Counted from the first letter of the stretch, positions 1-64,000 are shown. The stretch: 64,000 nt of DNA from Cellulophaga lytica DSM 7489 (GCF_000190595.1 NC_015167.1:1601501-1665500); one strand, 5' to 3'. Notes: a model not told the origin generated them from the sequence alone. Translations and numbers: made by a program.

Positions 1-1
1 T

Positions 2-538
2 CATTTTATGGGTACTTTTTGGGCTGTGCAGTATTTATTACAACCGATTTTAATTTTTGGAGTAATGTACCATTTTATAATGGGCTTTATTCTTGAATTT
101 AAAAATAGACAAGCAAGAGTGGTAAAGTATGCAAAAAACAATGGAGCAGCTAATTCTAGCTGGATGAGTAGAAATATGATTTATAGCGGTTTGGCTATAT
201 TAGGTTTCTTAGTACTACATTTTATAGATTTCTGGTTGCCAGAAATTAACACTAAATACATCCAAGGCGATATGTCTGGATTATTAGCAGATGGTGAAGG
301 CTTTCGTTATTACGAAGAGCTTACACACAAATTTGTTAACCCATTAAGAGTTGGCGCTTATGTTTTGGCATTTGTGTTTTTATCTTTACACCTTATGCAC
401 GGATTTAGTTCTGCGTTTCAATCTTCTGGAGTTAGCTCTATGAGAAAACAAAAGCTTCAGGCTTTTGGTAAGGCTTATGCTATAATAATTCCTTTAGGAT
501 TTATTTTTATAGCCCTTTTTCATCATTTTAATCATTAA
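2..538 (+). CDS. sdhC: Succinate dehydrogenase cytochrome b subunit, 5' end cut off
   Basis: This is the membrane anchor of succinate dehydrogenase/fumarate reductase. It carries b-type heme and passes electrons between the iron-sulfur subunit and quinone in the inner membrane. The reading frame is open to the window edge (Phe-His codons precede the first Met at base 8), so the N-terminus lies outside. The visible 176 residues hold several hydrophobic helices with membrane-embedded histidines, including the HLMHG segment near the C-terminus, and end in HHFNH. Length and order (C-A-B) fit the single-subunit diheme anchor of the Wolinella/Bacteroidota type. sdhA starts 14 bases downstream, so the genes are co-transcribed. 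Confidence 0.93.
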   Translation, partial: HFMGTFWAVQYLLQPILIFGVMYHFIMGFILEFKNRQARVVKYAKNNGAANSSWMSRNMIYSGLAILGFLVLHFIDFWLPEINTKYIQGDMSGLLADGEGFRYYEELTHKFVNPLRVGAYVLAFVFLSLHLMHGFSSAFQSSGVSSMRKQKLQAFGKAYAIIIPLGFIFIALFHHFNH

Positions 539-552
539 TAATATAGTATCAT

Positions 553-2568
553 ATGTCTGTATTAGATTCTAAAGTACCTAAAGGCCCTCTTAAAACTAAG
601 TGGACCGATTATAAAAACCATATAGATTTAGTTAACCCAGCTAACAAGCGTAACATAGATGTTATTGTTGTTGGTACAGGTTTAGCTGGTGGTTCTGCTG
701 CTGCTACTTTAGCAGAGTTGGGCTACAATGTAAAAACATTTTGCTACCAAGATTCTCCGCGTAGAGCACACTCTATTGCGGCACAAGGTGGTATAAATGC
801 AGCAAAAAATTACCAAGGAGATGGAGACTCTACCTACCGTTTGTTTTATGACACGGTTAAAGGTGGTGATTATCGTTCTCGTGAAGCAAACGTTTATCGT
901 TTGGCTGAGGTATCAGCAAATATAATAGACCAGTGTGTTGCTCAAGGGGTTCCTTTTGCACGTGATTATGGCGGATTGTTAGACAACCGTTCTTTTGGTG
1001 GTGTATTAGTTTCTAGAACTTTTTATGCTAAAGGACAAACAGGTCAGCAATTGTTGTTAGGAGCATATTCTGCAATGAACAGACAAATTGCGCGTGGTAA
1101 AATTACTCCATTCAATCGTCATGAAATGCTAGACGTTGTTAAGGTAGATGGTAAAGCTCGTGGTATTATTGCTCGTAACTTAGTTACTGGTGAAATAGAA
1201 CGTCATTCTGCTCATGCAGTAGTAATTGCCTCTGGTGGTTATGGTAATGTATATTTCTTATCTACCAATGCAATGGGTTCTAACGCAACAGCTGCTTGGA
1301 AAATACACAAAAAGGGAGCGTTTTTCGCAAACCCTTGCTACACGCAAATTCACCCAACTTGTATACCTCGTTCAGGAGACTATCAATCTAAATTAACATT
1401 GATGTCTGAGTCTTTACGTAATGATGGTCGTATTTGGGTTCCAAAGCATATTGAAGACGTTAAAGCAATTCGTGAAGGCAAGAAAAAGCCAACCGATTTG
1501 TCTGAAGATGAAAGAGATTATTACTTAGAAAGAAGATATCCTGCATTTGGTAACTTAGTACCGCGTGATGTTGCGTCTAGAGCAGCAAAAGAACGTTGTG
1601 ATGCTGGTTACGGTGTTAACGCAACTGGTGAGGCAGTTTATTTAGATTTTGCTTCTGCAATTGAGCGTTACGGTAAAGAACAGGCTAAAATTCACAATAT
1701 TACAAATGCATCTAAAGAAAAGATATACGATTTAGGTAAGGCTATTGTTGAGGCTAAATACGGTAACTTGTTCCAGATGTATGAGAAAATTGTAGATCAA
1801 GATCCATACAAAACACCAATGATGATTTACCCAGCGGTACATTACACAATGGGTGGTGTTTGGGTAGATTATAACTTAATGACTACTGTAGACGGTTTAT
1901 ACTGTATTGGTGAGGCTAACTTCTCTGATCACGGTGCAAACAGACTAGGAGCTTCTGCTTTAATGCAAGGTTTAGCAGATGGTTATTTTGTGTTGCCTTA
2001 CACAATTGGAGATTATTTATCGCATGAGATTAGAACGGGTAAAATACCTACTGACACTCCAGAGTTTGATGCTGCTGAAAAAGAGGTTAAAGATAAAATT
2101 GACTTCTTTGTAAACAATAACGGTAAACACTCTGTAGATTATTACCATAAGAAATTAGGTAATATTATGTGGGAGAAATGTGGTATGTCTCGTAATGCTG
2201 AAGGGTTAAAAGAGGCAATGGTGGAAATTAAAGCACTACGTGAAGATTTCTATAAAAATGTAAGTGTACCTGGTAATGCTAATGAGTTAAATAGCGAATT
2301 AGAGAAAGCAGGCCGTGTGGCAGATTTCTTAGAATTAGGTGAGTTGTTTGCTAAAGATGCACTTGTTAGAGAGGAATCTTGTGGTGGGCACTTTAGAGAA
2401 GAATCTGTAGAATTAGACGGCGAACAAAAAGGAGAAGCTAAGCGTAACGATGAAGAGTTTGCTTTTGTTTCTGCTTGGGAATATAAAGGAGAACCTGGTG
2501 ATGCTGTATTGCATAAAGAGGAGCTAGAGTTCAATGAAATAGAATTAAAACAACGTTCATACAAATAA
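553..2568 (+). CDS. sdhA: Succinate dehydrogenase/fumarate reductase flavoprotein subunit
   Basis: This is the catalytic FAD subunit that oxidises succinate to fumarate. The 671 residues match the usual length. The dinucleotide-binding GTGLAG motif lies at residues 41-46. The segment [11 protein letters not shown] places the likely FAD-linking histidine at residue 73. The substrate-site motif QIHPT and the PRDVASR segment with the likely catalytic arginine follow further along. The long N-terminal extension before the Rossmann fold is normal for the Bacteroidota/epsilon-proteobacterial type. It lies between sdhC and sdhB with gaps of 14 and 10 bases. Identification is secure; the direction of the reaction in vivo cannot be read from sequence. 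Confidence 0.97.
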
Positions 2569-2578
2569 GATAGACATT

Positions 2579-3325
2579 ATGAATTTAACACTTAAAATTT
2601 GGCGTCAAAAAGATGCTCAGTCGAAAGGTAAAATGGTCGATTATAAAGTGACTGAGATCTCAGAACATATGTCTTTCTTAGAAATGATGGATGTTTTAAA
2701 CGAACAATTAATTAACTCTGGTGAAGAGCCAGTAGCTTTTGATCATGACTGCCGTGAGGGTATTTGTGGTATGTGTTCTATGTATATTAATGGTGAAGCA
2801 CACGGTCCGGATAGGGGTGTAACTACTTGTCAATTGCATATGCGTATGTTTAAAGACGGTGATACCATTACAATAGAACCTTTTAGAGCAAAAGCTTTTC
2901 CTGTTTTAAAAGATTTAGTTGTAGATAGAGGTGCTTTTGATCGTATACAGCACGCAGGTGGTTACATATCTGTAAATACTTCTGGTAATACGCAAGATGC
3001 TAATGCTATTCCTATTTCTAAGCACGCTGCAGATGAGGCTATGGATGCTGCAACTTGTATTGGTTGTGGTGCTTGTGTAGCAAGTTGTAAAAACTCTTCT
3101 GCTATGTTATTTGTTGGTGCTAAAGTATCTCAGTATGCTTTATTACCACAAGGGCAAGTTGAAGCTGTAGACCGTGTTAAAAATATGGTTGCTCAAATGG
3201 ATTTAGAAGGTTTTGGTAACTGTACAAATACTGGAGCATGTGAAGTAGAGTGTCCTAAAGGAATTTCTTTAGAAAACATTGCACGTATGAATCGTGAGTT
3301 TTTATCTGCAAACATTAAAGGATAA
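2579..3325 (+). CDS. sdhB: Succinate dehydrogenase/fumarate reductase iron-sulfur subunit
   Basis: This subunit carries the electron-transfer chain between the flavoprotein and the membrane anchor. Three cysteine groups are visible in order. CREGICGMC plus a downstream TTCQL cysteine binds the [2Fe-2S] centre, [11 protein letters not shown] the [4Fe-4S] centre, and the [12 protein letters not shown] region the third cluster. The 248-residue length fits the family. The ATG at 2579 is 10 bases after the sdhA stop codon. A strong hairpin terminator follows the gene, so the operon ends here. Confidence 0.97.
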
Positions 3326-3364
3326 GCTAAAATAAGTTACAGTGTAACTATTTTGTATAAAATT

Positions 3365-3403
3365 AAAAATCCCAAGTTGTGTATACAGCTTGGGATTTTT
3401 TAT
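3365..3403. terminator. Bidirectional intrinsic terminator
   Basis: AAAAATCCCAAG (3365-3376) pairs with CTTGGGATTTTT (3389-3400), and the stem extends by four more pairs including one G-U. There are T-runs on one side and A-runs on the other. It sits between the convergent sdhB and the thioredoxin-like gene and can serve both. Confidence 0.85.
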
Positions 3404-3415
3404 AAATTGTATTTG

Positions 3416-3958
3416 CTATTCTGCGTAATTAGGAATGTATGTGCTGCCAGTTATAATAGCTTTTATGTCTTTTTCTAAGCTTATTATAGGAGATTCTACA
3501 ATACGGTTAATTTCTTTACCGTTTTTAAAAAAAATAAAAGTAGGTACGTGTGTAATGTTTAACCCTTTTTCTTCTCCTCCTGGGCTTTTTTTATAGTTAT
3601 TTTTTGCATTATCTACTGCTACTAAACTAAAATTTTCCATTGGGTAGTTTGCTGCTTCTAATACTTTGTAGAACGGTGGTGTTTCTCTTTTGCTATCACC
3701 GCACCAGGTACCCATAAAGGCAACTATTTTGTACGCTTTTAGTTTGTCTTTTATTGTGTTTATTGTTTCTGTGTCTACCTTATAATCGTTGTAGTTGGGT
3801 GTAAACCAATTTTCAAATGAATTTTTTGTTAGGTCAGACTTGCTAATTTTACCTAGTAAGCGTTCTCTGTTGTTGTGGTCTTTAGGTACCTGTGCAGAAG
3901 CTACAACGGTAAACAAAAATAACGCTAGAAGTTGAGTGGTGTGTTTTGCTTTTTTCAT
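3416..3958 (-). CDS. Exported thioredoxin-like protein with a CxxS site
   Basis: This is a thioredoxin-fold protein probably acting in the periplasm. I chose the Met at 3958 because it begins a clear signal peptide (MKKAKHTTQLLALFLFTVVA, then SAQ); the longer frame upstream adds 16 residues with no signal character. The active-site region reads TWCGDSK, with Cys86 and a serine (89) where thioredoxins have the second cysteine. A later THVPTFIFF segment resembles the cis-proline loop. A redox-active CxxC disulfide is therefore not possible at this site, so a monothiol or non-reductase role is more likely. It is a single gene converging on sdhB. Confidence 0.8.
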   Translation of the reverse strand: MKKAKHTTQLLALFLFTVVASAQVPKDHNNRERLLGKISKSDLTKNSFENWFTPNYNDYKVDTETINTIKDKLKAYKIVAFMGTWCGDSKRETPPFYKVLEAANYPMENFSLVAVDNAKNNYKKSPGGEEKGLNITHVPTFIFFKNGKEINRIVESPIISLEKDIKAIITGSTYIPNYAE

Positions 3959-4395
3959 TTTAATTAGATTTAGCACTAAGTTACATGGCTTTAATGAGCT
4001 AATCAAACGCTTTAAGGCTATTTTAGTATAAATTAATAGTATCTTATATATGTTTTGTATTAATTGCCTTAAGTGGCTTATTTTAATTGATTTTTTGAGA
4101 AAATAAAAAGGAGCTACATTTTACTAAATGTAGCTCCTTTTAATGTCTTTAGTTTAAACTCATTTATGAAAGCATAAATAGTTTTTTCGTTAGGCTAATA
4201 ACTCCAGAAAAGAAACTTTTCTTGTAAATTACTTTCTCTGATGTTGGGTAAATTTGGGCATTCATAATTTAGGTTGTTAAAAGTTTTAATTTGGGGTTAA
4301 ACTTATAATACAATGTAAATATAGGTGCATCCTTTAAAATTGTAAAACAATTGTTGTAAAACGCTACTTTTATGTTGTATACCTACATTTTTTGT
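3959..4395. other. Intergenic region, non-coding apart from one terminator
   Basis: About 440 bases with no convincing gene in any frame. It holds the hairpin at 4106-4141. The 250 bases between that hairpin and the scoB stop codon would form a long 3' untranslated tail of the scoB transcript. I see no recognisable RNA gene in it. Confidence 0.5.
4106..4141 (-). terminator. Intrinsic terminator of the scoB-end operon
   Basis: AAAAGGAGCTACATTT (4106-4121) is the exact complement of the arm at 4126-4141, with a four-base loop. In the minus direction the stem is followed by a U-rich stretch (4105-4095). It is a strong rho-independent terminator about 255 bases beyond the scoB stop. Confidence 0.85.
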
Positions 4396-5049
4396 TTAAA
4401 TATCCATTTCAGGAACGTCTCCATCTACAATTAAAGTACCCTTTGTGGCTTTCTTTATTTCATCTACAGTTACACCTGGAGCGCGCTCTAAAAGTAAAAA
4501 CCCTTCTTTAGTAACCTCTAAAACAGCTAGGTTTGTTACTATTTTTTTTACACAACCAACACCAGTTAAAGGTAAGGTACATTTGTCTAATAATTTAGAC
4601 TCTCCTGCTCTGTTGGTGTGCATCATAGCAACAATAATATTTTCTGCAGATGCAACTAAGTCCATAGCCCCACCCATACCTTTTACCATTTTTCCAGGTA
4701 TTTTCCAGTTGGCAATATCTCCGTTTTCAGAAACTTCCATAGCGCCTAAAATAGTAAGGTCTACGTGTTGCCCTCTAATCATACCAAAACTTGTTGCAGA
4801 GTCAAAAAAAGAAGCTCCTGGTAAAGTTGTTATGGTTTGTTTACCAGCATTAATGATATCAGCATCTTCTTCTCCTTCAAAAGGGAAAGGGCCCATGCCC
4901 AATACGCCATTTTCACTCTGAAACTCAACACTTATATCATTGTTTACAAAATTAGCTACTAAAGTAGGTATGCCAATACCTAAATTCACGTAAAACCCGT
5001 CTTGTACTTCTTTTGCAATGCGTTTAGCTATTCCGTTTTTATCTAGCAT
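4396..5049 (-). CDS. scoB: 3-oxoacid CoA-transferase, subunit B
   Basis: This is the beta subunit of succinyl-CoA:3-oxoacid CoA-transferase, which activates acetoacetate with CoA from succinyl-CoA in ketone-body and leucine breakdown. The SENG motif supplies the likely catalytic glutamate (Glu46), preceded by the GIGIPT glycine-rich segment. The 217 residues match the family. It is the last gene of a minus-strand run. Its partner scoA lies upstream, but a small zinc-ribbon gene is inserted between them, which is not the usual direct scoA-scoB adjacency. Confidence 0.95.
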
Positions 5050-5090
5050 AATAGTTACTATAAAATTGAATATTTTTTTAATTAGATAAG

Positions 5091-5429
5091 TTACCTGCGT
5101 CTTATCATATATTTATTAAAGGTATTGGTTGCGCTACTTTCTACGGACATAAAAAGTATTGGAATACCAACTGCAACTGTTCCAATAGCGCCAAAAATAG
5201 ACCATAATATTATTGCAGATACAAGGCCAATTATAGCGCCTATTACTATTAATCTCTTGTCTTGTACTGCTGTAATTTTATTAATATGTACTTTTTCTAT
5301 AGAGTTGCAACTTGTGCAATTAGCGTTAAAACTATCGCCAATTTTCATATGTAAATCTCCTCTGGTTGCAATTACTGGTGTGTAATAATTTGTTGCTTTG
5401 CAAGAAGGACATCTATATGCTAATTTCAT
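5091..5429 (-). CDS. Small zinc-ribbon membrane protein of unknown function
   Basis: I do not recognise a named family. The 112-residue product begins with [10 protein letters not shown], and a second pair (CTSC) follows about 28 residues later, giving a four-cysteine zinc ribbon. Two hydrophobic segments (about residues 57-100) should span the membrane, and the tail ends in basic residues (RRR). The ribbon is therefore probably cytoplasmic and tethered. It sits 15 bases after scoA and 41 before scoB, inside the CoA-transferase operon, so it is co-transcribed with both. A structural or regulatory link to ketone-body metabolism is only an inference. Confidence 0.75.
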
Positions 5430-5444
5430 AAGGCACTTTCTGTA

Positions 5445-6146
5445 TTACTCTTTAGCTCTAACAGTACGTTGTTCTATTCTTTTTTGATAATCTTTTCCTT
5501 GAAAAATTCGTTGCACAAATATTCCTGGAATATGAATTTCATTTGGGTCTAAACTTCCTGCTGGTAAAAGTTCTTCAACTTCGGCAACAGTTATTTTGGC
5601 AGCACCACACATAACGGCATTAAAGTTACGGGCTGTACCTTTAAAAATAAGGTTCCCTGCTTCGTCACCTTTCCAGGCTTTTACAAAAGCGAAATCGGCT
5701 TTAGCAGCTTCCTCTAAAACATACATTTTGCCATTAAACTCTCTTGTTTCTTTCCCTTCTGCTACCTCTGTACCGTAGCCGGCAGGAGTGTAAAAAGCCG
5801 GAAAGCCAGATTGTGCAGCTCTACATTTTTCAGCTAAAGTGCCTTGTGGTGTTAATTCTACTTCTAGCTCACCACTTAGCATTTGTCTTTCAAATTCATC
5901 ATTTTCACCAACATATGAAGATACCATTTTTTTAACTTGACGTTTTTGTAGTAATAAGCCAAGTCCAAAATCATCTACACCTGCATTGTTAGATATGCAC
6001 GTAATATTTTTAACGTTTAGGTTAACAAGCTCTTCTATTGCGTTTTCTGGAATGCCGCATAATCCAAAGCCGCCAACCATAAAAGTCATATTGTCTTTTA
6101 CGCCTTTAAGGGCTTCTTTAACGTTTGCTACTGTTTTTCTAATCAT
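5445..6146 (-). CDS. scoA: 3-oxoacid CoA-transferase, subunit A
   Basis: This is the alpha subunit of succinyl-CoA:3-oxoacid CoA-transferase. The CoA-binding [10 protein letters not shown] motif lies at residues 25-34, and the length of 233 residues is typical. It starts 16 bases after the pbp1A stop codon on the same strand, so it is probably in the ricT-gldH-pbp1A transcript. It forms the enzyme with the scoB product despite the intervening small gene. Confidence 0.95.
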
Positions 6147-6162
6147 TTTAAATAAGAATTAA

Positions 6163-8505
6163 TTAAAAATCAAGATCTTCTATGTCGTCATCAACACGCT
6201 GATCTTGTTGCATCTCTTTTCTAACCTTGGCGCAATCTACATTAATAGATAGGTTTTTAGGTTTGGTAAAGGCTTTGTCTGATATGCCTAAATCTTTATC
6301 TGCATAATTTGCTTTCATGTACATACCCCATATTGGTAAAGCCATTGTTGCTCCTTGGCCGTATCTAATACTTCTAAAGTGGGTCGCTCTATCTTCGCCA
6401 CCAACCCAAACGCCAGTAACTAGGTTTGGCACCATACCCATAAACCAACCATCACTTTGGTTTTGTGTAGTTCCTGTTTTACCAGCAATTGGGTTGCTAA
6501 GTTCGTAAGGGTGACCAGTCATAACTTCTTTGTAAAATTTTGCATTTGAACTACCTGATCTAAGTCTGGCACCAGAGCCTTCGTTGGTGACACCTTCCAT
6601 TAGGTTTACAACGGCATAAGCAACATCTTTACTCATAACATCTCTTGTTTCTGGAGTATACTCATAAAGTACTGTGCCGTTTTTATCCTCTATTCTGGTA
6701 ACCATTACGGGTTTTACATACACACCTTGGTTTGCAAACGCACCATATGCACCAACCATTTCATAAACACTCATATCTGCTGTACCTAGTGCAATAGATG
6801 GTACTTCTGGCAATTCTTTAGTAATGCCTAATTTTTTTGCCATTTGTACTACTGGTGCAGGGCCAACTTCGTCTATTAATTTTGCTGTAACAGAGTTTAC
6901 GGATTTTGCTAGAGCTTTTTTAAGTGTCATCATTTCTCCAGAATACTTACCGTCTGAGTTTTTAGGACACCAAGCGTCTGTGTTACCGTGTTTGCCAGCT
7001 GCAATACAATGTTGTGTGTCCATAATAGAATCACAAGGAGATAAACGCAATTGGTCTATAGCGGCAGCATACACAAACGGTTTAAATGTAGAACCTGCTT
7101 GTCTAGACCCGCTGTATACATTGTCATACTGAAAATACTTATAGTTTATACCACCAACCCAGGCTTTAACGTGTCCTGTTTGTGGTTCCATAGACATCAT
7201 AGCTGTTCTTAAAAAAGATTTGTGATATCTAATAGAGTCTAAAGGAGACATTACAGTGTCTTTGTTTTTAGTTTTGGTTGTCCAGCTAAAAACCTTCATT
7301 GGAATTGGCTTTTTAAATGCTGCTCTAATTTCCTTTTCAGATTTTCCGTTTCTTTTCATAGATCTCCATCGGTCTGAAGTTTTCATACCTCTTTCCAGTA
7401 TTCTATTTACCTCGTCCTTGTTTAGGTCTAAAAATGGAGCGGTTTTATTACGTTCTGGTGTATTTTGAACAAAAAACTCAGCTTGTAACTTCGTCATATG
7501 TCTTTCTACTGCTACTTCTGCGTTTTTCTGCATTCTAGAGTCAATAGTGGTGTAGATTTTTAATCCGTCTAAAAATAAGTTCCATTTGTCGCGCTCTCCT
7601 TTTAATGCAGGCTTAGGGTTCTTTTTTGCCCAATCGCTCATAAAACCTTGTAAATACATTCTAAAATACGTTGCAAGACCTTCTTTATGGTTTTCTGGAG
7701 AAAAGTTTAAGCTTAACGGTGTTTTTTGTAATGAGTCTTTTTCTTTTTGAGTAATGTAGCCATATTTTGCCATTTGCGCTAACACTACATTTCTACGATT
7801 TAAAGTTCCTTCTGGGTTTCTTTTTGGGGTAGGGTTGTATAAAGATGAATTTTTAAACATACCTACCAGCATCGCAGATTCCTTAACATCTAAATCTTTA
7901 GGTTCTTTGCCAAAGTAAATACGAGAAGCAGAACGTATACCATCTGCATTATTACCAAAATCATAAATGTTAAAGTACATTGCTATAATTTCTTCTTTGG
8001 TATACTGGCGCTCTAAACGAGTTGCAATAACCCATTCTTTAATTTTTTGAGTATAACGTTGCCATCCTCTTGCAGCTTGGCCTGTAAATAATTGCTTTGC
8101 TAGCTGCTGAGAAATTGTACTTGCCCCCCCTTTTTTTCCTAGGTAGAAAAATGCTCTTAGTGTACCACGGGCATCTATTCCAGAGTGCTCAAAATAACGA
8201 GCATCTTCTGTTGCAACCAAAGCATCTACTAAATGTTTAGGCAATTGCTCGTAAGCTACATCTGTTCTGTTGTCTTCAAAATAGTACTTGCCTAATAACT
8301 CACCATCTGAGGAGATAATTTGACTGGCTAAATTTGTTTGAGGATTCTCTAAGCGTTCAAAATCTGGTAACTCGCCAAAAGCATTCATAGATGCTAATAA
8401 AAATATAAGTACCACAGATATAATACCTACAACAAATAATATCCAAAACCATTTAATAAACTTAAAAAATGGTTTACTTTCTTTTTTCTTTACAGCCTTT
8501 GCCAT
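6163..8505 (-). CDS. Class A penicillin-binding protein (transglycosylase/transpeptidase)
   Basis: This is a bifunctional peptidoglycan synthase of the PBP1A type, anchored in the inner membrane. Residues about 18-40 form the membrane anchor. The glycosyltransferase domain follows with EDARYFEHSGID (catalytic Glu100). The transpeptidase domain has the STFK nucleophile (Ser472), an SVN motif (535-537) and KTGTT (from Lys676). All motifs are intact over 780 residues. The C-terminus is acidic (VDDDIEDLDF). The gene lies two bases after gldH and before scoA. An unusual A7/G7 tract codes for GKKGGA around residues 123-128. Confidence 0.96.
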   Translation of the reverse strand: MAKAVKKKESKPFFKFIKWFWILFVVGIISVVLIFLLASMNAFGELPDFERLENPQTNLASQIISSDGELLGKYYFEDNRTDVAYEQLPKHLVDALVATEDARYFEHSGIDARGTLRAFFYLGKKGGASTISQQLAKQLFTGQAARGWQRYTQKIKEWVIATRLERQYTKEEIIAMYFNIYDFGNNADGIRSASRIYFGKEPKDLDVKESAMLVGMFKNSSLYNPTPKRNPEGTLNRRNVVLAQMAKYGYITQKEKDSLQKTPLSLNFSPENHKEGLATYFRMYLQGFMSDWAKKNPKPALKGERDKWNLFLDGLKIYTTIDSRMQKNAEVAVERHMTKLQAEFFVQNTPERNKTAPFLDLNKDEVNRILERGMKTSDRWRSMKRNGKSEKEIRAAFKKPIPMKVFSWTTKTKNKDTVMSPLDSIRYHKSFLRTAMMSMEPQTGHVKAWVGGINYKYFQYDNVYSGSRQAGSTFKPFVYAAAIDQLRLSPCDSIMDTQHCIAAGKHGNTDAWCPKNSDGKYSGEMMTLKKALAKSVNSVTAKLIDEVGPAPVVQMAKKLGITKELPEVPSIALGTADMSVYEMVGAYGAFANQGVYVKPVMVTRIEDKNGTVLYEYTPETRDVMSKDVAYAVVNLMEGVTNEGSGARLRSGSSNAKFYKEVMTGHPYELSNPIAGKTGTTQNQSDGWFMGMVPNLVTGVWVGGEDRATHFRSIRYGQGATMALPIWGMYMKANYADKDLGISDKAFTKPKNLSINVDCAKVRKEMQQDQRVDDDIEDLDF

Positions 8506-8507
8506 TG

Positions 8508-8979
8508 CTATTCTTTAATTTTTTCTATTTGATACCCAACATCAGTGATGCCTTCTAAATTTACTATGCCGTTTACATTGCCATTTTTGCGCATAGCTTG
8601 TGAAATTTGTAATGTATATACGCCATTTTCTGGAAAAACGATGTTTTCTTTAAGCCAAAGCTTATTTTCTTTAATACTTCCGTTTCCTTTACCTAGCCAC
8701 TCACCATTAGGCTCTGCCATTTGGTATTCTAAGGTGTCTTTAATAACAGTTCCGTTAGGAAAACTTAACTCTGATATTAAAAATAAGTTACTGTAAGGAA
8801 ATGTATTGTCATTTCTTAGGTTGATAAATACATTATACCTGCTAATTGTGTCTGGTGCATTAAATGAAAAACTCATTATTTCATCTTTATTCCAAACGCC
8901 ATTTTTAGTTGCCTTGTATTTGGTTTCTATAATGTTAGAGTTGCAGGCACCTAAGAGTACAAGTAAAAAAATGATAAAA

Positions 8980-8993
<14 letters not shown>
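8508..8993 (-). CDS. gldH: Gliding motility lipoprotein GldH
   Basis: GldH is one of the lipoproteins required for gliding in flavobacteria. The real start is the ATG at 8993: it begins a lipoprotein signal peptide with the lipobox LGAC. The open frame upstream only reads through the shifted poly-Thr shadow of the ricT repeat. The 161 residues, the GVYTLQISQAMR segment and the C-terminal ITDVGYQIEKI fit GldH. The start overlaps the end of ricT by 14 bases (8980-8993), and pbp1A begins two bases after its stop, so translation of the three genes is probably coupled. Confidence 0.92.
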
Positions 8994-10335
<1,342 letters not shown>

Positions 10336-10582
10336 ATTATATATATTGATTTGACACTAAAAACAAAGCTGCTTTGTGCCAAAAAAGGTTCATATTAATT
10401 TACTTAACCGTAAAGATACTATTTTTAAGTTGAAATAAATAAGACAGTACTTTATTGTAAAATGTTAATTATTTAAACTGAATAAAATAGCTTTTTATTG
10501 TCTGCTGTTTTAATGTAAAAAAGCTACTAAAAACAAGTGTTTTAGCAGCCTTTATTTGTGTGGGGAAGTTTAGAGTTAAAAT
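10336..10582. other. Intergenic region between ricT and trhO
   Basis: About 250 AT-rich bases without a gene. It must hold the ricT operon promoter, but I found no clear -7 box. The imperfect hairpin at 10523-10549 lies near the trhO end. Confidence 0.5.
10523..10549 (-). terminator. Probable terminator after trhO
   Basis: GCTACTAAAA (10523-10532) pairs with TTTTAGCAGC (10540-10549) with one mismatch. T-rich sequence follows in the minus direction. It is moderately convincing. Confidence 0.55.
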
Positions 10583-11614
10583 CTATTTTTTGTATTTTAA
10601 AACCTCAGATCTTCCTTTTTTAAATATTTTGTTGCTTACCGTTTTACCACGTCTAAGCTCTTTTTGTTTTTCGTAAGGCAGTGCGTGTATTTCTTTGCAC
10701 TCTGAAGAACAACAATTGTCCATTTCTTCGGCACATTTTTTACACTGTATAAATAATAAATGGCAAGCCTCGTTAGCGCAGTTTACGTGTGTGTCACAAG
10801 GATCTCCACATTGGTGACAGTTGGCAATAACATCATCAGTTATGCGCTCACCTCTTCTGTGGTCAAAAACAAAGTTTTTACCAATAAACTTATTTTCTAG
10901 GTTTTTATCAGTTACCTGTCTGGTATACTCTATTATACCACCTTCTAGTTGGTAAACGTTTTTAAAGCCTTTGTGTTTGTAATAAGCACTAGCTTTTTCA
11001 CAACGTATACCACCAGTACAATACATTACTAGTTTTTTATCTTCTTTGTGGTCTTTTAAATCGTTCTCTATAATATCTAAAGAGTCTCTAAAAGTATCTA
11101 CATCTGGAGTAATAGCATTTTTAAAGTGACCAATTTCACTTTCATAATGGTTGCGCATATCTACCAACACCGTATTTGGGTCTTCAATAAGCTCGTTAAA
11201 TTTTTCAGCATTAACGTGTACCCCCTTGTTTGTAACATCAAAAGCATTGTCGTTTAAACCATCAGCAACAATTTTATTACGCACTTTTACCTTTAATTTT
11301 AAAAAGGACATATTGTCTTGTTCAATGGCAATATTTAGTCGTACATTTTCTAAAAATGTAATACTATCTAAATGTGCTTTAAAGGCATTAAAATTTTCTG
11401 CAGGAACAGATAATTGAGCGTTTATACCCTCTGTTGCTACATAAATACGTCCAAGAACCTCTAATTGGTCCCAGGTAATAAATAAGTGATCTCTAAATAA
11501 AGATGTGTTGCCTATGTGCGCATATTTGTAGAAAGAAATGGTTAGGCGTTCCTTACCAGCCTCTTCAATAAGGGCTGCTCTTTCCTTGGCGCTTAATGTA
11601 TTGTACAGTTGCAT
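10583..11614 (-). CDS. trhO: tRNA uridine(34) hydroxylase (rhodanese-like, TrhO/YceA family)
   Basis: Members of this family hydroxylate uridine 34 in tRNA anticodons using oxygen. The N-terminal acylphosphatase-like domain has ATEGINAQLS (about 60-69). The rhodanese domain carries the active cysteine in YCTGGIRCEKA (Cys199, second Cys205). A C-terminal cysteine cluster (CHQCGDPC and further Cys to CCSSEC, about 264-305) is the usual zinc-ribbon-like tail. The 343-residue length and all motifs are normal. It is transcribed alone from a good promoter, divergent from recA. Confidence 0.93.
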   Translation of the reverse strand: MQLYNTLSAKERAALIEEAGKERLTISFYKYAHIGNTSLFRDHLFITWDQLEVLGRIYVATEGINAQLSVPAENFNAFKAHLDSITFLENVRLNIAIEQDNMSFLKLKVKVRNKIVADGLNDNAFDVTNKGVHVNAEKFNELIEDPNTVLVDMRNHYESEIGHFKNAITPDVDTFRDSLDIIENDLKDHKEDKKLVMYCTGGIRCEKASAYYKHKGFKNVYQLEGGIIEYTRQVTDKNLENKFIGKNFVFDHRRGERITDDVIANCHQCGDPCDTHVNCANEACHLLFIQCKKCAEEMDNCCSSECKEIHALPYEKQKELRRGKTVSNKIFKKGRSEVLKYKK

Positions 11615-11648
11615 GCTATACTAATTTTATTAAGTTAAAGAATAGCGG

Positions 11649-11679
11649 CAAAGCTATAAAATATTGAGGTTTTGGGCAA
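11649..11679 (-). promoter_or_regulatory. trhO promoter (Bacteroidota type)
   Basis: On the minus strand the -7 box is TAGCTTTG (11656-11649), matching TAnnTTTG, with a -33 TTG at 11679-11677 and a spacing of 20 bases. It lies 35 bases upstream of the trhO start. Confidence 0.7.
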
Positions 11680-11681
11680 CA

Positions 11682-11715
11682 AAAAAGGGTTATAACATAT
11701 AGTTAAACCCTTTTT
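11682..11715. terminator. Terminator-like hairpin between divergent trhO and recA
   Basis: AAAAAGGGTT (11682-11691) pairs with AACCCTTTTT (11706-11715), and TAAC/GTTA extends the stem past one bulged base. A terminator-like structure between two divergent genes does not end either of them, so it may act in the recA leader or on an upstream short RNA. Confidence 0.65.
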
Positions 11716-11905
11716 AGATGCTTTTTCCGACTTAACCAACAAAGCGGAAAAATAAATCTGCCTTAAAAATGTAGAATCTTAAGGCACCTTCGTTTTAAGA
11801 TTGAAGGTGAACACACCTTGTAGATGCAGCTTTGGTAAAAAGGTTGCGTTGGCATTGTATTATGACAAAAGAAATGGTAATTTAGCGGTACAAACACTAT
11901 TAGAA
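11716..11905 (+). promoter_or_regulatory. Structured leader region upstream of recA
   Basis: Several inverted repeats lie in a row: TTTTTCCG (11722-11729) with CGGAAAAA (11745-11752); GCCTTAA (11760-11766) with TTAAGGC (11779-11785); CACCTTC (11785-11791) with GAAGGTG (11803-11809). The second and third share base 11785, so alternative pairings are possible. No clear -7 box was found, and I could not place the transcription start. Confidence 0.5.
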
Positions 11906-12913
11906 ATGAGCAACGAAAAAGAAGCAAAATTAAAAGCGTTAAAATTAACTTTAGACAAGCTGGATAAGACTTACGGTAAAGGATCTGTAATGAAGATGGG
12001 AGATAAGGTTGTAGAAGATGTAGCTGTTATATCTTCTGGATCTTTAGGTTTAGACATTGCCTTAGGCGTAGGTGGTTATCCACGTGGTCGAGTTGTAGAA
12101 ATATACGGACCAGAATCTTCTGGTAAAACAACATTAACGTTGCATGCTATAGCAGAGGCTCAAAAAGCTGGTGGTATTGCTGCTTTTATAGATGCAGAGC
12201 ACGCTTTTGATCGTTTTTATGCAGAAAAATTAGGAGTAGATATAGATAATTTAATTATTTCTCAGCCAGATCATGGAGAGCAGGCTTTAGAAATTGCAGA
12301 TAATTTAATTAGATCTGGTGCTATTGATATTGTTATTGTGGATTCTGTTGCCGCTTTAACGCCTAAAAGTGAAATTGAAGGTGAAATGGGTGACTCTAAA
12401 ATGGGATTACACGCCAGACTTATGTCGCAAGCACTACGTAAACTAACAAGCTCTATTAGTAAAACAAATTGTACTGTTATCTTTATTAACCAGTTAAGAG
12501 AAAAAATTGGGGTTATGTTTGGTAATCCAGAAACTACTACTGGTGGTAATGCATTAAAATTTTATGCTTCTGTACGTTTAGATATTAGAAGATCTACACA
12601 AATTAAAAATACAGATGGTGATGTGCAGGGTAATAAAACAAGAGTAAAAGTTGTTAAAAATAAAGTTGCACCACCGTTTAGAACTACTGAGTTTGATATT
12701 ATGTATGGTCAAGGTGTATCTAAAGTAGGAGAGATTTTAGATTTAGGTGTGCAATACGAAATAATTAAGAAAAGTGGATCTTGGTTTAGTTATGGCGATA
12801 CAAAACTTGGTCAGGGTAGAGATGCTGTTAAAAGTATTTTAGCAGATAACCCAGAATTGCTAGAGGAATTAGAAGTAAAAATTAAAGATGCTATAAAAGC
12901 AGTTACAGCTTAA
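11906..12913 (+). CDS. recA: Recombinase RecA
   Basis: RecA forms filaments on single-stranded DNA and drives strand exchange and DNA repair in the cytoplasm. The start at 11906 ([10 protein letters not shown]) gives 335 residues, the normal length. An upstream TTG-initiated extension of 35 residues is non-conserved and overlaps the structured leader. The Walker A motif GPESSGKT lies at about 68-75. The [20 protein letters not shown] segment is also present. It is a single gene ended by a strong terminator. No LexA-type box was recognised. Confidence 0.98.
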
Positions 12914-12964
12914 TTTTTATTTATAAAATAAACAGTTTTACCCAAAAATGGGCCTAAAACATTC

Positions 12965-12989
12965 AAAATCCCGATTTTTTCGGGATTTT
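12965..12989 (+). terminator. Terminator after recA
   Basis: AAAATCCCGA (12965-12974) pairs exactly with TCGGGATTTT (12980-12989) around a T5 loop. It lies 51 bases after the recA stop codon. Confidence 0.85.
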
Positions 12990-13054
12990 GTCGTTTTTAA
13001 CGCAACCTTACCATTTAATAATCATCTATAAAGCAACAATATAATAATTACAAC

Positions 13055-13480
13055 ATGAAAAAAAGTTTAAGTATTTTAATGCTTGTGATAGTAAGTTTAT
13101 CTTTTAACGCTTGCTCTTTAGATGATGATGATAATACTAATTTTAAATACGTAAATTTAAAGGTGTTAAGTGCAGAAGTGCCAGAGGCCTTTGAGTACGG
13201 AGAAAGGTATACCATATTTGTTACATACGCTAATCCTAATACGTGTACCTATTTTGAAGGGTTTGACATTCACAAGCATCAGTTAACAGAGCGTGAGGTT
13301 TACCCTATTGGAACAGAGTTAATAGGTAATGATAACTGCCAAGAAAGTACAGAAGAGGTAGAAGTGTCTTTTGATTTTGAGGTAATTTATAATGAAGATT
13401 ACTTATTTAAATTTTGGACAGGGCAAAATGCAGGTGGTGAAGACCAGTACATAGAAATTACAGTACCAGTAAACCAATAA
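13055..13480 (+). CDS. Small lipoprotein of unknown function
   Basis: I do not recognise a family. The 141-residue product has a lipoprotein signal (MKKSLSILML and on) with the lipobox FNAC, and an acidic run (SLDDDD) straight after the Cys. In flavobacteria such a run is an export signal to the outer leaflet of the outer membrane. The rest is acidic and likely all beta strand, with two cysteines (CTYFEG and NDNCQE) that could form a disulfide. The sigma factor gene begins 30 bases downstream on the same strand, so the lipoprotein may belong to the same envelope-sensing unit; that link is only positional. Confidence 0.75.
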   Translation: MKKSLSILMLVIVSLSFNACSLDDDDNTNFKYVNLKVLSAEVPEAFEYGERYTIFVTYANPNTCTYFEGFDIHKHQLTEREVYPIGTELIGNDNCQESTEEVEVSFDFEVIYNEDYLFKFWTGQNAGGEDQYIEITVPVNQ

Positions 13481-13510
13481 AATATTTTATAACCAACCAT
13501 TTTACGTTTT

Positions 13511-14077
13511 TTGGACTTAAATGAAACTATACATAATTGTGTAAAAGGCAATAGAGCAGCACAAGAGCTGCTTTACCGCCATTACGCTCCTATGCTTTAT
13601 GGTGTTTGTTTAAAGTATTCTAAAAATAAAGAAGAGGCAGAAGACAATTTGCATGATAGCTTTATGACCATTTTTAATAAAATTGGTCAGTTTAAATTTA
13701 ATGGTTCTTTTGATGGTTGGATAAAACGAATTACCGTTAATACTGTTCTGCAGAAATACAGAAAAGAAACTTACGTAGCTATAAAAGAAGAAGAAAAGAT
13801 TGAAGAGCCAGTTGAAGTAGAAGTTACAGAAGACTCTCCCTCATTATCAATGCTTTTAAGTTACATACAAGAGTTGCCGTACAAATACAGAACAACGTTT
13901 AATTTATATGTGTTAGATGGCTATACGCACAAAGAAATAGGAGATTTGTTGGGTACAACGGCAGGTACATCTAAATCTAACTTAGCTAGAGCGCGACAAA
14001 TTTTAAAGGATAAAATAGAAAAAACAAAGCTAAAAATAGTAGTTTCCATAGTGCTATTTTGTTGGTTGCAATTTTAA
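13511..14077 (+). CDS. ECF-type RNA polymerase sigma factor
   Basis: This is a sigma-70 family factor of the extracytoplasmic function class that redirects RNA polymerase. Region 2 is visible in NRAAQELLYRHYAPMLYGVC and the aromatic-rich FDGWIKRITVNTVLQKYRK. Region 4 is the helix-turn-helix around LDGYTHKEIGDLL and SKSNLARARQ. No ATG lies at the expected position; the TTG at 13511 gives a normal N-terminus and is my choice. The C-terminus ends in an odd hydrophobic stretch (IVVSIVLFCWLQF). The next gene, 25 bases on, is its likely regulator. Confidence 0.88.
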   Translation: MDLNETIHNCVKGNRAAQELLYRHYAPMLYGVCLKYSKNKEEAEDNLHDSFMTIFNKIGQFKFNGSFDGWIKRITVNTVLQKYRKETYVAIKEEEKIEEPVEVEVTEDSPSLSMLLSYIQELPYKYRTTFNLYVLDGYTHKEIGDLLGTTAGTSKSNLARARQILKDKIEKTKLKIVVSIVLFCWLQF

Positions 14078-14102
14078 TTGTAGTCAGTATATAATAATTA
14101 AA

Positions 14103-15566
14103 ATGAGTAAAGAAAATTTAGACAAGCTGTTCCAGGATAAGTTTAAAGACTTTGGACAAGTGCCAGATGATAAAGTTTGGCAGCGGCTTAATGCGTCTTT
14201 AGACGATAAGAAAAAAGATAGGTTTGTAATTCCTATTTGGTGGAAACTTGGCGGAATAGCTGCTGTTTTTGCTTTGTTGTTTTTTGCGGTAAAACCTTTT
14301 TTTATGGCTGATGATGCAATAGTGCCTGCAATTACAGATACAGAAAAGGTACTGCCTAATACAGATACAAAAATTGTAGATAAGAATGCAAAAATAAATG
14401 GAGAGGACACTACTGATAAAAACAATATTAATTTACCTATTAATGAAGGCTCTGTTGTAACTACTACAAATGAAGAACACGGTAATAATGCATCTGTAGT
14501 CAATAAGAATAAAGCTAATACTCATACTTTTACAGCTACACAAAAACATAAAGTAACCAGAGAAGAAGCTACAACCTTATTTACTGTTAAAAACAGAGAG
14601 AATAGTGCTATTGCAGCTGCTTTAGTTAAAAATGCGACAAAGCACAACAAAGAAGTAGGTAATGTAGATAGTGTTGAAACAAAATCAACACCAAACTTAA
14701 AAGAAGAAAAAGAACAACTTTTTTCTAAAGAAATAGAAGAAGCAGTTGTAAGTACAGATACAGTTGGTAAAAAATCTATTTATGATGCCATAAAAGAGGC
14801 TGAAGAAAAAGCTGTTGCGTCTGTAAAAAAAGACAAGTGGTCTGTAGGTGCTAATGTGGCGCCAGTATATTTTAATTCTTTAAAAGACGGTTCTCCAGTA
14901 GACCCTAGTTTTGTATCTAACTCAAAGTCTGGTAATGTAAATATGAGTTATGGAGTAACTGTTGCTTATGCAGTAAATAAAAAATTAAGCATACGATCTG
15001 GAGTGCATAAGGTAGACTATGGTTACAATACTAATAATGTATTTTTTAAATCTGCTTTTGATCCTAAAAGTAACAATATGGTTAGCACAATAGATTATAG
15101 TGCAAATGCAGAAAGTATTGTTATACAAACAGATTCAGATGCACTTTTAGTACCGAGCAGTCCAAAATCAGAGGAATTTAGTTATGCAAATAAAAGTACT
15201 AGTAGAGAGGGTAAAATGGTACAGCAATTTGGGTATTTAGAGGTTCCTTTAGAGCTTAATTATGCGCTTACAGAGGGTAAATTTGGTGTAAACCTGATAG
15301 GCGGTGTAAGTTCTTTGTTTCTAGTAGATGATTCTATCTCCTTAGAGTCTGATGATTTAAGAACTAAAATAGGAGAATCTAATAACATAAATAGCCTTAA
15401 TTTTAGTACTAATATTGGTTTTGGACTTAATTATATGTTTACGCCTAAAATGCAGTTAAGTGTAGAGCCAATGTTTAAATACCAATTAAATACATTTTCT
15501 AATAGCTCTGGAGATTTTCAGCCTTTTTCTATGGGCGTTTATAGTGGTCTTAGTTTTAAGTTTTAA
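14103..15566 (+). CDS. Membrane-anchored protein with cytoplasmic head and outer-membrane-type barrel (putative anti-sigma partner)
   Basis: The 487-residue product has three parts. Residues 1-38 form a short polar head (DKLFQDKFKDFGQVPDDKVW) that should face the cytoplasm. A membrane helix follows (about 40-60, IPIWWKLGGIAAVFALLFF). A long Thr/Asn/Lys-rich linker reaches to about 235. The C-terminal about 245 residues look like an OmpA/PorT-type eight-strand barrel (alternating strands, ending GVYSGLSFKF). The layout and its position after an ECF sigma gene suggest it holds the sigma factor at the membrane and senses the outer envelope. This is an inference; the barrel could instead fold in another way. 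Confidence 0.72.
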   Translation: MSKENLDKLFQDKFKDFGQVPDDKVWQRLNASLDDKKKDRFVIPIWWKLGGIAAVFALLFFAVKPFFMADDAIVPAITDTEKVLPNTDTKIVDKNAKINGEDTTDKNNINLPINEGSVVTTTNEEHGNNASVVNKNKANTHTFTATQKHKVTREEATTLFTVKNRENSAIAAALVKNATKHNKEVGNVDSVETKSTPNLKEEKEQLFSKEIEEAVVSTDTVGKKSIYDAIKEAEEKAVASVKKDKWSVGANVAPVYFNSLKDGSPVDPSFVSNSKSGNVNMSYGVTVAYAVNKKLSIRSGVHKVDYGYNTNNVFFKSAFDPKSNNMVSTIDYSANAESIVIQTDSDALLVPSSPKSEEFSYANKSTSREGKMVQQFGYLEVPLELNYALTEGKFGVNLIGGVSSLFLVDDSISLESDDLRTKIGESNNINSLNFSTNIGFGLNYMFTPKMQLSVEPMFKYQLNTFSNSSGDFQPFSMGVYSGLSFKF

Positions 15567-16321
15567 AATGAAATACCAGTTGGTTTTTTACTTTGCAACT
15601 CTTTAAGTATAACGTTTCGCACATCTTCTCTTAATGTTGCTTTGTGTTCTTCATCTAACTCCTTGGTTTCAAAAAAGGAATGAATTTTTACACGCAATAA
15701 ACCTGGGCTTCCACTAAAAAAGGTAAAAGAAAAACGTTTTTTACAGTCTAAAAAAGTCATAGGTACAATTGGTATTTTATGAGCAATGGCCATTTTAAAA
15801 GCACCATCTTTAAACTCGTCTAAAATAACGTCTTCCTCTGGCACGCCACCTTCAGGAAAAATACAAATACTTAGTCCTTGTTTTAATCTTCTTTGTGCAC
15901 GCATATACACAGCAGTTCTACTTTTGGTATTGCTACGGTCTACCATAATACAAACGCGTTTGTAAAAGAAACCAAAAAGCGGAATTTTAACCAATTCTTT
16001 TTTGCCTACAAATACAAAAGGGTTTCTACTAGCGCGCAACATAAGCATAATATCTAGCATACTAGTGTGGTTAGCAACTAGCATATAGCTTTTTCCTTTT
16101 TCAATTTTTTGTTCTCTTTTTATTTGTTGCGGACAGCCCATACCTAATAAAATTGGTCTGGCCCAGCAGTTACGCGCCAACCAAAAAAAGTAAGGGTACC
16201 ATTTTTCTTTAATACAAAACACAAATAATAATGGAAAAAATAAGAGTATAGGCAGTGCCACAAGTATATAAAACCAAATGCGGTAAAGTAAGTGACCTAT
16301 GTTTTTTAAAAAAGTGAACAT
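15563..16321 (-). CDS. plsC: 1-acyl-sn-glycerol-3-phosphate acyltransferase
   Basis: The enzyme adds the second acyl chain to lysophosphatidic acid to make phosphatidic acid at the inner membrane. The acceptor motif NHTSMLD (HX4D) and the FPEGG motif are both present. Hydrophobic N-terminal segments anchor it. The 252 residues are typical. It overlaps the end of the preceding plus-strand gene by four bases (tail to tail) and is divergent from trpS. A -7 box, TATTTTTG, lies just upstream on the minus strand (16334-16327). Confidence 0.9.
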   Translation of the reverse strand: MFTFLKNIGHLLYRIWFYILVALPILLFFPLLFVFCIKEKWYPYFFWLARNCWARPILLGMGCPQQIKREQKIEKGKSYMLVANHTSMLDIMLMLRASRNPFVFVGKKELVKIPLFGFFYKRVCIMVDRSNTKSRTAVYMRAQRRLKQGLSICIFPEGGVPEEDVILDEFKDGAFKMAIAHKIPIVPMTFLDCKKRFSFTFFSGSPGLLRVKIHSFFETKELDEEHKATLREDVRNVILKELQSKKPTGISF

Positions 16322-16326
16322 AACTT

Positions 16327-16334
16327 CAAAAATA
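16327..16334 (-). promoter_or_regulatory. Probable -7 box of plsC
   Basis: TATTTTTG on the minus strand matches TAnnTTTG and sits 6-13 bases before the start codon. That would leave almost no leader, so it is uncertain. Confidence 0.35.
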
Positions 16335-16409
16335 GCAATTAATTAAAACTATGGTTAAAAAAGTTTACTTTTTAATCGCATCAAACTAAAAAAAGCAAAA
16401 ACCAAAATG

Positions 16410-16440
16410 TTGGTCTATTCTTCTATTTGCATTACCTTTG
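16410..16440 (+). promoter_or_regulatory. trpS promoter (Bacteroidota type)
   Basis: TTG (16410-16412) and TACCTTTG (16433-16440) are separated by 20 bases, an excellent match to the flavobacterial consensus. The trpS ATG at 16465 follows with a short leader, which also supports that start. Confidence 0.8.
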
Positions 16441-16464
16441 ATTTTTACAATTATTTTAAATAAA

Positions 16465-17433
16465 ATGGCAAGAGTTTTAACAGGAGTACAGAGCACAGGA
16501 GTGCCACATTTAGGTAATATTTTAGGTGCAATTATGCCAGCAATAGAAATGGCAAACGACCCTAAAAACGAATCTTTTCTTTTTATAGCAGATATGCATT
16601 CGCTAACGCAAATAAAAAACGGAGAAGAATTACGTAACAACACCTATGCTGTAGCTGCTACTTGGCTTGCTTTTGGTTTAGATATTGAAAAAACTGTTTT
16701 TTACAGACAGAGTGATGTTCCGCAAACCACAGAATTATCATGGTATTTAAGCTGTTTTTTTCCGTACCAAAGACTAACTCTAGCACATTCCTTTAAAGAT
16801 AAGGCAGATAGGTTAGAAGATGTTAATGCTGGTTTATTTACTTACCCAATGCTTATGGCAGCAGATATATTGTTGTATGATGCGGAGATTGTGCCTGTAG
16901 GTAAAGACCAAATGCAGCATTTAGAAATTACTAGAGATGTAGCGTCTAGATTTCATGCGCAATTAGGAGAAACATTTGTTTTGCCACAAGGTAAGGTGCA
17001 AGAGGAATCTAAGTTTATTCCGGGTACAGATGGTACTAAAATGAGTAAGAGTAAAGGCAACTTAATTAATTTGTTTCAGACCGATAAGAAGTTGCGCAAA
17101 CAAATTATGGGTATACAAACAGATAGCACACCAATGGAAGACCCTAAAGACCCAGAAGGTGATAATGTGTTTGAGTTATATAAAATATTAGCAACAACAG
17201 AGCAGGTTGATGAAATGCGTGCTAAATATAAAGGTGGTAATTACGGATACGGACACGCAAAACAAGAGTTATTTGAGCTTATTATTGATAAGTTTGCAGA
17301 TGCACGTGAAAAGTATAATTATTACATGAATAATTTAGATGAGATAGATGCAGCACTTGCTAAAGGAGCAGCAAAGGCAACTGCGGTTGCAACTGAGGTG
17401 CTAAGTAGAGTAAGAGCAAAAGTAGGTTATTAA
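16465..17433 (+). CDS. trpS: Tryptophan--tRNA ligase
   Basis: This class I aminoacyl-tRNA synthetase charges tRNA-Trp. The start at 16465 (MARVLTGVQS) gives 322 residues, typical of the family. A Met nine codons upstream would lie next to the promoter and is not used. The HIGH-type motif is PHLGN (14-18) and the KMSKS loop is intact (192-196). A single gene follows its own promoter. Confidence 0.96.
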   Translation: MARVLTGVQSTGVPHLGNILGAIMPAIEMANDPKNESFLFIADMHSLTQIKNGEELRNNTYAVAATWLAFGLDIEKTVFYRQSDVPQTTELSWYLSCFFPYQRLTLAHSFKDKADRLEDVNAGLFTYPMLMAADILLYDAEIVPVGKDQMQHLEITRDVASRFHAQLGETFVLPQGKVQEESKFIPGTDGTKMSKSKGNLINLFQTDKKLRKQIMGIQTDSTPMEDPKDPEGDNVFELYKILATTEQVDEMRAKYKGGNYGYGHAKQELFELIIDKFADAREKYNYYMNNLDEIDAALAKGAAKATAVATEVLSRVRAKVGY

Positions 17434-17459
17434 CTTTTGCCCTTATTATACTGGTTTTT

Positions 17460-18212
17460 TTATTTAATAGAAATTAATTCTACATCAAAAATTAAAGCGG
17501 CGTAAGGAGGTATTTGGCCTCCTGCTCCGTTTTCTCCATAAGCCAATTCTTGAGGAATATAAATTCTGTATTTAGAGCCAACAGACATTAATTGTAATGC
17601 TTCTGTCCACCCTTTTATAACTTGCGATACTCCAAATACTATAGATTCTCCACGCTCTATAGAGCTATCAAAAATGGTTCCGTCTATAAGTTTCCCCTCA
17701 TAATGTACTTCAACTTTATCATCCGCAGTTGGTTTTTGACCATCAGCAGGAGTTAAAATCTCGTACTGTAATCCACTTTCTGTAGTTTTAATACCTTCTC
17801 TTTTAGCATTTTCGGCTAAAAAATTCTCGCTGTCTAACTTTAACCTTTTGGATTCTCTTTCTTTAATTTCCATCACGCTTTTCTGGATATATGAACTAGC
17901 GTCTTGTCTAGAAATTTTTTCGTTACCATTTAAAGTTTCTTCTAATGCAACTGCAAACACATCATAGTTAATAGACTTTACACCCACGGATTTTAAGCTG
18001 GTTCCTATTTCAACACCAAATGCGTAACTAAATTTGTGTATACTGTCGTTTAGGTTTACTTCTTTGGCTTTTTTAAGTTGATTTAACTCTTTTTTTAGGG
18101 TAGAAGCTTCAGATTTTAAAGCGGCTACTTCCTTTATTAAATCTTTCTTTTTTTGAGCATAACTAGCGTTACCTATTACAAGGGTTAATGCTACAATTAA
18201 TAGTTTTTTCAT
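17460..18212 (-). CDS. Exported FKBP-type peptidyl-prolyl isomerase
   Basis: This is an FkpA/Mip-like folding helper of the periplasm. It has a signal peptide (MKKLLIVALTLVIGNASYAQ), an N-terminal helical dimerisation part with a coiled-coil stretch (about 25-50), and a C-terminal FKBP domain (about 150-250). In that domain VHYEGKLIDGTIFDSS, VIKGW and YIPQELAYGE form the binding pocket. Length (250) and layout are normal. It converges on trpS with a 26-base gap. Confidence 0.92.
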   Translation of the reverse strand: MKKLLIVALTLVIGNASYAQKKKDLIKEVAALKSEASTLKKELNQLKKAKEVNLNDSIHKFSYAFGVEIGTSLKSVGVKSINYDVFAVALEETLNGNEKISRQDASSYIQKSVMEIKERESKRLKLDSENFLAENAKREGIKTTESGLQYEILTPADGQKPTADDKVEVHYEGKLIDGTIFDSSIERGESIVFGVSQVIKGWTEALQLMSVGSKYRIYIPQELAYGENGAGGQIPPYAALIFDVELISIK

Positions 18213-18488
18213 TTTTGTTTTCTAAATTTTCTATCAAAAGTAACCAAAATCTGTAGTATTTCTCCTTGTGTTTATTTCTATTTAATTAAAAGATGAAACA
18301 AACTATACGGTATGTTGTGTAAAATTTTGCAACAGTAACCATTATACATTTTAGGATTATTAGATGTATTTAAAAGACAAGCAACTTTATTTATGTATAG
18401 TAAGCCATTGTTTACTAGCCTAGCAAACTAACTAGTTTGTTTATTTAGGTATGTTAGTGGGGTATTAATGCTTTATTTTAGGGTGGTT
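18213..18488. other. Intergenic region between dprA and the FKBP gene
   Basis: About 275 bases. Near the FKBP gene lies a minus-strand -7 box, TACTTTTG (18242-18235). An imperfect palindrome, GCAAACTAACTAGTTTGT, lies around 18423-18440. I see no gene. Confidence 0.5.
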
Positions 18489-19589
18489 TTATATAGCTTC
18501 AAACAATTTTCCGGGTAGTGGTCTAATGGCTCCTTTCATTTCCATATTTAGTAATGTAGATGAGGTTTTGAAAACAGGAATGTTACACGCCAAAGCAATA
18601 GTATCTAGTAGCTGTTTGCCTTCAGTTTGTAAAAAAGAGTGTATTTGTTGCTCTACCTCGGTAAGTTCTACAAACAATTGTTGTTGCGTAATTTTTGGCT
18701 TTTGTTTAGGTTCCCAGCCTAATAAATATACAACATCTGCAGCAGAAGTAATCATTTGTGCTTTTTGTTGTTTAATTAAATTATTGCAACCTAAACTGTA
18801 TTTGTCTTGAGTTCTCCCAGGAACCGCAAAAACCTCTCTATTGTATCCGTGCGCTATATCTGCAGTAACTAAGCTACCTCCTTTTTCAGCAGATTCTACT
18901 ACCACAGTGGCTTCACTTAAGCCAGCAATAATTCTGTTTCGTTTTAAAAAATTTTCACGCTCTGGTGTGCTTGTGCTCCAAAACTCAGTTAAAAATCCGC
19001 CATTTTTCTCAATATCTGTTGTATACTTACTATGCACTTTTGGGTAAACTTGATTTAAACCATGTGCCAAGCAACCAATGGTTTGTAAACCGTGTTTTAT
19101 AGCTTCTTTTTGTATGCAAATATCTACGCCATATGCAAAGCCACTTACAATAATTGGATTTAAAGGAGCAATGTCAGCAATAAATTTTTCGCAAAAGGCA
19201 GTGCCATAACTAGTAATTTTACGTGTGCCAACAACACTAATAATTTTTCTATTTTTTAAATTGATATTCCCTCTTTTAAATAATAAAATAGGAGCATCTA
19301 TAGCGTGTTTTAAATAATCTGGATAATTTTCATCTTTAAAATAAAGTGTTTCAATATTATTTTTTTTAATAAATTGAAGCTCTTCTTCTGCAGCATCTAA
19401 ATGTGATGTGTCAAAAATATTTTTCAACTTTAGCGTTCCAATGCCATCAATTTTTAAAAGATCTGTTTTTCTACTACTAAAAATTTGAGAGGCACTGCCA
19501 CAATGGGCAATTAATTTTTTAGCTGTAACACTTCCAATATTAGGAATGCTTTGTAATCTTAAAGTTGCAATTAATTCTGTTGTAGTCAT
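18489..19589 (-). CDS. dprA: DNA-processing protein DprA
   Basis: DprA binds incoming single-stranded DNA and loads RecA during natural transformation. The N-terminus has helix-hairpin-helix-like sequence (residues about 10-60). The Rossmann-like core shows VVGTRKITSYG, VSGFAYGVD and the FLKRNRIIAGLS and GGSLVTADIA segments. A C-terminal winged-helix-like domain follows. Length (366) is normal. It is divergent from the HU-CCDC81/SPOR gene. Confidence 0.95.
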   Translation of the reverse strand: MTTTELIATLRLQSIPNIGSVTAKKLIAHCGSASQIFSSRKTDLLKIDGIGTLKLKNIFDTSHLDAAEEELQFIKKNNIETLYFKDENYPDYLKHAIDAPILLFKRGNINLKNRKIISVVGTRKITSYGTAFCEKFIADIAPLNPIIVSGFAYGVDICIQKEAIKHGLQTIGCLAHGLNQVYPKVHSKYTTDIEKNGGFLTEFWSTSTPERENFLKRNRIIAGLSEATVVVESAEKGGSLVTADIAHGYNREVFAVPGRTQDKYSLGCNNLIKQQKAQMITSAADVVYLLGWEPKQKPKITQQQLFVELTEVEQQIHSFLQTEGKQLLDTIALACNIPVFKTSSTLLNMEMKGAIRPLPGKLFEAI

Positions 19590-19693
19590 TTAGAGGCTTT
19601 CTGTAATTGGCTACAAAATACAACAATTAAAATGTTAATAAAAAGTTAGGCCAAATGTTAAAAGAAAGATGATTTTTTACAATATTTGCCACA

Positions 19694-20641
19694 ATGCGAA
19701 CAGAACAATATATTGAAGAATTATTATATAGGTACAACTGTGTTGTAATACCTGAGTTTGGAGCTTTTTTAACGCAAAAAAAATCTGCTGAACTAGATGA
19801 GGCTACTAATACCTTTACGCCACCTACAAAGATAGTTTCGTTTAACCAACAAGTAAATTCTAATGATGGCTTGTTAATAACATATATTGCAACGGCAGAA
19901 AAATCTACTTTTGAAGAGGTTTTGGAGGCGTTGACAAAAGAAGTTGAGCATTGGAAGAGAATGTTAAAATTGGGGCAAAGAATTAAGTTTGCTTCAGTAG
20001 GTGAGTTGTTTTTAAATGAGGACCAAAAAATACAATTTATACCAGCTAACCAAGTAAATTATTTAACAACATCTTTTGGTTTATCTACTGTAGTGGCATC
20101 ACCAGTTACTAGAGAAGTGTTAAAAGAAGAAGTGGTAGCTTTAGAAGAAGAAGTACCATTTATTATTACACCAGAAAAAAGAAAAACAACTACGTTTAGA
20201 CCGTATTTAAAGTATGCAGCAATTGCTTTATTGGCAATTTCTACTGGTTTAACAGGTTTACGTTACTACAATACTACAGTTGCAATACAAGAAATTGCAC
20301 AGCAAGATGCACAAGAGCAAATATCTAGAACTATACAAGAGGCTACTTTTTTTGATACTACACCATTAGAGCTGCCATCTTTGTCTTTAGATATTATTGC
20401 AAAGCCTGCTACGCAAGAGCATTATGTAATTGCTGGTGCATTTAGAGTGCAAAAAAATGCAAACCGTAAAATAAAAGAACTTAAAAAACAAGGCTATAAT
20501 GCACTGTATGTTGGCGTAAATAAATATGGTTTACACCAAGTAGCTTATGCAAGTTTTAGTGATGCTAACGAGGGTTTAAAGTTTTTGCAAAAAATTAAAT
20601 CGGGCGTATCTTCAGATGCTTGGTTGCTTTCAGTAAAGTAA
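19694..20641 (+). CDS. HU-CCDC81 and SPOR domain transmembrane protein
   Basis: This Bacteroidota family joins two HU-like (CCDC81) domains to a peptidoglycan-binding SPOR domain. Residues about 1-130 show the CCDC81 pattern (YNCVVIPEFGAFLTQ, then the second domain around LKLGQRIKFASVGELFL). A membrane helix lies at about 175-192 (YAAIALLAISTGLTGLRYY). The C-terminal SPOR domain runs from HYVIAGAFRVQKNANRK to the end. The HU part should be in the cytoplasm and SPOR in the periplasm, so the protein could link the nucleoid or another cytoplasmic partner to septal peptidoglycan (inference). It is divergent from dprA and followed by a thioesterase gene. Confidence 0.88.
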   Translation: MRTEQYIEELLYRYNCVVIPEFGAFLTQKKSAELDEATNTFTPPTKIVSFNQQVNSNDGLLITYIATAEKSTFEEVLEALTKEVEHWKRMLKLGQRIKFASVGELFLNEDQKIQFIPANQVNYLTTSFGLSTVVASPVTREVLKEEVVALEEEVPFIITPEKRKTTTFRPYLKYAAIALLAISTGLTGLRYYNTTVAIQEIAQQDAQEQISRTIQEATFFDTTPLELPSLSLDIIAKPATQEHYVIAGAFRVQKNANRKIKELKKQGYNALYVGVNKYGLHQVAYASFSDANEGLKFLQKIKSGVSSDAWLLSVK

Positions 20642-20671
20642 AATATTTTCTTTTTTAAATTAAAAGCGTAG

Positions 20672-20679
20672 TATCTTTG
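20672..20679 (+). promoter_or_regulatory. Probable -7 box for the thioesterase gene
   Basis: TATCTTTG matches TAnnTTTG exactly and lies 22 bases before the ATG at 20702. A clear -33 TTG is lacking. Confidence 0.6.
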
Positions 20680-20701
20680 CGCAAAATTTAAAAAATAGAA
20701 A

Positions 20702-21211
20702 ATGCACACACCTAAAGATAGTAGAACAGTTATGACAGATTTGGTACTCCCTAGTGAGACCAATCCGCTAAACAATTTGTTTGGTGGCGAACTGTTAGCG
20801 CGTATGGACAGGGCTGCTAGTATTGCTGCGCGTAGACACAGTAGACGTATAGTTGTAACTGCGTCTGTAAACCACGTAGCTTTTAATAGATCTGTTCCTG
20901 TAGGAAGTGTTGTTACTGTAGAAGCAGCTGTTTCTAGAGCATTTAAAACTTCTATGGAGATTTTTATTGATGTTTGGATAGAGGATAGGTTTAGCGGTGA
21001 AAAAACAAAAGCAAACGAAGCTATTTATACTTTTGTTGCTGTAGATGATACCGGAAAACCTACTGAAGTGCCTGCATTAATTCCTGAAACTGATTTAGAG
21101 GTTGAGCGTTTTGAAGCTGCTCTACGTAGAAAACAGCTTAGTTTGGTACTAGCTGGCAAGCTTAAACCTAAAGATGCAACTGAGTTAAAAGCAATATTTA
21201 TAGATAAATAA
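20702..21211 (+). CDS. Acyl-CoA thioesterase (hotdog fold, YciA/BACH type)
   Basis: The enzyme hydrolyses acyl-CoA thioesters in the cytoplasm. The hotdog signature is clear: NPLNNLFGGELLARMDRAAS, followed by HVAFNRSVPVGSVVTVEA. The 169-residue length fits single-domain members. It has its own promoter and a terminator shared with the convergent SDR gene. Confidence 0.9.
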   Translation: MHTPKDSRTVMTDLVLPSETNPLNNLFGGELLARMDRAASIAARRHSRRIVVTASVNHVAFNRSVPVGSVVTVEAAVSRAFKTSMEIFIDVWIEDRFSGEKTKANEAIYTFVAVDDTGKPTEVPALIPETDLEVERFEAALRRKQLSLVLAGKLKPKDATELKAIFIDK

Positions 21212-21285
21212 CAATTGGTATATTTAGAGGTAACAAGTTTAAAATGTGTTACTTAAGTGAAATGTACCATTTGGTATAAACTAAG

Positions 21286-21315
21286 AAACGGCTAGGAAAT
21301 TAATCCTAGCCGTTT
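21286..21315. terminator. Bidirectional terminator
   Basis: AAACGGCTAGGA (21286-21297) pairs exactly with TCCTAGCCGTTT (21304-21315), with T-rich sequence beyond. It lies between the convergent thioesterase and SDR genes. Confidence 0.88.
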
Positions 21316-21329
21316 TAGTTTAGGTGTTT

Positions 21330-22076
21330 TTAATTTCTTCCTGCTATTACGCCACCATCTGTATCCCATATGGCACCAGTTACCCATGATGCTTTATTAG
21401 ATAGTAAAAATACAATGCTATTAGCTACATCTTGTGGTGTACCATTACGGCCAATTGGGTGAAACCCATTTAAACCTTCTAATGCTTTTTCTGCTTCATC
21501 TTTACTACCAAAAACGCTATGATAAACCGGAGTATTTACTACGGCTGGCGATACAGCGTTTACTCTTATGTTATCATCTGCTAATTCCATAGCTAAATGC
21601 TGCGTTAAGGAGTGTAAACCTGCTTTTTGCATAGAGTAAGCAGAAGAAGGTGTCATTTTTACAGCTTGTTTTGCCCACATAGATCCAACATTTACAATAG
21701 AACCACCTTGGGTTGCTTTCATTTTTTTAGCTACAGCTTGTGTTAAAAAGAAAAAGCCTCTATTTAGGTCTAAATAAGCGTTGTAGTCGTCCTCATTGTG
21801 ATCTAAAAAAGGTTTTGGATTAAATATGCCAGAAGCATTAACTAGATAATCTACATCTTCTAATTGATTAATTTTGTCAACCAATTGTTTTAAATCTTCA
21901 CTGTTAGTGATGTCTGCTTTTACTTTAGATAAGTTTTTAGTGTCGTCTATCTTATCAATATTCCTACCAACAACTATTACGCTTGCTCCATTAGCTAACA
22001 ACTGTTCTGTGGTAGCTCTACCAATTCCGCTTGTACCACCAACTACTATGGCAACTTTGTCTTTTAAATCTTCCAT
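21330..22076 (-). CDS. Short-chain dehydrogenase/reductase (pair 1)
   Basis: A classical SDR that reduces or oxidises an unknown substrate with NAD(P). The start at 22076 ([14 protein letters not shown]) removes 18 non-conserved residues of the longer frame. Key motifs are the cofactor loop GGTSGIG, NASG, the catalytic Ser plus YSMQK (YxxxK), and the C-terminal ASWVTG...DGG typical of the FabG branch. Length is 248. Its upstream region carries the same 14-base operator sequence found at the promoter of the adjacent TetR gene, so it is probably derepressed by that regulator's ligand. Confidence 0.9.
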
Positions 22077-22102
22077 TTTTTTCTTTTTAATTTTTAATAT
22101 GA

Positions 22103-22116
22103 ACAGACAAGTCTGT
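22103..22116. promoter_or_regulatory. TetR operator upstream of SDR pair 1
   Basis: ACAGAC-AA-GTCTGT is a perfect palindrome around an AA centre, 27 bases before the SDR start codon. The stretch AGACAAGTCTGTCT (22105-22118) recurs identically at 22731-22744 at the TetR promoter. Confidence 0.75.
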
Positions 22117-22136
22117 CTTTGTTTATGCAAATTTTT

Positions 22137-22700
22137 TTAAGCTATGATTTGCGAACATATATTTTTTGTCTCCTTTATTGGCCAACTGTCTTGGTGTAAG
22201 TGACTTTCTGCGACAGCACTTTCATACAGTAAATAAATTTGTCTAGCATAACTATTCAGATTTTTATGGTTTTTAATTTCTAAATTATCAGCAATTAAGT
22301 TAGAAATTAAAGCTATGAAATTGGTTTTTTGATTTTGTATTTCTGCCCTAACACGTACATTATCTTTAGGGATTTCTGATACTGTTTTTATGCACCAACA
22401 GCCATTAAAATCTTTTTGAAGGAAGAAATTGTCTAAAAAGTCAAATAAAGCAAGAACACGTTGCTCCCCTTTTGGACTACTTTCGCAAAAGCTTTTAATA
22501 TCTTTTATAAAAGTAGCATTCATATGTTTTAGGTAAGCTAAACAAATGTCCTCTTTAGATTTAAAATGATTGTATAATGTTGCTTTAGCAATGCCAGATT
22601 CAGCTATAATTTCATTTATACCTGTAGCGTTATAACCATTTCTGTAGAAAAGAGCAGATGCTGTTTCTATTATATTTTGTTTTACCTTAGAATGTTTCAC
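22137..22700 (-). CDS. TetR/AcrR family repressor (pair 1)
   Basis: The product is 187 residues with an N-terminal helix-turn-helix (IIAESGIAKATLYNHFKSKEDI) and a variable ligand-binding C-terminus holding a CWC motif. I chose the GTG at 22700: the longer frame adds 12 residues not typical of the family, and the GTG sits just after a good -7 box. The gene ends 60 bases before the SDR start codon on the same strand. The shared operator at both promoters points to autoregulation and control of the SDR. The ligand is unknown. Confidence 0.88.
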   Translation of the reverse strand: MKHSKVKQNIIETASALFYRNGYNATGINEIIAESGIAKATLYNHFKSKEDICLAYLKHMNATFIKDIKSFCESSPKGEQRVLALFDFLDNFFLQKDFNGCWCIKTVSEIPKDNVRVRAEIQNQKTNFIALISNLIADNLEIKNHKNLNSYARQIYLLYESAVAESHLHQDSWPIKETKNICSQIIA

Positions 22701-22704
22701 TCTG

Positions 22705-22744
22705 CAAATATAGCATAAAATTTTACAAATAGACAAGTCTGTCT
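22705..22744 (-). promoter_or_regulatory. TetR (pair 1) promoter overlapped by its operator
   Basis: On the minus strand the -7 box is TATATTTG (22712-22705), with a -33 TTG at 22736-22734. The operator AGACAAGTCTGTCT (22731-22744) covers the -33 box, so binding would block initiation. Confidence 0.75.
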
Positions 22745-22750
22745 GTTTTT

Positions 22751-22790
22751 AGAAAAAAAAGAGCAACGTTTGTGTAAAGCTGCTCTTAGG
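22751..22790 (-). terminator. Terminator after SDR pair 2
   Basis: In the minus direction AAGAGCAGC and GTTGCTCTT form a stem followed by a run of eight or more T residues. The paired arms AAGAGCA/TGCTCTT lie at 22759-22765 and 22781-22787. It is a strong rho-independent signal just past the SDR stop. Confidence 0.85.
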
Positions 22791-22794
22791 TTTA

Positions 22795-23655
22795 TTATAG
22801 AAATGTGCTTGAAATTTGTTCAATAACCTTTTTTCCGTCAGGATCTCCAATTGTTTTTAATTTGGTAAAATCCTCTGCCCACGCTGATGTTCTTATGCGT
22901 AGAGGCGGGTTTTCATCCTCTGCTACGTTGGCAATAACCGTGGCAACTTCTAAAGGTGTTTGGTAGGTGTTTTCGGCCTCCTCATTTGCTCTGCGCTGAT
23001 TTCCTTCTAAATATTTTGCAAAAATAGGCTCATATTCACCCGTAGCAAATTGTCCGTCTACTGCTGTATTACTTATTGCAGATTTCATAAACTCTGTAGC
23101 AATACCACCTGGTTCTATCACAGAGAATTTTATATTAAACGAAGGGCCTACATAAGTAGCCAAACCTTCAATAAAGCCTTCTACTGCAAATTTTGCTGCA
23201 CAATATAACTCATTAAACGGCTGACCAATTAATCCGCCTACTGATGATAATGTTATTATATGACCTGCTTTTTGTTTTCTCATATAAGGTAGTACTGTTT
23301 TGGTAGTAAATACAACACCTAAATAGTTTACGTTAGTAACCCACTCAATTTCTTTTACAGTGGCCTGTTCTGTTGTTTTAGCAAATCCTGCGCCAGCGTT
23401 ATTTATTAGTATATCTATTTTTTTATCTTTAGAAATAATGTATTCTACAGTTTTGGTAATAGTTTCTTGTTTAGTAACATCTAACTCAAGTATTTCAATA
23501 TCTAATTTTTCTTTCTCAATTTTATGTTTTAGAGCTTCGCTTTTAGAAAGATTACGCATGGTAGCGTAAACTTTGTAACCATTTTTAGCAAATAGTATTG
23601 CTGTTTCTAATCCTACTCCTGTTGATGTTCCTGTGATTAATACGTTTTTTTTCAT
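22795..23655 (-). CDS. Short-chain dehydrogenase/reductase (pair 2)
   Basis: A second, different SDR of 286 residues. The start at 23655 (MKKNVLITGTSTGVG) places the cofactor loop TGTSTGVG directly at the N-terminus; the longer frame upstream runs through operator DNA. NNAGAG, the catalytic serine region TLSSVGG and YCAAK are present. The sequence belongs to the classical SDR branch with a longer C-terminus often annotated as oxidoreductase of unknown substrate. The region upstream carries a partial copy of the operator found at the neighbouring TetR gene. Confidence 0.9.
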   Translation of the reverse strand: MKKNVLITGTSTGVGLETAILFAKNGYKVYATMRNLSKSEALKHKIEKEKLDIEILELDVTKQETITKTVEYIISKDKKIDILINNAGAGFAKTTEQATVKEIEWVTNVNYLGVVFTTKTVLPYMRKQKAGHIITLSSVGGLIGQPFNELYCAAKFAVEGFIEGLATYVGPSFNIKFSVIEPGGIATEFMKSAISNTAVDGQFATGEYEPIFAKYLEGNQRRANEEAENTYQTPLEVATVIANVAEDENPPLRIRTSAWAEDFTKLKTIGDPDGKKVIEQISSTFL

Positions 23656-23670
23656 TTTGTTTATTTTTTT

Positions 23671-23692
23671 GGATTGAATATTCATTCCAATT
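23671..23692. promoter_or_regulatory. TetR operator copy upstream of SDR pair 2
   Basis: Read on the minus strand the site starts AATTGGAATGAATATTC, which differs from the full palindrome at 24276-24297 at one base within these 17. It lies 16 bases before the SDR start codon and shares the TTGG that could serve as -33. Confidence 0.7.
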
Positions 23693-23707
23693 GTTGTTTA
23701 AATTTTT

Positions 23708-24259
23708 TTACTCTTTTATTGCATCCCAAACCAAAGTAATTTGGTTTTTAAGGGATTTATTGTTGTGATCAGGCAAGTTAATCCACCTTAAATAAGATAA
23801 TATAGAGCCACCAATAAACTGTAGTAGTTCATCATTATCTATGTTTTTAATAATATGTTCATTTTTACCTTTTATTAGTAAAGATATTGCTCCCTCTATG
23901 GCATTATAACCTACAGATTTACTTTCATTAGTTATTATAGGAGAAGCTTGTAATTGGTCCATAAAACCAAAATACAACTTGTTTTTAGTGAAAAATTCTA
24001 TTACAATAGTATAGTATTTTTCAAACTGAATTTTAACTGGTAAATCATTATTAAACACAGTGTCTAAAACTTTTTTTTCTTCTTCTTTAATAGCTACGTA
24101 GATAGCATTAATTAGTGCTTCTTTACTTTCAAAATAATTGTAAATAGTTCCCATACCTGTATTAGCTTTTTTTGCTATTGCAGAAACAGGTGTAGCGTGT
24201 ATGCCATTTTCTACTAATAGCTCTAAGGCTGCTTTTAATATGGTTTCTTTTTTATTCAT
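23708..24259 (-). CDS. TetR/AcrR family repressor (pair 2)
   Basis: The 183-residue product has a typical N-terminal DNA-binding domain (AIAKKANTGMGTIYNYFESKEALI) and an all-helical C-terminus. The start at 24259 (MNKKETILKAALELL) is right behind a strong promoter and fits the family; the longer frame adds 12 residues. The promoter carries a long perfect palindrome, and a copy lies at the SDR gene 52 bases downstream. Autoregulation and repression of that SDR are likely. The ligand is unknown. Confidence 0.88.
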   Translation of the reverse strand: MNKKETILKAALELLVENGIHATPVSAIAKKANTGMGTIYNYFESKEALINAIYVAIKEEEKKVLDTVFNNDLPVKIQFEKYYTIVIEFFTKNKLYFGFMDQLQASPIITNESKSVGYNAIEGAISLLIKGKNEHIIKNIDNDELLQFIGGSILSYLRWINLPDHNNKSLKNQITLVWDAIKE

Positions 24260-24263
24260 ACAG

Positions 24264-24299
24264 CAAAGGTAAAATAATTGGAATGAGTATTCCAATTAT
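24264..24299 (-). promoter_or_regulatory. TetR (pair 2) promoter with palindromic operator
   Basis: The minus-strand -7 box is TACCTTTG (24271-24264) and the -33 TTG lies at 24295-24293. A palindrome with 11-base arms, ATAATTGGAAT and ATTCCAATTAT, around GAGT fills 24274-24299. It occupies the whole spacer and the -33 box. Confidence 0.82.
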
Positions 24300-24340
24300 T
24301 TTTATTTAATTTTTGTTAAAATTAGTATAAGCTATTAAAA

Positions 24341-24628
24341 TTAGATCAGTTTTGTTCTAACAACAATTGGTTTTTCTTCAAGCTTTGTAGCTGCTAAGAC
24401 CTTAAAACTAGTAATGTGAGGTTGCTGCCCGTGTAAATCTAATCCGGCTTCATTCTCCCATATTTCATGAAAAATAAAAGTGTTGTCATCTGTTAGCCCC
24501 TGCTGTAAGTCATATTGTATGCAAGCTTCCTCTTTTAAAGTTTCAACTACCATATTTTGTAAAGCAGCTTTAACTTCTGTTGTAAATTCTGGCTTACTTT
24601 TAATTATTGCGGTTACATATACTTTCAT
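24341..24628 (-). CDS. Antibiotic biosynthesis monooxygenase (ABM) domain protein
   Basis: A small ferredoxin-fold protein of 95 residues related to YgiN and similar cofactor-free oxygenases. The start MKVYVTAIIKSKPE, the central CIQYDLQQG, and FIFHEIWENEAGLDLHGQQPH are characteristic. The substrate cannot be told; quinols or other reactive aromatics are typical for the family. It stands alone, next to the TetR/SDR pairs, which suggests a shared detoxification theme without proof. Confidence 0.85.
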   Translation of the reverse strand: MKVYVTAIIKSKPEFTTEVKAALQNMVVETLKEEACIQYDLQQGLTDDNTFIFHEIWENEAGLDLHGQQPHITSFKVLAATKLEEKPIVVRTKLI

Positions 24629-24737
24629 AAATCTATAGTTTACATTGTTAGTGCAAATGTTGTAAATTATCCGTTATATCTACACAAAAAATATTTTTTA
24701 TACTCTAATAGTATTATTTGGCAATATATACCAATTG

Positions 24738-25664
24738 TTATTTTATGTTTAGAATGTAAGTTAAAGAAAAAACCGAGATAAAAAGCCATAAGCAAACGGC
24801 TAAAACAATTGGCTTAGAGCCTGTAGATTTAAGGTCTTTTACAGATATGGTTGTGCCTACAATAAAAAGAGTTAGTACTAACAAGCGTTTTGAGTATAAA
24901 ACAATGTTTGTTGTAACAAAAGCTGGTAAAATATGGTAGCTATTTATAAGTATAGCGCCTATAAAGAGTAAAATAAAATAAGGTATTCTTATTTTTTCTC
25001 CTTTAGTTTTAAAAATAAACATTGATACTATAGAAAGAGGTATAATCCATAAAGTTCTTGATAGTTTTACGGTTGTGGCTATTTTAAGTGCTTGGTCTCC
25101 GTAATCTAATGCTGCGCCAACAACAGAGCTTGTATCGTGTATGGCAATAGCACACCATAGTCCAAATTGAGACTGATTTAGTCCTAACCAATGCCCAACA
25201 GCAGGGAACACAAATAAGGCAATAGAGTTTAATAAAAATACAACACCAAGGGCAATGCTTATTGTTTTACCATTGGCTTTTATAACGGGTGCAATAGCAG
25301 CAATAGCACTACCACCGCATATAGATGTGCCTGAGGTGATTAAATGCCCAAGCTTTAGATCTATTTTTAAAAATTTTGCTAAAATTATACCTAAGCTTAC
25401 TGTAAGTACAATAGATAAAAAGGTAAGACTTAAACCTTCTTTACCTGTTTGCAATGTCTCTTTTATAAACATACCAAACCCTAAACCAACTACAGATATT
25501 TTTAAAAAGTAGTGTATGGCCATATGACTATGTACTTTAAAAGGGTTTTTAAATATTAACGTAAAAACAAAACCTAAAGTTAGTGCTGTAGCACTATTTA
25601 AGTATCCTGTTATTGCAGCTATAACTATGCTAAAATATACGAGTTTTGTAATTGTGGTATTCAT
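24738..25664 (-). CDS. YeiH-family putative sulfate/sulfite exporter
   Basis: A polytopic inner-membrane protein of the UPF0324 family, 308 residues with about ten hydrophobic helices. The family core SGTSICGGSAIAAIAPVIKA and the IHDTSSVVGAA segment are both intact. Members are annotated as sulfate exporters, with experimental support for few. A LysR-type regulator gene sits directly upstream on the same strand, the usual partner arrangement (compare YeiE/YeiH). Confidence 0.88.
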   Translation of the reverse strand: MNTTITKLVYFSIVIAAITGYLNSATALTLGFVFTLIFKNPFKVHSHMAIHYFLKISVVGLGFGMFIKETLQTGKEGLSLTFLSIVLTVSLGIILAKFLKIDLKLGHLITSGTSICGGSAIAAIAPVIKANGKTISIALGVVFLLNSIALFVFPAVGHWLGLNQSQFGLWCAIAIHDTSSVVGAALDYGDQALKIATTVKLSRTLWIIPLSIVSMFIFKTKGEKIRIPYFILLFIGAILINSYHILPAFVTTNIVLYSKRLLVLTLFIVGTTISVKDLKSTGSKPIVLAVCLWLFISVFSLTYILNIK

Positions 25665-25686
25665 ATCAAACTATTTTAATCTGATA

Positions 25687-25719
25687 CAAAAGTACAGTTA
25701 ACATATAACTGTTATGCAA
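25687..25719 (-). promoter_or_regulatory. YeiH gene promoter
   Basis: The minus-strand -7 box TACTTTTG (25694-25687) is paired with a -33 TTG at 25719-25717, spacing 22. It lies 23 bases before the start codon and should be the control point for the LysR product. Confidence 0.6.
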
Positions 25720-25741
25720 ACATTAATGCTATGTAGTATAA

Positions 25742-26626
25742 CTAAAAGTTATGGTTGTTGCGTATGTATTTTTCAAAATTAGTCATAGTAGTATTTTGGT
25801 AACCTGTTCTAGAAACAAAGTAGAACCAACGCTCTATGCTAAAGTTTTTAATGTCAATAACTTTTAGCTTGTTGTGCAGCAGATCTTCTGTAACTGCATT
25901 TATAGACAATAGAGCATAACTGTTAGCGTAATACAGGTAATTTTTTATGGCTTCTGTACTGTTTAGGGTAACTACTGTATTTAGTTTTTTAATATTGTTT
26001 TGTTGTAAAAATTGTTGAATAATTTTTTTTGTTCCAGAACCTATTTCACGTTCTATTATAGGTAAGTTTTTTAACTCATCTAAGTTAATTATTCCTTTTT
26101 TGTGGTTGCTATTTTTACTGTTGGTTACCAGTACAATTTCATCTTTAATAAACTTAGTAAAATGCAACTTTGGATTTGTGTTTTTGCCTTCTGTAATTCC
26201 AAAATCTATTTGTTGATTTAAAATTAATTCTTCAATTTCATCAGAGTTTTCACTATCAATTTTAATATTGGTATTAGGAAACTGAGTTTTAAACTTAGCT
26301 ATTACTTTTGGCAAAATATAATTGGCAATTGTAGTACTTGCACCAAAGCTAATTTCATCTGGGTATGTTTTTTCTTTGTATAAAAATTGCTGATCAATTT
26401 CTGCATAGATGTCTAAAATTCTGTTTACATACACCAAAAACGCTTTGCCATTAGTGGTTAGTTCTATAGAGTTTCTTTTTCTAATAAAAAAAGCACACTT
26501 ATAATCGTCTTCTAAATTTCTTATTGCTTTTGATACAGCAGGCTGAGATATAAATAGCTGCTCTGCTGCTTTGGTAAAACTAGCGTGTTGTGCAACGCTT
26601 TTAAATATATGTAATTTGTTTTTCAT
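25742..26626 (-). CDS. LysR family transcriptional regulator
   Basis: 294 residues with the N-terminal winged helix (FTKAAEQLFISQPAVSKAI) and a periplasmic-binding-like effector domain. It is encoded 77 bases upstream of the YeiH transporter gene in the same direction, so it probably controls that gene in response to a sulfur metabolite or another anion. A minus-strand -7 box TAATTTTG (26661-26654) lies upstream. Confidence 0.9.
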   Translation of the reverse strand: MKNKLHIFKSVAQHASFTKAAEQLFISQPAVSKAIRNLEDDYKCAFFIRKRNSIELTTNGKAFLVYVNRILDIYAEIDQQFLYKEKTYPDEISFGASTTIANYILPKVIAKFKTQFPNTNIKIDSENSDEIEELILNQQIDFGITEGKNTNPKLHFTKFIKDEIVLVTNSKNSNHKKGIINLDELKNLPIIEREIGSGTKKIIQQFLQQNNIKKLNTVVTLNSTEAIKNYLYYANSYALLSINAVTEDLLHNKLKVIDIKNFSIERWFYFVSRTGYQNTTMTNFEKYIRNNHNF

Positions 26627-26658
26627 AGATGAAAATTTAGCAGCTAATAACTACAAAA

Positions 26659-27534
26659 TTACTTATAACTTTTTTTAAACTCTAGTGGTGTTAGTTTAGT
26701 TTTAGATTTAAATACTTTTGAAAAGTAAGCATAGTCTTTAAAACCCAAGTTTTCAGAAATTGATGACATAGTGTTTTTAGAGTGTACTAACAATCTTTTA
26801 GACTCTAATATTACGCGTTCTGTAATTAGTTCTGTTGTAGTTTTATTTAATGTTGTTTTGCAAACTCTATTTAAGTGCTTTGCGGTAATGTGTAATTTGT
26901 CTGCGTAAAACTGGGCAGATTTTTCAGTTTTAAAATGTATTTCAATTTCTTGTTCCAAAGCACGTAAGGTTTCTATATATGCAACAGAGTTTGTTTCTGT
27001 AGTAGGAGCCTCTTTGTTATATTGCCTAGCCAAATCTATATACACAGTGTGTAGTAAACTGGCTATTTTTTGTTTTTTATAGGGTAAATTGGCGTAATAC
27101 TCTTGGTTAATACTTCTGTAATTGGTAATTAGTTGTGTAAGTACATTTTTGTTTACCGTTATATGAGGAGTGTTTTTGTGTGAATAGTAAAAAGGAAATT
27201 GTTCTAATTTACTGGTTGAAAAATGCAGCTCATAAAAATCTTGCGTATGAAAAAAAATGTAACCCTCTGGTGTATTTGTAAATTTCCAATAATGAGTTTG
27301 CCCTGGTTTTAAAAAGAAAACACTACCAGTATTAACCTCATAACTATTAAAATCTATTTCATGAGTTCCTTTGCCTTTTGTGAATATTACACATAGGTAA
27401 AAGTTATGGCTATGTGGCTTATTTACAACGGCTGCGTTTTTATGTAAATGTGTGCTTAAATCATTACTATAAAAGTCTGTTAAGGGAACTCTATGTTCAA
27501 ATTGTTTAATATTTAATACAGGAATAATCTTCAT
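26659..27534 (-). CDS. AraC family transcriptional regulator
   Basis: 291 residues. An N-terminal cupin-like sensor (HSHNFYLCVIFTKGKGTHEIDF, then FFLKPGQTHYW) is followed by two helix-turn-helix motifs at the C-terminus (AQFYADKLHITAKHLNRVCK and SISENLGFKDYAYFSKVFK). It ends 32 bases before the LysR start, but no obvious target gene lies beside it. The effector is unknown. Confidence 0.9.
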   Translation of the reverse strand: MKIIPVLNIKQFEHRVPLTDFYSNDLSTHLHKNAAVVNKPHSHNFYLCVIFTKGKGTHEIDFNSYEVNTGSVFFLKPGQTHYWKFTNTPEGYIFFHTQDFYELHFSTSKLEQFPFYYSHKNTPHITVNKNVLTQLITNYRSINQEYYANLPYKKQKIASLLHTVYIDLARQYNKEAPTTETNSVAYIETLRALEQEIEIHFKTEKSAQFYADKLHITAKHLNRVCKTTLNKTTTELITERVILESKRLLVHSKNTMSSISENLGFKDYAYFSKVFKSKTKLTPLEFKKSYK

Positions 27535-27606
27535 ACAACTTTATAAATGTCTTAAATGTACAAAAAATGGAGAAATATGTATAGCTTTTTTATGGGATAA
27601 GCACTT

Positions 27607-27614
27607 TACCTTTG
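27607..27614 (+). promoter_or_regulatory. -7 box of the DUF983 gene
   Basis: TACCTTTG is an exact TAnnTTTG match 16 bases before the ATG at 27631. The -33 region is T-rich without a clean TTG. Confidence 0.6.
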
Positions 27615-27630
27615 CTTAAAAAAATAAGTT

Positions 27631-27993
27631 ATGGCAAGTTTAGTATCATCGCTTTTAAAGGGAAAATGTCCGCAGTGTAAAAAAAGAAGTATTTTTAATG
27701 CTGCTCAAGGATTGTTTCTACTGTCTATTCCGGAGATGGATGCTGTGTGTAAAAACTGCAATTTTAAGTTTGAGAAAGAACCTGGCTTTTTCTTTGGGGC
27801 AATGTTTGTTAGTTATGCGTTGGCTGTGGCAGAATTTATAGCATTTTCTATTCTTTTTTATTTTATTTTGAAAATGCCAATTCTGTATACTTTTTTTGGT
27901 GTACTGTTTTTTGCTCTTATTTTAAGCACTTTTAACTACAGATACTCTAGAATTATTTGGATTTATCTTTTTTATAAAGAAAAGAAAGCCTAA
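27631..27993 (+). CDS. DUF983 small membrane protein
   Basis: 120 residues. The N-terminus carries a four-cysteine zinc ribbon (KGKCPQCKK and VCKNCNFKF). The conserved EPGFFFGAMFVSYA of the DUF983 family leads into two membrane helices (about 55-100). The function of the family is unknown. It converges with the VOC gene with only three bases between the stop codons. Confidence 0.88.
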   Translation: MASLVSSLLKGKCPQCKKRSIFNAAQGLFLLSIPEMDAVCKNCNFKFEKEPGFFFGAMFVSYALAVAEFIAFSILFYFILKMPILYTFFGVLFFALILSTFNYRYSRIIWIYLFYKEKKA

Positions 27994-27996
27994 TTG

Positions 27997-28386
27997 TTAT
28001 TTAACAGGCTCTATTAAGTCCCACTTATTACCGTACAAATCTTTAAAAATTGCAACTGTACCATAGGGTTGTTTTGTGGGTTTTTGTAAAAATTCAACTC
28101 CGTTTTTACTAAAAGTACTAAAGTCTTTTTCTACCGTATTGGTTTGCATAAAAAAAGCAACACCATCACCAGCTTGCTTACCTACAGTTGCTTTTTGCAA
28201 GTCTGTATTTGCAAGTGTTACTACCAATGCAAAATTAGGTTGGTCTTTTGCTTGTATTGTAATCCATCTTTTTCCGTTATCAAGAGGTACATCTTCAGTC
28301 AAAATAAAATTTAGTTTTTTAGTGTAAAATGCTATTGCATCATCATAATTAAAAACTAAAAGTGTAGCATTTTTAATAGTATTCAT
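27997..28386 (-). CDS. VOC superfamily (glyoxalase-like) protein
   Basis: 129 residues with the paired beta-alpha-beta-beta-beta modules of the vicinal oxygen chelate fold. FYTKKLNFIL and the terminal FKDLYGNKWDLIEP are typical. It is a single-domain member; substrate and metal are unknown. It follows the 127-residue gene upstream by four bases, so both are in one transcript. Confidence 0.88.
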   Translation of the reverse strand: MNTIKNATLLVFNYDDAIAFYTKKLNFILTEDVPLDNGKRWITIQAKDQPNFALVVTLANTDLQKATVGKQAGDGVAFFMQTNTVEKDFSTFSKNGVEFLQKPTKQPYGTVAIFKDLYGNKWDLIEPVK

Positions 28387-28390
28387 TTTC

Positions 28391-28774
28391 TTATTTTGTT
28401 TCGTATGTGTGTTTTTCTTTTAAATACTTTGCAAGTTCTTCGTCATTCATTTTAAAAAGTATTTTGCAATAGGTTGTGTAATTTACAGCATCTTTTTCTT
28501 TTAAAAAATTTGTAATACCATATTGCGTAAAAGGGTAGTGTAGGTCTTTTGTTTTAAAAGAAGAATAACGTGCTTTAGATTTGGGGTGCTTTTTTCTGAG
28601 AGCTTTGTATATTTTATGCTGAGACTTTGCTAAATAAGAATATAAATTTAACAATAAACCATTTGGTATTTTGTCTTTAACTATAGGGTTGTAGTAGTTT
28701 TCTATAGTTTTATAAAAGCTTTTTTTAGACTCAAGTTTATTTGGTTTTTTCTCTAAAGACATAGGTGTAGACAT
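28391..28774 (-). CDS. Basic protein of unknown function
   Basis: I do not recognise this 127-residue, lysine-rich product. It has no signal peptide or membrane segment. The pattern YNPIVKDKIPNGLLLNLYSYL and the C-terminal MNDEELAKYLKE suggest an all-helical cytoplasmic protein. It is co-transcribed with the VOC gene. An alternative start at the fifth codon (MSLEKK) is possible. Confidence 0.65.
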   Translation of the reverse strand: MSTPMSLEKKPNKLESKKSFYKTIENYYNPIVKDKIPNGLLLNLYSYLAKSQHKIYKALRKKHPKSKARYSSFKTKDLHYPFTQYGITNFLKEKDAVNYTTYCKILFKMNDEELAKYLKEKHTYETK

Positions 28775-28803
28775 TAGATGTTTTTAAGTATAAACTTGAT
28801 GAT

Positions 28804-28833
28804 GTATTGCGCTAATATACATTAGCGCAATAC
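28804..28833. repeat. Perfect 13-base inverted repeat
   Basis: GTATTGCGCTAAT (28804-28816) and ATTAGCGCAATAC (28821-28833) surround a four-base loop. It lies between two minus-strand genes just past the SDR stop. The minus-strand tail is not U-rich, so it is a terminator candidate only. Confidence 0.7.
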
Positions 28834-28841
28834 TAATTATT

Positions 28842-29561
28842 TTAAGGATTTGTAGACCATAATGAAGCGTTTTTAAGCATAGCTCTTCTTGGTAGTTTTA
28901 AACCAGCAACAATTAGCTCTGCAAAGTCTTCAGGCTGCAGTACACTATCTTTAGAGTCTTTATCTGCAATGCCTAAATCTATAGACATATCTGATGCAAT
29001 TGTACTTGGTGTAAGGGTGTTTACTCTAATGTTATTTTTGCGTACTTCTTTCATCAATGACTCTGACATGCCAATAACAGCAAATTTAGAAGCAGAATAA
29101 GCAGATGTGTTTGCATTACCATTTAAACCGGCAGTAGAAGATATGTTAATAATATCTCCAGAATTTTTTTCAATTAAATGTGGTAATACTTCTTTTGTTA
29201 CGTAATAAACACCTAGTACATTGGTTTGTAAAATTTGTGTCCACTGGTCAGCTTCCATATCATTAAATGAGCCAAATGCAGCAATACCAGCGTTATTAAT
29301 TAAAATGTCTATGCTTTTAAAATCATTAAATATAGATGCAATTCCTTTTTTTACCTCTTCTGGGTTGCCAACATCAAAAGCGGCATATGTTGCCTCTACA
29401 CCCAGAGCCTTAATTTCTGCAACTGTTTTTTCTAGAGTTTCTTTATTTCTTCCTGTAATTGCTACCGCTACCCCCTCATTAGCAAGAGCCAAAGCTGTTG
29501 CTTTACCAAGACCTCTACTGCCACCAGTAATAAGAGCTTTTTGTCCTTTTATATTTTCCAT
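28842..29561 (-). CDS. Short-chain dehydrogenase, 3-ketoacyl-ACP reductase type
   Basis: 239 residues, the third SDR of this region. GGSRGLG cofactor loop, NNAGIA, INISSTAG with the catalytic Ser, and YSASK are intact. The sequence is close to FabG-like reductases, but the isolated position argues against a core fatty-acid role. A palindrome in the leader suggests regulation, though no regulator gene is adjacent. Confidence 0.9.
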   Translation of the reverse strand: MENIKGQKALITGGSRGLGKATALALANEGVAVAITGRNKETLEKTVAEIKALGVEATYAAFDVGNPEEVKKGIASIFNDFKSIDILINNAGIAAFGSFNDMEADQWTQILQTNVLGVYYVTKEVLPHLIEKNSGDIINISSTAGLNGNANTSAYSASKFAVIGMSESLMKEVRKNNIRVNTLTPSTIASDMSIDLGIADKDSKDSVLQPEDFAELIVAGLKLPRRAMLKNASLWSTNP

Positions 29562-29581
29562 TATTCTTATGTGTTATTTTA

Positions 29582-29598
29582 AATACGTAAAGCGTATT
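29582..29598. promoter_or_regulatory. Operator-like palindrome in the leader of SDR 3
   Basis: AATACG-TAAAG-CGTATT lies 21 bases before the SDR start and downstream of a -7 box, TACTTTTG, on the minus strand (29625-29618). The position fits a repressor site or a leader stem. Confidence 0.5.
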
Positions 29599-29760
29599 AT
29601 TTTATTTAAGAGTTTAACAAAAGTATAGAACAATTAAGTTTTTGAGGTAAGTAATAATGTTGGTTTTTTGTTAAGATTTTTATAGTTGTTATGAATTAGG
29701 TAGTTGCATATTATAATTTATGGATTGTACTTTAATTTCAAAAACTCAATTTTGTTTATT

Positions 29761-29768
29761 TACATTTG
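29761..29768 (+). promoter_or_regulatory. -7 box of the LytS-type kinase gene
   Basis: TACATTTG matches TAnnTTTG and lies 25 bases before the ATG at 29794, which supports that start over the longer upstream frame. Confidence 0.6.
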
Positions 29769-29793
29769 TAGCCATTATAACCTTCTTTCCTGT

Positions 29794-31365
29794 ATGAGTA
29801 TTATTCGCTTTTTTTCTAAAATTAAATACACCACTCTGGTATTAGTAATGGTTATAGTTACAGTGTTTAGTACTCTAGCATTAAGTTATTTAATTACAGA
29901 TGAAATTACTATTGTTAGTGAAGATATTGCTAAGCGTAATTTTATGGAAAAATATGATGATGTTTACCAAGAATTAACACGTTTAGAAAATTTTTTAACT
30001 AGAATTGAAACTATTGTAAATAGGTCTAATTCGGTTAATGATTTGCAACAAAATTTTAATACTTGGATTTCTTTTCAGCCAAAACAATTAGATTCCTTAA
30101 TCTCTTGGCAAAAAGTTTCGTTTACACAGTATACAGATTCGCAAGCATCTATAGAAACCTTGCAAGACACTGTTTTATCTTCTAAAAACAAAAATAAATC
30201 GTTAGCTGTAGTAAAAAAGCAAAGTGTAATTGTGCCTACTTCTACTGGGTATGTTTGGCGTAACAAGCTTGCTGTAGTTACTGCTACAAAAGACTCTCTA
30301 TTTTTAGGGTATGATATAGCATTAAAAGATTTGCAACGTTATTTTGCAAACGTAGACTCTAAATCTATTAATTACGCTTATGTTTTTAATAAAGATGGTT
30401 TGGTTTTATTACATCCAGATGAAAATTTATTAGGTAAAAGTGTGTTTACATTTAGTTCTATATCTCCTAAGGATACCATAGAGTTAACAGTTAATAATCA
30501 GGTGCCAAGCATTGTAAAGTCTGAGTATTTACAATTAGATGTTATACGTTACTTACAGCCCTTGCAATTAAAAGAAACCTCTTGGTATATTGCAGTAAGT
30601 TCTCCTAAAAATATTAGTGAAGAAAATGTTACTAAAATTAGGCAATACACTTTTCTAATCTATGGTATATCTACCATATTATTACTATTTGTATTTTACT
30701 TTTTTAATGAAAGAGTTAAAAAACAGTACAAAGAAAAGGAGCGTTTACTAAAGGAGAAAAATAATTTAATTGTACAGAACCAAATTGCAGAAAAAGAGAG
30801 TTCTTTTTTGCAATTGCAGCAATTAAAAGAGCAGATAAATCCACATTTTTTATTTAACGCTCTTAACTCTTTGTATATGTTAATAGATGTAAATAAAGAA
30901 AAATCTAAAACCTTTGCATTAAAGCTCTCTAAGCTCTACCGTTATTTTATTACACCGCCAGCAAACAATATTACCCTTGTAAAAAATGAGTTAGAACTGC
31001 TTAATGAATATATTTATTTACAACAAACACGTTTTGGTAAAAGTTTAGAAGTAACTATTTTGGGTAATGTAAATGTAGTAGAACACAAGTATATTCCGTT
31101 TTTAGCATTACAAACCCTTGTAGAAAATGCTATTAAGCACAATGCGGCAACTAAAGTTAAGCCACTTTTAATAACGGTACATTTAGCTGAAGATGGTATA
31201 AAGGTTGTAAATAATTACCAACCTATAGCTACACCACAAAAAAGTAATCACTTTGGAATAGACTATCTAAAAAACATTTACGCTTATTACAATGTAAATA
31301 ATTTCACAAATTATCAGAAAAATTCACAATACATTTGTCATTTACCTTACATAATTATTAAATAA
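29794..31365 (+). CDS. LytS-type sensor histidine kinase
   Basis: 523 residues from the chosen Met (MSIIRFFSKIKYTTLV). A membrane helix at about 12-33 and a second at about 285-305 enclose an extracytoplasmic sensor of about 250 residues with Cache-like sequence (VFNKDGLVLLHPDENLLGKS). A short coiled coil leads to the PF06580-type kinase domain: INPHFLFNALNSL with phospho-acceptor His351, and the ATP-site segment QTLVENAIKHN. Its likely partner is the LytTR response regulator at the other end of the SusC/SusD locus. The longer frame (from 29704) would overlap the promoter. Confidence 0.92.
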   Translation: MSIIRFFSKIKYTTLVLVMVIVTVFSTLALSYLITDEITIVSEDIAKRNFMEKYDDVYQELTRLENFLTRIETIVNRSNSVNDLQQNFNTWISFQPKQLDSLISWQKVSFTQYTDSQASIETLQDTVLSSKNKNKSLAVVKKQSVIVPTSTGYVWRNKLAVVTATKDSLFLGYDIALKDLQRYFANVDSKSINYAYVFNKDGLVLLHPDENLLGKSVFTFSSISPKDTIELTVNNQVPSIVKSEYLQLDVIRYLQPLQLKETSWYIAVSSPKNISEENVTKIRQYTFLIYGISTILLLFVFYFFNERVKKQYKEKERLLKEKNNLIVQNQIAEKESSFLQLQQLKEQINPHFLFNALNSLYMLIDVNKEKSKTFALKLSKLYRYFITPPANNITLVKNELELLNEYIYLQQTRFGKSLEVTILGNVNVVEHKYIPFLALQTLVENAIKHNAATKVKPLLITVHLAEDGIKVVNNYQPIATPQKSNHFGIDYLKNIYAYYNVNNFTNYQKNSQYICHLPYIIIK

Positions 31366-31456
31366 TCCATTCACTCCTTAATAATATCCACTCACTCTCC
31401 TTTTTTTGTGAGTATTTAGTAAAACACAGATTTTTAGGCAAAATTATAACCTCATT

Positions 31457-34030
31457 ATGCGTAAAAATCAGTCTGCATTTATAGTTAAAATAGTGCTATT
31501 TATTCTTTTTATAGGAAGTACAATTGGTGTTTCTGCTCAAAAAGAGAATAAAAAAGATAAAGAACAATCTAAAGATAGCCTAAATAAAGGGTATAAGGAT
31601 TATGCTAAACTTTTAAAAGATGCAACAGTAACTAAAGGCTTGTTTAGTGTAATTAAAACTGATACCGATTATTACTTTGAAATTCCAGATAGTCTTTTTA
31701 CTAGAGAGTTTTTAATAGTAAATAAAATATCTCAGGTTCCTTTAGCAATAAATGAGCACGGTTTAAATAAAGGAATGAATTATGAAAATAAATTAATTAC
31801 GTTTCATAAAGATAGTTTGTCTAAAACAATTTGGGTTAAAACAAGTAACCCAATGGTTTCTTCTCCTAAAAATGATGCTATAACCTTATCTGTAAAAGAC
31901 AATTTTGCAGAGTCTATTATAGAAAAATTTGATATTGAAAGTTACAATCCTAAAACAAATGCACCATTAATAAAGGTTAATAAGGTTTTTAATGGAAAAG
32001 AAAAAAGTTTTAATGATGTGCTAAATAATGTTGGTTTAGGCGGTAGCGTTAAAAGCGATTTGTCATATATTCAAAAAATAAAGTCGTTTCCAGAAAATGT
32101 TGTAGTTAAGTCTCAGTTAACCACAACGGTTAATGAAGGTGGGCCAGCTATGTACGTTACATTAGGGGTAACTAGCAACATAGTATTGTTGCCAAAAACA
32201 CCAATGCAAGCAAGAGAATTAGATAAGCGTGTAGGTTACTTTACAGAAAAACACTGGTATTTTAATGATAAACAACAGGCTATGAAAAAGCAAGAGTTTA
32301 TTACTAGGTGGCGTTTAGAGCCTAAACCAGAAGATGTAGATAGGTACTTAAGTGGTAAATTGGTAGAGCCAAAAAAACCAATTGTTTATTATATAGATCC
32401 TGCAACACCTAAACAGTGGAGAAGTTATATAATACAAGGTGTAAAAGATTGGCAGGTAGCTTTTGAAAAAGCAGGTTTTAAAAATGCAATTATAGCAAAA
32501 GAACCAGATGCTAATGATAAAGATTTTGATATAGATGATGTGCGTTATTCTGTAATTACTTATGCAGCATCTCCACAAGCAAATGCTATGGGGCCATCTG
32601 TTGTAGATCCACGAAGCGGAGAAATTATAGAGGCAGATATTATTTGGTGGCATAACGTAATGACATCTTTACAAAGTTGGATGCGTATACAAACAGGACC
32701 AATAGATAGTAAGTCTAGAGGTAATGTTTTTAATGATGCGCATATGGGAGAAGCAATTAGGTTTGTGTCTTCTCATGAAGTAGGCCATACTTTTGGATTA
32801 AAGCATAATATGGGAGCTTCACATAGTTTTCCGGTAGATTCTCTTCGATCTAAAACATTTACAGATAAAATGGGTGGTACAGCACCATCAATTATGGATT
32901 ATGCTCGTTACAATTATGTTGCACAACCAGAAGATAATGTAACAGCTATAACTCCTAAAATAGGTGTTTATGATACGTACGCAATACAGTGGGGATACCA
33001 ATGGTTTAAGTCGCCACTAGAAGAAAAAAAACAATTAAAAGCATTGGTGAATAGCCATGCTAACAACCCACTTTACTTTTATGGAGAGCAGCAGCCATAT
33101 TTAAACACTATAGATCCTAGGTCTCAATCTGAAGATTTAGGAGATAATTCAATGACAGCAAGCACATATGGACTTAAAAATTTACAGCGTGTTGCAGACA
33201 ATTTAGAGGAGTGGACATACCAAGAAGGAGATGATTATTACAATACGGGTAAATTGTATATGGGTATTATTGGACAGTGGAACATGTATAATGACCATGT
33301 TACTAATAATGTTGGTGGTATTTACTTAAATAATACACTACATAAAGACGGTAAACAAAGTTACCAACCAGTGCCTTACCAATTGCAGAAAGATGCTGTT
33401 GCTTACTTAAACAAAAATGTATTTACAATACCAGAGTGGTTGTTTTTTAATCCGGTTTTAAAACATACATATGCAATTAAAGACTCTCCTTTAGGACCTT
33501 TTGAGCAGGCACCTTATACCTTGTCTAGGTCTTTACAATACAATACGTTGTATAAGTTACTTTCTAATGAGCGCTTACTGCGTATGGTAGAAACCAATTT
33601 GTACAACCCAGAGCATCAGGCGCGCTACACAGTACAAGATTTGTTTACAGATTTGCGTTCGCACATTTTTAAAAGCACTAAAAAAGGTGCGTCTTTAACC
33701 TTAGTAGAGCGTATGACACAGAAAAACTATGTAGATGTTTTGCTAATTGACACACAAAAAATTTTAGAAAAAACCACAGTTAAAAAACTTAATACAGCAA
33801 ACTTTTTTACTACAACTAGCTTTTGTGCTGTTGCTTTGGCTGAAGAAAAGCAAGCACGTAATATTAATTATAGTTCTATGACGCGTACATCAGAAATAGC
33901 GTCATACAAGCGCCAAGAGTTGCAAAATGTATTGCAATTGTTGTTAAAAAAGAAGCGTAAAGGAGATGCAAATACGCAAGCGCATTATAATGATTTGATT
34001 TATCGTATTAAAAACACATTAAAATTCTAA
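31457..34030 (+). CDS. Secreted zinc metalloprotease (DUF5117/DUF4953 type)
   Basis: 857 residues with a signal peptide (to about VSAQ, residue 27). The N-terminal half matches the DUF5117/5118 layout that precedes the metzincin-like domain in Bacteroidota proteins. The zinc motif is HEVGHTFGLKH (His440, Glu441, His444, His450), followed by MDYARYNYVAQ as a possible Met-turn. It should act in the periplasm or at the surface. It is the first gene after the kinase and 27 bases before susC, so it probably supplies or trims the peptide substrate of the transporter. Confidence 0.88.
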   Translation: MRKNQSAFIVKIVLFILFIGSTIGVSAQKENKKDKEQSKDSLNKGYKDYAKLLKDATVTKGLFSVIKTDTDYYFEIPDSLFTREFLIVNKISQVPLAINEHGLNKGMNYENKLITFHKDSLSKTIWVKTSNPMVSSPKNDAITLSVKDNFAESIIEKFDIESYNPKTNAPLIKVNKVFNGKEKSFNDVLNNVGLGGSVKSDLSYIQKIKSFPENVVVKSQLTTTVNEGGPAMYVTLGVTSNIVLLPKTPMQARELDKRVGYFTEKHWYFNDKQQAMKKQEFITRWRLEPKPEDVDRYLSGKLVEPKKPIVYYIDPATPKQWRSYIIQGVKDWQVAFEKAGFKNAIIAKEPDANDKDFDIDDVRYSVITYAASPQANAMGPSVVDPRSGEIIEADIIWWHNVMTSLQSWMRIQTGPIDSKSRGNVFNDAHMGEAIRFVSSHEVGHTFGLKHNMGASHSFPVDSLRSKTFTDKMGGTAPSIMDYARYNYVAQPEDNVTAITPKIGVYDTYAIQWGYQWFKSPLEEKKQLKALVNSHANNPLYFYGEQQPYLNTIDPRSQSEDLGDNSMTASTYGLKNLQRVADNLEEWTYQEGDDYYNTGKLYMGIIGQWNMYNDHVTNNVGGIYLNNTLHKDGKQSYQPVPYQLQKDAVAYLNKNVFTIPEWLFFNPVLKHTYAIKDSPLGPFEQAPYTLSRSLQYNTLYKLLSNERLLRMVETNLYNPEHQARYTVQDLFTDLRSHIFKSTKKGASLTLVERMTQKNYVDVLLIDTQKILEKTTVKKLNTANFFTTTSFCAVALAEEKQARNINYSSMTRTSEIASYKRQELQNVLQLLLKKKRKGDANTQAHYNDLIYRIKNTLKF

Positions 34031-34057
34031 TTTTAACCCCTAAATACCAATTTTTTT

Positions 34058-37000
34058 ATGAATAAATTCCTTTTTACGTTATTCTTTGTGGCTGTTACCG
34101 CAGCGTGGGCACAGGATACGAGAACAATTACCGGAGAGGTAATAGGAGCAGAAGACGGTATGCCTTTGCCAGGAGCATCGGTTTACGTCTCTAAAAATAT
34201 GATTGCCAATGAAACCGGCGTTGCTGGTGTAATAGAAAATACATCTATTGGTGTTGTTGTAGACTTTAACGGTAAGTTTTCTTTAAAAATACCAGCTGCA
34301 ATAACACAAATTACAGTTTCTTATTTAGGTTATCAAACTAAAACCATAAACTTAACTGCTGCTAATAACTATACTATTTCTTTAAAAGAAAATGTAGATA
34401 GTTTAGATGAGGTTATTTTAACAGGATACCAAAAGGTAGAGAAGAGAAAGTTAACATCATCCGTAGCTAAGGTTAAAATGGATGATATTGAGCAAATTGG
34501 TGTTGCTAGTGTAGATCAATTATTGCAAGGCCAGGTTGCCGGTGTAGTTGCTACCACACAAACAGGAGCACCAGGAGCACCTGCTAAAATTAGAATTAGA
34601 GGAACAGCTTCTTTATCTGGCCCACAAGATCCGTTATGGGTTGTAGATGGGTTGCCTTTAGAGGGTAATGATGTGCCAGATTTTAGTGATAAAGACAATA
34701 TAGATCAATTACGTAACTACGCTATTGCTGGTTTAAACCCTAGTGATATAGAAGATATTACCATTTTAAAAGATGCTGCTGCCACTGCTATTTATGGTGC
34801 AAGAGCGGCTAATGGTGTAATTGTAGTTACTACTAAAAGAGGAAAAAGCGGTAAAATGAGAGTTAACTTTTCTGCAAACACGTTTTTTTCTACAAAGCCT
34901 AATTTTGATGAGTTAAACCTAATGAACTCTGAACAAAAAGTAGATTTTGAACTTGGTTTAGCAGCACGTACAGATTTAGATTTTAGAACTAATAAAGGTG
35001 AGGTTGCACGTATTTTAAATAATTCTGGCGAATTAGGAACGTATCAAACTAGTGGTTTTTCTTCATTAAGTTCTGCAACTCAATCTCAGATAAATGCATT
35101 AAAAAATAACAATGCTAATTGGGGAGATTTACTATACCAAACTAGTGTAAACACACAGTATAGCTTAGGAATTTCTGGAGGTACAGATACATCAGACTAT
35201 TACTTTTCTTTAGGTTATTATGATGAAGAAGGTACTACTATTGGTACAGGATTAGAGCGTTATAACATCACCCTAAAAAATAATTTTGATATTAGTGATC
35301 GCCTAAGTGCTGGTGCTTCTATTTTTCTTTCTCAATCTAAAAAAGAGTCGTACTTAACGGGTACAGATGCATTTACTAACCCGGCAAATTACAGCAGAAA
35401 TGTAAACCCTTATTTTATGCCTTATGCAGAAGATGGGTCTTACAATTACGACCAAGATATAGAGGGTACAGACGGTAGATATGTGCCATTTAACTTTTTA
35501 GAAGAAAGAGAAAACACGGCATACGATTTAAAAAACCAAGCTGTAAAGGCAATTTTTGATGGTGCTTATAAAATTACAAACAACCTTACATTATCTACAC
35601 AACTAGGGTTGCAATTTGATAAAACTAGCACTGAAAAGTATGCTGGGGAAGAAACGTATTTTTCTAGAAAAGAGCGTGAAAAAAGTAGACGTTACGACTC
35701 TAGTATAAGTGATTATTATTACTTTTTACCAGAAGGCGGAATTATACAAAACTGGAACGAAGATTTTTTTCAGTACAACTGGAAATCTTTACTAACGTAT
35801 GATGCTAGCTTTGGTAAACATGAAGTAGAAGGTTTGTTGGGATCTGAGTTTAGACGCTCTAAGTATACTAATATTATGAGTCGTGGTTTTGGGTATAATA
35901 AAAATACGTTAACTACTACACCTATAATTTTTCCTAATGAAGATACAGCTAATGAAAGTACTTATCAAACGTATGATAAGACTACTGCAGAAAATGCATA
36001 CGCATCTTTTTACGCTACAGGTTCTTATACCTATGACCGTAAATACACATTTTTTGGTAGCGTACGTTATGATGGGTCTAACTTATTTGGAGTAGATCCT
36101 AAATATAAATATTTGCCATTATGGTCTGTTTCTGGATCTTGGTTGGCTAGTGAAGAAGACTTTTTAAAAACAAGTGATGTTATATCTAACTTACGCTTTA
36201 GAGGATCTTATGGTTTGCAAGGTAATATAGACCGTAATACTTCGCCGTTTGTAATTGGTGAGTATGACACTACTAGCATTTTGCCTGGTACATCAGAAGA
36301 AACAATTGTAGTTACATCACCGCCAAATGCTAAGTTGCGTTGGGAAAAAACAACTAATACCAATGTTGGTATGGATTTAGGTTTGTTTAATGGTAGAATT
36401 AATATTGCTGCAGATGTTTATAAGCGTAACAGTACAGATTTAATTGGTTTGCGTTCTGTGCCATTAGAAAATGGATTTGAGTTTACCAACCTAAACTGGG
36501 CAGAGGTAACTAATAAAGGGTATGAGATTAGCTTGTCTACAAGAAACATTGTAACTAAAGATTTTTCTTGGACTACAAACATTAATATATCTCACAACAA
36601 AAGTAACGTAGATAAAATACAGGTTAGAGATAATAGCTTTTTACCATCTAGAGAAGGTTTGCCAGTAAATGCTGTATTTGCTTTAAAAACAGCTGGTATA
36701 GATGAAAGTGGTTACCCATTATTTAAACGTGGAGATGAGGTTGTTTCTGCTGTAGACTTTTTTAAGTTAAAAGATCCTTGGGCAGATTTTTTCCCAGGCT
36801 TTTTAACAGAGTCAGAGTTAACTAATGAAGAATTTAGAAACCTGTTTACATATGTAGGAGACCAGGATCCTAAATATAGTGGCGGTATTATAAACACTTT
36901 TAAATTTAAAAATTTAGATTTTACTGTTGCTGCTAACTTTAACTTAAAACAGACAGTTGTAGAGCGCCAACCTTATAATGGTACACAATTAGATCGTGGG

Positions 37001-37396
37001 CAAAACTATTCTGCTAGAGTTTTAGATGCTTGGTCTGCTACAAATACAGATAGTAATTTGCCAGCTATTGTAGGTGAAACATCTGGCACAGGAGATTCTT
37101 GGATGGCCTACAAGTGGTTTGGGGGCTTAAATCCAGTAGAAACAATGCCTTTGTTAGATACTTGGGTTAAAGAAATGAGTTATATAAGAATTAATAGTAT
37201 GCGTGTTGGCTACAGTTTTCCTAAAAGCTTAACTACCAAGCTAAATATTAATAGCTTCCGCTTAAGTCTAGAGGGTAAAAACTTGTTGGTATTTGGGTCT
37301 GATTATAACGGTTATTTTGATCCTGAAACCTACGGAAACATATATGCGCAGCCTATAGCCAAAACAATTGCAATAGGGTTAAATGTAACTTTTTAA
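34058..37396 (+). CDS. SusC/RagA family TonB-linked outer membrane transporter
   Basis: 1112 residues. A signal peptide (to AWAQ) is followed by a carboxypeptidase-regulatory-like domain (about 20-115), the plug domain starting with DEVILTGYQKVEKRKLTSS, with PLWVVDGLPLEG and ANGVIVVTTKRGK, then a long beta barrel ending in AIGLNVTF. The N-terminal domain holds an insertion (about 47-68) compared with the common form. Energy comes from TonB. It forms the gated import complex with the SusD-like product next door. The protease beside it suggests a peptide or protein-derived substrate. Confidence 0.95.
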   Translation: MNKFLFTLFFVAVTAAWAQDTRTITGEVIGAEDGMPLPGASVYVSKNMIANETGVAGVIENTSIGVVVDFNGKFSLKIPAAITQITVSYLGYQTKTINLTAANNYTISLKENVDSLDEVILTGYQKVEKRKLTSSVAKVKMDDIEQIGVASVDQLLQGQVAGVVATTQTGAPGAPAKIRIRGTASLSGPQDPLWVVDGLPLEGNDVPDFSDKDNIDQLRNYAIAGLNPSDIEDITILKDAAATAIYGARAANGVIVVTTKRGKSGKMRVNFSANTFFSTKPNFDELNLMNSEQKVDFELGLAARTDLDFRTNKGEVARILNNSGELGTYQTSGFSSLSSATQSQINALKNNNANWGDLLYQTSVNTQYSLGISGGTDTSDYYFSLGYYDEEGTTIGTGLERYNITLKNNFDISDRLSAGASIFLSQSKKESYLTGTDAFTNPANYSRNVNPYFMPYAEDGSYNYDQDIEGTDGRYVPFNFLEERENTAYDLKNQAVKAIFDGAYKITNNLTLSTQLGLQFDKTSTEKYAGEETYFSRKEREKSRRYDSSISDYYYFLPEGGIIQNWNEDFFQYNWKSLLTYDASFGKHEVEGLLGSEFRRSKYTNIMSRGFGYNKNTLTTTPIIFPNEDTANESTYQTYDKTTAENAYASFYATGSYTYDRKYTFFGSVRYDGSNLFGVDPKYKYLPLWSVSGSWLASEEDFLKTSDVISNLRFRGSYGLQGNIDRNTSPFVIGEYDTTSILPGTSEETIVVTSPPNAKLRWEKTTNTNVGMDLGLFNGRINIAADVYKRNSTDLIGLRSVPLENGFEFTNLNWAEVTNKGYEISLSTRNIVTKDFSWTTNINISHNKSNVDKIQVRDNSFLPSREGLPVNAVFALKTAGIDESGYPLFKRGDEVVSAVDFFKLKDPWADFFPGFLTESELTNEEFRNLFTYVGDQDPKYSGGIINTFKFKNLDFTVAANFNLKQTVVERQPYNGTQLDRGQNYSARVLDAWSATNTDSNLPAIVGETSGTGDSWMAYKWFGGLNPVETMPLLDTWVKEMSYIRINSMRVGYSFPKSLTTKLNINSFRLSLEGKNLLVFGSDYNGYFDPETYGNIYAQPIAKTIAIGLNVTF

Positions 37397-37407
37397 AATA
37401 GTAAATA

Positions 37408-38724
37408 ATGAAACAAAAATATATATACCTAGTAGCATTAGTAGCATTTTTTGCTGTAAGCTGCGATGATTATTTAGAAATTGAACCAGAAGGAAAAGTT
37501 ATACCAGAATCTCTAGAAGAATTTAGAGCGGTACTAACAAAAGGATATGATGTTTTTCCGGAGCAAAAATCTAGGGTTGCTTACAGGGCAGATGAGTTAA
37601 TTTTAGATGAAAATAGTTTTGATTTTACATCGTACAAAGATGTGTATTCTTGGAAAGATGCCAATCCAGATCCGCAAACGGCACCTTACCCTTATATACA
37701 AGTGTATAACTCTATTTTTTACACTAATCATGTTATAGAAGATGGTGCAGAAAAAATTGAAGAATCACAAGAAAAAAATCAATTATTGGGAGAGGCTTAT
37801 GCACTACGTGCTTATGCACATTTTGATTTGGTAAACCTTTATGGAGTACCTTATAATGCTACAACTGCAGCAACAGATACTGGAGTTCCTTTGGCTTTGG
37901 GGATAGATCTAGAGCAGGTTTTTGTACCTGTATCTGTGCAAGAAGTGTATAACCAAGTGCTAATAGATATAGAAAAGGCAAAGTCGCTATTAAATGTTAC
38001 TAAGTTTGATGCTGGTTTAAATTACAGATTTACTAAAACAGCAATTTTAGCCTTAGAGGCTCGTGTGCATACGTATATGAATAATAGTGAAGCCGCTTTA
38101 ACGGCTGCTAATGCTGCTTTAGCTTTAAATAAAGAGCTTGTTAATTTAAATGACACGCCACAATTGCCAAATTTATACACATCTGTGGAGTCTATCATGG
38201 CATTAGAAGATGTGTTTGACCCTAGTGTTAGAAATAGTTCTTTTATTTCTGATGATTTATTAGCTATTTATGATACAGCAAACGATTTAAGGTTTGGATT
38301 GTATTTTTCTGAAGATGGTAGTAACTACAAAGCAGCAAAAGGCGGTGAGCAAGAGTTTAATTGTTCGTTTAGAGTGTCTGAGTTGGTTTTAATAAAAGCC
38401 GAAGCACAGGCAAAACTAGGAGCTTTAGAGGATGCAAAAGCTACCTTGTTGGCATTTATGCAAAATCGTTACCAAAGTGCATATATGGCTAATTTAGCAA
38501 CGGCTATTAACCCAATGTCTGCTAATGAGTTTATGCAAGAGTTATATGAAGAACGTTGGAGAGAATTGGCGCTAGAAGGTCACCGTTGGTTTGATTTAAG
38601 AAGAAGTAACCAAAAGGTAATAACACATACTTTAAGCGGTGTAGACTTTCAGTTAAGTGAAAATGATCCACGATATACTTTGCCATTTCCAGCAGATGCA
38701 AGATTAAATAACCCGGAATTATAA
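37408..38724 (+). CDS. SusD/RagB family nutrient-binding lipoprotein
   Basis: 438 residues. The signal ends in a lipobox (FAVSC) and the mature start CDDYLEIEPEGK is classic for SusD-like proteins. TPR-like helices include LLGEAYALRAYAHFDLVNLYG. The C-terminal RWRELALEGHRWFDLRR segment is present. It is on the short side for the family. It caps the SusC barrel at the cell surface and binds the nutrient. The gap to susC is 11 bases. Confidence 0.94.
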   Translation: MKQKYIYLVALVAFFAVSCDDYLEIEPEGKVIPESLEEFRAVLTKGYDVFPEQKSRVAYRADELILDENSFDFTSYKDVYSWKDANPDPQTAPYPYIQVYNSIFYTNHVIEDGAEKIEESQEKNQLLGEAYALRAYAHFDLVNLYGVPYNATTAATDTGVPLALGIDLEQVFVPVSVQEVYNQVLIDIEKAKSLLNVTKFDAGLNYRFTKTAILALEARVHTYMNNSEAALTAANAALALNKELVNLNDTPQLPNLYTSVESIMALEDVFDPSVRNSSFISDDLLAIYDTANDLRFGLYFSEDGSNYKAAKGGEQEFNCSFRVSELVLIKAEAQAKLGALEDAKATLLAFMQNRYQSAYMANLATAINPMSANEFMQELYEERWRELALEGHRWFDLRRSNQKVITHTLSGVDFQLSENDPRYTLPFPADARLNNPEL

Positions 38725-38762
38725 TATTACGAGTTAGTCAGCGAGCAATTATTGTTCAACTA

Positions 38763-38789
38763 AACCCGATAATTTTATCGGGTTTTTTT
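38763..38789 (+). terminator. Terminator after susD
   Basis: AACCCGAT (38763-38770) pairs with ATCGGGTT (38777-38784), followed by a T-run. The response regulator ATG lies only 21 bases beyond, so the regulator is expressed by read-through or from a promoter inside the hairpin region. Confidence 0.82.
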
Positions 38790-38809
38790 ATTTTTATGCA
38801 AAAAATAAT

Positions 38810-39565
38810 ATGCTTGTAGTTGTAGTAGAAGATGAAGATTTGGCAGCAGATTATTTAATTGGTTTGCTAAAAGCGCAAAGTGTTGTGCCTGTAACTAAAA
38901 TAATACATTTGGGTTCTGTGCAAGAAATGGTGTCTTTTTTTAATGATGCCAAGCCAGATTTAATTTTTATGGACATTCATTTAGGTGATGGTAAAAGTTT
39001 AGAGGCCTTTACACAAACAAATATTACTGCTCCTATTGTTTTCACTACAGCTTATGATGATTATGCCATACGTGTATTTAAACACTTTACAATAGACTAT
39101 TTGCTTAAGCCTTTTGAAGCTAAAGATGTGTATAAGGCATTACAAAAGTATACGCAGATAAAAGAAAATTTTTCATTTTACAATACCGCAAAATCCTTAG
39201 AGGCTTTAGATGGAAAAACACAGCAAGAGCGTTTTTTAGTGCAGTCTGGTCATCAGCTAAAATCTATAGAAAGTGCTGAGGTTGCCTTTTTTTATAGTGA
39301 AGGAAAAAATCTTTTTTTATTTACAACCACATCTGAAAATTACTTGTATAAAGACACGTTACGAGATATATCAGAAAAACTAAACCCTGAGATCTTTTTT
39401 AAAGTAAACAGAAATTATATTATACACATAAATGCTATAAAAGAGATTGTAAAACATAATCCGCAAAAAATAGAATTACACCTAAAAGTGGCACACGCAA
39501 GTGCAAAACCTATTTTAGTAAGTAAGTTTGAGGTTAAAAATTTTAAAATTTGGTTAGATAAGTAG
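38810..39565 (+). CDS. LytTR family response regulator
   Basis: 251 residues. The receiver domain has acidic residues at the N-terminus (VEDED, 7-10), the phospho-acceptor Asp55 in FMDIHLGDG and the conserved Lys100 in LLKPF. A LytTR DNA-binding domain fills the C-terminal half (FLVQSGHQLKSIES, then FFKVNRNYIIHINAI). No kinase lies beside it; the LytS-type kinase at 29794 on the far side of the metalloprotease/SusC/SusD genes is the natural partner. It probably regulates this nutrient locus. Confidence 0.92.
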   Translation: MLVVVVEDEDLAADYLIGLLKAQSVVPVTKIIHLGSVQEMVSFFNDAKPDLIFMDIHLGDGKSLEAFTQTNITAPIVFTTAYDDYAIRVFKHFTIDYLLKPFEAKDVYKALQKYTQIKENFSFYNTAKSLEALDGKTQQERFLVQSGHQLKSIESAEVAFFYSEGKNLFLFTTTSENYLYKDTLRDISEKLNPEIFFKVNRNYIIHINAIKEIVKHNPQKIELHLKVAHASAKPILVSKFEVKNFKIWLDK

Positions 39566-39576
39566 CTGCTTGGTGT

Positions 39577-40083
39577 TTATAGTTTTTTGCTAAACAACAA
39601 CCTTGCTCCACGTTCTTTAGATGTAAATTGGCGTACCATTTGCAAATCTAACTTTTCTAAAACTCTCCTAGATGCGTGGTTTTCTGGGCTAGCGGTAGCT
39701 AAAATTTCAGTTAAATTAAGTTCGTTTTTAGCGTAGTCTATCCAGAACTTACCTATTTCTGTAGCAATGCCTTTGCCCCAAAAATTATCATCTAATATAA
39801 AGCCAAACTCATAACTTTCTTTGCCAAGGTAATTGCACTTTAATAAGCCAGATACACCAATAAAAGCATTATCTTCTTTGCTTGTTAAGCACCAAAAACC
39901 AACAGTTTCATCTGTTGTGGTAATAAAATCATCTTCAACTATTTTTTGTAGTTCATTAGCAGTTAAAACACGACCTTTTAAAGTGTTTTGCATAACCAAC
40001 GGATTTTTGCAAAACAGGTCTTCCAGTGGTTTTCTGTACGTGGTACTTAAGGGCGTAAATTGTATTCTTTGACTTTGTAACAT
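39577..40083 (-). CDS. GNAT family N-acetyltransferase
   Basis: 168 residues from the Met at 40083 (MLQSQRIQFTPLSTTYRKPL), which is a typical start; the frame has a Met five codons earlier. The acetyl-CoA loop is represented by DDNFWGKGIATEI, and the C-terminal ATASPENHASRRVLEKLDL is characteristic of RimJ/RimL-like members. The acetylated substrate is unknown. It converges with the response regulator gene with 11 bases between. Confidence 0.85.
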   Translation of the reverse strand: MLQSQRIQFTPLSTTYRKPLEDLFCKNPLVMQNTLKGRVLTANELQKIVEDDFITTTDETVGFWCLTSKEDNAFIGVSGLLKCNYLGKESYEFGFILDDNFWGKGIATEIGKFWIDYAKNELNLTEILATASPENHASRRVLEKLDLQMVRQFTSKERGARLLFSKKL

Positions 40084-40247
40084 TCTAGTAAAATACAATT
40101 TTATTTTTAAACTGTAATTTGTTTAGAGGTTACTTGGTGGTTTTGTAATAAGCTAGCTTAAAATAAATATAGGGGTAAGGCAATTTAAACCAGTGCTCTA
40201 CCCCTAAATAAGTAATAACATACTTTTTAAGCTGTAGGTTAAGTTTG

Positions 40248-40550
40248 TTAATTACTCATATTGCTTTTTAAGTTTTTCATAAATGCTGCAAAAGCAGGTT
40301 GAAATTCTTCAAAAAGTGGATTTTTTCTATTTCTTAGCATTACTTCTCCAAATAGTTTAATTCCAAGTATAAATTCTACACTTTCGTTATCTCCTTTAAA
40401 CCCAAGTTTTCCTTTGGCTGCATTTAATAGTTTTAAAATATCATCGTGGTTTTCTATGTCAAATTCAGTAAATTCATTTGCTTCAGAGCCATCTTTTTTC
40501 TCTATTTCCTGTAAGTGTAGTGTGTACTTATTATTTCTTTTAGTAGCCAT
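40248..40550 (-). CDS. DUF3861 family protein
   Basis: A small cytoplasmic protein of 100 residues. The conserved core DIENHDDILKLL and FILGIKLFGEVMLRNRKNPLFEEF matches DUF3861. Function is unknown. It is five bases after the NmrA-like gene and is co-transcribed with it. Confidence 0.85.
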   Translation of the reverse strand: MATKRNNKYTLHLQEIEKKDGSEANEFTEFDIENHDDILKLLNAAKGKLGFKGDNESVEFILGIKLFGEVMLRNRKNPLFEEFQPAFAAFMKNLKSNMSN

Positions 40551-40555
40551 ACTCT

Positions 40556-41404
40556 TTATTTATTTTTAAAGTCTTTAATTAATTCACTAACTAACTTGTG
40601 TTTTCTGTTCATTACCTTTTCATAGTCAGATGCTACATTAAAACTACCGTTATTTATTCCGTCATAAATACCAGAAACTACAGTGCCAATAAAATTGCCT
40701 AATTCTGCTTTTCGTTCCTCTAAATATTCTTCTGAACTTAACTGCTTGTAAGTAAGTTTTGTGCTGTAGGTTTTGTTTATTTCATTAGCCAGTTCTTGCT
40801 GTGTAATAGGAGTTGCTGCCAAATTGTAAACGTTATACTTTATACTGTCATTTAATAACATTTGTACATATGCATTAGCAAGTTCTTCTCTACTAGTGTA
40901 AGCACATTTACCATCGCCAGCGCTGTTCCAAATACAACCTTTTGTTTTGTACTGCTCTATATACTCTAAGTCTGGCTCTATGTACAAACCGTTTCTGCCA
41001 ATTGCCCAGTTTAGTTTAGAGGCTTCAATATCTCTTTCTGTTTGCCTGTTGCTATTAATAATTGGGTCAAAAGCAGTATTTGTTGTGTTGCCGACAATAC
41101 TAGTATATACAATTTTGTTTAGGCTGTTAGCTTCTGCTGCTTTAATAATGTTGCGGTGTTGCTGTATCCTTTTTTTGGGAGTGTCCATACCAGAAACTAC
41201 TAGTATTTTATCGACACCTTTTAAGGCAGATTCAAAATCTGTATAACTATCATAATCTCCTTTCCTTACTTCTACGCCAAGGAATTCTGCTTTTTTTGGA
41301 GTTCTAGCAATAGCTATAACATTTTCAGCTCCAATTTGTGTTTTTAATTCTTTTACAATGGCAGCTCCTAAGTTGCCATTTGCTGCGGTTACTGCTATCT
41401 TCAT
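40556..41404 (-). CDS. NmrA/QorB-like NAD(P)-binding protein
   Basis: 282 residues with an atypical SDR fold. The N-terminal MKIAVTAANGNLGAAIVKEL binds NAD(P). A RKGDYDS segment and INRQTERDIEAS-like region resemble QorB (quinone reductase 2) and NmrA-type redox sensors. The active-site tyrosine motif of classical SDRs is absent, as usual in this group. It forms a two-gene operon with the DUF3861 gene. Confidence 0.83.
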   Translation of the reverse strand: MKIAVTAANGNLGAAIVKELKTQIGAENVIAIARTPKKAEFLGVEVRKGDYDSYTDFESALKGVDKILVVSGMDTPKKRIQQHRNIIKAAEANSLNKIVYTSIVGNTTNTAFDPIINSNRQTERDIEASKLNWAIGRNGLYIEPDLEYIEQYKTKGCIWNSAGDGKCAYTSREELANAYVQMLLNDSIKYNVYNLAATPITQQELANEINKTYSTKLTYKQLSSEEYLEERKAELGNFIGTVVSGIYDGINNGSFNVASDYEKVMNRKHKLVSELIKDFKNK

Positions 41405-41504
41405 TACACTATTGTTTTATAATTTAAGTATAGTACAAAGTAAGTGAGTTATGTTAGTGTAAAAAAGGTAAATGTTTGCATAGATTTGTTAATCTTTACA
41501 ACAA

Positions 41505-42380
41505 TTAATTTTGTTTTATTGATGCTATAAATTGTTTAGGTGTGTAGCTGGTGTGTTTTTTAAAGAATTTTGAAAAATTAGAAACCTCTTCAAAACCAAG
41601 CAAATAAGATGTTATGCTTATGTTTTTATCTTGGTCTGATAAGTATTGTTTTGCTTTAAGAATAATTACGTCGTCAATAAAGCTTTTTGCGGTTTTATGG
41701 GTAAATACTTTACAGGTATCATTTAATTTACGGTAAGTTGTGTTTAAAATTTTGCAATACTCATTTACATTTCTTGTGATAGATATATTTTTGTCTAACT
41801 GGTTTTGAAATTGAATAAACAAGCTAATATCAGATTTGTTTTGCTCTAAATTAAACTGTTTAGAGAGTGTTTTTATTTTTAAAAACGCTACTCTAAGCAA
41901 CGATTGTATTATTTGCTTACTAACGGTTGTTTTTGATAATGAAAACTCTTTATAAATAAGAGCAAAAACAGTAACAAGTGTGTAGTGTGTATTTGTGTTA
42001 GTAATAGTTAATTTTGGACTGTGTAAAAAGCTGTTGTATGGGTAGCTATAACTTAGGTCTTTAAATGTTTGCTGATTTTCATTTAAAAAATCTTGAGTGA
42101 AAATAGCAATATAACCTTTTACATTTTTTTGCTTTAACCAAGCGTGAGTCTGATTTTTACCAACAAACAACATGTCATTTTTTTTATAGCTGTATGTTTT
42201 AAAATCTATAAGATGCTCACCTGTGCCTTCTGTTATAAAAACTATAGCGTAGAACTTTAATCTGTGCGGAATGCTTCTGTTTTGTATGTCATAATTGGCT
42301 AAAAAATAATCTAACTCCCATACGTTTATCCCAAAATCTTCCTGTTCCTTTTTAAAGGTGTACTCTTGTATATTTTTCAT
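41505..42380 (-). CDS. AraC family transcriptional regulator
   Basis: 291 residues. The N-terminal cupin-type sensor (FYAIVFITEGTGEHLIDF, MLFVGKNQTHAW) resembles that of the AraC protein at 26659. The C-terminal double helix-turn-helix ends with YLLGFEEVSNFSKFFKKHTSYTP. The first helix-turn-helix is less conserved. The transglutaminase-like gene lies 18 bases upstream, so the two share a transcript. Confidence 0.88.
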   Translation of the reverse strand: MKNIQEYTFKKEQEDFGINVWELDYFLANYDIQNRSIPHRLKFYAIVFITEGTGEHLIDFKTYSYKKNDMLFVGKNQTHAWLKQKNVKGYIAIFTQDFLNENQQTFKDLSYSYPYNSFLHSPKLTITNTNTHYTLVTVFALIYKEFSLSKTTVSKQIIQSLLRVAFLKIKTLSKQFNLEQNKSDISLFIQFQNQLDKNISITRNVNEYCKILNTTYRKLNDTCKVFTHKTAKSFIDDVIILKAKQYLSDQDKNISITSYLLGFEEVSNFSKFFKKHTSYTPKQFIASIKQN

Positions 42381-42398
42381 ACATACTAATGGAGTAAA

Positions 42399-43034
42399 CT
42401 ATAATTTAAATTCTGTTTGGTTTTTTGGAGTGTCAAAAATATGCGGATAATGTTCTTTAGCATTTTTAATCATAAATGCTACTGGCACATCATCAAAATG
42501 ACCGTAATCTTCTAAATATTCCATAAAAGTATTCCCTTCTCTATTAAATTCTTGTAAAACGGAATCATTTTCTCCATCAAACTCTAAAGGTGCAACGTTA
42601 AACATTTTACATAGTGATGCGTTAAAAGCAGGAGACATTTTAAGCCATTTGCCATTTATATAAGCATTAACCATACCGTGGTTAGTTAATTCATTGCTTC
42701 CAAATTTTTCAATAAGGCGTTCTGCTCCTATGTGGTTTTTAACTTTGGCTAAGTGTAGCCTAGCAGGTATATTAAGCGCTCTTAAGCAGGTAATTAATAA
42801 AATAGATTTGTCTATGCAATGTCCGCTATCTCTTTTAGCAATTGTACTTGCTTTATAGTTTTCTTTAGAAAAACTAAGGTTGTAAGGGTTGTACCTCCAA
42901 GAATCTCTTATTTTTAAATATACAAGTTTGCATTGCTCTTTGGGTGTAAGCGTCGGCTTTTTATATGCTGCTATAAGATTTTGAATTTCTTTTGTTTCAT
43001 AATCAAAAAAATAGGTAGGAGATAGGTAGTCCAT
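42399..43034 (-). CDS. Transglutaminase-like domain protein
   Basis: 211 residues without a signal peptide. The fold is indicated by SGHCIDKSILLITCLRALNI (Cys73) and LTNHGMVNAYINGKWLKM (His119). The third catalytic residue, an Asp in the usual W-x-x-x-D position, is Ser134 here (MSPAFN), so the triad is incomplete. It may act as a weak hydrolase, use another acid, or be a binding protein. It precedes an AraC regulator in the same operon. Confidence 0.78.
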   Translation of the reverse strand: MDYLSPTYFFDYETKEIQNLIAAYKKPTLTPKEQCKLVYLKIRDSWRYNPYNLSFSKENYKASTIAKRDSGHCIDKSILLITCLRALNIPARLHLAKVKNHIGAERLIEKFGSNELTNHGMVNAYINGKWLKMSPAFNASLCKMFNVAPLEFDGENDSVLQEFNREGNTFMEYLEDYGHFDDVPVAFMIKNAKEHYPHIFDTPKNQTEFKL

Positions 43035-43114
43035 AATAATTATTGTGTTTTTTGATTTAGTTTAAATATAGCAAAAAGAATATTACCTATGTTGTAGTTT
43101 GTTTTTTAAAATAA

Positions 43115-43142
43115 CAAAACCCCAGATAAATCTGAGGTTTTG
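43115..43142 (-). terminator. Terminator after the aldehyde dehydrogenase gene
   Basis: CAAAACCCCAGA (43115-43126) pairs with TCTGAGGTTTTG (43131-43142) with one mismatch. It lies 27 bases past the stop codon, and the minus-strand tail is T-rich. Confidence 0.75.
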
Positions 43143-43168
43143 TATAAAAATCTATAGGTTTAACTCAA

Positions 43169-44671
43169 TTAAAAGAAGCCCATTGGTTTTTTATCGTAAG
43201 AGATTAACATGTTTTTTACAACACGGTAATGATCTAATGCCATTTTGTGGTTTTCACGACCAAATCCAGATTCTTTAACTCCACCAAAAGGTGCATGCGC
43301 AGGATAGGTATTGTATTGGTTTACCCAAACTCTACCTGCTTGTATAGCACGTGGTACTTGGTATAATTCGTGTGCATCACGAGACCAAACACCAGCACCT
43401 AAACCGTAAGGTGTATCGTTTGCAATAGCAATAGCTTCTTCAGTAGTTTTAAAGGTTGTTAATGCTACAACAGGGCCAAAAATTTCTTCTTGGAATACAC
43501 GCATTTTGTTGTCTCCTTTTAAAACAGTTGGTTGCACGTAGTAACCGTCGGCTAATTCACCTTCATAATTACCAGCTTCACCACCAGCTAACACCGCTGC
43601 ACCTTCTTCAATACCAATTTTAATATAGTTTAATATTTTTTCGTATTGTGCTTTAGATACCTGAGAACCAATCATTGTTTCTGGATCTAATGGGTTTCCT
43701 GGCTTCACTAATTTTAAGCGTTCTTGCATTTTTTCTACAAAACGATCTGCAATATCTTCGTGTACTAAAATACGAGAAGGAGATGTGCAAATTTCACCTT
43801 GATTTAAGGCAAACATTAATGCACCTTCTATAGCTTTACTAAAGAATTCATCATCTTTATCTGCTACAGATGGGAAGAAAATGTTAGGAGATTTCCCACC
43901 TAATTCCATAGTTACAGGAATAATGTTTTCTGCTGCATTGTGCAATACAGTACGTCCTGTTTCTGTGGAACCAGTAAATGATAATTTTGCTATTCTTTTA
44001 GATGTTGCTAATGCAGCACCAGCTTCTTTACCAAAACCAGTAACAATATTTAATACACCAGCAGGTAAAATATCACCAATTAGTTCCATTAAAGCCATAA
44101 CACTTGTAGGTGTTTGTTCTGCTGGTTTTACAACCGTTGTACAACCTGCTGCTAAAGCCGGAGCAATTTTCCAGGCTAACATTAACATTGGAAAATTCCA
44201 AGGAATAATTTCACCAACAACACCAACTGGTTCGTGTAATACAATACTAACAGTATCTTTATCGTGTTCAGAAATACTACCTTCATCTGCACGAATAACT
44301 CCTGCAAAATAACGGAAATGATCTATACAGTAAGGAATATCTGCTGCACGTGCTTCACGAATTGGCTTACCATTATCAATAGTTTCTAAGGTTGCTAAAT
44401 ACTCTAAGTTATCTTCCATAACTTGAGCAATTTTTAATAACGCATTACTACGTTCTGTTGCAGATGCGTTGCTCCACGCTGGGAAAGCCTCGTGTGCTGC
44501 ATCTAATGCAAGGTCTATATCTTCTTGTGTAGATCTTGCTGCTTGTGTAAATACTTTTCCGTCTACTGGAGATCTGTTTTCAAAATATTGACCTTTAATT
44601 GGGTCAACAAATTTTCCTCCAATAAAGTTTCCATATCTTTCTTTAAATTCGGGTTTTGTTACATTTGCCAT
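43169..44671 (-). CDS. Aldehyde dehydrogenase family protein
   Basis: 500 residues from the Met at 44671 (MANVTKPEFKERYGNFIGGK); the longer frame adds 15 residues. It oxidises an aldehyde with NAD(P). Catalytic Cys295 lies in GEICTSPSR, Glu256 in MELGGKSP and Asn159 in IPWNFP. The sequence is of the acetaldehyde/chloroacetaldehyde dehydrogenase type. An AraC regulator gene lies 203 bases upstream on the same strand and is the likely controller. Confidence 0.93.
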   Translation of the reverse strand: MANVTKPEFKERYGNFIGGKFVDPIKGQYFENRSPVDGKVFTQAARSTQEDIDLALDAAHEAFPAWSNASATERSNALLKIAQVMEDNLEYLATLETIDNGKPIREARAADIPYCIDHFRYFAGVIRADEGSISEHDKDTVSIVLHEPVGVVGEIIPWNFPMLMLAWKIAPALAAGCTTVVKPAEQTPTSVMALMELIGDILPAGVLNIVTGFGKEAGAALATSKRIAKLSFTGSTETGRTVLHNAAENIIPVTMELGGKSPNIFFPSVADKDDEFFSKAIEGALMFALNQGEICTSPSRILVHEDIADRFVEKMQERLKLVKPGNPLDPETMIGSQVSKAQYEKILNYIKIGIEEGAAVLAGGEAGNYEGELADGYYVQPTVLKGDNKMRVFQEEIFGPVVALTTFKTTEEAIAIANDTPYGLGAGVWSRDAHELYQVPRAIQAGRVWVNQYNTYPAHAPFGGVKESGFGRENHKMALDHYRVVKNMLISYDKKPMGFF

Positions 44672-44733
44672 ATTACTTTGTTTTAATTTTTTTAAAAATC
44701 TGCTTGAAAAAAACAAGCGTTGTAATTATGATG

Positions 44734-44741
44734 CAAATGTA
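44734..44741 (-). promoter_or_regulatory. Probable -7 box of the aldehyde dehydrogenase gene
   Basis: TACATTTG on the minus strand lies 63 bases upstream of the start codon. A short stem, GCTTG-N7-CAAGC (44702-44718), lies in the leader. No good -33 box was found, which would fit activation by the AraC protein. Confidence 0.5.
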
Positions 44742-44874
44742 TAATGGAGTAGAAGCTTCTTATTTATTGATATGGTTCAATAACTTATGAAAACAGTTCA
44801 AGTTGTGTTTTTTTGATGTTAAACAAATATTAATTTGCGATTAAGTAGTTAATAATGAAGTTGTTAAAAATAAT

Positions 44875-45708
44875 TTATATTTCTGTTGGACTAATTCCGA
44901 ACTTGTTTTTGAAGGCTATACTAAAGTTAGACAGGTTGTTATATCCTATATCTAAATAAATATCAGACGGTTTTAAATCGCCTCCTTGTAAAAGTTCTTT
45001 TGCCTTTTGCAGTCGTTTGTCTTTTAACCATTTTCCTGGAGCTTCTTTATACTCGGCAGTAAAATGCCTTTTAAAAGTAGATAAACTCATATTACATAAA
45101 AAGGCAATTTCTTCTAACTTTAAATTAGAATGTATGTGATCTTCTACAATGTTTTTAAAAGGAGAAACTTCCTTAAATATTAATGCGTGTAAGTAATGCT
45201 CAAATTCACTACCATATTTATCTAGTAAATACAGTAATATTTCTTCAAATTTAAGCGATAGCATAGCATCACAATAAGCACTGTTTTCAAATGTTTTTGA
45301 CGATAGTGAGCTTATAAACGATGCAATATAATCATCGTTTTCAATCACAAAATAAGGCACTTTCTCTTGGTACGGCTTAACGTCTTTGGTGTATTTGCTT
45401 AAAAAATCGGTGAGTTTTTTTTCAGAAAAAAAGAAGAGTTTACAATAGTAAATTGCTTCAGTATCTAACAACTCTGTCCAAAGCCAGTTTCCTTTTTTTA
45501 AAAGTAAAGACTGTTCGCTATTAACTGCTTTAGAGGTGTTTGCAAAATGCACTTGCTTTTTTCCTACTTGAAGAAAGCTAAACATATTCATGCTTAAATT
45601 TACCTTGCTTTTTACAACATCATTAGTCATTTTAAAATCGTACACAAAAATGTCTTTGCTTTTTGATGGTGTATCAAAGTAAATTTCAGGAATATTTTCT
45701 ATAGCCAT
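44875..45708 (-). CDS. AraC family transcriptional regulator of the aldehyde dehydrogenase
   Basis: 277 residues. The C-terminal double helix-turn-helix is clear (LEEIAFLCNMSLSTFKRHFTAEYKEAP and DIYLDIGYNNLSNFSIAFKNKFGISP). The N-terminal half is an atypical sensor with no strong cupin motifs. It lies directly upstream of the aldehyde dehydrogenase gene in the same direction, a pairing that suggests aldehyde- or alcohol-responsive control (inference). Confidence 0.88.
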   Translation of the reverse strand: MAIENIPEIYFDTPSKSKDIFVYDFKMTNDVVKSKVNLSMNMFSFLQVGKKQVHFANTSKAVNSEQSLLLKKGNWLWTELLDTEAIYYCKLFFFSEKKLTDFLSKYTKDVKPYQEKVPYFVIENDDYIASFISSLSSKTFENSAYCDAMLSLKFEEILLYLLDKYGSEFEHYLHALIFKEVSPFKNIVEDHIHSNLKLEEIAFLCNMSLSTFKRHFTAEYKEAPGKWLKDKRLQKAKELLQGGDLKPSDIYLDIGYNNLSNFSIAFKNKFGISPTEI

Positions 45709-45727
45709 TTTACTGTGTTTAGGGCGT

Positions 45728-45758
45728 CAAAGGTACTATGCTTTATTCATCATAACAA
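45728..45758 (-). promoter_or_regulatory. Promoter of the AraC gene at 44875
   Basis: The minus-strand -7 box TACCTTTG (45735-45728) and -33 TTG (45758-45756) are separated by 20 bases. Most of the site overlaps the end of the RDD gene. Confidence 0.7.
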
Positions 45759-46242
45759 TAATCTCTTTTTTGTTTTTACTTTTAATAGTGTAGGTGTTTG
45801 TTATTGTGTTGTGAAAATAAATGTCTTCTTCCCAAATAACACCTTCAGTAAACACATAGATTACCAAATTTAAAAGCTGCAATATATTTTTTATAAATGA
45901 TTTTAATACCGATGGCTTTTTGCAGTGATCATCTACAACTTCAAAACCAATAAGTAATTTACCAAATGTTTTACCGGTTATGGTTTCTAAAACTGGATTT
46001 ATTGTAAAAAGACCTAATGTTACAATAAGTATATGTGGATAAGCAAAAGTGAAGAATTTTGCTAGTACATATACAATGCCGTAATACAAAAGTAAGTCTA
46101 GTAATTTAGACAATAACCGAAAGTTAAAGCTTTTTACATTAGGGTTGTATTTAAACTTAAACTCCATTGCTTTGTAATTTCCGTTTCTGTCTCTACGGTT
46201 TACAGTTTTATAGGTTTTTAATTCTGATATTTTTTGTGCCAT
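45736..46242 (-). CDS. RDD family membrane protein
   Basis: 168 residues with two clear membrane helices in the central part. The RDD family features are visible as FRLLSKLLDLLLYYG and GKTFGKLLIGFEVVD. The family is of uncertain function, with some members linked to ion transport. It lies between a TPR lipoprotein gene and an AraC gene, with no evident link to either. Confidence 0.82.
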   Translation of the reverse strand: MAQKISELKTYKTVNRRDRNGNYKAMEFKFKYNPNVKSFNFRLLSKLLDLLLYYGIVYVLAKFFTFAYPHILIVTLGLFTINPVLETITGKTFGKLLIGFEVVDDHCKKPSVLKSFIKNILQLLNLVIYVFTEGVIWEEDIYFHNTITNTYTIKSKNKKEIIVMMNKA

Positions 46243-46288
46243 TTTTAAGATAGACGAATAGCTTATTGTATTTATAGTGCCATTACAA

Positions 46289-46912
46289 TTATGGGTTTAG
46301 TTCTATACAGGCGTTTAATTTATTGTTTAAGTCTATAATATTGTAAGCAACATTCTGCATTCCGCGGTAATTACTTTTTATATGTTCTAAATCTGTTTTT
46401 GCTTTTTCACAATTATTGTTACCAATAAAATTTAGTGCTCTGTGTGTATAAGCTGTAGATAGTATAGACGTATCTGTTGTATTATTAATTACGTAGGTTG
46501 TAATCTCTATACCTTTGTTAAAGTCTTTTTTGTAATAATAGGTTAACCCTAAATTTATGGCTGCCATATGGTAGGTAGAGTCTGATATTTTGTACGCCTC
46601 TTGGTAATATTTAATTGCATTATCATACTCGTAAAGCATAAAGTTATTTAACCCTAAATTGCTTAACGTTGTTGGGTTGTCTGGTTCTATTTTTAATGAT
46701 TTTTTAAATGCAATTTGAGCTTCGTAATAATTACCAGTTATAGATAGGTCAACCCCTTTTTCATTAAGGTCATTTGCTTCTGTATTCTTATAACTGTTGC
46801 CTTTTAGTATTTTGTGTTGTTCGTTAATGTTGTTAGTTTCTTCTTTTGTGCTATTGTTTTTGCAACTAACAGTAATTATAAGTAAAAACAATACTTTTAA
46901 CGCTATTCTCAT
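46289..46912 (-). CDS. TPR-repeat lipoprotein
   Basis: 207 residues from the Met at 46912, which begins a lipoprotein signal peptide (MRIALKVLFLLIITVSC). The longer frame runs back into the desaturase gene. Three or four tetratricopeptide repeats follow, including LSITGNYYEAQIAFKKSLKI and FMLYEYDNAIKYYQEAYKI. It is probably a scaffold at the periplasmic face of a membrane. The gap to the fatty acid hydroxylase gene upstream is 10 bases. Confidence 0.85.
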   Translation of the reverse strand: MRIALKVLFLLIITVSCKNNSTKEETNNINEQHKILKGNSYKNTEANDLNEKGVDLSITGNYYEAQIAFKKSLKIEPDNPTTLSNLGLNNFMLYEYDNAIKYYQEAYKISDSTYHMAAINLGLTYYYKKDFNKGIEITTYVINNTTDTSILSTAYTHRALNFIGNNNCEKAKTDLEHIKSNYRGMQNVAYNIIDLNNKLNACIELNP

Positions 46913-46922
46913 AATGTGGCGA

Positions 46923-47579
46923 CTATAAATTTGTACTTTCCGTTTTAAATAACCTATCCCATAAAATAGTATAAAAACCATAGTTTTTAGAAAATAGCTT
47001 ATGATGATTTTTATGAAAGTAATTGGTGGTAAATATTAAAAAGTAAGGCTTACTTAATTTTGTGTTTAAGTGTGTTACAACACCGTAAAACCAGTTGTAA
47101 ATTAAAAAGGCTATAAAACCATAAACATTTAAAGAAAATAATAACGCAACTACCGTTAATAGTAAACCAAATAGTATAGATTCCCAGGGCGACATATAAT
47201 ACAGGCTTACAACATTAAACTGCTCTGTATGTTCATGATGCTGTAAATGAATTTTTTTTAATACAACAATGTTGTGTGATGCCCAATGTAAAACATACAT
47301 TAGTATATCTAAAAATAGAAACAGAATTATAAAAGTAAGCCAAGGGTCTTGATTATTAAATGTAATAAAGCCTTTTACCCACAGAATGTATCCTGGAATA
47401 GCTATTATAATATTTATAAATAGGGTTAGGATAGATGATAAAACTTCTTTTTTTGTAATTTTAGATCGGTGTTTGTAGACTTTGTTCCACACCAAGCTAA
47501 TACCTATGTTTAATAAATAGCCAGCAATATTTAATCCAATTAATAAAGCAAAAAATATTGTAAAGTCTTTAAGATTCAT
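46923..47579 (-). CDS. Sterol desaturase/fatty acid hydroxylase family protein
   Basis: 218 residues, polytopic in the membrane. The histidine boxes that bind a di-iron centre are all visible: HWASH, HLQHHEH and HKNHHKLF. Members hydroxylate or desaturate lipids using oxygen. The substrate is unknown. It is followed by the TPR lipoprotein in the same transcript. Confidence 0.9.
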   Translation of the reverse strand: MNLKDFTIFFALLIGLNIAGYLLNIGISLVWNKVYKHRSKITKKEVLSSILTLFINIIIAIPGYILWVKGFITFNNQDPWLTFIILFLFLDILMYVLHWASHNIVVLKKIHLQHHEHTEQFNVVSLYYMSPWESILFGLLLTVVALLFSLNVYGFIAFLIYNWFYGVVTHLNTKLSKPYFLIFTTNYFHKNHHKLFSKNYGFYTILWDRLFKTESTNL

Positions 47580-47621
47580 TTACTAATTTTGGTTATTAGA
47601 TATTATAAACGCTTTGAATAA

Positions 47622-47927
47622 TTATAATTTTTTATAAGCGGAAGAAAAAGGTCTGACTAATCTATTCTTTTTAAATCCATTAATTTCCATGACTTCTTCT
47701 TTTATTCCGAAATTATTTAGACATATTTTTAAAATTTCAATTTCTTTTTTTAGGAATTTAGTCTCTCTTTTTTCTAATTTACCTCTTGTTGTAAATAAGG
47801 GGTAATAAAATTCGTTTTTAATGAATTTTGGTTGTGATATTTCAACATCTCTAATACTATCTATTCTTTTTTCAATTACAAACAAAAGTGATTTAACTTC
47901 TTCTTCTGAAAAGTTGATTTTCTTCAT
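47622..47927 (-). CDS. Small protein of unknown function
   Basis: 101 residues, charged and probably mostly helical (NFSEEEVKSLLFVIEKRID and ETKFLKKEIEILKICL). No signal peptide, membrane segment or known motif. It lies 11 bases after the DUF695-like gene and is likely co-transcribed with it. Confidence 0.65.
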   Translation of the reverse strand: MKKINFSEEEVKSLLFVIEKRIDSIRDVEISQPKFIKNEFYYPLFTTRGKLEKRETKFLKKEIEILKICLNNFGIKEEVMEINGFKKNRLVRPFSSAYKKL

Positions 47928-47938
47928 TTAGACAATAT

Positions 47939-49033
47939 TTAATTAGGCATAAACCTATTAAAAGATTGCCAGTATTTGTCTTTATAAATGTCTGTATTTA
48001 TTTCAATTTTATTATGGTATTCTTTTTTTATTTTATGGAATACTTTAGCAGGCTTTCTAAAATCCATACAGGCAAAATATACTTCTCTTACAGATTCTGC
48101 TGTTTGCCTACCAACGTTTAAATAGCCATCAGAATCTTTGAGTTCTGCTGTTATTTTGTCTTCAATTTGGTTTAACAATTGGTAGGTGTCGCTATCTGGC
48201 ATACCATTGTTATTATCACCATCGTATTTTATTTCCATTACGGCAATCCAAGGGTGAGACGCTTTACTATCCCAAGCAAGTAAATCAGTATTTACAACTG
48301 CAATTAATGGTAATCCGTTATTTAAAGTTGCTTCTAACCCAGAATATTTATCGTTTTCGGTATTGTGCCTTAGTCCTTTGTATTTTTCTACAAACTCTTT
48401 TTCTCTCCATATTAAAAAGTCTTTTAGTTTTTTAAAAGGTACCAATTCTGATGTGGCATTTTCGGGAGCAATAATATTTACATTATCTATTTTGGTTATA
48501 GAGTTTAATTCGCCTAAAGAATGGTCTAAAGCAAGGTAAACACCATTTGTCATAATAGCTTTATTTTCTTCGGTAAAATCTTCATGGGTTATGGTAATAT
48601 CAATTTCGTCTGGCATAGAAGAATGTTCTGTAGCATAAAATTGCATTTTACTTTCGTTAAATATGTAGCCATCCATTTCTATTCCAAATTTTCCTAGGTC
48701 AGATGGTTGTTTAAGAGCTGTTATCTTCCAATTTTTTATCTCAGGTGCTGCAGCTACCAACTCTTCTACAAATACAATGTTTTTTATTACTCCGTCTGGA
48801 GTTAAAATAAGTTCTGCAGTAGTATCATTAAACATACCTGCTAAAAACCAAATTCCGTCTTTAAGTTGATCTAATTTTGGCGATAGTTTTTCAAAAAATT
48901 CTTTGTTAACATTGCCTTTGTCTTTAATTACATTATAAAATGCTTGTTGGTTTTGAGAAAACCATTTCCAAAAATCTTCGTAAGAGTTTATTGGCTCTTC
49001 TTTTGATTTAAATAGTGATTTTAAAAAGCTCAT
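47939..49033 (-). CDS. DUF695-like domain protein
   Basis: 364 residues, cytoplasmic. The C-terminal third resembles DUF695 (HPWIAVMEIKYDGDNNNGMP, then QIEDKI and GYLNVGRQT). The N-terminal part (SYEDFWKWFSQNQQAFYNVI) forms a separate conserved domain common in flavobacterial homologues. Function is unknown. The small gene at 47622 follows it. Confidence 0.72.
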   Translation of the reverse strand: MSFLKSLFKSKEEPINSYEDFWKWFSQNQQAFYNVIKDKGNVNKEFFEKLSPKLDQLKDGIWFLAGMFNDTTAELILTPDGVIKNIVFVEELVAAAPEIKNWKITALKQPSDLGKFGIEMDGYIFNESKMQFYATEHSSMPDEIDITITHEDFTEENKAIMTNGVYLALDHSLGELNSITKIDNVNIIAPENATSELVPFKKLKDFLIWREKEFVEKYKGLRHNTENDKYSGLEATLNNGLPLIAVVNTDLLAWDSKASHPWIAVMEIKYDGDNNNGMPDSDTYQLLNQIEDKITAELKDSDGYLNVGRQTAESVREVYFACMDFRKPAKVFHKIKKEYHNKIEINTDIYKDKYWQSFNRFMPN

Positions 49034-49113
49034 ATATTTTAGTAGTTTATTGCTTATAGTAAATATAAGAATTTTAAATAGGTGGTTGTTTTCTAAAAAT
49101 TTTGTTGTAAAAA

Positions 49114-49159
49114 AAATTAGCTATTCATATGGTTTAGTTTGCATATGAATAGCTAATTT
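49114..49159 (-). terminator. Strong terminator with an 18-base perfect stem
   Basis: AAATTAGCTATTCATATG (49114-49131) is the exact complement of the arm at 49142-49159, with a ten-base loop. In the minus direction it follows the lipocalin-like gene and leads into a run of T residues. Confidence 0.85.
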
Positions 49160-49176
49160 ATAAATGTTTTATGTTG

Positions 49177-49608
49177 TTATCTAGAGATACTAGTAGTGCC
49201 TTGGCAGGTCCACTGTGTTTCTGTATCATTATAAGCTGTAAACGTATTTGTACCAGTAAAGTTACCTGTATCTTCAGAAAAAGTATAATTGCCTACAAAT
49301 TTGCGTTTGCTTCCAGAAGGTAAAGTGTAAATAGTCTCTAAGGTTAAATTGTTACCATCTATAGTGTACATAGAGCTAGATAGGTAACCTGGATCTTCAA
49401 ACTCTATAGTGTTGTTTTCTAAAAATTTAAAAGCATAAGGGTCTCCTGCTTCTAAATCATAATCATTATCACAGGTTTCTCCTAATCTTTGAAAAAGCCA
49501 AGAGCCTTCTAATACAGTTTCTTCTAAGCTTTTTTGAGAATTGTCATCATCAGAAGAACAAGAAAATAGTAATGTGGTAAATAATAGCGTGAAAAATAAT
49601 TTTTTCAT
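49177..49608 (-). CDS. Lipocalin-like lipoprotein
   Basis: 143 residues. A lipoprotein signal (FSCSSDDD) has the acidic export signal after Cys. The mature part (LEGSWLFQRLGETCDNDYDL, then NTIEFEDPGY, NLTLETIYTLP) has the strand pattern of lipocalin-like DUF family proteins of flavobacteria. Two Cys (in ETCDND and WTCQGT) may form a disulfide. It is a single gene with a strong terminator. Confidence 0.78.
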   Translation of the reverse strand: MKKLFFTLLFTTLLFSCSSDDDNSQKSLEETVLEGSWLFQRLGETCDNDYDLEAGDPYAFKFLENNTIEFEDPGYLSSSMYTIDGNNLTLETIYTLPSGSKRKFVGNYTFSEDTGNFTGTNTFTAYNDTETQWTCQGTTSISR

Positions 49609-49677
49609 ATTGTAATTATAGTTTAATTGGTTAAAAACAATTAACGCTATAAAACAGATTAAGTTGTTTTAAATCTG

Positions 49678-50562
49678 TTAGTTTGGACTAACACATTTGT
49701 TTTTGGTATTTCTGCCAGGAAAAATATCTTTTAATGTTTTTGATAATTTCTCCCAGTCTGCTGTCATTTTCTTTGCTTGCTTTTTGGTTATTAAAATACC
49801 ACCATTAGCTATTTTTCTGTCTCTAACTATTTTATCAAAATAAAAAACAGTAAAATCAATTGCAGTATTATCTTTAAACTTATGCTTAACATCTTTTACG
49901 TTTTTATCAGAGTCATCAACAAAAATTATAGCTTTGTAGCTTCTTCCTGTTCTTCCTAATATATGTGCAATCATATCTCCCTTATTCATACCTGTGGTCA
50001 TCATAAGTCCATCTCTGTAACTCATTTCTCTTTCTAAGGTGTAATTGTAAACAGCTTTAGAACCATCAATCTGTGTAATAGGAGATTTAGATAAGTTTAT
50101 ACCATTTTTTAACAATTCTCTTTGTGTTGCGGTTCTGTACCTAGGGCTTCTAGATGTTAGTGCAAATACAGTTGTGCCATTATTTTGCCAGTTGTTTAGG
50201 TATTTGGGTATTAAAGAGTCTGTTAATTTCATTGTGCCAAGCTCGTACAATAAACCAATAACATCTTCATAAAAACAGTTTTCAATTTTTTGTTTTTTTG
50301 TTGGTATAGCATCTTTAATTTTACCTCTTTGCCAATTGTACCAAATGTCTCCGCCAAGATCTACATTGCTGGTTAAAAGTGTATTATCAATATCTACAAT
50401 AACAAGTACATTTTCTACTCCGTATTGTTTGGTTTTTTGGGTTACAACATTATTTACATCTTTAAAACTAAAAATAGTGCTGTCTTTTAATGTTTGTGCC
50501 TTTAAGCTAACACTTATAAGCAGCATTATTGCCATAAATGTTGCATACTTTTTTTTAGTCAT
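49678..50562 (-). CDS. Secreted HAD-like protein of the DUF2608 type
   Basis: 294 residues with a signal peptide (to SLKAQ). HAD motifs are clear: VDIDNTLL (motif I), ALTSRSP (motif II) and FVDDSDKNV (motif IV). This fits the DUF2608 group of exported HAD phosphatase-like proteins. The substrate is unknown. Export places a phosphatase-like enzyme in the periplasm or outside. A long leader precedes it (215 bases to the divergent LRR gene). Confidence 0.82.
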   Translation of the reverse strand: MTKKKYATFMAIMLLISVSLKAQTLKDSTIFSFKDVNNVVTQKTKQYGVENVLVIVDIDNTLLTSNVDLGGDIWYNWQRGKIKDAIPTKKQKIENCFYEDVIGLLYELGTMKLTDSLIPKYLNNWQNNGTTVFALTSRSPRYRTATQRELLKNGINLSKSPITQIDGSKAVYNYTLEREMSYRDGLMMTTGMNKGDMIAHILGRTGRSYKAIIFVDDSDKNVKDVKHKFKDNTAIDFTVFYFDKIVRDRKIANGGILITKKQAKKMTADWEKLSKTLKDIFPGRNTKNKCVSPN

Positions 50563-50777
50563 AATAGCTTGTTTGTAATTTGTAAAGATGTAGTTTTTGT
50601 TGGGTGTAAAATTACATGTTTTGCTTTAACTAACGAATACAAAAAAAATAACTACGAAAACAAATTGCTTTTAAAAGTCTTCTATTGCTTCAATTATATT
50701 TAATAATTATTAATAGAGCTACTGTATTTTAAATAGCTCTGTGTTTAATTAAAAGTAAAAATTATAAAATAATAATT

Positions 50778-51377
50778 ATGGAAGAATCAGTAGTAGATTT
50801 AGTTAATGAAGATTATTCTTTTAGGCAGTTTAGTAATGGTATAGCTATTTTAGATTATATAGGCAAGACTAAAAACGTAAGTATACCAGATTACATTAAT
50901 GATAAACCTGTACTTTATATTTACAAAGAGGCTTTTTGCGAAAAAGGAATTGAAGCGGTTACATTACCTAGCTTATTAGAATATATTGGTGAAGATGCTT
51001 TTTATGATAATAAAATTAAAGAGATAATAATACCAAGTAAAGTAAACAAAATAGGTGGTGGTGCCTTTGGACGTAACAATATTGAAAAACTTGTAATTGA
51101 GTCCAGTATTGAATTTTTACCAATGTTTTGTTTTGTAGGTAATGCTTTAACTAGTTTAAATTTACCAGAAACAGTAAAAAATATGAGTAATGATTGCTTT
51201 GCAGAAAATAATTTTGAAGAACTAACTATACCAGATCATTTAACAGAAATACCTAAGGGAAGTTTTGCAAGTAATAAAATGCTTAAAAAAGTTATGTTAC
51301 CAGCAAAGTTTGAGAATTATATATGGAGTATTTTTCATAAGTGCGACATAGACAATATAACATTTGAAATTTATTAG
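50778..51377 (+). CDS. BspA-type leucine-rich repeat protein
   Basis: 199 residues with about six LRR_5-type repeats (for example LPSLLEYIGEDAFYDNKIKE and IPSKVNKIGGGAFGRNNIEK). No signal peptide or C-terminal sorting domain is visible, so it should be cytoplasmic, unlike most BspA-like proteins. The N-terminal segment DLVNEDYSFRQFSNGIAILDYIG is a typical lead-in repeat. It ends tail to tail with the next gene with a four-base overlap. Confidence 0.82.
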   Translation: MEESVVDLVNEDYSFRQFSNGIAILDYIGKTKNVSIPDYINDKPVLYIYKEAFCEKGIEAVTLPSLLEYIGEDAFYDNKIKEIIIPSKVNKIGGGAFGRNNIEKLVIESSIEFLPMFCFVGNALTSLNLPETVKNMSNDCFAENNFEELTIPDHLTEIPKGSFASNKMLKKVMLPAKFENYIWSIFHKCDIDNITFEIY

Positions 51378-51952
51378 TTTTTAACACTTATATTTTTAGT
51401 CCATCCAATTCCTATTTGGTATCCAGATTGTGCTTTGTCACTAACTAAAGGTATAAAACTGTAAATACCTATGCTATTGGAGCTATTAAGCTTGTATTTT
51501 GGAGAAAAAGACAAGCCGTAGTTAAAAAAGGTTTCGGTATTAGAATAGGTTTTTTTAAAGCCTATTTTTTTATTAATTAAAGTTCCTTTGGTAATAGCTA
51601 TGCTTGCGCCAACAGGAACTTCAAAATTTATTTGTACGCTATTAAAATTAAGGGAGTAACCAAAATTAATTGTTGGTAGTAAACGCATATCTATATCATT
51701 TTTTAATGTTGCATTTGGCTCAGACTCTCCCTTAAAGTCAAAATATGCAACTATTGAAAATGCTAAGGTAAAATGATGTTTGTTTTGAGATAGTGGAGTA
51801 GTGTATTTGCTATATCCTCCATAATATAAAGCCTCATCGCCAGCAGCTAACACACCTATTTCTAAATTGTTGCTGTTTGTTTTTTGACACCATAAGGTTG
51901 TTGAAGAAACACACAATACCAGAGCTAAAATTACTTTATTTATAAAATACAT
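51374..51952 (-). CDS. Exported outer-membrane-type protein of unknown function
   Basis: 192 residues with a signal peptide (to STTLWCQ). The sequence alternates polar and hydrophobic residues in strands typical of a small beta barrel (FTLAFSIVAYFDF, FGYSLNFNSVQINFEV) and ends GIGWTKNISVKN. No family is recognised. Its start overlaps the end of the esterase gene by 17 bases, so the two are translated together. Confidence 0.72.
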   Translation of the reverse strand: MYFINKVILALVLCVSSTTLWCQKTNSNNLEIGVLAAGDEALYYGGYSKYTTPLSQNKHHFTLAFSIVAYFDFKGESEPNATLKNDIDMRLLPTINFGYSLNFNSVQINFEVPVGASIAITKGTLINKKIGFKKTYSNTETFFNYGLSFSPKYKLNSSNSIGIYSFIPLVSDKAQSGYQIGIGWTKNISVKN

Positions 51953-52733
51953 AGTCTAAACCTTTTTTAACTATTTTAGTTGCAGAACCGCTATGGCCAC
52001 TTTTTTTTATCAATTCACTTTTATGCTTAAAATTTGGAAAGTTTCTAGAACGGAGTCTATTGTTCATTTCTTCAAATGATGCTAACATAACACCACCTTC
52101 TAACGAGCCCATTCCGTTGTAGAATATCACATCCAAATCGGTGTTATAGCTGGCGTAGTATTCTTCAAAATTAAATATAACACCAGAGTCGTACCAGTAT
52201 GATGTGCCTCCAGAGATGAACTTATTAAACGGGTTAGAAGCTCTTTCTTTTGCCATAACGTATTGAGTAAATAGCCCGCCAAAAGAATGCCCAATTAATG
52301 TTTTGTTGTTAGATGAATCTATACTATATCTAGATTCTAATTCAGGAATTAATTCATTTTTAATAAACTGATAAAAATTTTCTGCGCCACCAGAGCCATG
52401 CGCATAAATAGTAGGTGTGTAGTCTCTATTTCTTTGTTTGTTATTACCAATAGCAACTAAAATACAAGCTGGCATACTGTTTTTTTTAACCTTGTTTGAT
52501 ACAATATTGGCAATAGAGGTAAACCTGGTATCACCGTCTAAAGCAATAATTAATTGGTTTGCTAAGCTGCTATTGTAATTTTTGGGAAGAAATACATAAA
52601 TAGCATAACTGTCATTTACTATAGATGAGTTTATAGTAAATTGTTCTTTAGATCCAATAATGTCAAAATCATCATCAGTAGCAGAGCAACTTAATAATAC
52701 AATGCAGAATACAATAAGTGTTGTAAGTTTCAT
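51936..52733 (-). CDS. Lipoprotein esterase (alpha/beta hydrolase, esterase D type)
   Basis: 265 residues. A lipoprotein signal (LLSCSATDDDFD) with acidic residues after Cys is followed by an esterase of the PF00756 type. The nucleophile is in GHSFGGLF; the C-terminal SGHSGSA holds the likely catalytic histidine. Similar enzymes hydrolyse siderophore or other ester bonds. It shares a transcript with the barrel-like protein downstream. Confidence 0.85.
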   Translation of the reverse strand: MKLTTLIVFCIVLLSCSATDDDFDIIGSKEQFTINSSIVNDSYAIYVFLPKNYNSSLANQLIIALDGDTRFTSIANIVSNKVKKNSMPACILVAIGNNKQRNRDYTPTIYAHGSGGAENFYQFIKNELIPELESRYSIDSSNNKTLIGHSFGGLFTQYVMAKERASNPFNKFISGGTSYWYDSGVIFNFEEYYASYNTDLDVIFYNGMGSLEGGVMLASFEEMNNRLRSRNFPNFKHKSELIKKSGHSGSATKIVKKGLDYVFYK

Positions 52734-52807
52734 AACCTTAGACTTTATTTTTCAAAAATCTAAAATCTTTAAAACTTAAAACTTATTTTAAATCAAGAAA
52801 TTAACCT

Positions 52808-53416
52808 TTAAGCTTTATTTAAGTATGTTTTTTTAACTCTGCTATATGTTTCTGGAGTCATACCTAAATAATTGGCAATTAACTTTTGTGGTACTTCTTC
52901 TAAAAACCTTTTAGATTTAGAAATTGTATTTAAAAAAAGTTCATATTTTTTGTATGCATTTTTATGCTGTAGTATTAAAGATCTTTTTTCGCGCTCTAAA
53001 TGTACTTGCTCAAATAACTTGGTATATATAAAAGAAAAAGGATGACTATTTAGTAGTAGCTTTTCAATGTCTATTTTTTCAAAATAAATAATTTCAGTAT
53101 CAATTAGTGCTTCTTGTATTTGGTTAGAGGGTGACTCTTCCATATAGCTTGTAAAGTTGTTAAAGCTCATACCCGAGAGCGAAAAATCAATAGTAAATAA
53201 ATTATCTTCAATAATGGTGTATTGATGTATAAAGCCTTTTAGTACCAAACATGTTTTGGTTTCTACCTGTCCAATATTTAGCAAGAGCTCTCCTTTTTTA
53301 ATTTTTTTCTTTTTTATAACCTTAGCTAAAGGCATAAAATCTATTTGAGTTAGTGGGTATACTTGACTTAAAAAATTAAATAGAATATTTTCTTCTGTAG
53401 AAAAGTGCTCTTTCAT
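52808..53416 (-). CDS. Crp/Fnr family transcriptional regulator
   Basis: 202 residues. The N-terminal cyclic-nucleotide-binding-like fold (KKGELLLNIGQVETKTCLVLKGF) lacks the Arg-Ser pair needed for cAMP and is typical of Bacteroidota members with unknown ligand. The C-terminal helix-turn-helix (PQKLIANYLGMTPETYSRVK) is clear. No target gene can be told with certainty; the esterase gene lies 74 bases downstream. Confidence 0.87.
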   Translation of the reverse strand: MKEHFSTEENILFNFLSQVYPLTQIDFMPLAKVIKKKKIKKGELLLNIGQVETKTCLVLKGFIHQYTIIEDNLFTIDFSLSGMSFNNFTSYMEESPSNQIQEALIDTEIIYFEKIDIEKLLLNSHPFSFIYTKLFEQVHLEREKRSLILQHKNAYKKYELFLNTISKSKRFLEEVPQKLIANYLGMTPETYSRVKKTYLNKA

Positions 53417-53573
53417 GAATTTTAGTTTTGTAATACGTGAGTTATTAGTTTTTAATGTGTAAAAAAGGAGCGTAATTTAACAAACAAAATATAACACAGT
53501 TATAGCACATTAATGTGCTTGGTAAACATTTTAGAATTCATAGTTTTTATAAGCAGTTTAACTTAAAAGCTAT

Positions 53574-54440
53574 TTATTGATGCGTTATAAGAGCTTTTTG
53601 TGTTTCTAGTGGCCTGTCTGTTGCAAAAACGTCAATTCCTAGTTTGGCCCATTCTCTGTAAAGATGTTCGCCTTTTGCAGCGGCTCTCTTATCTAAGTTA
53701 CCTAAAGTCCCCAACATACACATAACCCCCTTTTTGTGTAGCTTGTTATACAATGATGAGTCTGACACCATTGTTCCTGTAAATGCAACCATATTTGCCC
53801 AAGGTATGCCAGAGTTGGCAGCTCTGTTAAACTCTTCGGTATTTCTAATGCTAACAGATAGTACTACTTTTGGATTTAACTTGTATAACTTTTGAGCTGT
53901 TTTAATAGAGTAAGTAATAATAACCGATTGCTTTAAGGCATCGTTTTTTTCAATAAAATGTAGTACATCTTCGGGGTCAACACTTCGCTTAATATCAACT
54001 GTAAGTATTGCGTTTTCTTTTTTTGCCCAGTCTAATACGTCTTTAAATAACGGAATTTTAAAATCAACTATAGAGTCAAAATCATCTTTAAGTTTTAGTT
54101 GAGACATTGTTTTCCAGCTGTTTTGGTCAACTCTCCCAAAACCAGTTGATGTTCTCTCAAGTGAATTATCATGCATAAGTAATAATACCCCATCTTTACT
54201 TTTTGCTACATCAATTTCAAATAACGCGTTAGGAATATGTTTTTTAATATACTGCATAGTTTCTAAGCAATTTTCAGGGTAGCCAGGATACCCTTTTCCT
54301 CCACGGTGAGAACTAATTAATATATCACTAGAATTAGAATAACTAAAATAAGTTTGTAAAGTATTCTCCTGCTTATTGTTTTCTTTACATCCAACAAAAA
54401 GAAATGAAATTAGTAGAATAGGAATTATTAGTTTTTTCAT
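53574..54440 (-). CDS. Glycerophosphodiester phosphodiesterase lipoprotein
   Basis: 288 residues. A lipoprotein signal (LLISFLFVGC) precedes a GDPD TIM-barrel. The catalytic residues are visible in SHRGGKGYPGYPENC (His-Arg and Glu) and LFEIDVAKSKDGVLLLMHDN (Glu, Asp, His). It hydrolyses glycerophosphodiesters from phospholipids in the periplasm. A minus-strand -7 box, TATATTTG (54545-54538), lies about 100 bases upstream. Confidence 0.9.
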   Translation of the reverse strand: MKKLIIPILLISFLFVGCKENNKQENTLQTYFSYSNSSDILISSHRGGKGYPGYPENCLETMQYIKKHIPNALFEIDVAKSKDGVLLLMHDNSLERTSTGFGRVDQNSWKTMSQLKLKDDFDSIVDFKIPLFKDVLDWAKKENAILTVDIKRSVDPEDVLHFIEKNDALKQSVIITYSIKTAQKLYKLNPKVVLSVSIRNTEEFNRAANSGIPWANMVAFTGTMVSDSSLYNKLHKKGVMCMLGTLGNLDKRAAAKGEHLYREWAKLGIDVFATDRPLETQKALITHQ

Positions 54441-54823
54441 ATATTAAATTTTTCTGTGCACTAGAGGATATTTGCCAATTTACTTGTATTGAAGCGTAGG
54501 GCAGGTTATTAGTAAGGCGTTTAGTATTGATAAAAGTCAAATATAATATTTTGCTTTTATCTTTTTTGGACAGAAACATTAAATTAAAAATATTTTTTAG
54601 CATATCTAAAACAGATAAAAACTCCAATTAATTAGGCCTAATGTTGCCAATAGTTTTTATATTTCCATTTCCGCTCTTGTATCAGGTTTTACAGATAAAA
54701 TACTTGTTTTTATACCTTTTGGTCTGTATATTTTATTTCAGTATTCTTAAACTAAACTTCTAAAAAAATCCCCTTTATCTTTTCTACTTGTTTTTTACCA
54801 CAATACTTTGTTGGCAACGGGTT
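54441..54823. other. Intergenic region between GDPD and serine hydrolase genes
   Basis: About 380 bases without a gene; a frame at 54385-54627 is not convincing. It holds the GDPD promoter, a 12-base palindrome ATTAGGCCTAAT (54631-54642), and GTTGGCAAC (54810-54818) six bases before the stop codon of the serine hydrolase gene. That last site resembles the boundary sites of the cassette array to the right. Confidence 0.5.
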
Positions 54824-56455
54824 TTATTCTTTATCAATTATTGCAGGTAATATATAGTCAGTCATTATTTTATCTGTATTGGTATGAGCTGAAAGGCTGT
54901 CATATGCAGAAGAAGTTACAACGACCACAAAAGGAATGTCTTTAAAAATAAAAATCTTATTTCCTCCTCTACCACTACAAAAGGAAACTTCATAATTTTT
55001 ACCATTAACAGTATATGTTTTATTCCAGAAAAGGTAACCATAATAACCATCATCTATTCCACCATAAGCTTGCGATACTTGTTTTGATAAACTTTTTTCT
55101 ACCCATTTTTTAGTCAGAACTTGCTTCCCATTCCATTTTCCTTTGTTTTTATATAATTGCCCATACTTAGCAAAATCAATAGCTCTTAACTGTATTCCTC
55201 CCGCAGTATTACCAACTTTTTGTGGTGTGTATTGCCATTTGTAATTAGTAATATTTAGAGGTTTAAATAACTTTTTATCTGTATAAGAAACCAAACCTTC
55301 AGGAACAGATTTATGAATTATATCTCCTAAAATAACAACGCCTGCTGTAAAATACATATAATCTTTACCAATTACTTTATCATTTTTCATAGGTAAATCA
55401 AGTGAAAATTTCACCCAGTTATCTGTTGGGTACATATTTTCTTCATTTCCAGGACTATCGTAATCTCGATCATCACCAAGAAAACCAGAACTCATTGTTA
55501 AAAGAGATTTTAGTGTTATTGAATCTTTCTTTTCGCTATAATTATTAAAAGATTTTAAATTGTAAAAATCTTTTAATAATACGTTTTCATTATCAATATA
55601 TTTTTCTTCAATAGCCACCCCCAACATTGTAGATGCGAATGATTTTCCTACTGATCTTGAATCATGCAAACTATTTCTGTTTTCGCCGTTAAAATATTCT
55701 TCTATTAAAAGTTTGTTCTCTTTTATTACTACAATACCATTAATGTTTTCAAATCTTTTTTCAGCTATTTTCCTATTTAAGGCTTCTATTTTTTTAGTAT
55801 TAAAATTATCTTTAGATAATTTCCAACCGCTATTAGGCTGTATTTTTTGAACAGGTATTAAACTTTCATCTACAAGTGCTTTAGCTACTTCTATAGTAAT
55901 ATTTCCCTTAGCTAAAATTGCCCCAACTTTTATATCACTTCTTTTTATATATGGCCTTACTTCAATAGTTAAAGAATGATTTCCTTTAGCAAGAACATCT
56001 TGTCCTCCTCCTAACTTCATAAACTTTAACCACATAAACCAACCCCAAAAATCAAGTTGCTTAGGATAAATTAAAGGGATTGTATGTTTTAGTTGAGTTG
56101 TTTTAGATTTAATATTTCCTGCTCCTTTATTTAAGTTTTCTGTATAAACTATTTTACCATCTACTAAAAATGAAAACTGAAAACTTCCTTTATTTAACAA
56201 TTGGTCTTGCGTTAAATTTGGAGCTAATAATTTAAGACTTTCAATAAGAGGTTTATCTAATGTAAAGTGAGCTGTTAAAAATTTATCTTTATTTAATGTA
56301 AAACTATTCGTGTAGTCTGTTAATTTTATTTTCTCTTTTTTTAAGTCAATTTTTGAAAAATACAGGTTTTCAATTTTTTTTGTTTGTGCAGAACTTATAG
56401 CGTTACCAGAAATAATTAAACAAATAGTAAGAGTTAAATAATATTTTAATTTCAT
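54824..56455 (-). CDS. Serine hydrolase (beta-lactamase class C fold) with N-terminal extension
   Basis: 543 residues with a signal peptide (to SSAQ). The first 200 residues form a separate domain that I do not recognise. The C-terminal domain is a beta-lactamase/transpeptidase-like serine hydrolase with nucleophile motif SVGK (Ser268, Lys271), DYMYFTAG in the place of the YxN region, and FCSGRGGN in the place of the KTG motif. Role in cell-wall or ester hydrolysis is unclear. A membrane AraC gene lies 67 bases upstream in the same direction, a common pairing. Confidence 0.83.
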   Translation of the reverse strand: MKLKYYLTLTICLIISGNAISSAQTKKIENLYFSKIDLKKEKIKLTDYTNSFTLNKDKFLTAHFTLDKPLIESLKLLAPNLTQDQLLNKGSFQFSFLVDGKIVYTENLNKGAGNIKSKTTQLKHTIPLIYPKQLDFWGWFMWLKFMKLGGGQDVLAKGNHSLTIEVRPYIKRSDIKVGAILAKGNITIEVAKALVDESLIPVQKIQPNSGWKLSKDNFNTKKIEALNRKIAEKRFENINGIVVIKENKLLIEEYFNGENRNSLHDSRSVGKSFASTMLGVAIEEKYIDNENVLLKDFYNLKSFNNYSEKKDSITLKSLLTMSSGFLGDDRDYDSPGNEENMYPTDNWVKFSLDLPMKNDKVIGKDYMYFTAGVVILGDIIHKSVPEGLVSYTDKKLFKPLNITNYKWQYTPQKVGNTAGGIQLRAIDFAKYGQLYKNKGKWNGKQVLTKKWVEKSLSKQVSQAYGGIDDGYYGYLFWNKTYTVNGKNYEVSFCSGRGGNKIFIFKDIPFVVVVTSSAYDSLSAHTNTDKIMTDYILPAIIDKE

Positions 56456-56522
56456 GTTTTATTTTTTGAACAAACATAATGGTAACATGCTATTTTAAAC
56501 GCCCCAAATTATAGAATGGTGC

Positions 56523-57665
56523 TTATTTAAAGTTGTGTAAGCTTTTTTTTATTGATTTTTTATAATTTAAAGGAGTGATACCCTTGATGTTTTTAAAGAC
56601 TCTGTTAAAAGTTGTTTTTGAATTAAAACCACATTCAAAAGAAATACCCAATAAAGTGATGTGATCATAATTACCGCTATGTAATTTTTGAATAATGGCA
56701 TTTACCCGGTATTCATTTATAAAGTCTGAGAAGTTTTTACCTAAGCCATCATTTATTAATTTTGATAGAACATTTGGATGGATGTCAAGATTGTCAGCTA
56801 AAGATTTCAATGTTAATTCTGAATTAAGGTAAAAAAGATTGGTTTCCATTTGTTCTTTTAACCAAGATGCTTTTTTTGCAATTTCTTCAGATGGATTTTC
56901 TTTTTTTATACTTTTTGGTTTATTGGTTTCAAGTAAAATTACTTCTGGTCTTAAAAAAGCTTCAGCACTAATCCAAATGGTGGTAATAGAAAGTAACACA
57001 TAAATAGGATAATAATCACTTATTCCTAATTGAAAATCGAAGACAACATAATCAATAATGGTATAAGGAGTCCATAAAAACCAAATTATTGCAAATATGG
57101 TAATTAATCTATACAACCACCTTAAACTATATGCATCATTAGTACTATAATTTTTTTTTAACCAGAAATGATAAAATTTGATTGCCTTAAGTGAATAAAT
57201 TGAATAAGTAATGATTGAGATTATGGCTAAAAATTGAATGATGGGCATTAATTTAAGGTATGTATCAGTTTCTACAGCAGTAATATTATTTATAAGCGCA
57301 TCACGGCAAATAATTATATGCACGGTAAGTTCTATTATAAGCGGTAAAAAATGAACGCCATGTTTTTTAGATATATGATAGTTAAAATCGGTTATTTTTT
57401 TAACATATAAATATAGTAAGGGACCAAGTGCCAGAGAGTAATTTAATGGAATTAAATAGAAATAGGTCAGGTAATTAGTTATTTGAAAATCCAAACTCAA
57501 AATCCAAACACTCCAAAAAACAATGATAAAAGTAACTATACCAAGCAGTATATTGGCTTTTCTATTAGCCCGTTTAGTAAAAATAAGTAACAGTCCAAAT
57601 GTTGTTCCTATAAATATAGATGCAATTATAATAAAGTTATAAAAATTTAAATTTAATTCACACAT
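56523..57665 (-). CDS. AraC family regulator with membrane-embedded N-terminus
   Basis: 380 residues. The first 240 residues hold about seven membrane helices, and the C-terminal domain (LTLKSLADNLDIHPNVLSKLI and LGISFECGFNSKTTFNRVFKNIKG) is an AraC-type DNA-binding unit. Such proteins sense signals at the membrane and bind DNA directly. The serine hydrolase gene follows in the same direction and is the probable target. The start lies 45 bases from the first boundary site of element A. Confidence 0.88.
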   Translation of the reverse strand: MCELNLNFYNFIIIASIFIGTTFGLLLIFTKRANRKANILLGIVTFIIVFWSVWILSLDFQITNYLTYFYLIPLNYSLALGPLLYLYVKKITDFNYHISKKHGVHFLPLIIELTVHIIICRDALINNITAVETDTYLKLMPIIQFLAIISIITYSIYSLKAIKFYHFWLKKNYSTNDAYSLRWLYRLITIFAIIWFLWTPYTIIDYVVFDFQLGISDYYPIYVLLSITTIWISAEAFLRPEVILLETNKPKSIKKENPSEEIAKKASWLKEQMETNLFYLNSELTLKSLADNLDIHPNVLSKLINDGLGKNFSDFINEYRVNAIIQKLHSGNYDHITLLGISFECGFNSKTTFNRVFKNIKGITPLNYKKSIKKSLHNFK

Positions 57666-57710
57666 TAATTATATTCAGTATCTATATTTTATGTAATGTT
57701 TCTTTGGCTT

Positions 57711-57939
57711 GTTGCTAACGGGTTGGTTATGCGCTGTGCGGGAGTAAGGAAACCTTTTGTTTTCGTCTGCGCACTAAGCTAAAGCTTATTGTTTAGTTTT
57801 ATTTTTTCTTGTCTAAAGCTAAATTTTGAATATTTCGCTATCGCGTAATTTTCAATTTATCGACTTTATAAAAGTACACAAGCTTTTTGAATAAATACCA
57901 AACCTCCGCATTAATTATAGGCATTGTTTTGCGTAGGCT
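57711..57939. repeat. Cassette-boundary element A (long class)
   Basis: A gene-free element, 212 bases from AAC (57717-57719) to GTT (57926-57928). The left edge GTTGCTAAC (57711-57719) faces the AraC/serine hydrolase pair. The right edge is GTTTTGCGTAGGCT (57926-57939), which matches the complement of the left edge of element B at 12 of 14 positions. The ends pair only partly (GTGCGGGAG with the complement of CCTCCGCAT). Interior segments TTGTTTAGTTTT and TCTAAAGCTAAAT are shared in altered form with element B. Confidence 0.75.
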
Positions 57940-57943
57940 TTTT

Positions 57944-58396
57944 TCATCTAACCGCCCTTATTGGATACGGTTTCAATTCTTTTTTTAGTCCTTCTATAAC
58001 TTTTTGCAATTGTGAGTTATCCATTTTACAGTCCACAAAATAATCTTTTTTATCATCTGCACTCTTAGGTCTAGATTCTAAGTCAAATTTTATGCGAACA
58101 GTTTTAAAGTCCATTCCAGCTTTGATTAGCTCAAATGCCAAATTTGGCTCGATAAAATCCAAACATTCATATTTTGGCGTTTTGTTTTGAGATATTTTTT
58201 CGAACCACTCTATTATTTCTATTACATCTCCAACCAAAAGTGATGGGTCAACAGTTTGCCAATTTCCACAGTCACTTTTTACATTTAGATAAATCAATAA
58301 CCAATTAGAATCATATTCGCAATCCGTTATTTTAGGAAACTGATAATTTGTTATTTTTAATTCTACAATTTGGTTATTAATGCCGTGAAATATCAT
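57944..58396 (-). CDS. WapI-like immunity protein
   Basis: 150 residues, cytoplasmic. YQFPKITDCEYDSNWLLIYL, DPSLLVGDVIEIIEWFEKI and the FIEPNLAFEL and FDLESRP segments resemble the WapI family of immunity proteins that protect against contact-dependent toxins. I see no toxin gene beside it, so it may be an orphan immunity gene. It sits alone between elements A and B, bracketed by inverted repeats, with the start codon 20 bases from the boundary at 58416. Confidence 0.75.
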   Translation of the reverse strand: MIFHGINNQIVELKITNYQFPKITDCEYDSNWLLIYLNVKSDCGNWQTVDPSLLVGDVIEIIEWFEKISQNKTPKYECLDFIEPNLAFELIKAGMDFKTVRIKFDLESRPKSADDKKDYFVDCKMDNSQLQKVIEGLKKELKPYPIRAVR

Positions 58397-58415
58397 TCAA
58401 TATCGTATAATTTTT

Positions 58416-58620
58416 AGCTTACGCACAACGGTTGAGCTATGAACAGTACGGGAGCAAACTAGTGTTTGCTTTCCACCACACACACATAGCGAAATCTTTT
58501 TGTTTAGTTTTTATTTTTTTGTTCAAAGCAAAATCCCAAAGTTTTGGCGACCTCATAAATATACACAGACCTTTCGGTTTTGCCCTAAAGTCCGCATTAC
58601 GTTTAGGCTTTGTTAGCAAC
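58416..58620. repeat. Cassette-boundary element B (long class)
   Basis: 188 bases from AAC (58427-58429) to GTT (58612-58614). Left edge AGCTTACGCACAAC pairs with the right edge of A across the WapI-like gene. Right edge GTTAGCAAC (58612-58620) is the exact complement of the left edge of C. TTGTTTAGTTTTTATT and CAAAGCAAAAT resemble element A, and TGGCGACCTC (58545-58554) recurs in element F. Confidence 0.8.
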
Positions 58621-58631
58621 TGGCTTTTGCG

Positions 58632-59177
58632 TTATACTTTGCCGTAAATTATTTTCAATTCCGTTCCGATTACCTTTTCTAATTCGATAAAAAATTCACT
58701 TTTGAATATTCCCCAATTCCAAAAGATTAGACCAAAATCTCCAAATGCCCAATCTGGTTCGAAATTGAATTCGGTTATTGAACTATCAGATAAGCAATTC
58801 GAGCATTTTATTAAATCTGAATCCGATTTCTCATACCAGTTTCCCAATGCACTTCCCCAATCCTCTTCAATCTGATTTTGTCCACATTTTGGGCAGTTAA
58901 CTTGCTCAAGTCCATTTCCGCCATTTTCAAAAACCTTTCTTTCGGTCACCACTTCAACTCCGTTTGTTGTTAAGTCCAAAAACCCCTCATTTTGTTTTTC
59001 AAGTATTGAAGCAAAATTTTCGGCTGGTTTGTGTCCATTCGAACCAAGAACACAATCAGAGAGCTCTTTTTTAATAATTTTCTTTTCAGCCAAAAAGCTA
59101 ATTACTTTTTCCGCAAGTTCTTTAGAATCCGCTGGATTAGTTTTTTCTGAAACAATGGATGTATGGTGGTCACTCAC
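58632..59177 (-). CDS. Zinc-ribbon protein of unknown function
   Basis: 181 residues, cytoplasmic. The start MSDHHTSIVSEKTNPADSKE and the DCVLGSNGHKPAENF segment occur as a unit. A zinc ribbon lies in the middle (NCPKCGQNQ and KCSNCLSDSS). The tail is aromatic-rich (FEPDWAFGDFGLIFWNWG). I do not recognise a named family; the size and setting would fit another immunity protein. It is bracketed by GTTAGCAAC and its complement, with stop and start 12 and 13 bases from the boundary sites. Confidence 0.7.
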   Translation of the reverse strand: MSDHHTSIVSEKTNPADSKELAEKVISFLAEKKIIKKELSDCVLGSNGHKPAENFASILEKQNEGFLDLTTNGVEVVTERKVFENGGNGLEQVNCPKCGQNQIEEDWGSALGNWYEKSDSDLIKCSNCLSDSSITEFNFEPDWAFGDFGLIFWNWGIFKSEFFIELEKVIGTELKIIYGKV

Positions 59178-59189
59178 TTTTTTAAGCTT

Positions 59190-59326
59190 GTTGCTAACGT
59201 TTAGTGTATGATTTCGGTGCGTGTTTAAGCATTAAAGTTAGCAAATAATCACAGATAGAAAATTCCAGCGGAATTTTCGTAAGTAAGCCTTTACTAGCAA
59301 TGAATTATACACAATGTTACCATACG
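59190..59326. repeat. Cassette-boundary element C (short class)
   Basis: 123 bases from AAC (59196-59198) to GTT (59316-59318). The element is an imperfect palindrome: GTGTATGATT on the left faces AATTATACAC on the right. The centre is a perfect hairpin, GAAAATTCC (59258-59266) with GGAATTTTC (59270-59278). It shares TAGCAAATAA and ACTAGCAATGAATTATACAC with element E. Confidence 0.85.
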
Positions 59327-59331
59327 TTTTT

Positions 59332-59808
59332 TTATTCCGTTAATGTTTTGTTTTTATTCTTGAAAATCAAAATACTCAATATTGTTCCGATTAAAAAACC
59401 AATGAATAAATAACGTCCAAAATTCAGATTGTCAAAATTCAGTTCTGTTTGAATTCCGTTTCCAATATTAAATTCAGATAGTTTTTGCAATCTATTGTTC
59501 AGTTGAAATATTCTGAATTGCCATAGCAAAATTCCGCAAACAAATATTATTCCGCAAGAAACCAAACCTTGATTCATAAAGTTCAGTTTAGTCATTTTTT
59601 TTATAATCAGATAGAGTAGAGGAATAATTCCTATTGACAAAGCGAATAAAATATGCGAATAAAATTGTCCGCTCATAGTTCTGCTAGTAATCTGACTGTT
59701 TTTATTGGCTATTTGGGAAAGAGAAAAGTCAAGAAAGTAATCTCGAATTAAAAATCCGATTACAGATAATATTAAAATCAGTCCTAAATATTTTAATGCG
59801 TTCGTCAT
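59332..59808 (-). CDS. Membrane protein of unknown function
   Basis: 158 residues with four hydrophobic helices (starting LGLILILSVIGFLI, ending FLIGTILSILIF). No motif or family is recognised. It stands alone between elements C and D. Its flanks GTTACCATAC and GTATGGTAAC are perfect complements, and the start codon lies 10 bases from the boundary. Confidence 0.7.
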   Translation of the reverse strand: MTNALKYLGLILILSVIGFLIRDYFLDFSLSQIANKNSQITSRTMSGQFYSHILFALSIGIIPLLYLIIKKMTKLNFMNQGLVSCGIIFVCGILLWQFRIFQLNNRLQKLSEFNIGNGIQTELNFDNLNFGRYLFIGFLIGTILSILIFKNKNKTLTE

Positions 59809-59817
59809 TTCTCAAAT

Positions 59818-59955
59818 GTATGGTAACGTGTTTGTATATGGTTTGTTGCGTGGTTTAGACACCTAATTTAGCAAATAAAAACCGAATAGAAAATCCGCGA
59901 GGATTTTCGTAAGTAGGCTAGAACTAGCAATAAATTATATACGGTGTTGGCAATA
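59818..59955. repeat. Cassette-boundary element D (short class)
   Basis: 124 bases from AAC (59825-59827) to GTT (59946-59948). The central hairpin is GAAAATCC (59889-59896) with GGATTTTC (59901-59908) around GCGA. CGTAAGTAGGCTA is shared with element E. Right edge GTTGGCAATA (59946-59955) is the exact complement of the left edge of E. Confidence 0.85.
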
Positions 59956-59959
59956 GTTT

Positions 59960-60733
59960 TTAATGTATACATCCTAAATATATTTCGCTAAACGTGTTTC
60001 TTATTTTTTTCGTTAGTCGTTTATTACAATATTCGGAAATGTATAGTCCAAATGGTTCTGTTGAAGTATGAGGTTGTCCATCTCCATTTTCAAATCTATC
60101 CATATCAATTTCTCCAAGAAAATTATATCTTATACTCGCCCACAATTCAAAACCTAATTCTATGTCTAAATCTGGGTCATATCCTGAACCTTTTCCTGCT
60201 TTAACTTTCTTACTTATTAAACCTAATTCTTCAAGTAGCATTGTAGAACAAGTGTGAGCTATTAAATCAGCGAGTTGAATTCCTTTTACTTTTGAAGAAT
60301 CTACTTCTAAATTCAGTTTATATTTGTTTAAACCAAGTTCAAAACACAACATTTCTCCTTGTCGAGAATTTTTAAAATAATTTTCGTCAATGTTTATTTC
60401 TATTTTTTCTCCAAAGTCATTACTATCTATAATTTTTTTCAATCCTTTTAAAGTTTCTATTCCAATTTTTTCTCTGTGAGTTATTGGCAAGATAATAAGT
60501 CCAATTTTACAATTTTTACGAATTAGGTAATTCAACTGTCTACGTACTTTAATCATTGAAGGATTATTCGGACTACATAACCGACTTTTAAATTCGTCGT
60601 TTTTTTTGTCTAAACCATTTTCGATGAGTATTTCAGATATTTGTTTTTCAACATCTTTTTCAGTCGTAATTACTCCACTTATTATAAATTTCCCTCTTTC
60701 GTGGGTTGAATCATCAATGTAAATTCGGGTCAT
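59960..60733 (-). CDS. DUF3800 domain protein
   Basis: 257 residues. The N-terminal TRIYIDDSTH and the C-terminal SSKVKGIQLADLIAHTCSTM are the two acidic motifs of the DUF3800 family, an RNase H-like fold often found in mobile elements and defence loci. Its nuclease activity has not been shown in general. It stands alone between elements D and E; start and stop lie 8 and 4 bases from the boundary sites. Confidence 0.83.
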   Translation of the reverse strand: MTRIYIDDSTHERGKFIISGVITTEKDVEKQISEILIENGLDKKNDEFKSRLCSPNNPSMIKVRRQLNYLIRKNCKIGLIILPITHREKIGIETLKGLKKIIDSNDFGEKIEINIDENYFKNSRQGEMLCFELGLNKYKLNLEVDSSKVKGIQLADLIAHTCSTMLLEELGLISKKVKAGKGSGYDPDLDIELGFELWASIRYNFLGEIDMDRFENGDGQPHTSTEPFGLYISEYCNKRLTKKIRNTFSEIYLGCIH

Positions 60734-60741
60734 TCTTTAAT

Positions 60742-60879
60742 TATTGCCAACGTTGATGTGTATGATTTCGTTGCGTGTTTAAGCACTAAATATAGCAAAT
60801 AAATCACAGATAGAAAGTCCGCGAGGACTTTCGTAAGTAGGCTATAACTAGCAATGAATTATACACGGTGTTGTAAATA
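60742..60879. repeat. Cassette-boundary element E (short class)
   Basis: 124 bases from AAC (60749-60751) to GTT (60870-60872). TGTGTATGATTTCGTTGC on the left pairs with the right arm GCAATGAATTATACACGG apart from a bulge and G-U pairs. The centre is GAAAGTCC (60813-60820) with GGACTTTC (60825-60832) around GCGA. Right edge GTTGTAAATA is the exact complement of the left edge of F. Confidence 0.87.
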
Positions 60880-60891
60880 GTACTTTTTCTG

Positions 60892-61476
60892 CTATTTTCT
60901 TAACCAACCTAAAATTCTATCGTTTTTTATTTTCCATTTTCCGTTTTCATTTATCAAATCATATTTTTCTCTTGAATTTCCAAAAGGTCCAGGATTTTGT
61001 TGAATAATCTCAACTTCGTTTTCGGTTACTTTGGAAACAATTGAAACGTGTCCATATTTATTTAGCGTTGTTGCAGAGTAAATCACTAAATCATTTACTT
61101 TCGGTTTGGATTTACTTGGATTCTTATACTGCTTTAAATTTCGCTGTTTGTTTATTTTTCCGTCCTTGATTTGTGAATTAAAAAAGTCTTTTGCGTGTCC
61201 ATAACTGTCAGGCATTTTATGATTCAGTTCTTCGTAATAATATCGCTTTACAAATTCCACGCATTGATATTTCAGTCCAAGATTATAGCCATCTTTCGCT
61301 AACGCTCGTCCATCCACATTTCCAACTCCTCCATTATAATAAACAGCAACTCCGTTCAGACTGTCAATTTTTTGTCCGACTTCATAATTCGGATTTAGAT
61401 TGATTTTTTTAGAAGCGAAAAACCCAACAACAAGTAAAATCAAAATTCCAAATAAGAGTAAAAATCGTTTTTTCAA
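60892..61476 (-). CDS. CHAP domain amidase-like exported protein
   Basis: 194 residues with an N-terminal membrane anchor or signal (FLLLFGILILLVVGFFASK). The CHAP fold is indicated by YQCVEFVKRYY (Cys72) and NKYGHVSIVSKV (His143), with the usual spacing. CHAP enzymes cut peptidoglycan crosslinks or gamma-glutamyl bonds. It lies alone between elements E and F; a role as secreted cell-wall hydrolase is likely but untested. Confidence 0.85.
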   Translation of the reverse strand: MKKRFLLLFGILILLVVGFFASKKINLNPNYEVGQKIDSLNGVAVYYNGGVGNVDGRALAKDGYNLGLKYQCVEFVKRYYYEELNHKMPDSYGHAKDFFNSQIKDGKINKQRNLKQYKNPSKSKPKVNDLVIYSATTLNKYGHVSIVSKVTENEVEIIQQNPGPFGNSREKYDLINENGKWKIKNDRILGWLRK

Positions 61477-61500
61477 TTCGTTCGTGATGTTTTTGGGTAT

Positions 61501-61700
61501 TATTTACAACGGTCTTGTGTATGAAACGTAGCGTATAAAAAGACGCTAACTTTTCGGATTTAGCACGAGCCGAATTTTTAATTTTCTTTTTAACTTTTCT
61601 ATTGTCAAAAATACAAATTAAAAATATGGCGACCTCGCAAATAAGCCCAAGCCATTGGTCAAGAACTATTTGCCCTATTTTTTATATACATTGTTATGCC
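61501..61700. repeat. Cassette-boundary element F (long class)
   Basis: 188 bases from AAC (61508-61510) to GTT (61693-61695), the same length as element B. TGGCGACCTC (61627-61636) is shared with B. The interior carries a minus-strand -7 box match, TATTTTTG (61613-61606), upstream of the CHAP gene. The right edge GTTATGCC (61693-61700) has no complementary partner further right in this window. Confidence 0.75.
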
Positions 61701-61703
61701 TTG

Positions 61704-62240
61704 TTATTTTTCGCACGCAATCTTTAAAAGTTCCATTCCTCTAGCATTCATTTTTTCCATATCTTTTTTTGCACCGAAAAGCCACATAAAAAAGGAATCA
61801 ACCAATCCAGATTTTAAATTGAAATCTTGTGTTACTTTAATCAAGTTGCCTGTTTTTTGAAAAGAGTACTCAAAAGTAGGACTTGCCTTAAATGGTTTTT
61901 GAATATCACAATCCATTTTTATATACTCTAAAGGTCGAATTTCCGTAATTTCTTGATAGCCCAAATCCTTTCCGTTGTTACCGTCCCAATGAAACTGGAC
62001 ACCAACTTGTCCATCCGTTCCTTTAATACTTGTTTTTTGGTTAGGGTCGGCTTCATAGAATGGTGACCATTTCGTAAAGTTTTTCAGATAAAGCACGTTA
62101 TCGAAAGTGGTCCGCATTTCTGATTGGACATTCACGGTTTTTTGAATGTGAATATGTTGTAATTTACTTGCATTATAAAACCCAATTCCTAAGAACAGAA
62201 TTAATGCTACTGCGATTATTATTAGTATCATTTTTTTCAT
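61704..62240 (-). CDS. SRPBCC family (START-like) membrane-anchored protein
   Basis: 178 residues. An N-terminal helix (MILIIIAVALILFLGIGFY) anchors a START-like domain with WSPFYEADPNQK, GYQEITEIRPLEYIKM and a C-terminal helix. Members bind hydrophobic ligands. It is co-transcribed with the YCII-like gene 15 bases upstream. It borders element F but may not be a cassette, as no matching boundary lies to its right. Confidence 0.83.
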   Translation of the reverse strand: MKKMILIIIAVALILFLGIGFYNASKLQHIHIQKTVNVQSEMRTTFDNVLYLKNFTKWSPFYEADPNQKTSIKGTDGQVGVQFHWDGNNGKDLGYQEITEIRPLEYIKMDCDIQKPFKASPTFEYSFQKTGNLIKVTQDFNLKSGLVDSFFMWLFGAKKDMEKMNARGMELLKIACEK

Positions 62241-62255
62241 TTTTCAAAGTTTATA

Positions 62256-62609
62256 TTAATTTTCCATTGGTATAATATTCCGAACTTCAACCGAGCCACC
62301 CATTTTTAGAATTGGACTGTCTTTGGCCATTTCAACCGCTTCATTTAAAGAGTTTGCTTTAACAATCATATTTCCACTAATTGTTTTGTTTTCAGAAACT
62401 AATATTCCGTCTGCGATTGATAAATCGGGAGCGATTTGTTTTCCGTCAAAACCCAATTGATGAGTGCTATCAAGCTTTTCTTTAATAGCGATGTTGCCGA
62501 TGAAACTGCCCCATTCTTGTTGCATTTGTTCCATTTCTTTTTTTGTCGGTTGATATTCAGGATTAGGACTAAAACTGAAAATCATCATAAATTTTAGTTC
62601 TGCTTTCAT
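62256..62609 (-). CDS. YCII-like protein
   Basis: 117 residues. LKFMMIFSFSPNPEYQPTKKE, GILVSENKTISGNMIVKANSLNEAVEMAKDSPIL fits the YCII/DGPF family of small enzymes or ligand-binding proteins. The proposed catalytic His-Asp pair of YciI is not obvious. A minus-strand -7 box, TACTTTTG (62648-62641), lies 32 bases upstream, so the two-gene unit with the SRPBCC gene has its own promoter. Confidence 0.82.
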   Translation of the reverse strand: MKAELKFMMIFSFSPNPEYQPTKKEMEQMQQEWGSFIGNIAIKEKLDSTHQLGFDGKQIAPDLSIADGILVSENKTISGNMIVKANSLNEAVEMAKDSPILKMGGSVEVRNIIPMEN

Positions 62610-62640
62610 TTCTTTTAATTTTTAATGTTAAACGATACAC

Positions 62641-62648
62641 CAAAAGTA
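62641..62648 (-). promoter_or_regulatory. -7 box of the YCII-like/SRPBCC operon
   Basis: TACTTTTG on the minus strand matches TAnnTTTG. No clean -33 at the usual distance. Confidence 0.5.
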
Positions 62649-62694
62649 AAAGAGGGAAAACACAAAAATCTTTGCCTATGACAAGAAATGACAA

Positions 62695-63390
62695 TTAGGC
62701 TTTTTTGAGCCAAGATAATTTGCGAAAAACCAATAGATGAAGAAAAATAATTGTTGGTGGTGCAAAAGCTGGAATAAAGCAAAATGGAAATTCCGCTAAA
62801 AACTCTACTCCTTGAATACTATTGTCGATACTGATTTTGGTAAAAATAATAGCCATTGCCGAAGTGATTAAAATATCGACAAGCCCAAAAGTGTTCCAAA
62901 TGTAAGTTAGTTTTCTAGCGTAGTTTTTTTTGTTTCGTATAGCTTTTGCCACAAAAATGCTTGATATAGCAGTTAGTAAATCTCCAATACCAGCGAAAAG
63001 GGCAAAAACTGGTGGTAATAAATCATAAAGGAACAGAATGATAAAAGTGCTACCAATCAGGCGGAATATATGAATCTTAACTAAATCTTCAAGGTTTAAG
63101 ATGGTATTTGCTTTTTTGCAGATTTCGGTATTATATATTATGGTAACGAATATTGCCAAAGGAAGCGTTGTTGTCAAAACAATTTTGGGCGGTAACATTA
63201 CGTCATCAAAAAAGCCATACAAACTTGCTATTGCAACTATAATTAGGTAGGGAATGTAAAAACCAAGAACCAACCAAAATCCGTTTTTTATTTTTCCTTT
63301 TTTTGCCAAACGGGCTACCATTACTACAGGAAACATAAACGCTAATAGAAAAAGGATAGAAAATATTTCAGGTATTTGATTTGAAAACAT
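62695..63390 (-). CDS. Polytopic membrane protein of unknown function
   Basis: 231 residues with six or seven hydrophobic helices (from IFSILFLLAFMFPVVMVARL to PPTIIFLHLLVFRKL). No charged motif that marks a known transporter is visible. It lies nine bases after the Crp-like gene, so both are transcribed together and the regulator may control its own operon. Confidence 0.72.
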   Translation of the reverse strand: MFSNQIPEIFSILFLLAFMFPVVMVARLAKKGKIKNGFWLVLGFYIPYLIIVAIASLYGFFDDVMLPPKIVLTTTLPLAIFVTIIYNTEICKKANTILNLEDLVKIHIFRLIGSTFIILFLYDLLPPVFALFAGIGDLLTAISSIFVAKAIRNKKNYARKLTYIWNTFGLVDILITSAMAIIFTKISIDNSIQGVEFLAEFPFCFIPAFAPPTIIFLHLLVFRKLSWLKKA

Positions 63391-63399
63391 AGGTTGATA

Positions 63400-63975
63400 T
63401 TATAAAGTGATTTCTTTTCTAATTCTACTTAAAGATGTGTCTGTAATTCCCAAATATGTAGCAATATGTTTTAGAGGAACATTTTGAATTATTGAAGGTT
63501 TTTCTTTTAATAAGTTTAAATATCGGTCTTTCGCTTGGTCGGCAATCACAGATATTGAATGATTCTTTAATTCAAAGTAGTTATTTACAAGCCGTGTTCT
63601 GCCTACTTCTCTAAAAGCTTCAATGTTAAATAATTTCATAAAGTTGGCAAAACTAATTTTCCAACATTTTCCTTTTGTTAATGCTTGAATAGATTCTTTA
63701 CAAGGTTTTTTTAAAAAATAGGAATGCCAATCTATCACAATATCATTTTCTGCAAAGAATTTAGTAGTAATATCATTTCCTTCCGTGTCAATGCTATATG
63801 AACGTAAAAAACCTGTCTCCAAGAAGTAATAGTAACTAGCTACTTTTCCTTTTTCGATTAGATATTCGTTCTTGCTAAATTCAACTTCTTCAAATTGCAT
63901 TAAAATCAATTCTAATTCCTCCGAATTAAAGTTTTCTTGTTTAAAAATGCTATTTAAAAAATGGGTTTGGTTCAT
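63400..63975 (-). CDS. Crp/Fnr family transcriptional regulator
   Basis: 191 residues. The cyclic-nucleotide-binding-like domain (NEYLIEKGKVASYYYFLETGFLRSY) and the C-terminal helix-turn-helix (PLKHIATYLGITDTSLSRIRK) are clear. It is a separate branch from the Crp-like gene at 52808. A near-consensus minus-strand -7 box (AACCTTTG, 63990-63983) lies directly upstream, and the gene heads an operon with the membrane protein. Confidence 0.87.
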   Translation of the reverse strand: MNQTHFLNSIFKQENFNSEELELILMQFEEVEFSKNEYLIEKGKVASYYYFLETGFLRSYSIDTEGNDITTKFFAENDIVIDWHSYFLKKPCKESIQALTKGKCWKISFANFMKLFNIEAFREVGRTRLVNNYFELKNHSISVIADQAKDRYLNLLKEKPSIIQNVPLKHIATYLGITDTSLSRIRKEITL

Positions 63976-64000
63976 TGTTGTTCAAAGGTTTTTTATAATA

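Follow-up and report, generated by a model that had tools for sequence, protein, structure and literature searches.

The window analysed here is a 64,000-nucleotide stretch of the chromosome of Cellulophaga lytica DSM 7489, a marine bacterium (NC_015167.1, genome positions 1601501-1665500; window coordinate = genome coordinate - 1601500). The published C. lytica LIM-21 genome comprises 3,765,936 bp in a single contig (PMC3111997), and no mention of an integron or integrase was found in that genome paper. Gene and repeat analysis of positions 57711-61700 confirmed what an earlier note had described: five short minus-strand genes interleaved with six gene-free, partly palindromic elements, the start and stop codons lying close to the element edges. 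The note had closed the array at 61700, and this limit did not hold, as the genes of a further cassette occupy 61704-63975 and a core scan past the window followed the array to genome position 1685155. In total, about 30 cassettes lie on one strand (minus). The window holds the distal tail of the array and the remaining ~20 kb lies beyond the window edge. The features within the window are as follows.

57706..57719, minus strand: last R' core of the array (GTTAGCAACAAGCC), the distal array end, from core scan and pairing analysis
57720..58429, minus strand: cassette A, WapI-like immunity gene 57944-58396 (PF24716, E 6e-37) with attC A 57720-57928
58430..59198, minus strand: cassette B, gene 58632-59177 (no Pfam match) with attC B 58430-58614; GTTAGCAAC pairs with GTTGCTAAC
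59199..59827, minus strand: cassette C, gene 59332-59808 (no Pfam match) with attC C 59199-59318; GTTACCATAC pairs with GTATGGTAAC
59828..60751, minus strand: cassette D, DUF3800 gene 59960-60733 (PF12686) with attC D 59828-59948; GTTGGCAATA pairs with TATTGCCAAC
60752..61510, minus strand: cassette E, CHAP-domain gene 60892-61476 (PF05257) with attC E 60752-60872
61511..64000, minus strand: cassette F, four genes with attC F 61511-61695, its start at 64009, just past the window end; GTTATGCCTT pairs with AAGGCATAAC
61704-62240, 62256-62609 (YCII-like), 62695-63390 and 63400-63975 (cNMP-binding), minus strand: the four genes of cassette F

Read on the minus strand, the elements open with NNNNNNYAAC (with few exceptions) and close with C|GTTRNNNNNN. 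Each cassette starts with GTTRNNNNNN, and the reverse complement of these same bases opens the cassette's own attC. The start of cassette A, GTTGTGCGTA, pairs with TACGCAAAAC with one mismatch, the CHAP gene is bracketed by the complementary core halves GTTGTAAATA ... TATTTACAAC, and in cassette F GTTATGCCTTAT is paired with AAGGCATAAC. Across seven variable core positions in 30 cassettes, the start agreed with its own R'' at 191 of 210 positions, compared to a mean of 87.3 (sd 8.1, maximum 120) in 10,000 permutations of the partners. Agreement of R'' with the core physically next in the linear array was 88/210. Pairing of R'' with the cassette's own start is a prediction of cassette circles because, once a cassette is circular, its attC finds the R' partner in the first bases of that cassette. 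All cassette starts have A at position 11 and nearly all R'' have C there, so that the top strand shows an A.C mismatch and the bottom strand a G.T pair; beyond it, pairing resumes at positions 12-13. One cassette (1682766) has no good partner, its best being 6 nt only. As the note had stated, the cores do not fit GTTRRRY: over the whole array this motif is found in 1/31 cores and GTTR in 30/31.

Elements C, D and E form one family, with 62-76% identity to a reference copy over 149 nt, and an Rfam scan of 57000-64000 gave no relevant match. Folding energies calculated with DNA parameters predicted the bottom strand to be more stable than the top strand in 27 of 29 attC (p 5e-6), and the circular configuration to fold better than the linear one in 29/29. 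Integrons use attC hairpins folded from the bottom strand, and the predicted bias agrees with such use, though it is no proof. Complementarity of 9-10 nt was dropped as a unique trait of the system since a similar extension is seen in a few cassettes of classical IntI arrays from the same phylum. The differences claimed are therefore only the lack of RRRY and the lack of the IntI domain.

Several cassettes are present two or three times within the C. lytica array. In two duplicate pairs (744 bp and 514 bp), identity is 100% from GTT through the C just before the next GTT, and the flanks have nothing in common but GTT, so the exchange point is placed at or within C|GTT. Because the elements are palindromic and close behind stop codons, another reading is that they separate ordinary genes as transcription terminators or REP-like repeats, the array being a chance run of small genes. 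Such elements would not, however, explain why each gene has, at its far end, a 9-10 nt partner specific to its cassette, why whole cassettes are duplicated exactly, or why unrelated genes precede near-identical elements in many genera. In 28 loci with attC bodies 91-100% alike, no two adjoining genes were alike; the partner at the cassette's own start was exact in 24/28, against 10/732 for swapped partners. This comparison and the duplications rule out both terminators and a chance run, to which we give practically no credence. Equally, in the loci compared, no shared gene content and order was seen in distant relatives, and the elements were not seen as terminators of fixed operons.

The earlier note had seen no tyrosine recombinase. 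This is correct for the window, although one heads the array ~20 kb past the window edge. A PF00589 search found five tyrosine recombinases in the C. lytica genome, and the gene for one of 297 aa lies at genome 1685204-1686097, on the same strand as the array and directly upstream of its first cassette. It has the catalytic residues of tyrosine recombinases: R153, K178, R245, H268 and Y277 are invariant and H242 is conserved in >90% of 31 relatives. The protein scored 206.8 bits, in two stretches, against the integron integrase model TIGR02249 (cut-off 265) and 207 bits against XerA_Arch (NF040815; cut-off 220). The XerD equivalog (170.9 bits, cut-off 329.6) and XerC (166, cut-off 335) models do not admit it as a member. 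Its alignment to IntI4 (2a3v) breaks exactly at the IntI-specific domain, where 22 residues stand against 65 (IntI4 residues 181-245). Similarly, boxes I and II are 93 residues apart, where true IntI from this phylum have 135, and the additional domain of ~42 aa between them is missing. IntI4 and XerA are among the top solved structures by sequence and by fold; the predicted structure (mean pLDDT 83) matches both about equally by E-value, with a higher TM-score for IntI4. In a tree of 100 sequences, 19 true IntI make up one starred group and 79 family members lie apart from them, the deep branching order being unsure because the Xer outgroup branches are long. True IntI was found in 46/148 genomes of the phylum and, among the matches listed over the cut-off, in none from C. 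lytica's own order. These comparisons characterise the recombinase as IntI-like, without the IntI-specific domain and grouped apart from true IntI.

It could be argued that this is a classical integron (IntI plus attC) which has merely diverged and has an ordinary IntI, since TIGR02249 gives over 200 bits, IntI4 ranks in the top two solved structures on both sequence and fold, and the array layout is the same. However, the score is under the curated cut-off, the inserted residues of IntI4 have no counterpart and the box spacing differs, the family is separate from the 19 true IntI, a single core reads GTTRRRY, and cassettes and integrase share their direction. We therefore consider a diverged classical integron improbable.

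The recombinase stop codon is 49 nt upstream of the first cassette, and a palindromic attI lies in between (AATAAACGCAATAAACTGCGTTTACTAACTA|GTTGGC). An identical palindrome was found 3' of the orthologues in three more Cellulophaga, where the first cassette differs each time, and a close variant 3' of the orthologues in Hyunsoonleella and one further genome, also with different first cassettes. More distant relatives have other palindromes at this place, e.g. AATAAACACAATTGTGTTTATT, and many first cassettes of relatives have an exact 9-10 nt partner downstream. The attI thus adjoins the integrase, lying downstream of its gene with the cassettes in the integrase direction, so that one transcript could cover both the integrase and the first cassettes. 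C. lytica has about 14 further attI-like sites (about 15 platforms in all); a cassette start comes immediately after nearly all of them, and a second gene of the recombinase family was not found in its genome. This suggests that one enzyme may serve many platforms in trans. The unit-specific inverted repeat of ~10 bp that flanks each gene unit would also suit small transposons with short terminal inverted repeats of their own and a transposase acting in trans. Yet these repeats vary by unit and so offer no common transposase site; on one strand, each unit joins the next head to tail and shares a single GTT with it, insertion is at a conserved attI beside a tyrosine recombinase, and there is no target duplication beyond GTT. 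Transposons of this kind are rejected by the partner and duplication tests and appear highly improbable.

To follow the cassette array in relatives, we scanned the loci of 80 Bacteroidota recombinase relatives, with twice as much DNA upstream as downstream, for a strand-specific signature (GTT N7 A ... C N7' AAC, 10 nt exact, 180-6000 bp apart). Downstream there were 119 signature pairs on the integrase strand and 12 on the other strand (10 of the 12 in locus L155), compared to 8 and 9 on the two strands upstream despite the larger amount of DNA, which links recombinase and array in many genera. Of the 80 loci, 50 had a contig end <4 kb from the recombinase gene on its downstream side and 12 on its upstream side, as would be expected if assemblies break at repetitive arrays. 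The signature went undetected in part of the family, many of whose contigs stop just past the recombinase gene; no array signature was found in G079 (58% integrase). One C. lytica attC body class has matches in 80/149 Flavobacteriaceae genera, up to 98% identical, so that a large pool of mobile genes may be uncounted. Across the 149 genera, its link with the recombinase is modest (odds ratio 2.3, p 0.02), in keeping with some arrays having no detected recombinase.

The note had asked whether element copies lie between different genes in relatives, and near-identical elements are indeed found behind different genes in different genera. A Psychroserpens array holds a counterpart of the CHAP cassette with 79% DNA identity, and both core halves have changed together there (GTTGTAAATA/TATTTACAAC in C. 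lytica, TTGTACCTA/TAGGTACAA in Psychroserpens). Another C. lytica cassette has a 79% identical Aestuariivivens counterpart that starts exactly at C|GTT, with the same R'' and a different attC body. Sequence comparison thus points to units that move from context to context with exact boundaries, as in integrons. The DUF3800 gene of cassette D is sporadic and yields no exchange test: among 199 genomes of the family it was found in one, as its own copy alone.

A tblastn search against plasmids found a member of the recombinase family on about 50 Acinetobacter plasmids, and a search of class II attC against plasmids gave no DNA match. In the two plasmids examined (L261 and L262), a 5'-truncated recombinase copy lies directly upstream of tet(X3), separated from it by TATACGCCATTTGGCGTATAGCCACTT|GTTATGTGCCATTTTTGAATG, an attI palindrome with a cassette start. 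In four genomes, whose family we take to be Weeksellaceae, tet(X) forms a 1327-bp cassette, C|GTTATGTGCCAT ... AAACGGCACATAAC...CAAAC|GTT, with 13/14 partner bases. This cassette is 100% identical in three Weeksellaceae genera where the flanks differ, the left neighbour being common to two. Judged by these boundaries, the tigecycline-resistance gene tet(X) is a cassette of this system. Movement of tet(X3) in the unit dISCR2-xerD-tet(X3)-res-ISCR2 is ascribed to ISCR2 in PMC8635130, and no description of cassette boundaries was found in the available text. The simplest joint account would be that tet(X) first moved among Flavobacteria as a cassette and that ISCR2 later carried it on together with attI and part of the integrase. 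The cassette form points to a specific way in which this resistance gene, of clinical importance, could have left Flavobacteria.

Taken together, the window very probably holds the far end of an integron-type array of cassettes on the chromosome, worked by the tyrosine recombinase at the array head. The anatomy, attI, exact boundaries, duplications and exchange between genera support the mobile cassette array that the note had proposed, on the strength of sequence data. In the proposed mechanism, this recombinase would cut out and insert cassettes one at a time, each usually a gene with its attC, through recombination at the GTT common to the C|GTTR cores, and new cassettes would enter at the palindromic attI just 3' of the recombinase gene. 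The attC would probably act as a folded single (bottom) strand. In a circular cassette intermediate, the R'' half would pair with 10-14 nt at the start of its own cassette. Each cassette would then carry a matching core of its own and not a common GTTRRRY. More broadly, we think it likely that this is a second Bacteroidota-wide integron lineage, whose recombinase never had or has lost the IntI domain, with cassette-specific cores and one integrase for about 15 attI, outside the IntI definition used by finders, and the source of the mobile tet(X) cassette. No earlier description of it was found in openly licensed PubMed Central papers.

The IntI additional domain is reported to be necessary for integron recombination, according to the title of Messier and Roy 2001, which PMC2426708 cites. 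A system that captures cassettes without it would make it possible to test directly what recombination at attC requires and how integrons arose. In Bacteroidetes, IntegronFinder 2.0 reports hardly any complete integrons and names Salinibacter ruber (PMC9024848).

Several known systems share features with this one. The strand-biased circularizing elements SE-6945 and Tn6283 likewise have tyrosine recombinases and strand-biased chemistry (PMC9345347), but SEs carry their own recombinases, and attC-like imperfect inverted repeats were undetected at SE sites (PMC9345347). In the tet(X3) unit, 'xerD' is a truncated member of the C. lytica recombinase family and tet(X3) occupies the attI position, whereas mobility is credited to ISCR2 in PMC8635130. 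CALINs, attC clusters without integrase, resemble those C. lytica arrays that have no adjacent integrase gene; unlike CALINs, the latter look like true platforms served in trans because attI-like sites begin them. Archaeal XerA, XerC and XerD resemble the recombinase in length and in a domain layout free of the IntI insert, and XerA ranks among the top matches in both sequence and fold. Xer proteins act at dif, where they resolve chromosome dimers. The C. lytica recombinase gene, in contrast, sits at cassette arrays, and the two Xer-like proteins taken as outgroup (L031, L033) are encoded by separate genes of the genome.

The closest likeness is to integrons, sedentary chromosomal ones included. 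Both have an attI adjoining a tyrosine recombinase, cassettes that run head to tail on one strand and mostly hold a single gene, attC hairpins having R- and L-type arms, a crossover placed at GTT, complementarity of R'' and R' within the cassette, better predicted bottom-strand folding, duplicated cassettes and diverse accessory genes. Unlike integrons, C. lytica has a recombinase without the domain used to define IntI (PMC9668308, PMC2426708), a core of GTTR plus cassette-specific bases, a palindromic attI located after the integrase, whose direction the cassettes share, and about 15 attI platforms for the one such integrase gene found. Between a divergent Bacteroidota integron and a separate system, the two options left by the earlier note, the truth therefore lies in the middle: the system works like an integron, and it stands outside the published integron definition because the recombinase lacks the IntI-specific domain and all but one of the 31 cores depart from GTTRRRY. 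It is an integron-type system of a new variety.

Beyond the integrase-linked attI (the palindrome just 3' of the integrase gene, the proposed entry site of cassettes), the C. lytica genome carries approximately 14 scattered attI-like platforms, nearly all with cassettes. Most of these share an extended form of attI of approximately 65 bp, containing the CGTTTA motif three times.

Dispersed attI-like platforms in C. lytica (genome positions)
First seven: 383333, 810380, 1038788, 1045953, 1062156, 1068524, 1076106
Other seven: 1715630, 1927500, 1989613, 1991563, 2482361, 2502973, 2652714

The CGTTTA motif of attI also recurs in the Cellulophaga/Hyunsoonleella group in a palindrome, CGTTTATATACGTATATAAACG and variants, approximately 67 nt 5' of the integrase start (L032; L082, L083, L086, L087). 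This palindrome possibly serves recombinase autoregulation. Both close relatives of C. lytica share with it a conserved zinc-ribbon-like gene (MKMKFCLSCNKEL...), divergently oriented and located 5' of the integrase.

Zinc-ribbon-like gene, divergent from the integrase
C. lytica genome 1686179-1686586
Relative locus L080:14888-15292
Relative locus L078

Comparison of L149:15066-16010 with C. lytica genome 1670101-1669143 revealed a shared gene and shared R'' ends (the attC half pairing with the cassette's own start) but a different attC body, and attC bodies therefore seem to be exchanged independently of cassette genes. In genome G034, a large cassette region (L078/L079, joined offsets 15335-23015) contains a DNA methyltransferase-like gene and neighbours, which look like a restriction-modification set; a copy of one and the same cassette gene lies on each side of it. 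At L155 (Salinimicrobium sp. TH3), unlike every other locus, cassette signature pairs occur 3' of the integrase on both strands (12 and 10).

Family recombinases of approximately 347 aa are encoded on two Chryseobacterium plasmids (L263, L264), where cassette starts and an attI-like palindrome are also present; these are possibly mobile versions of the cassette platform. On Acinetobacter plasmids, tet(X3) sits at the attI of a truncated family recombinase (L261:5067-7162). In Weeksellaceae (L265-L268), tet(X) is a cassette of the Bacteroidota integron-type system; this 1327 bp cassette is identical in three genera and lies in differing flanks.
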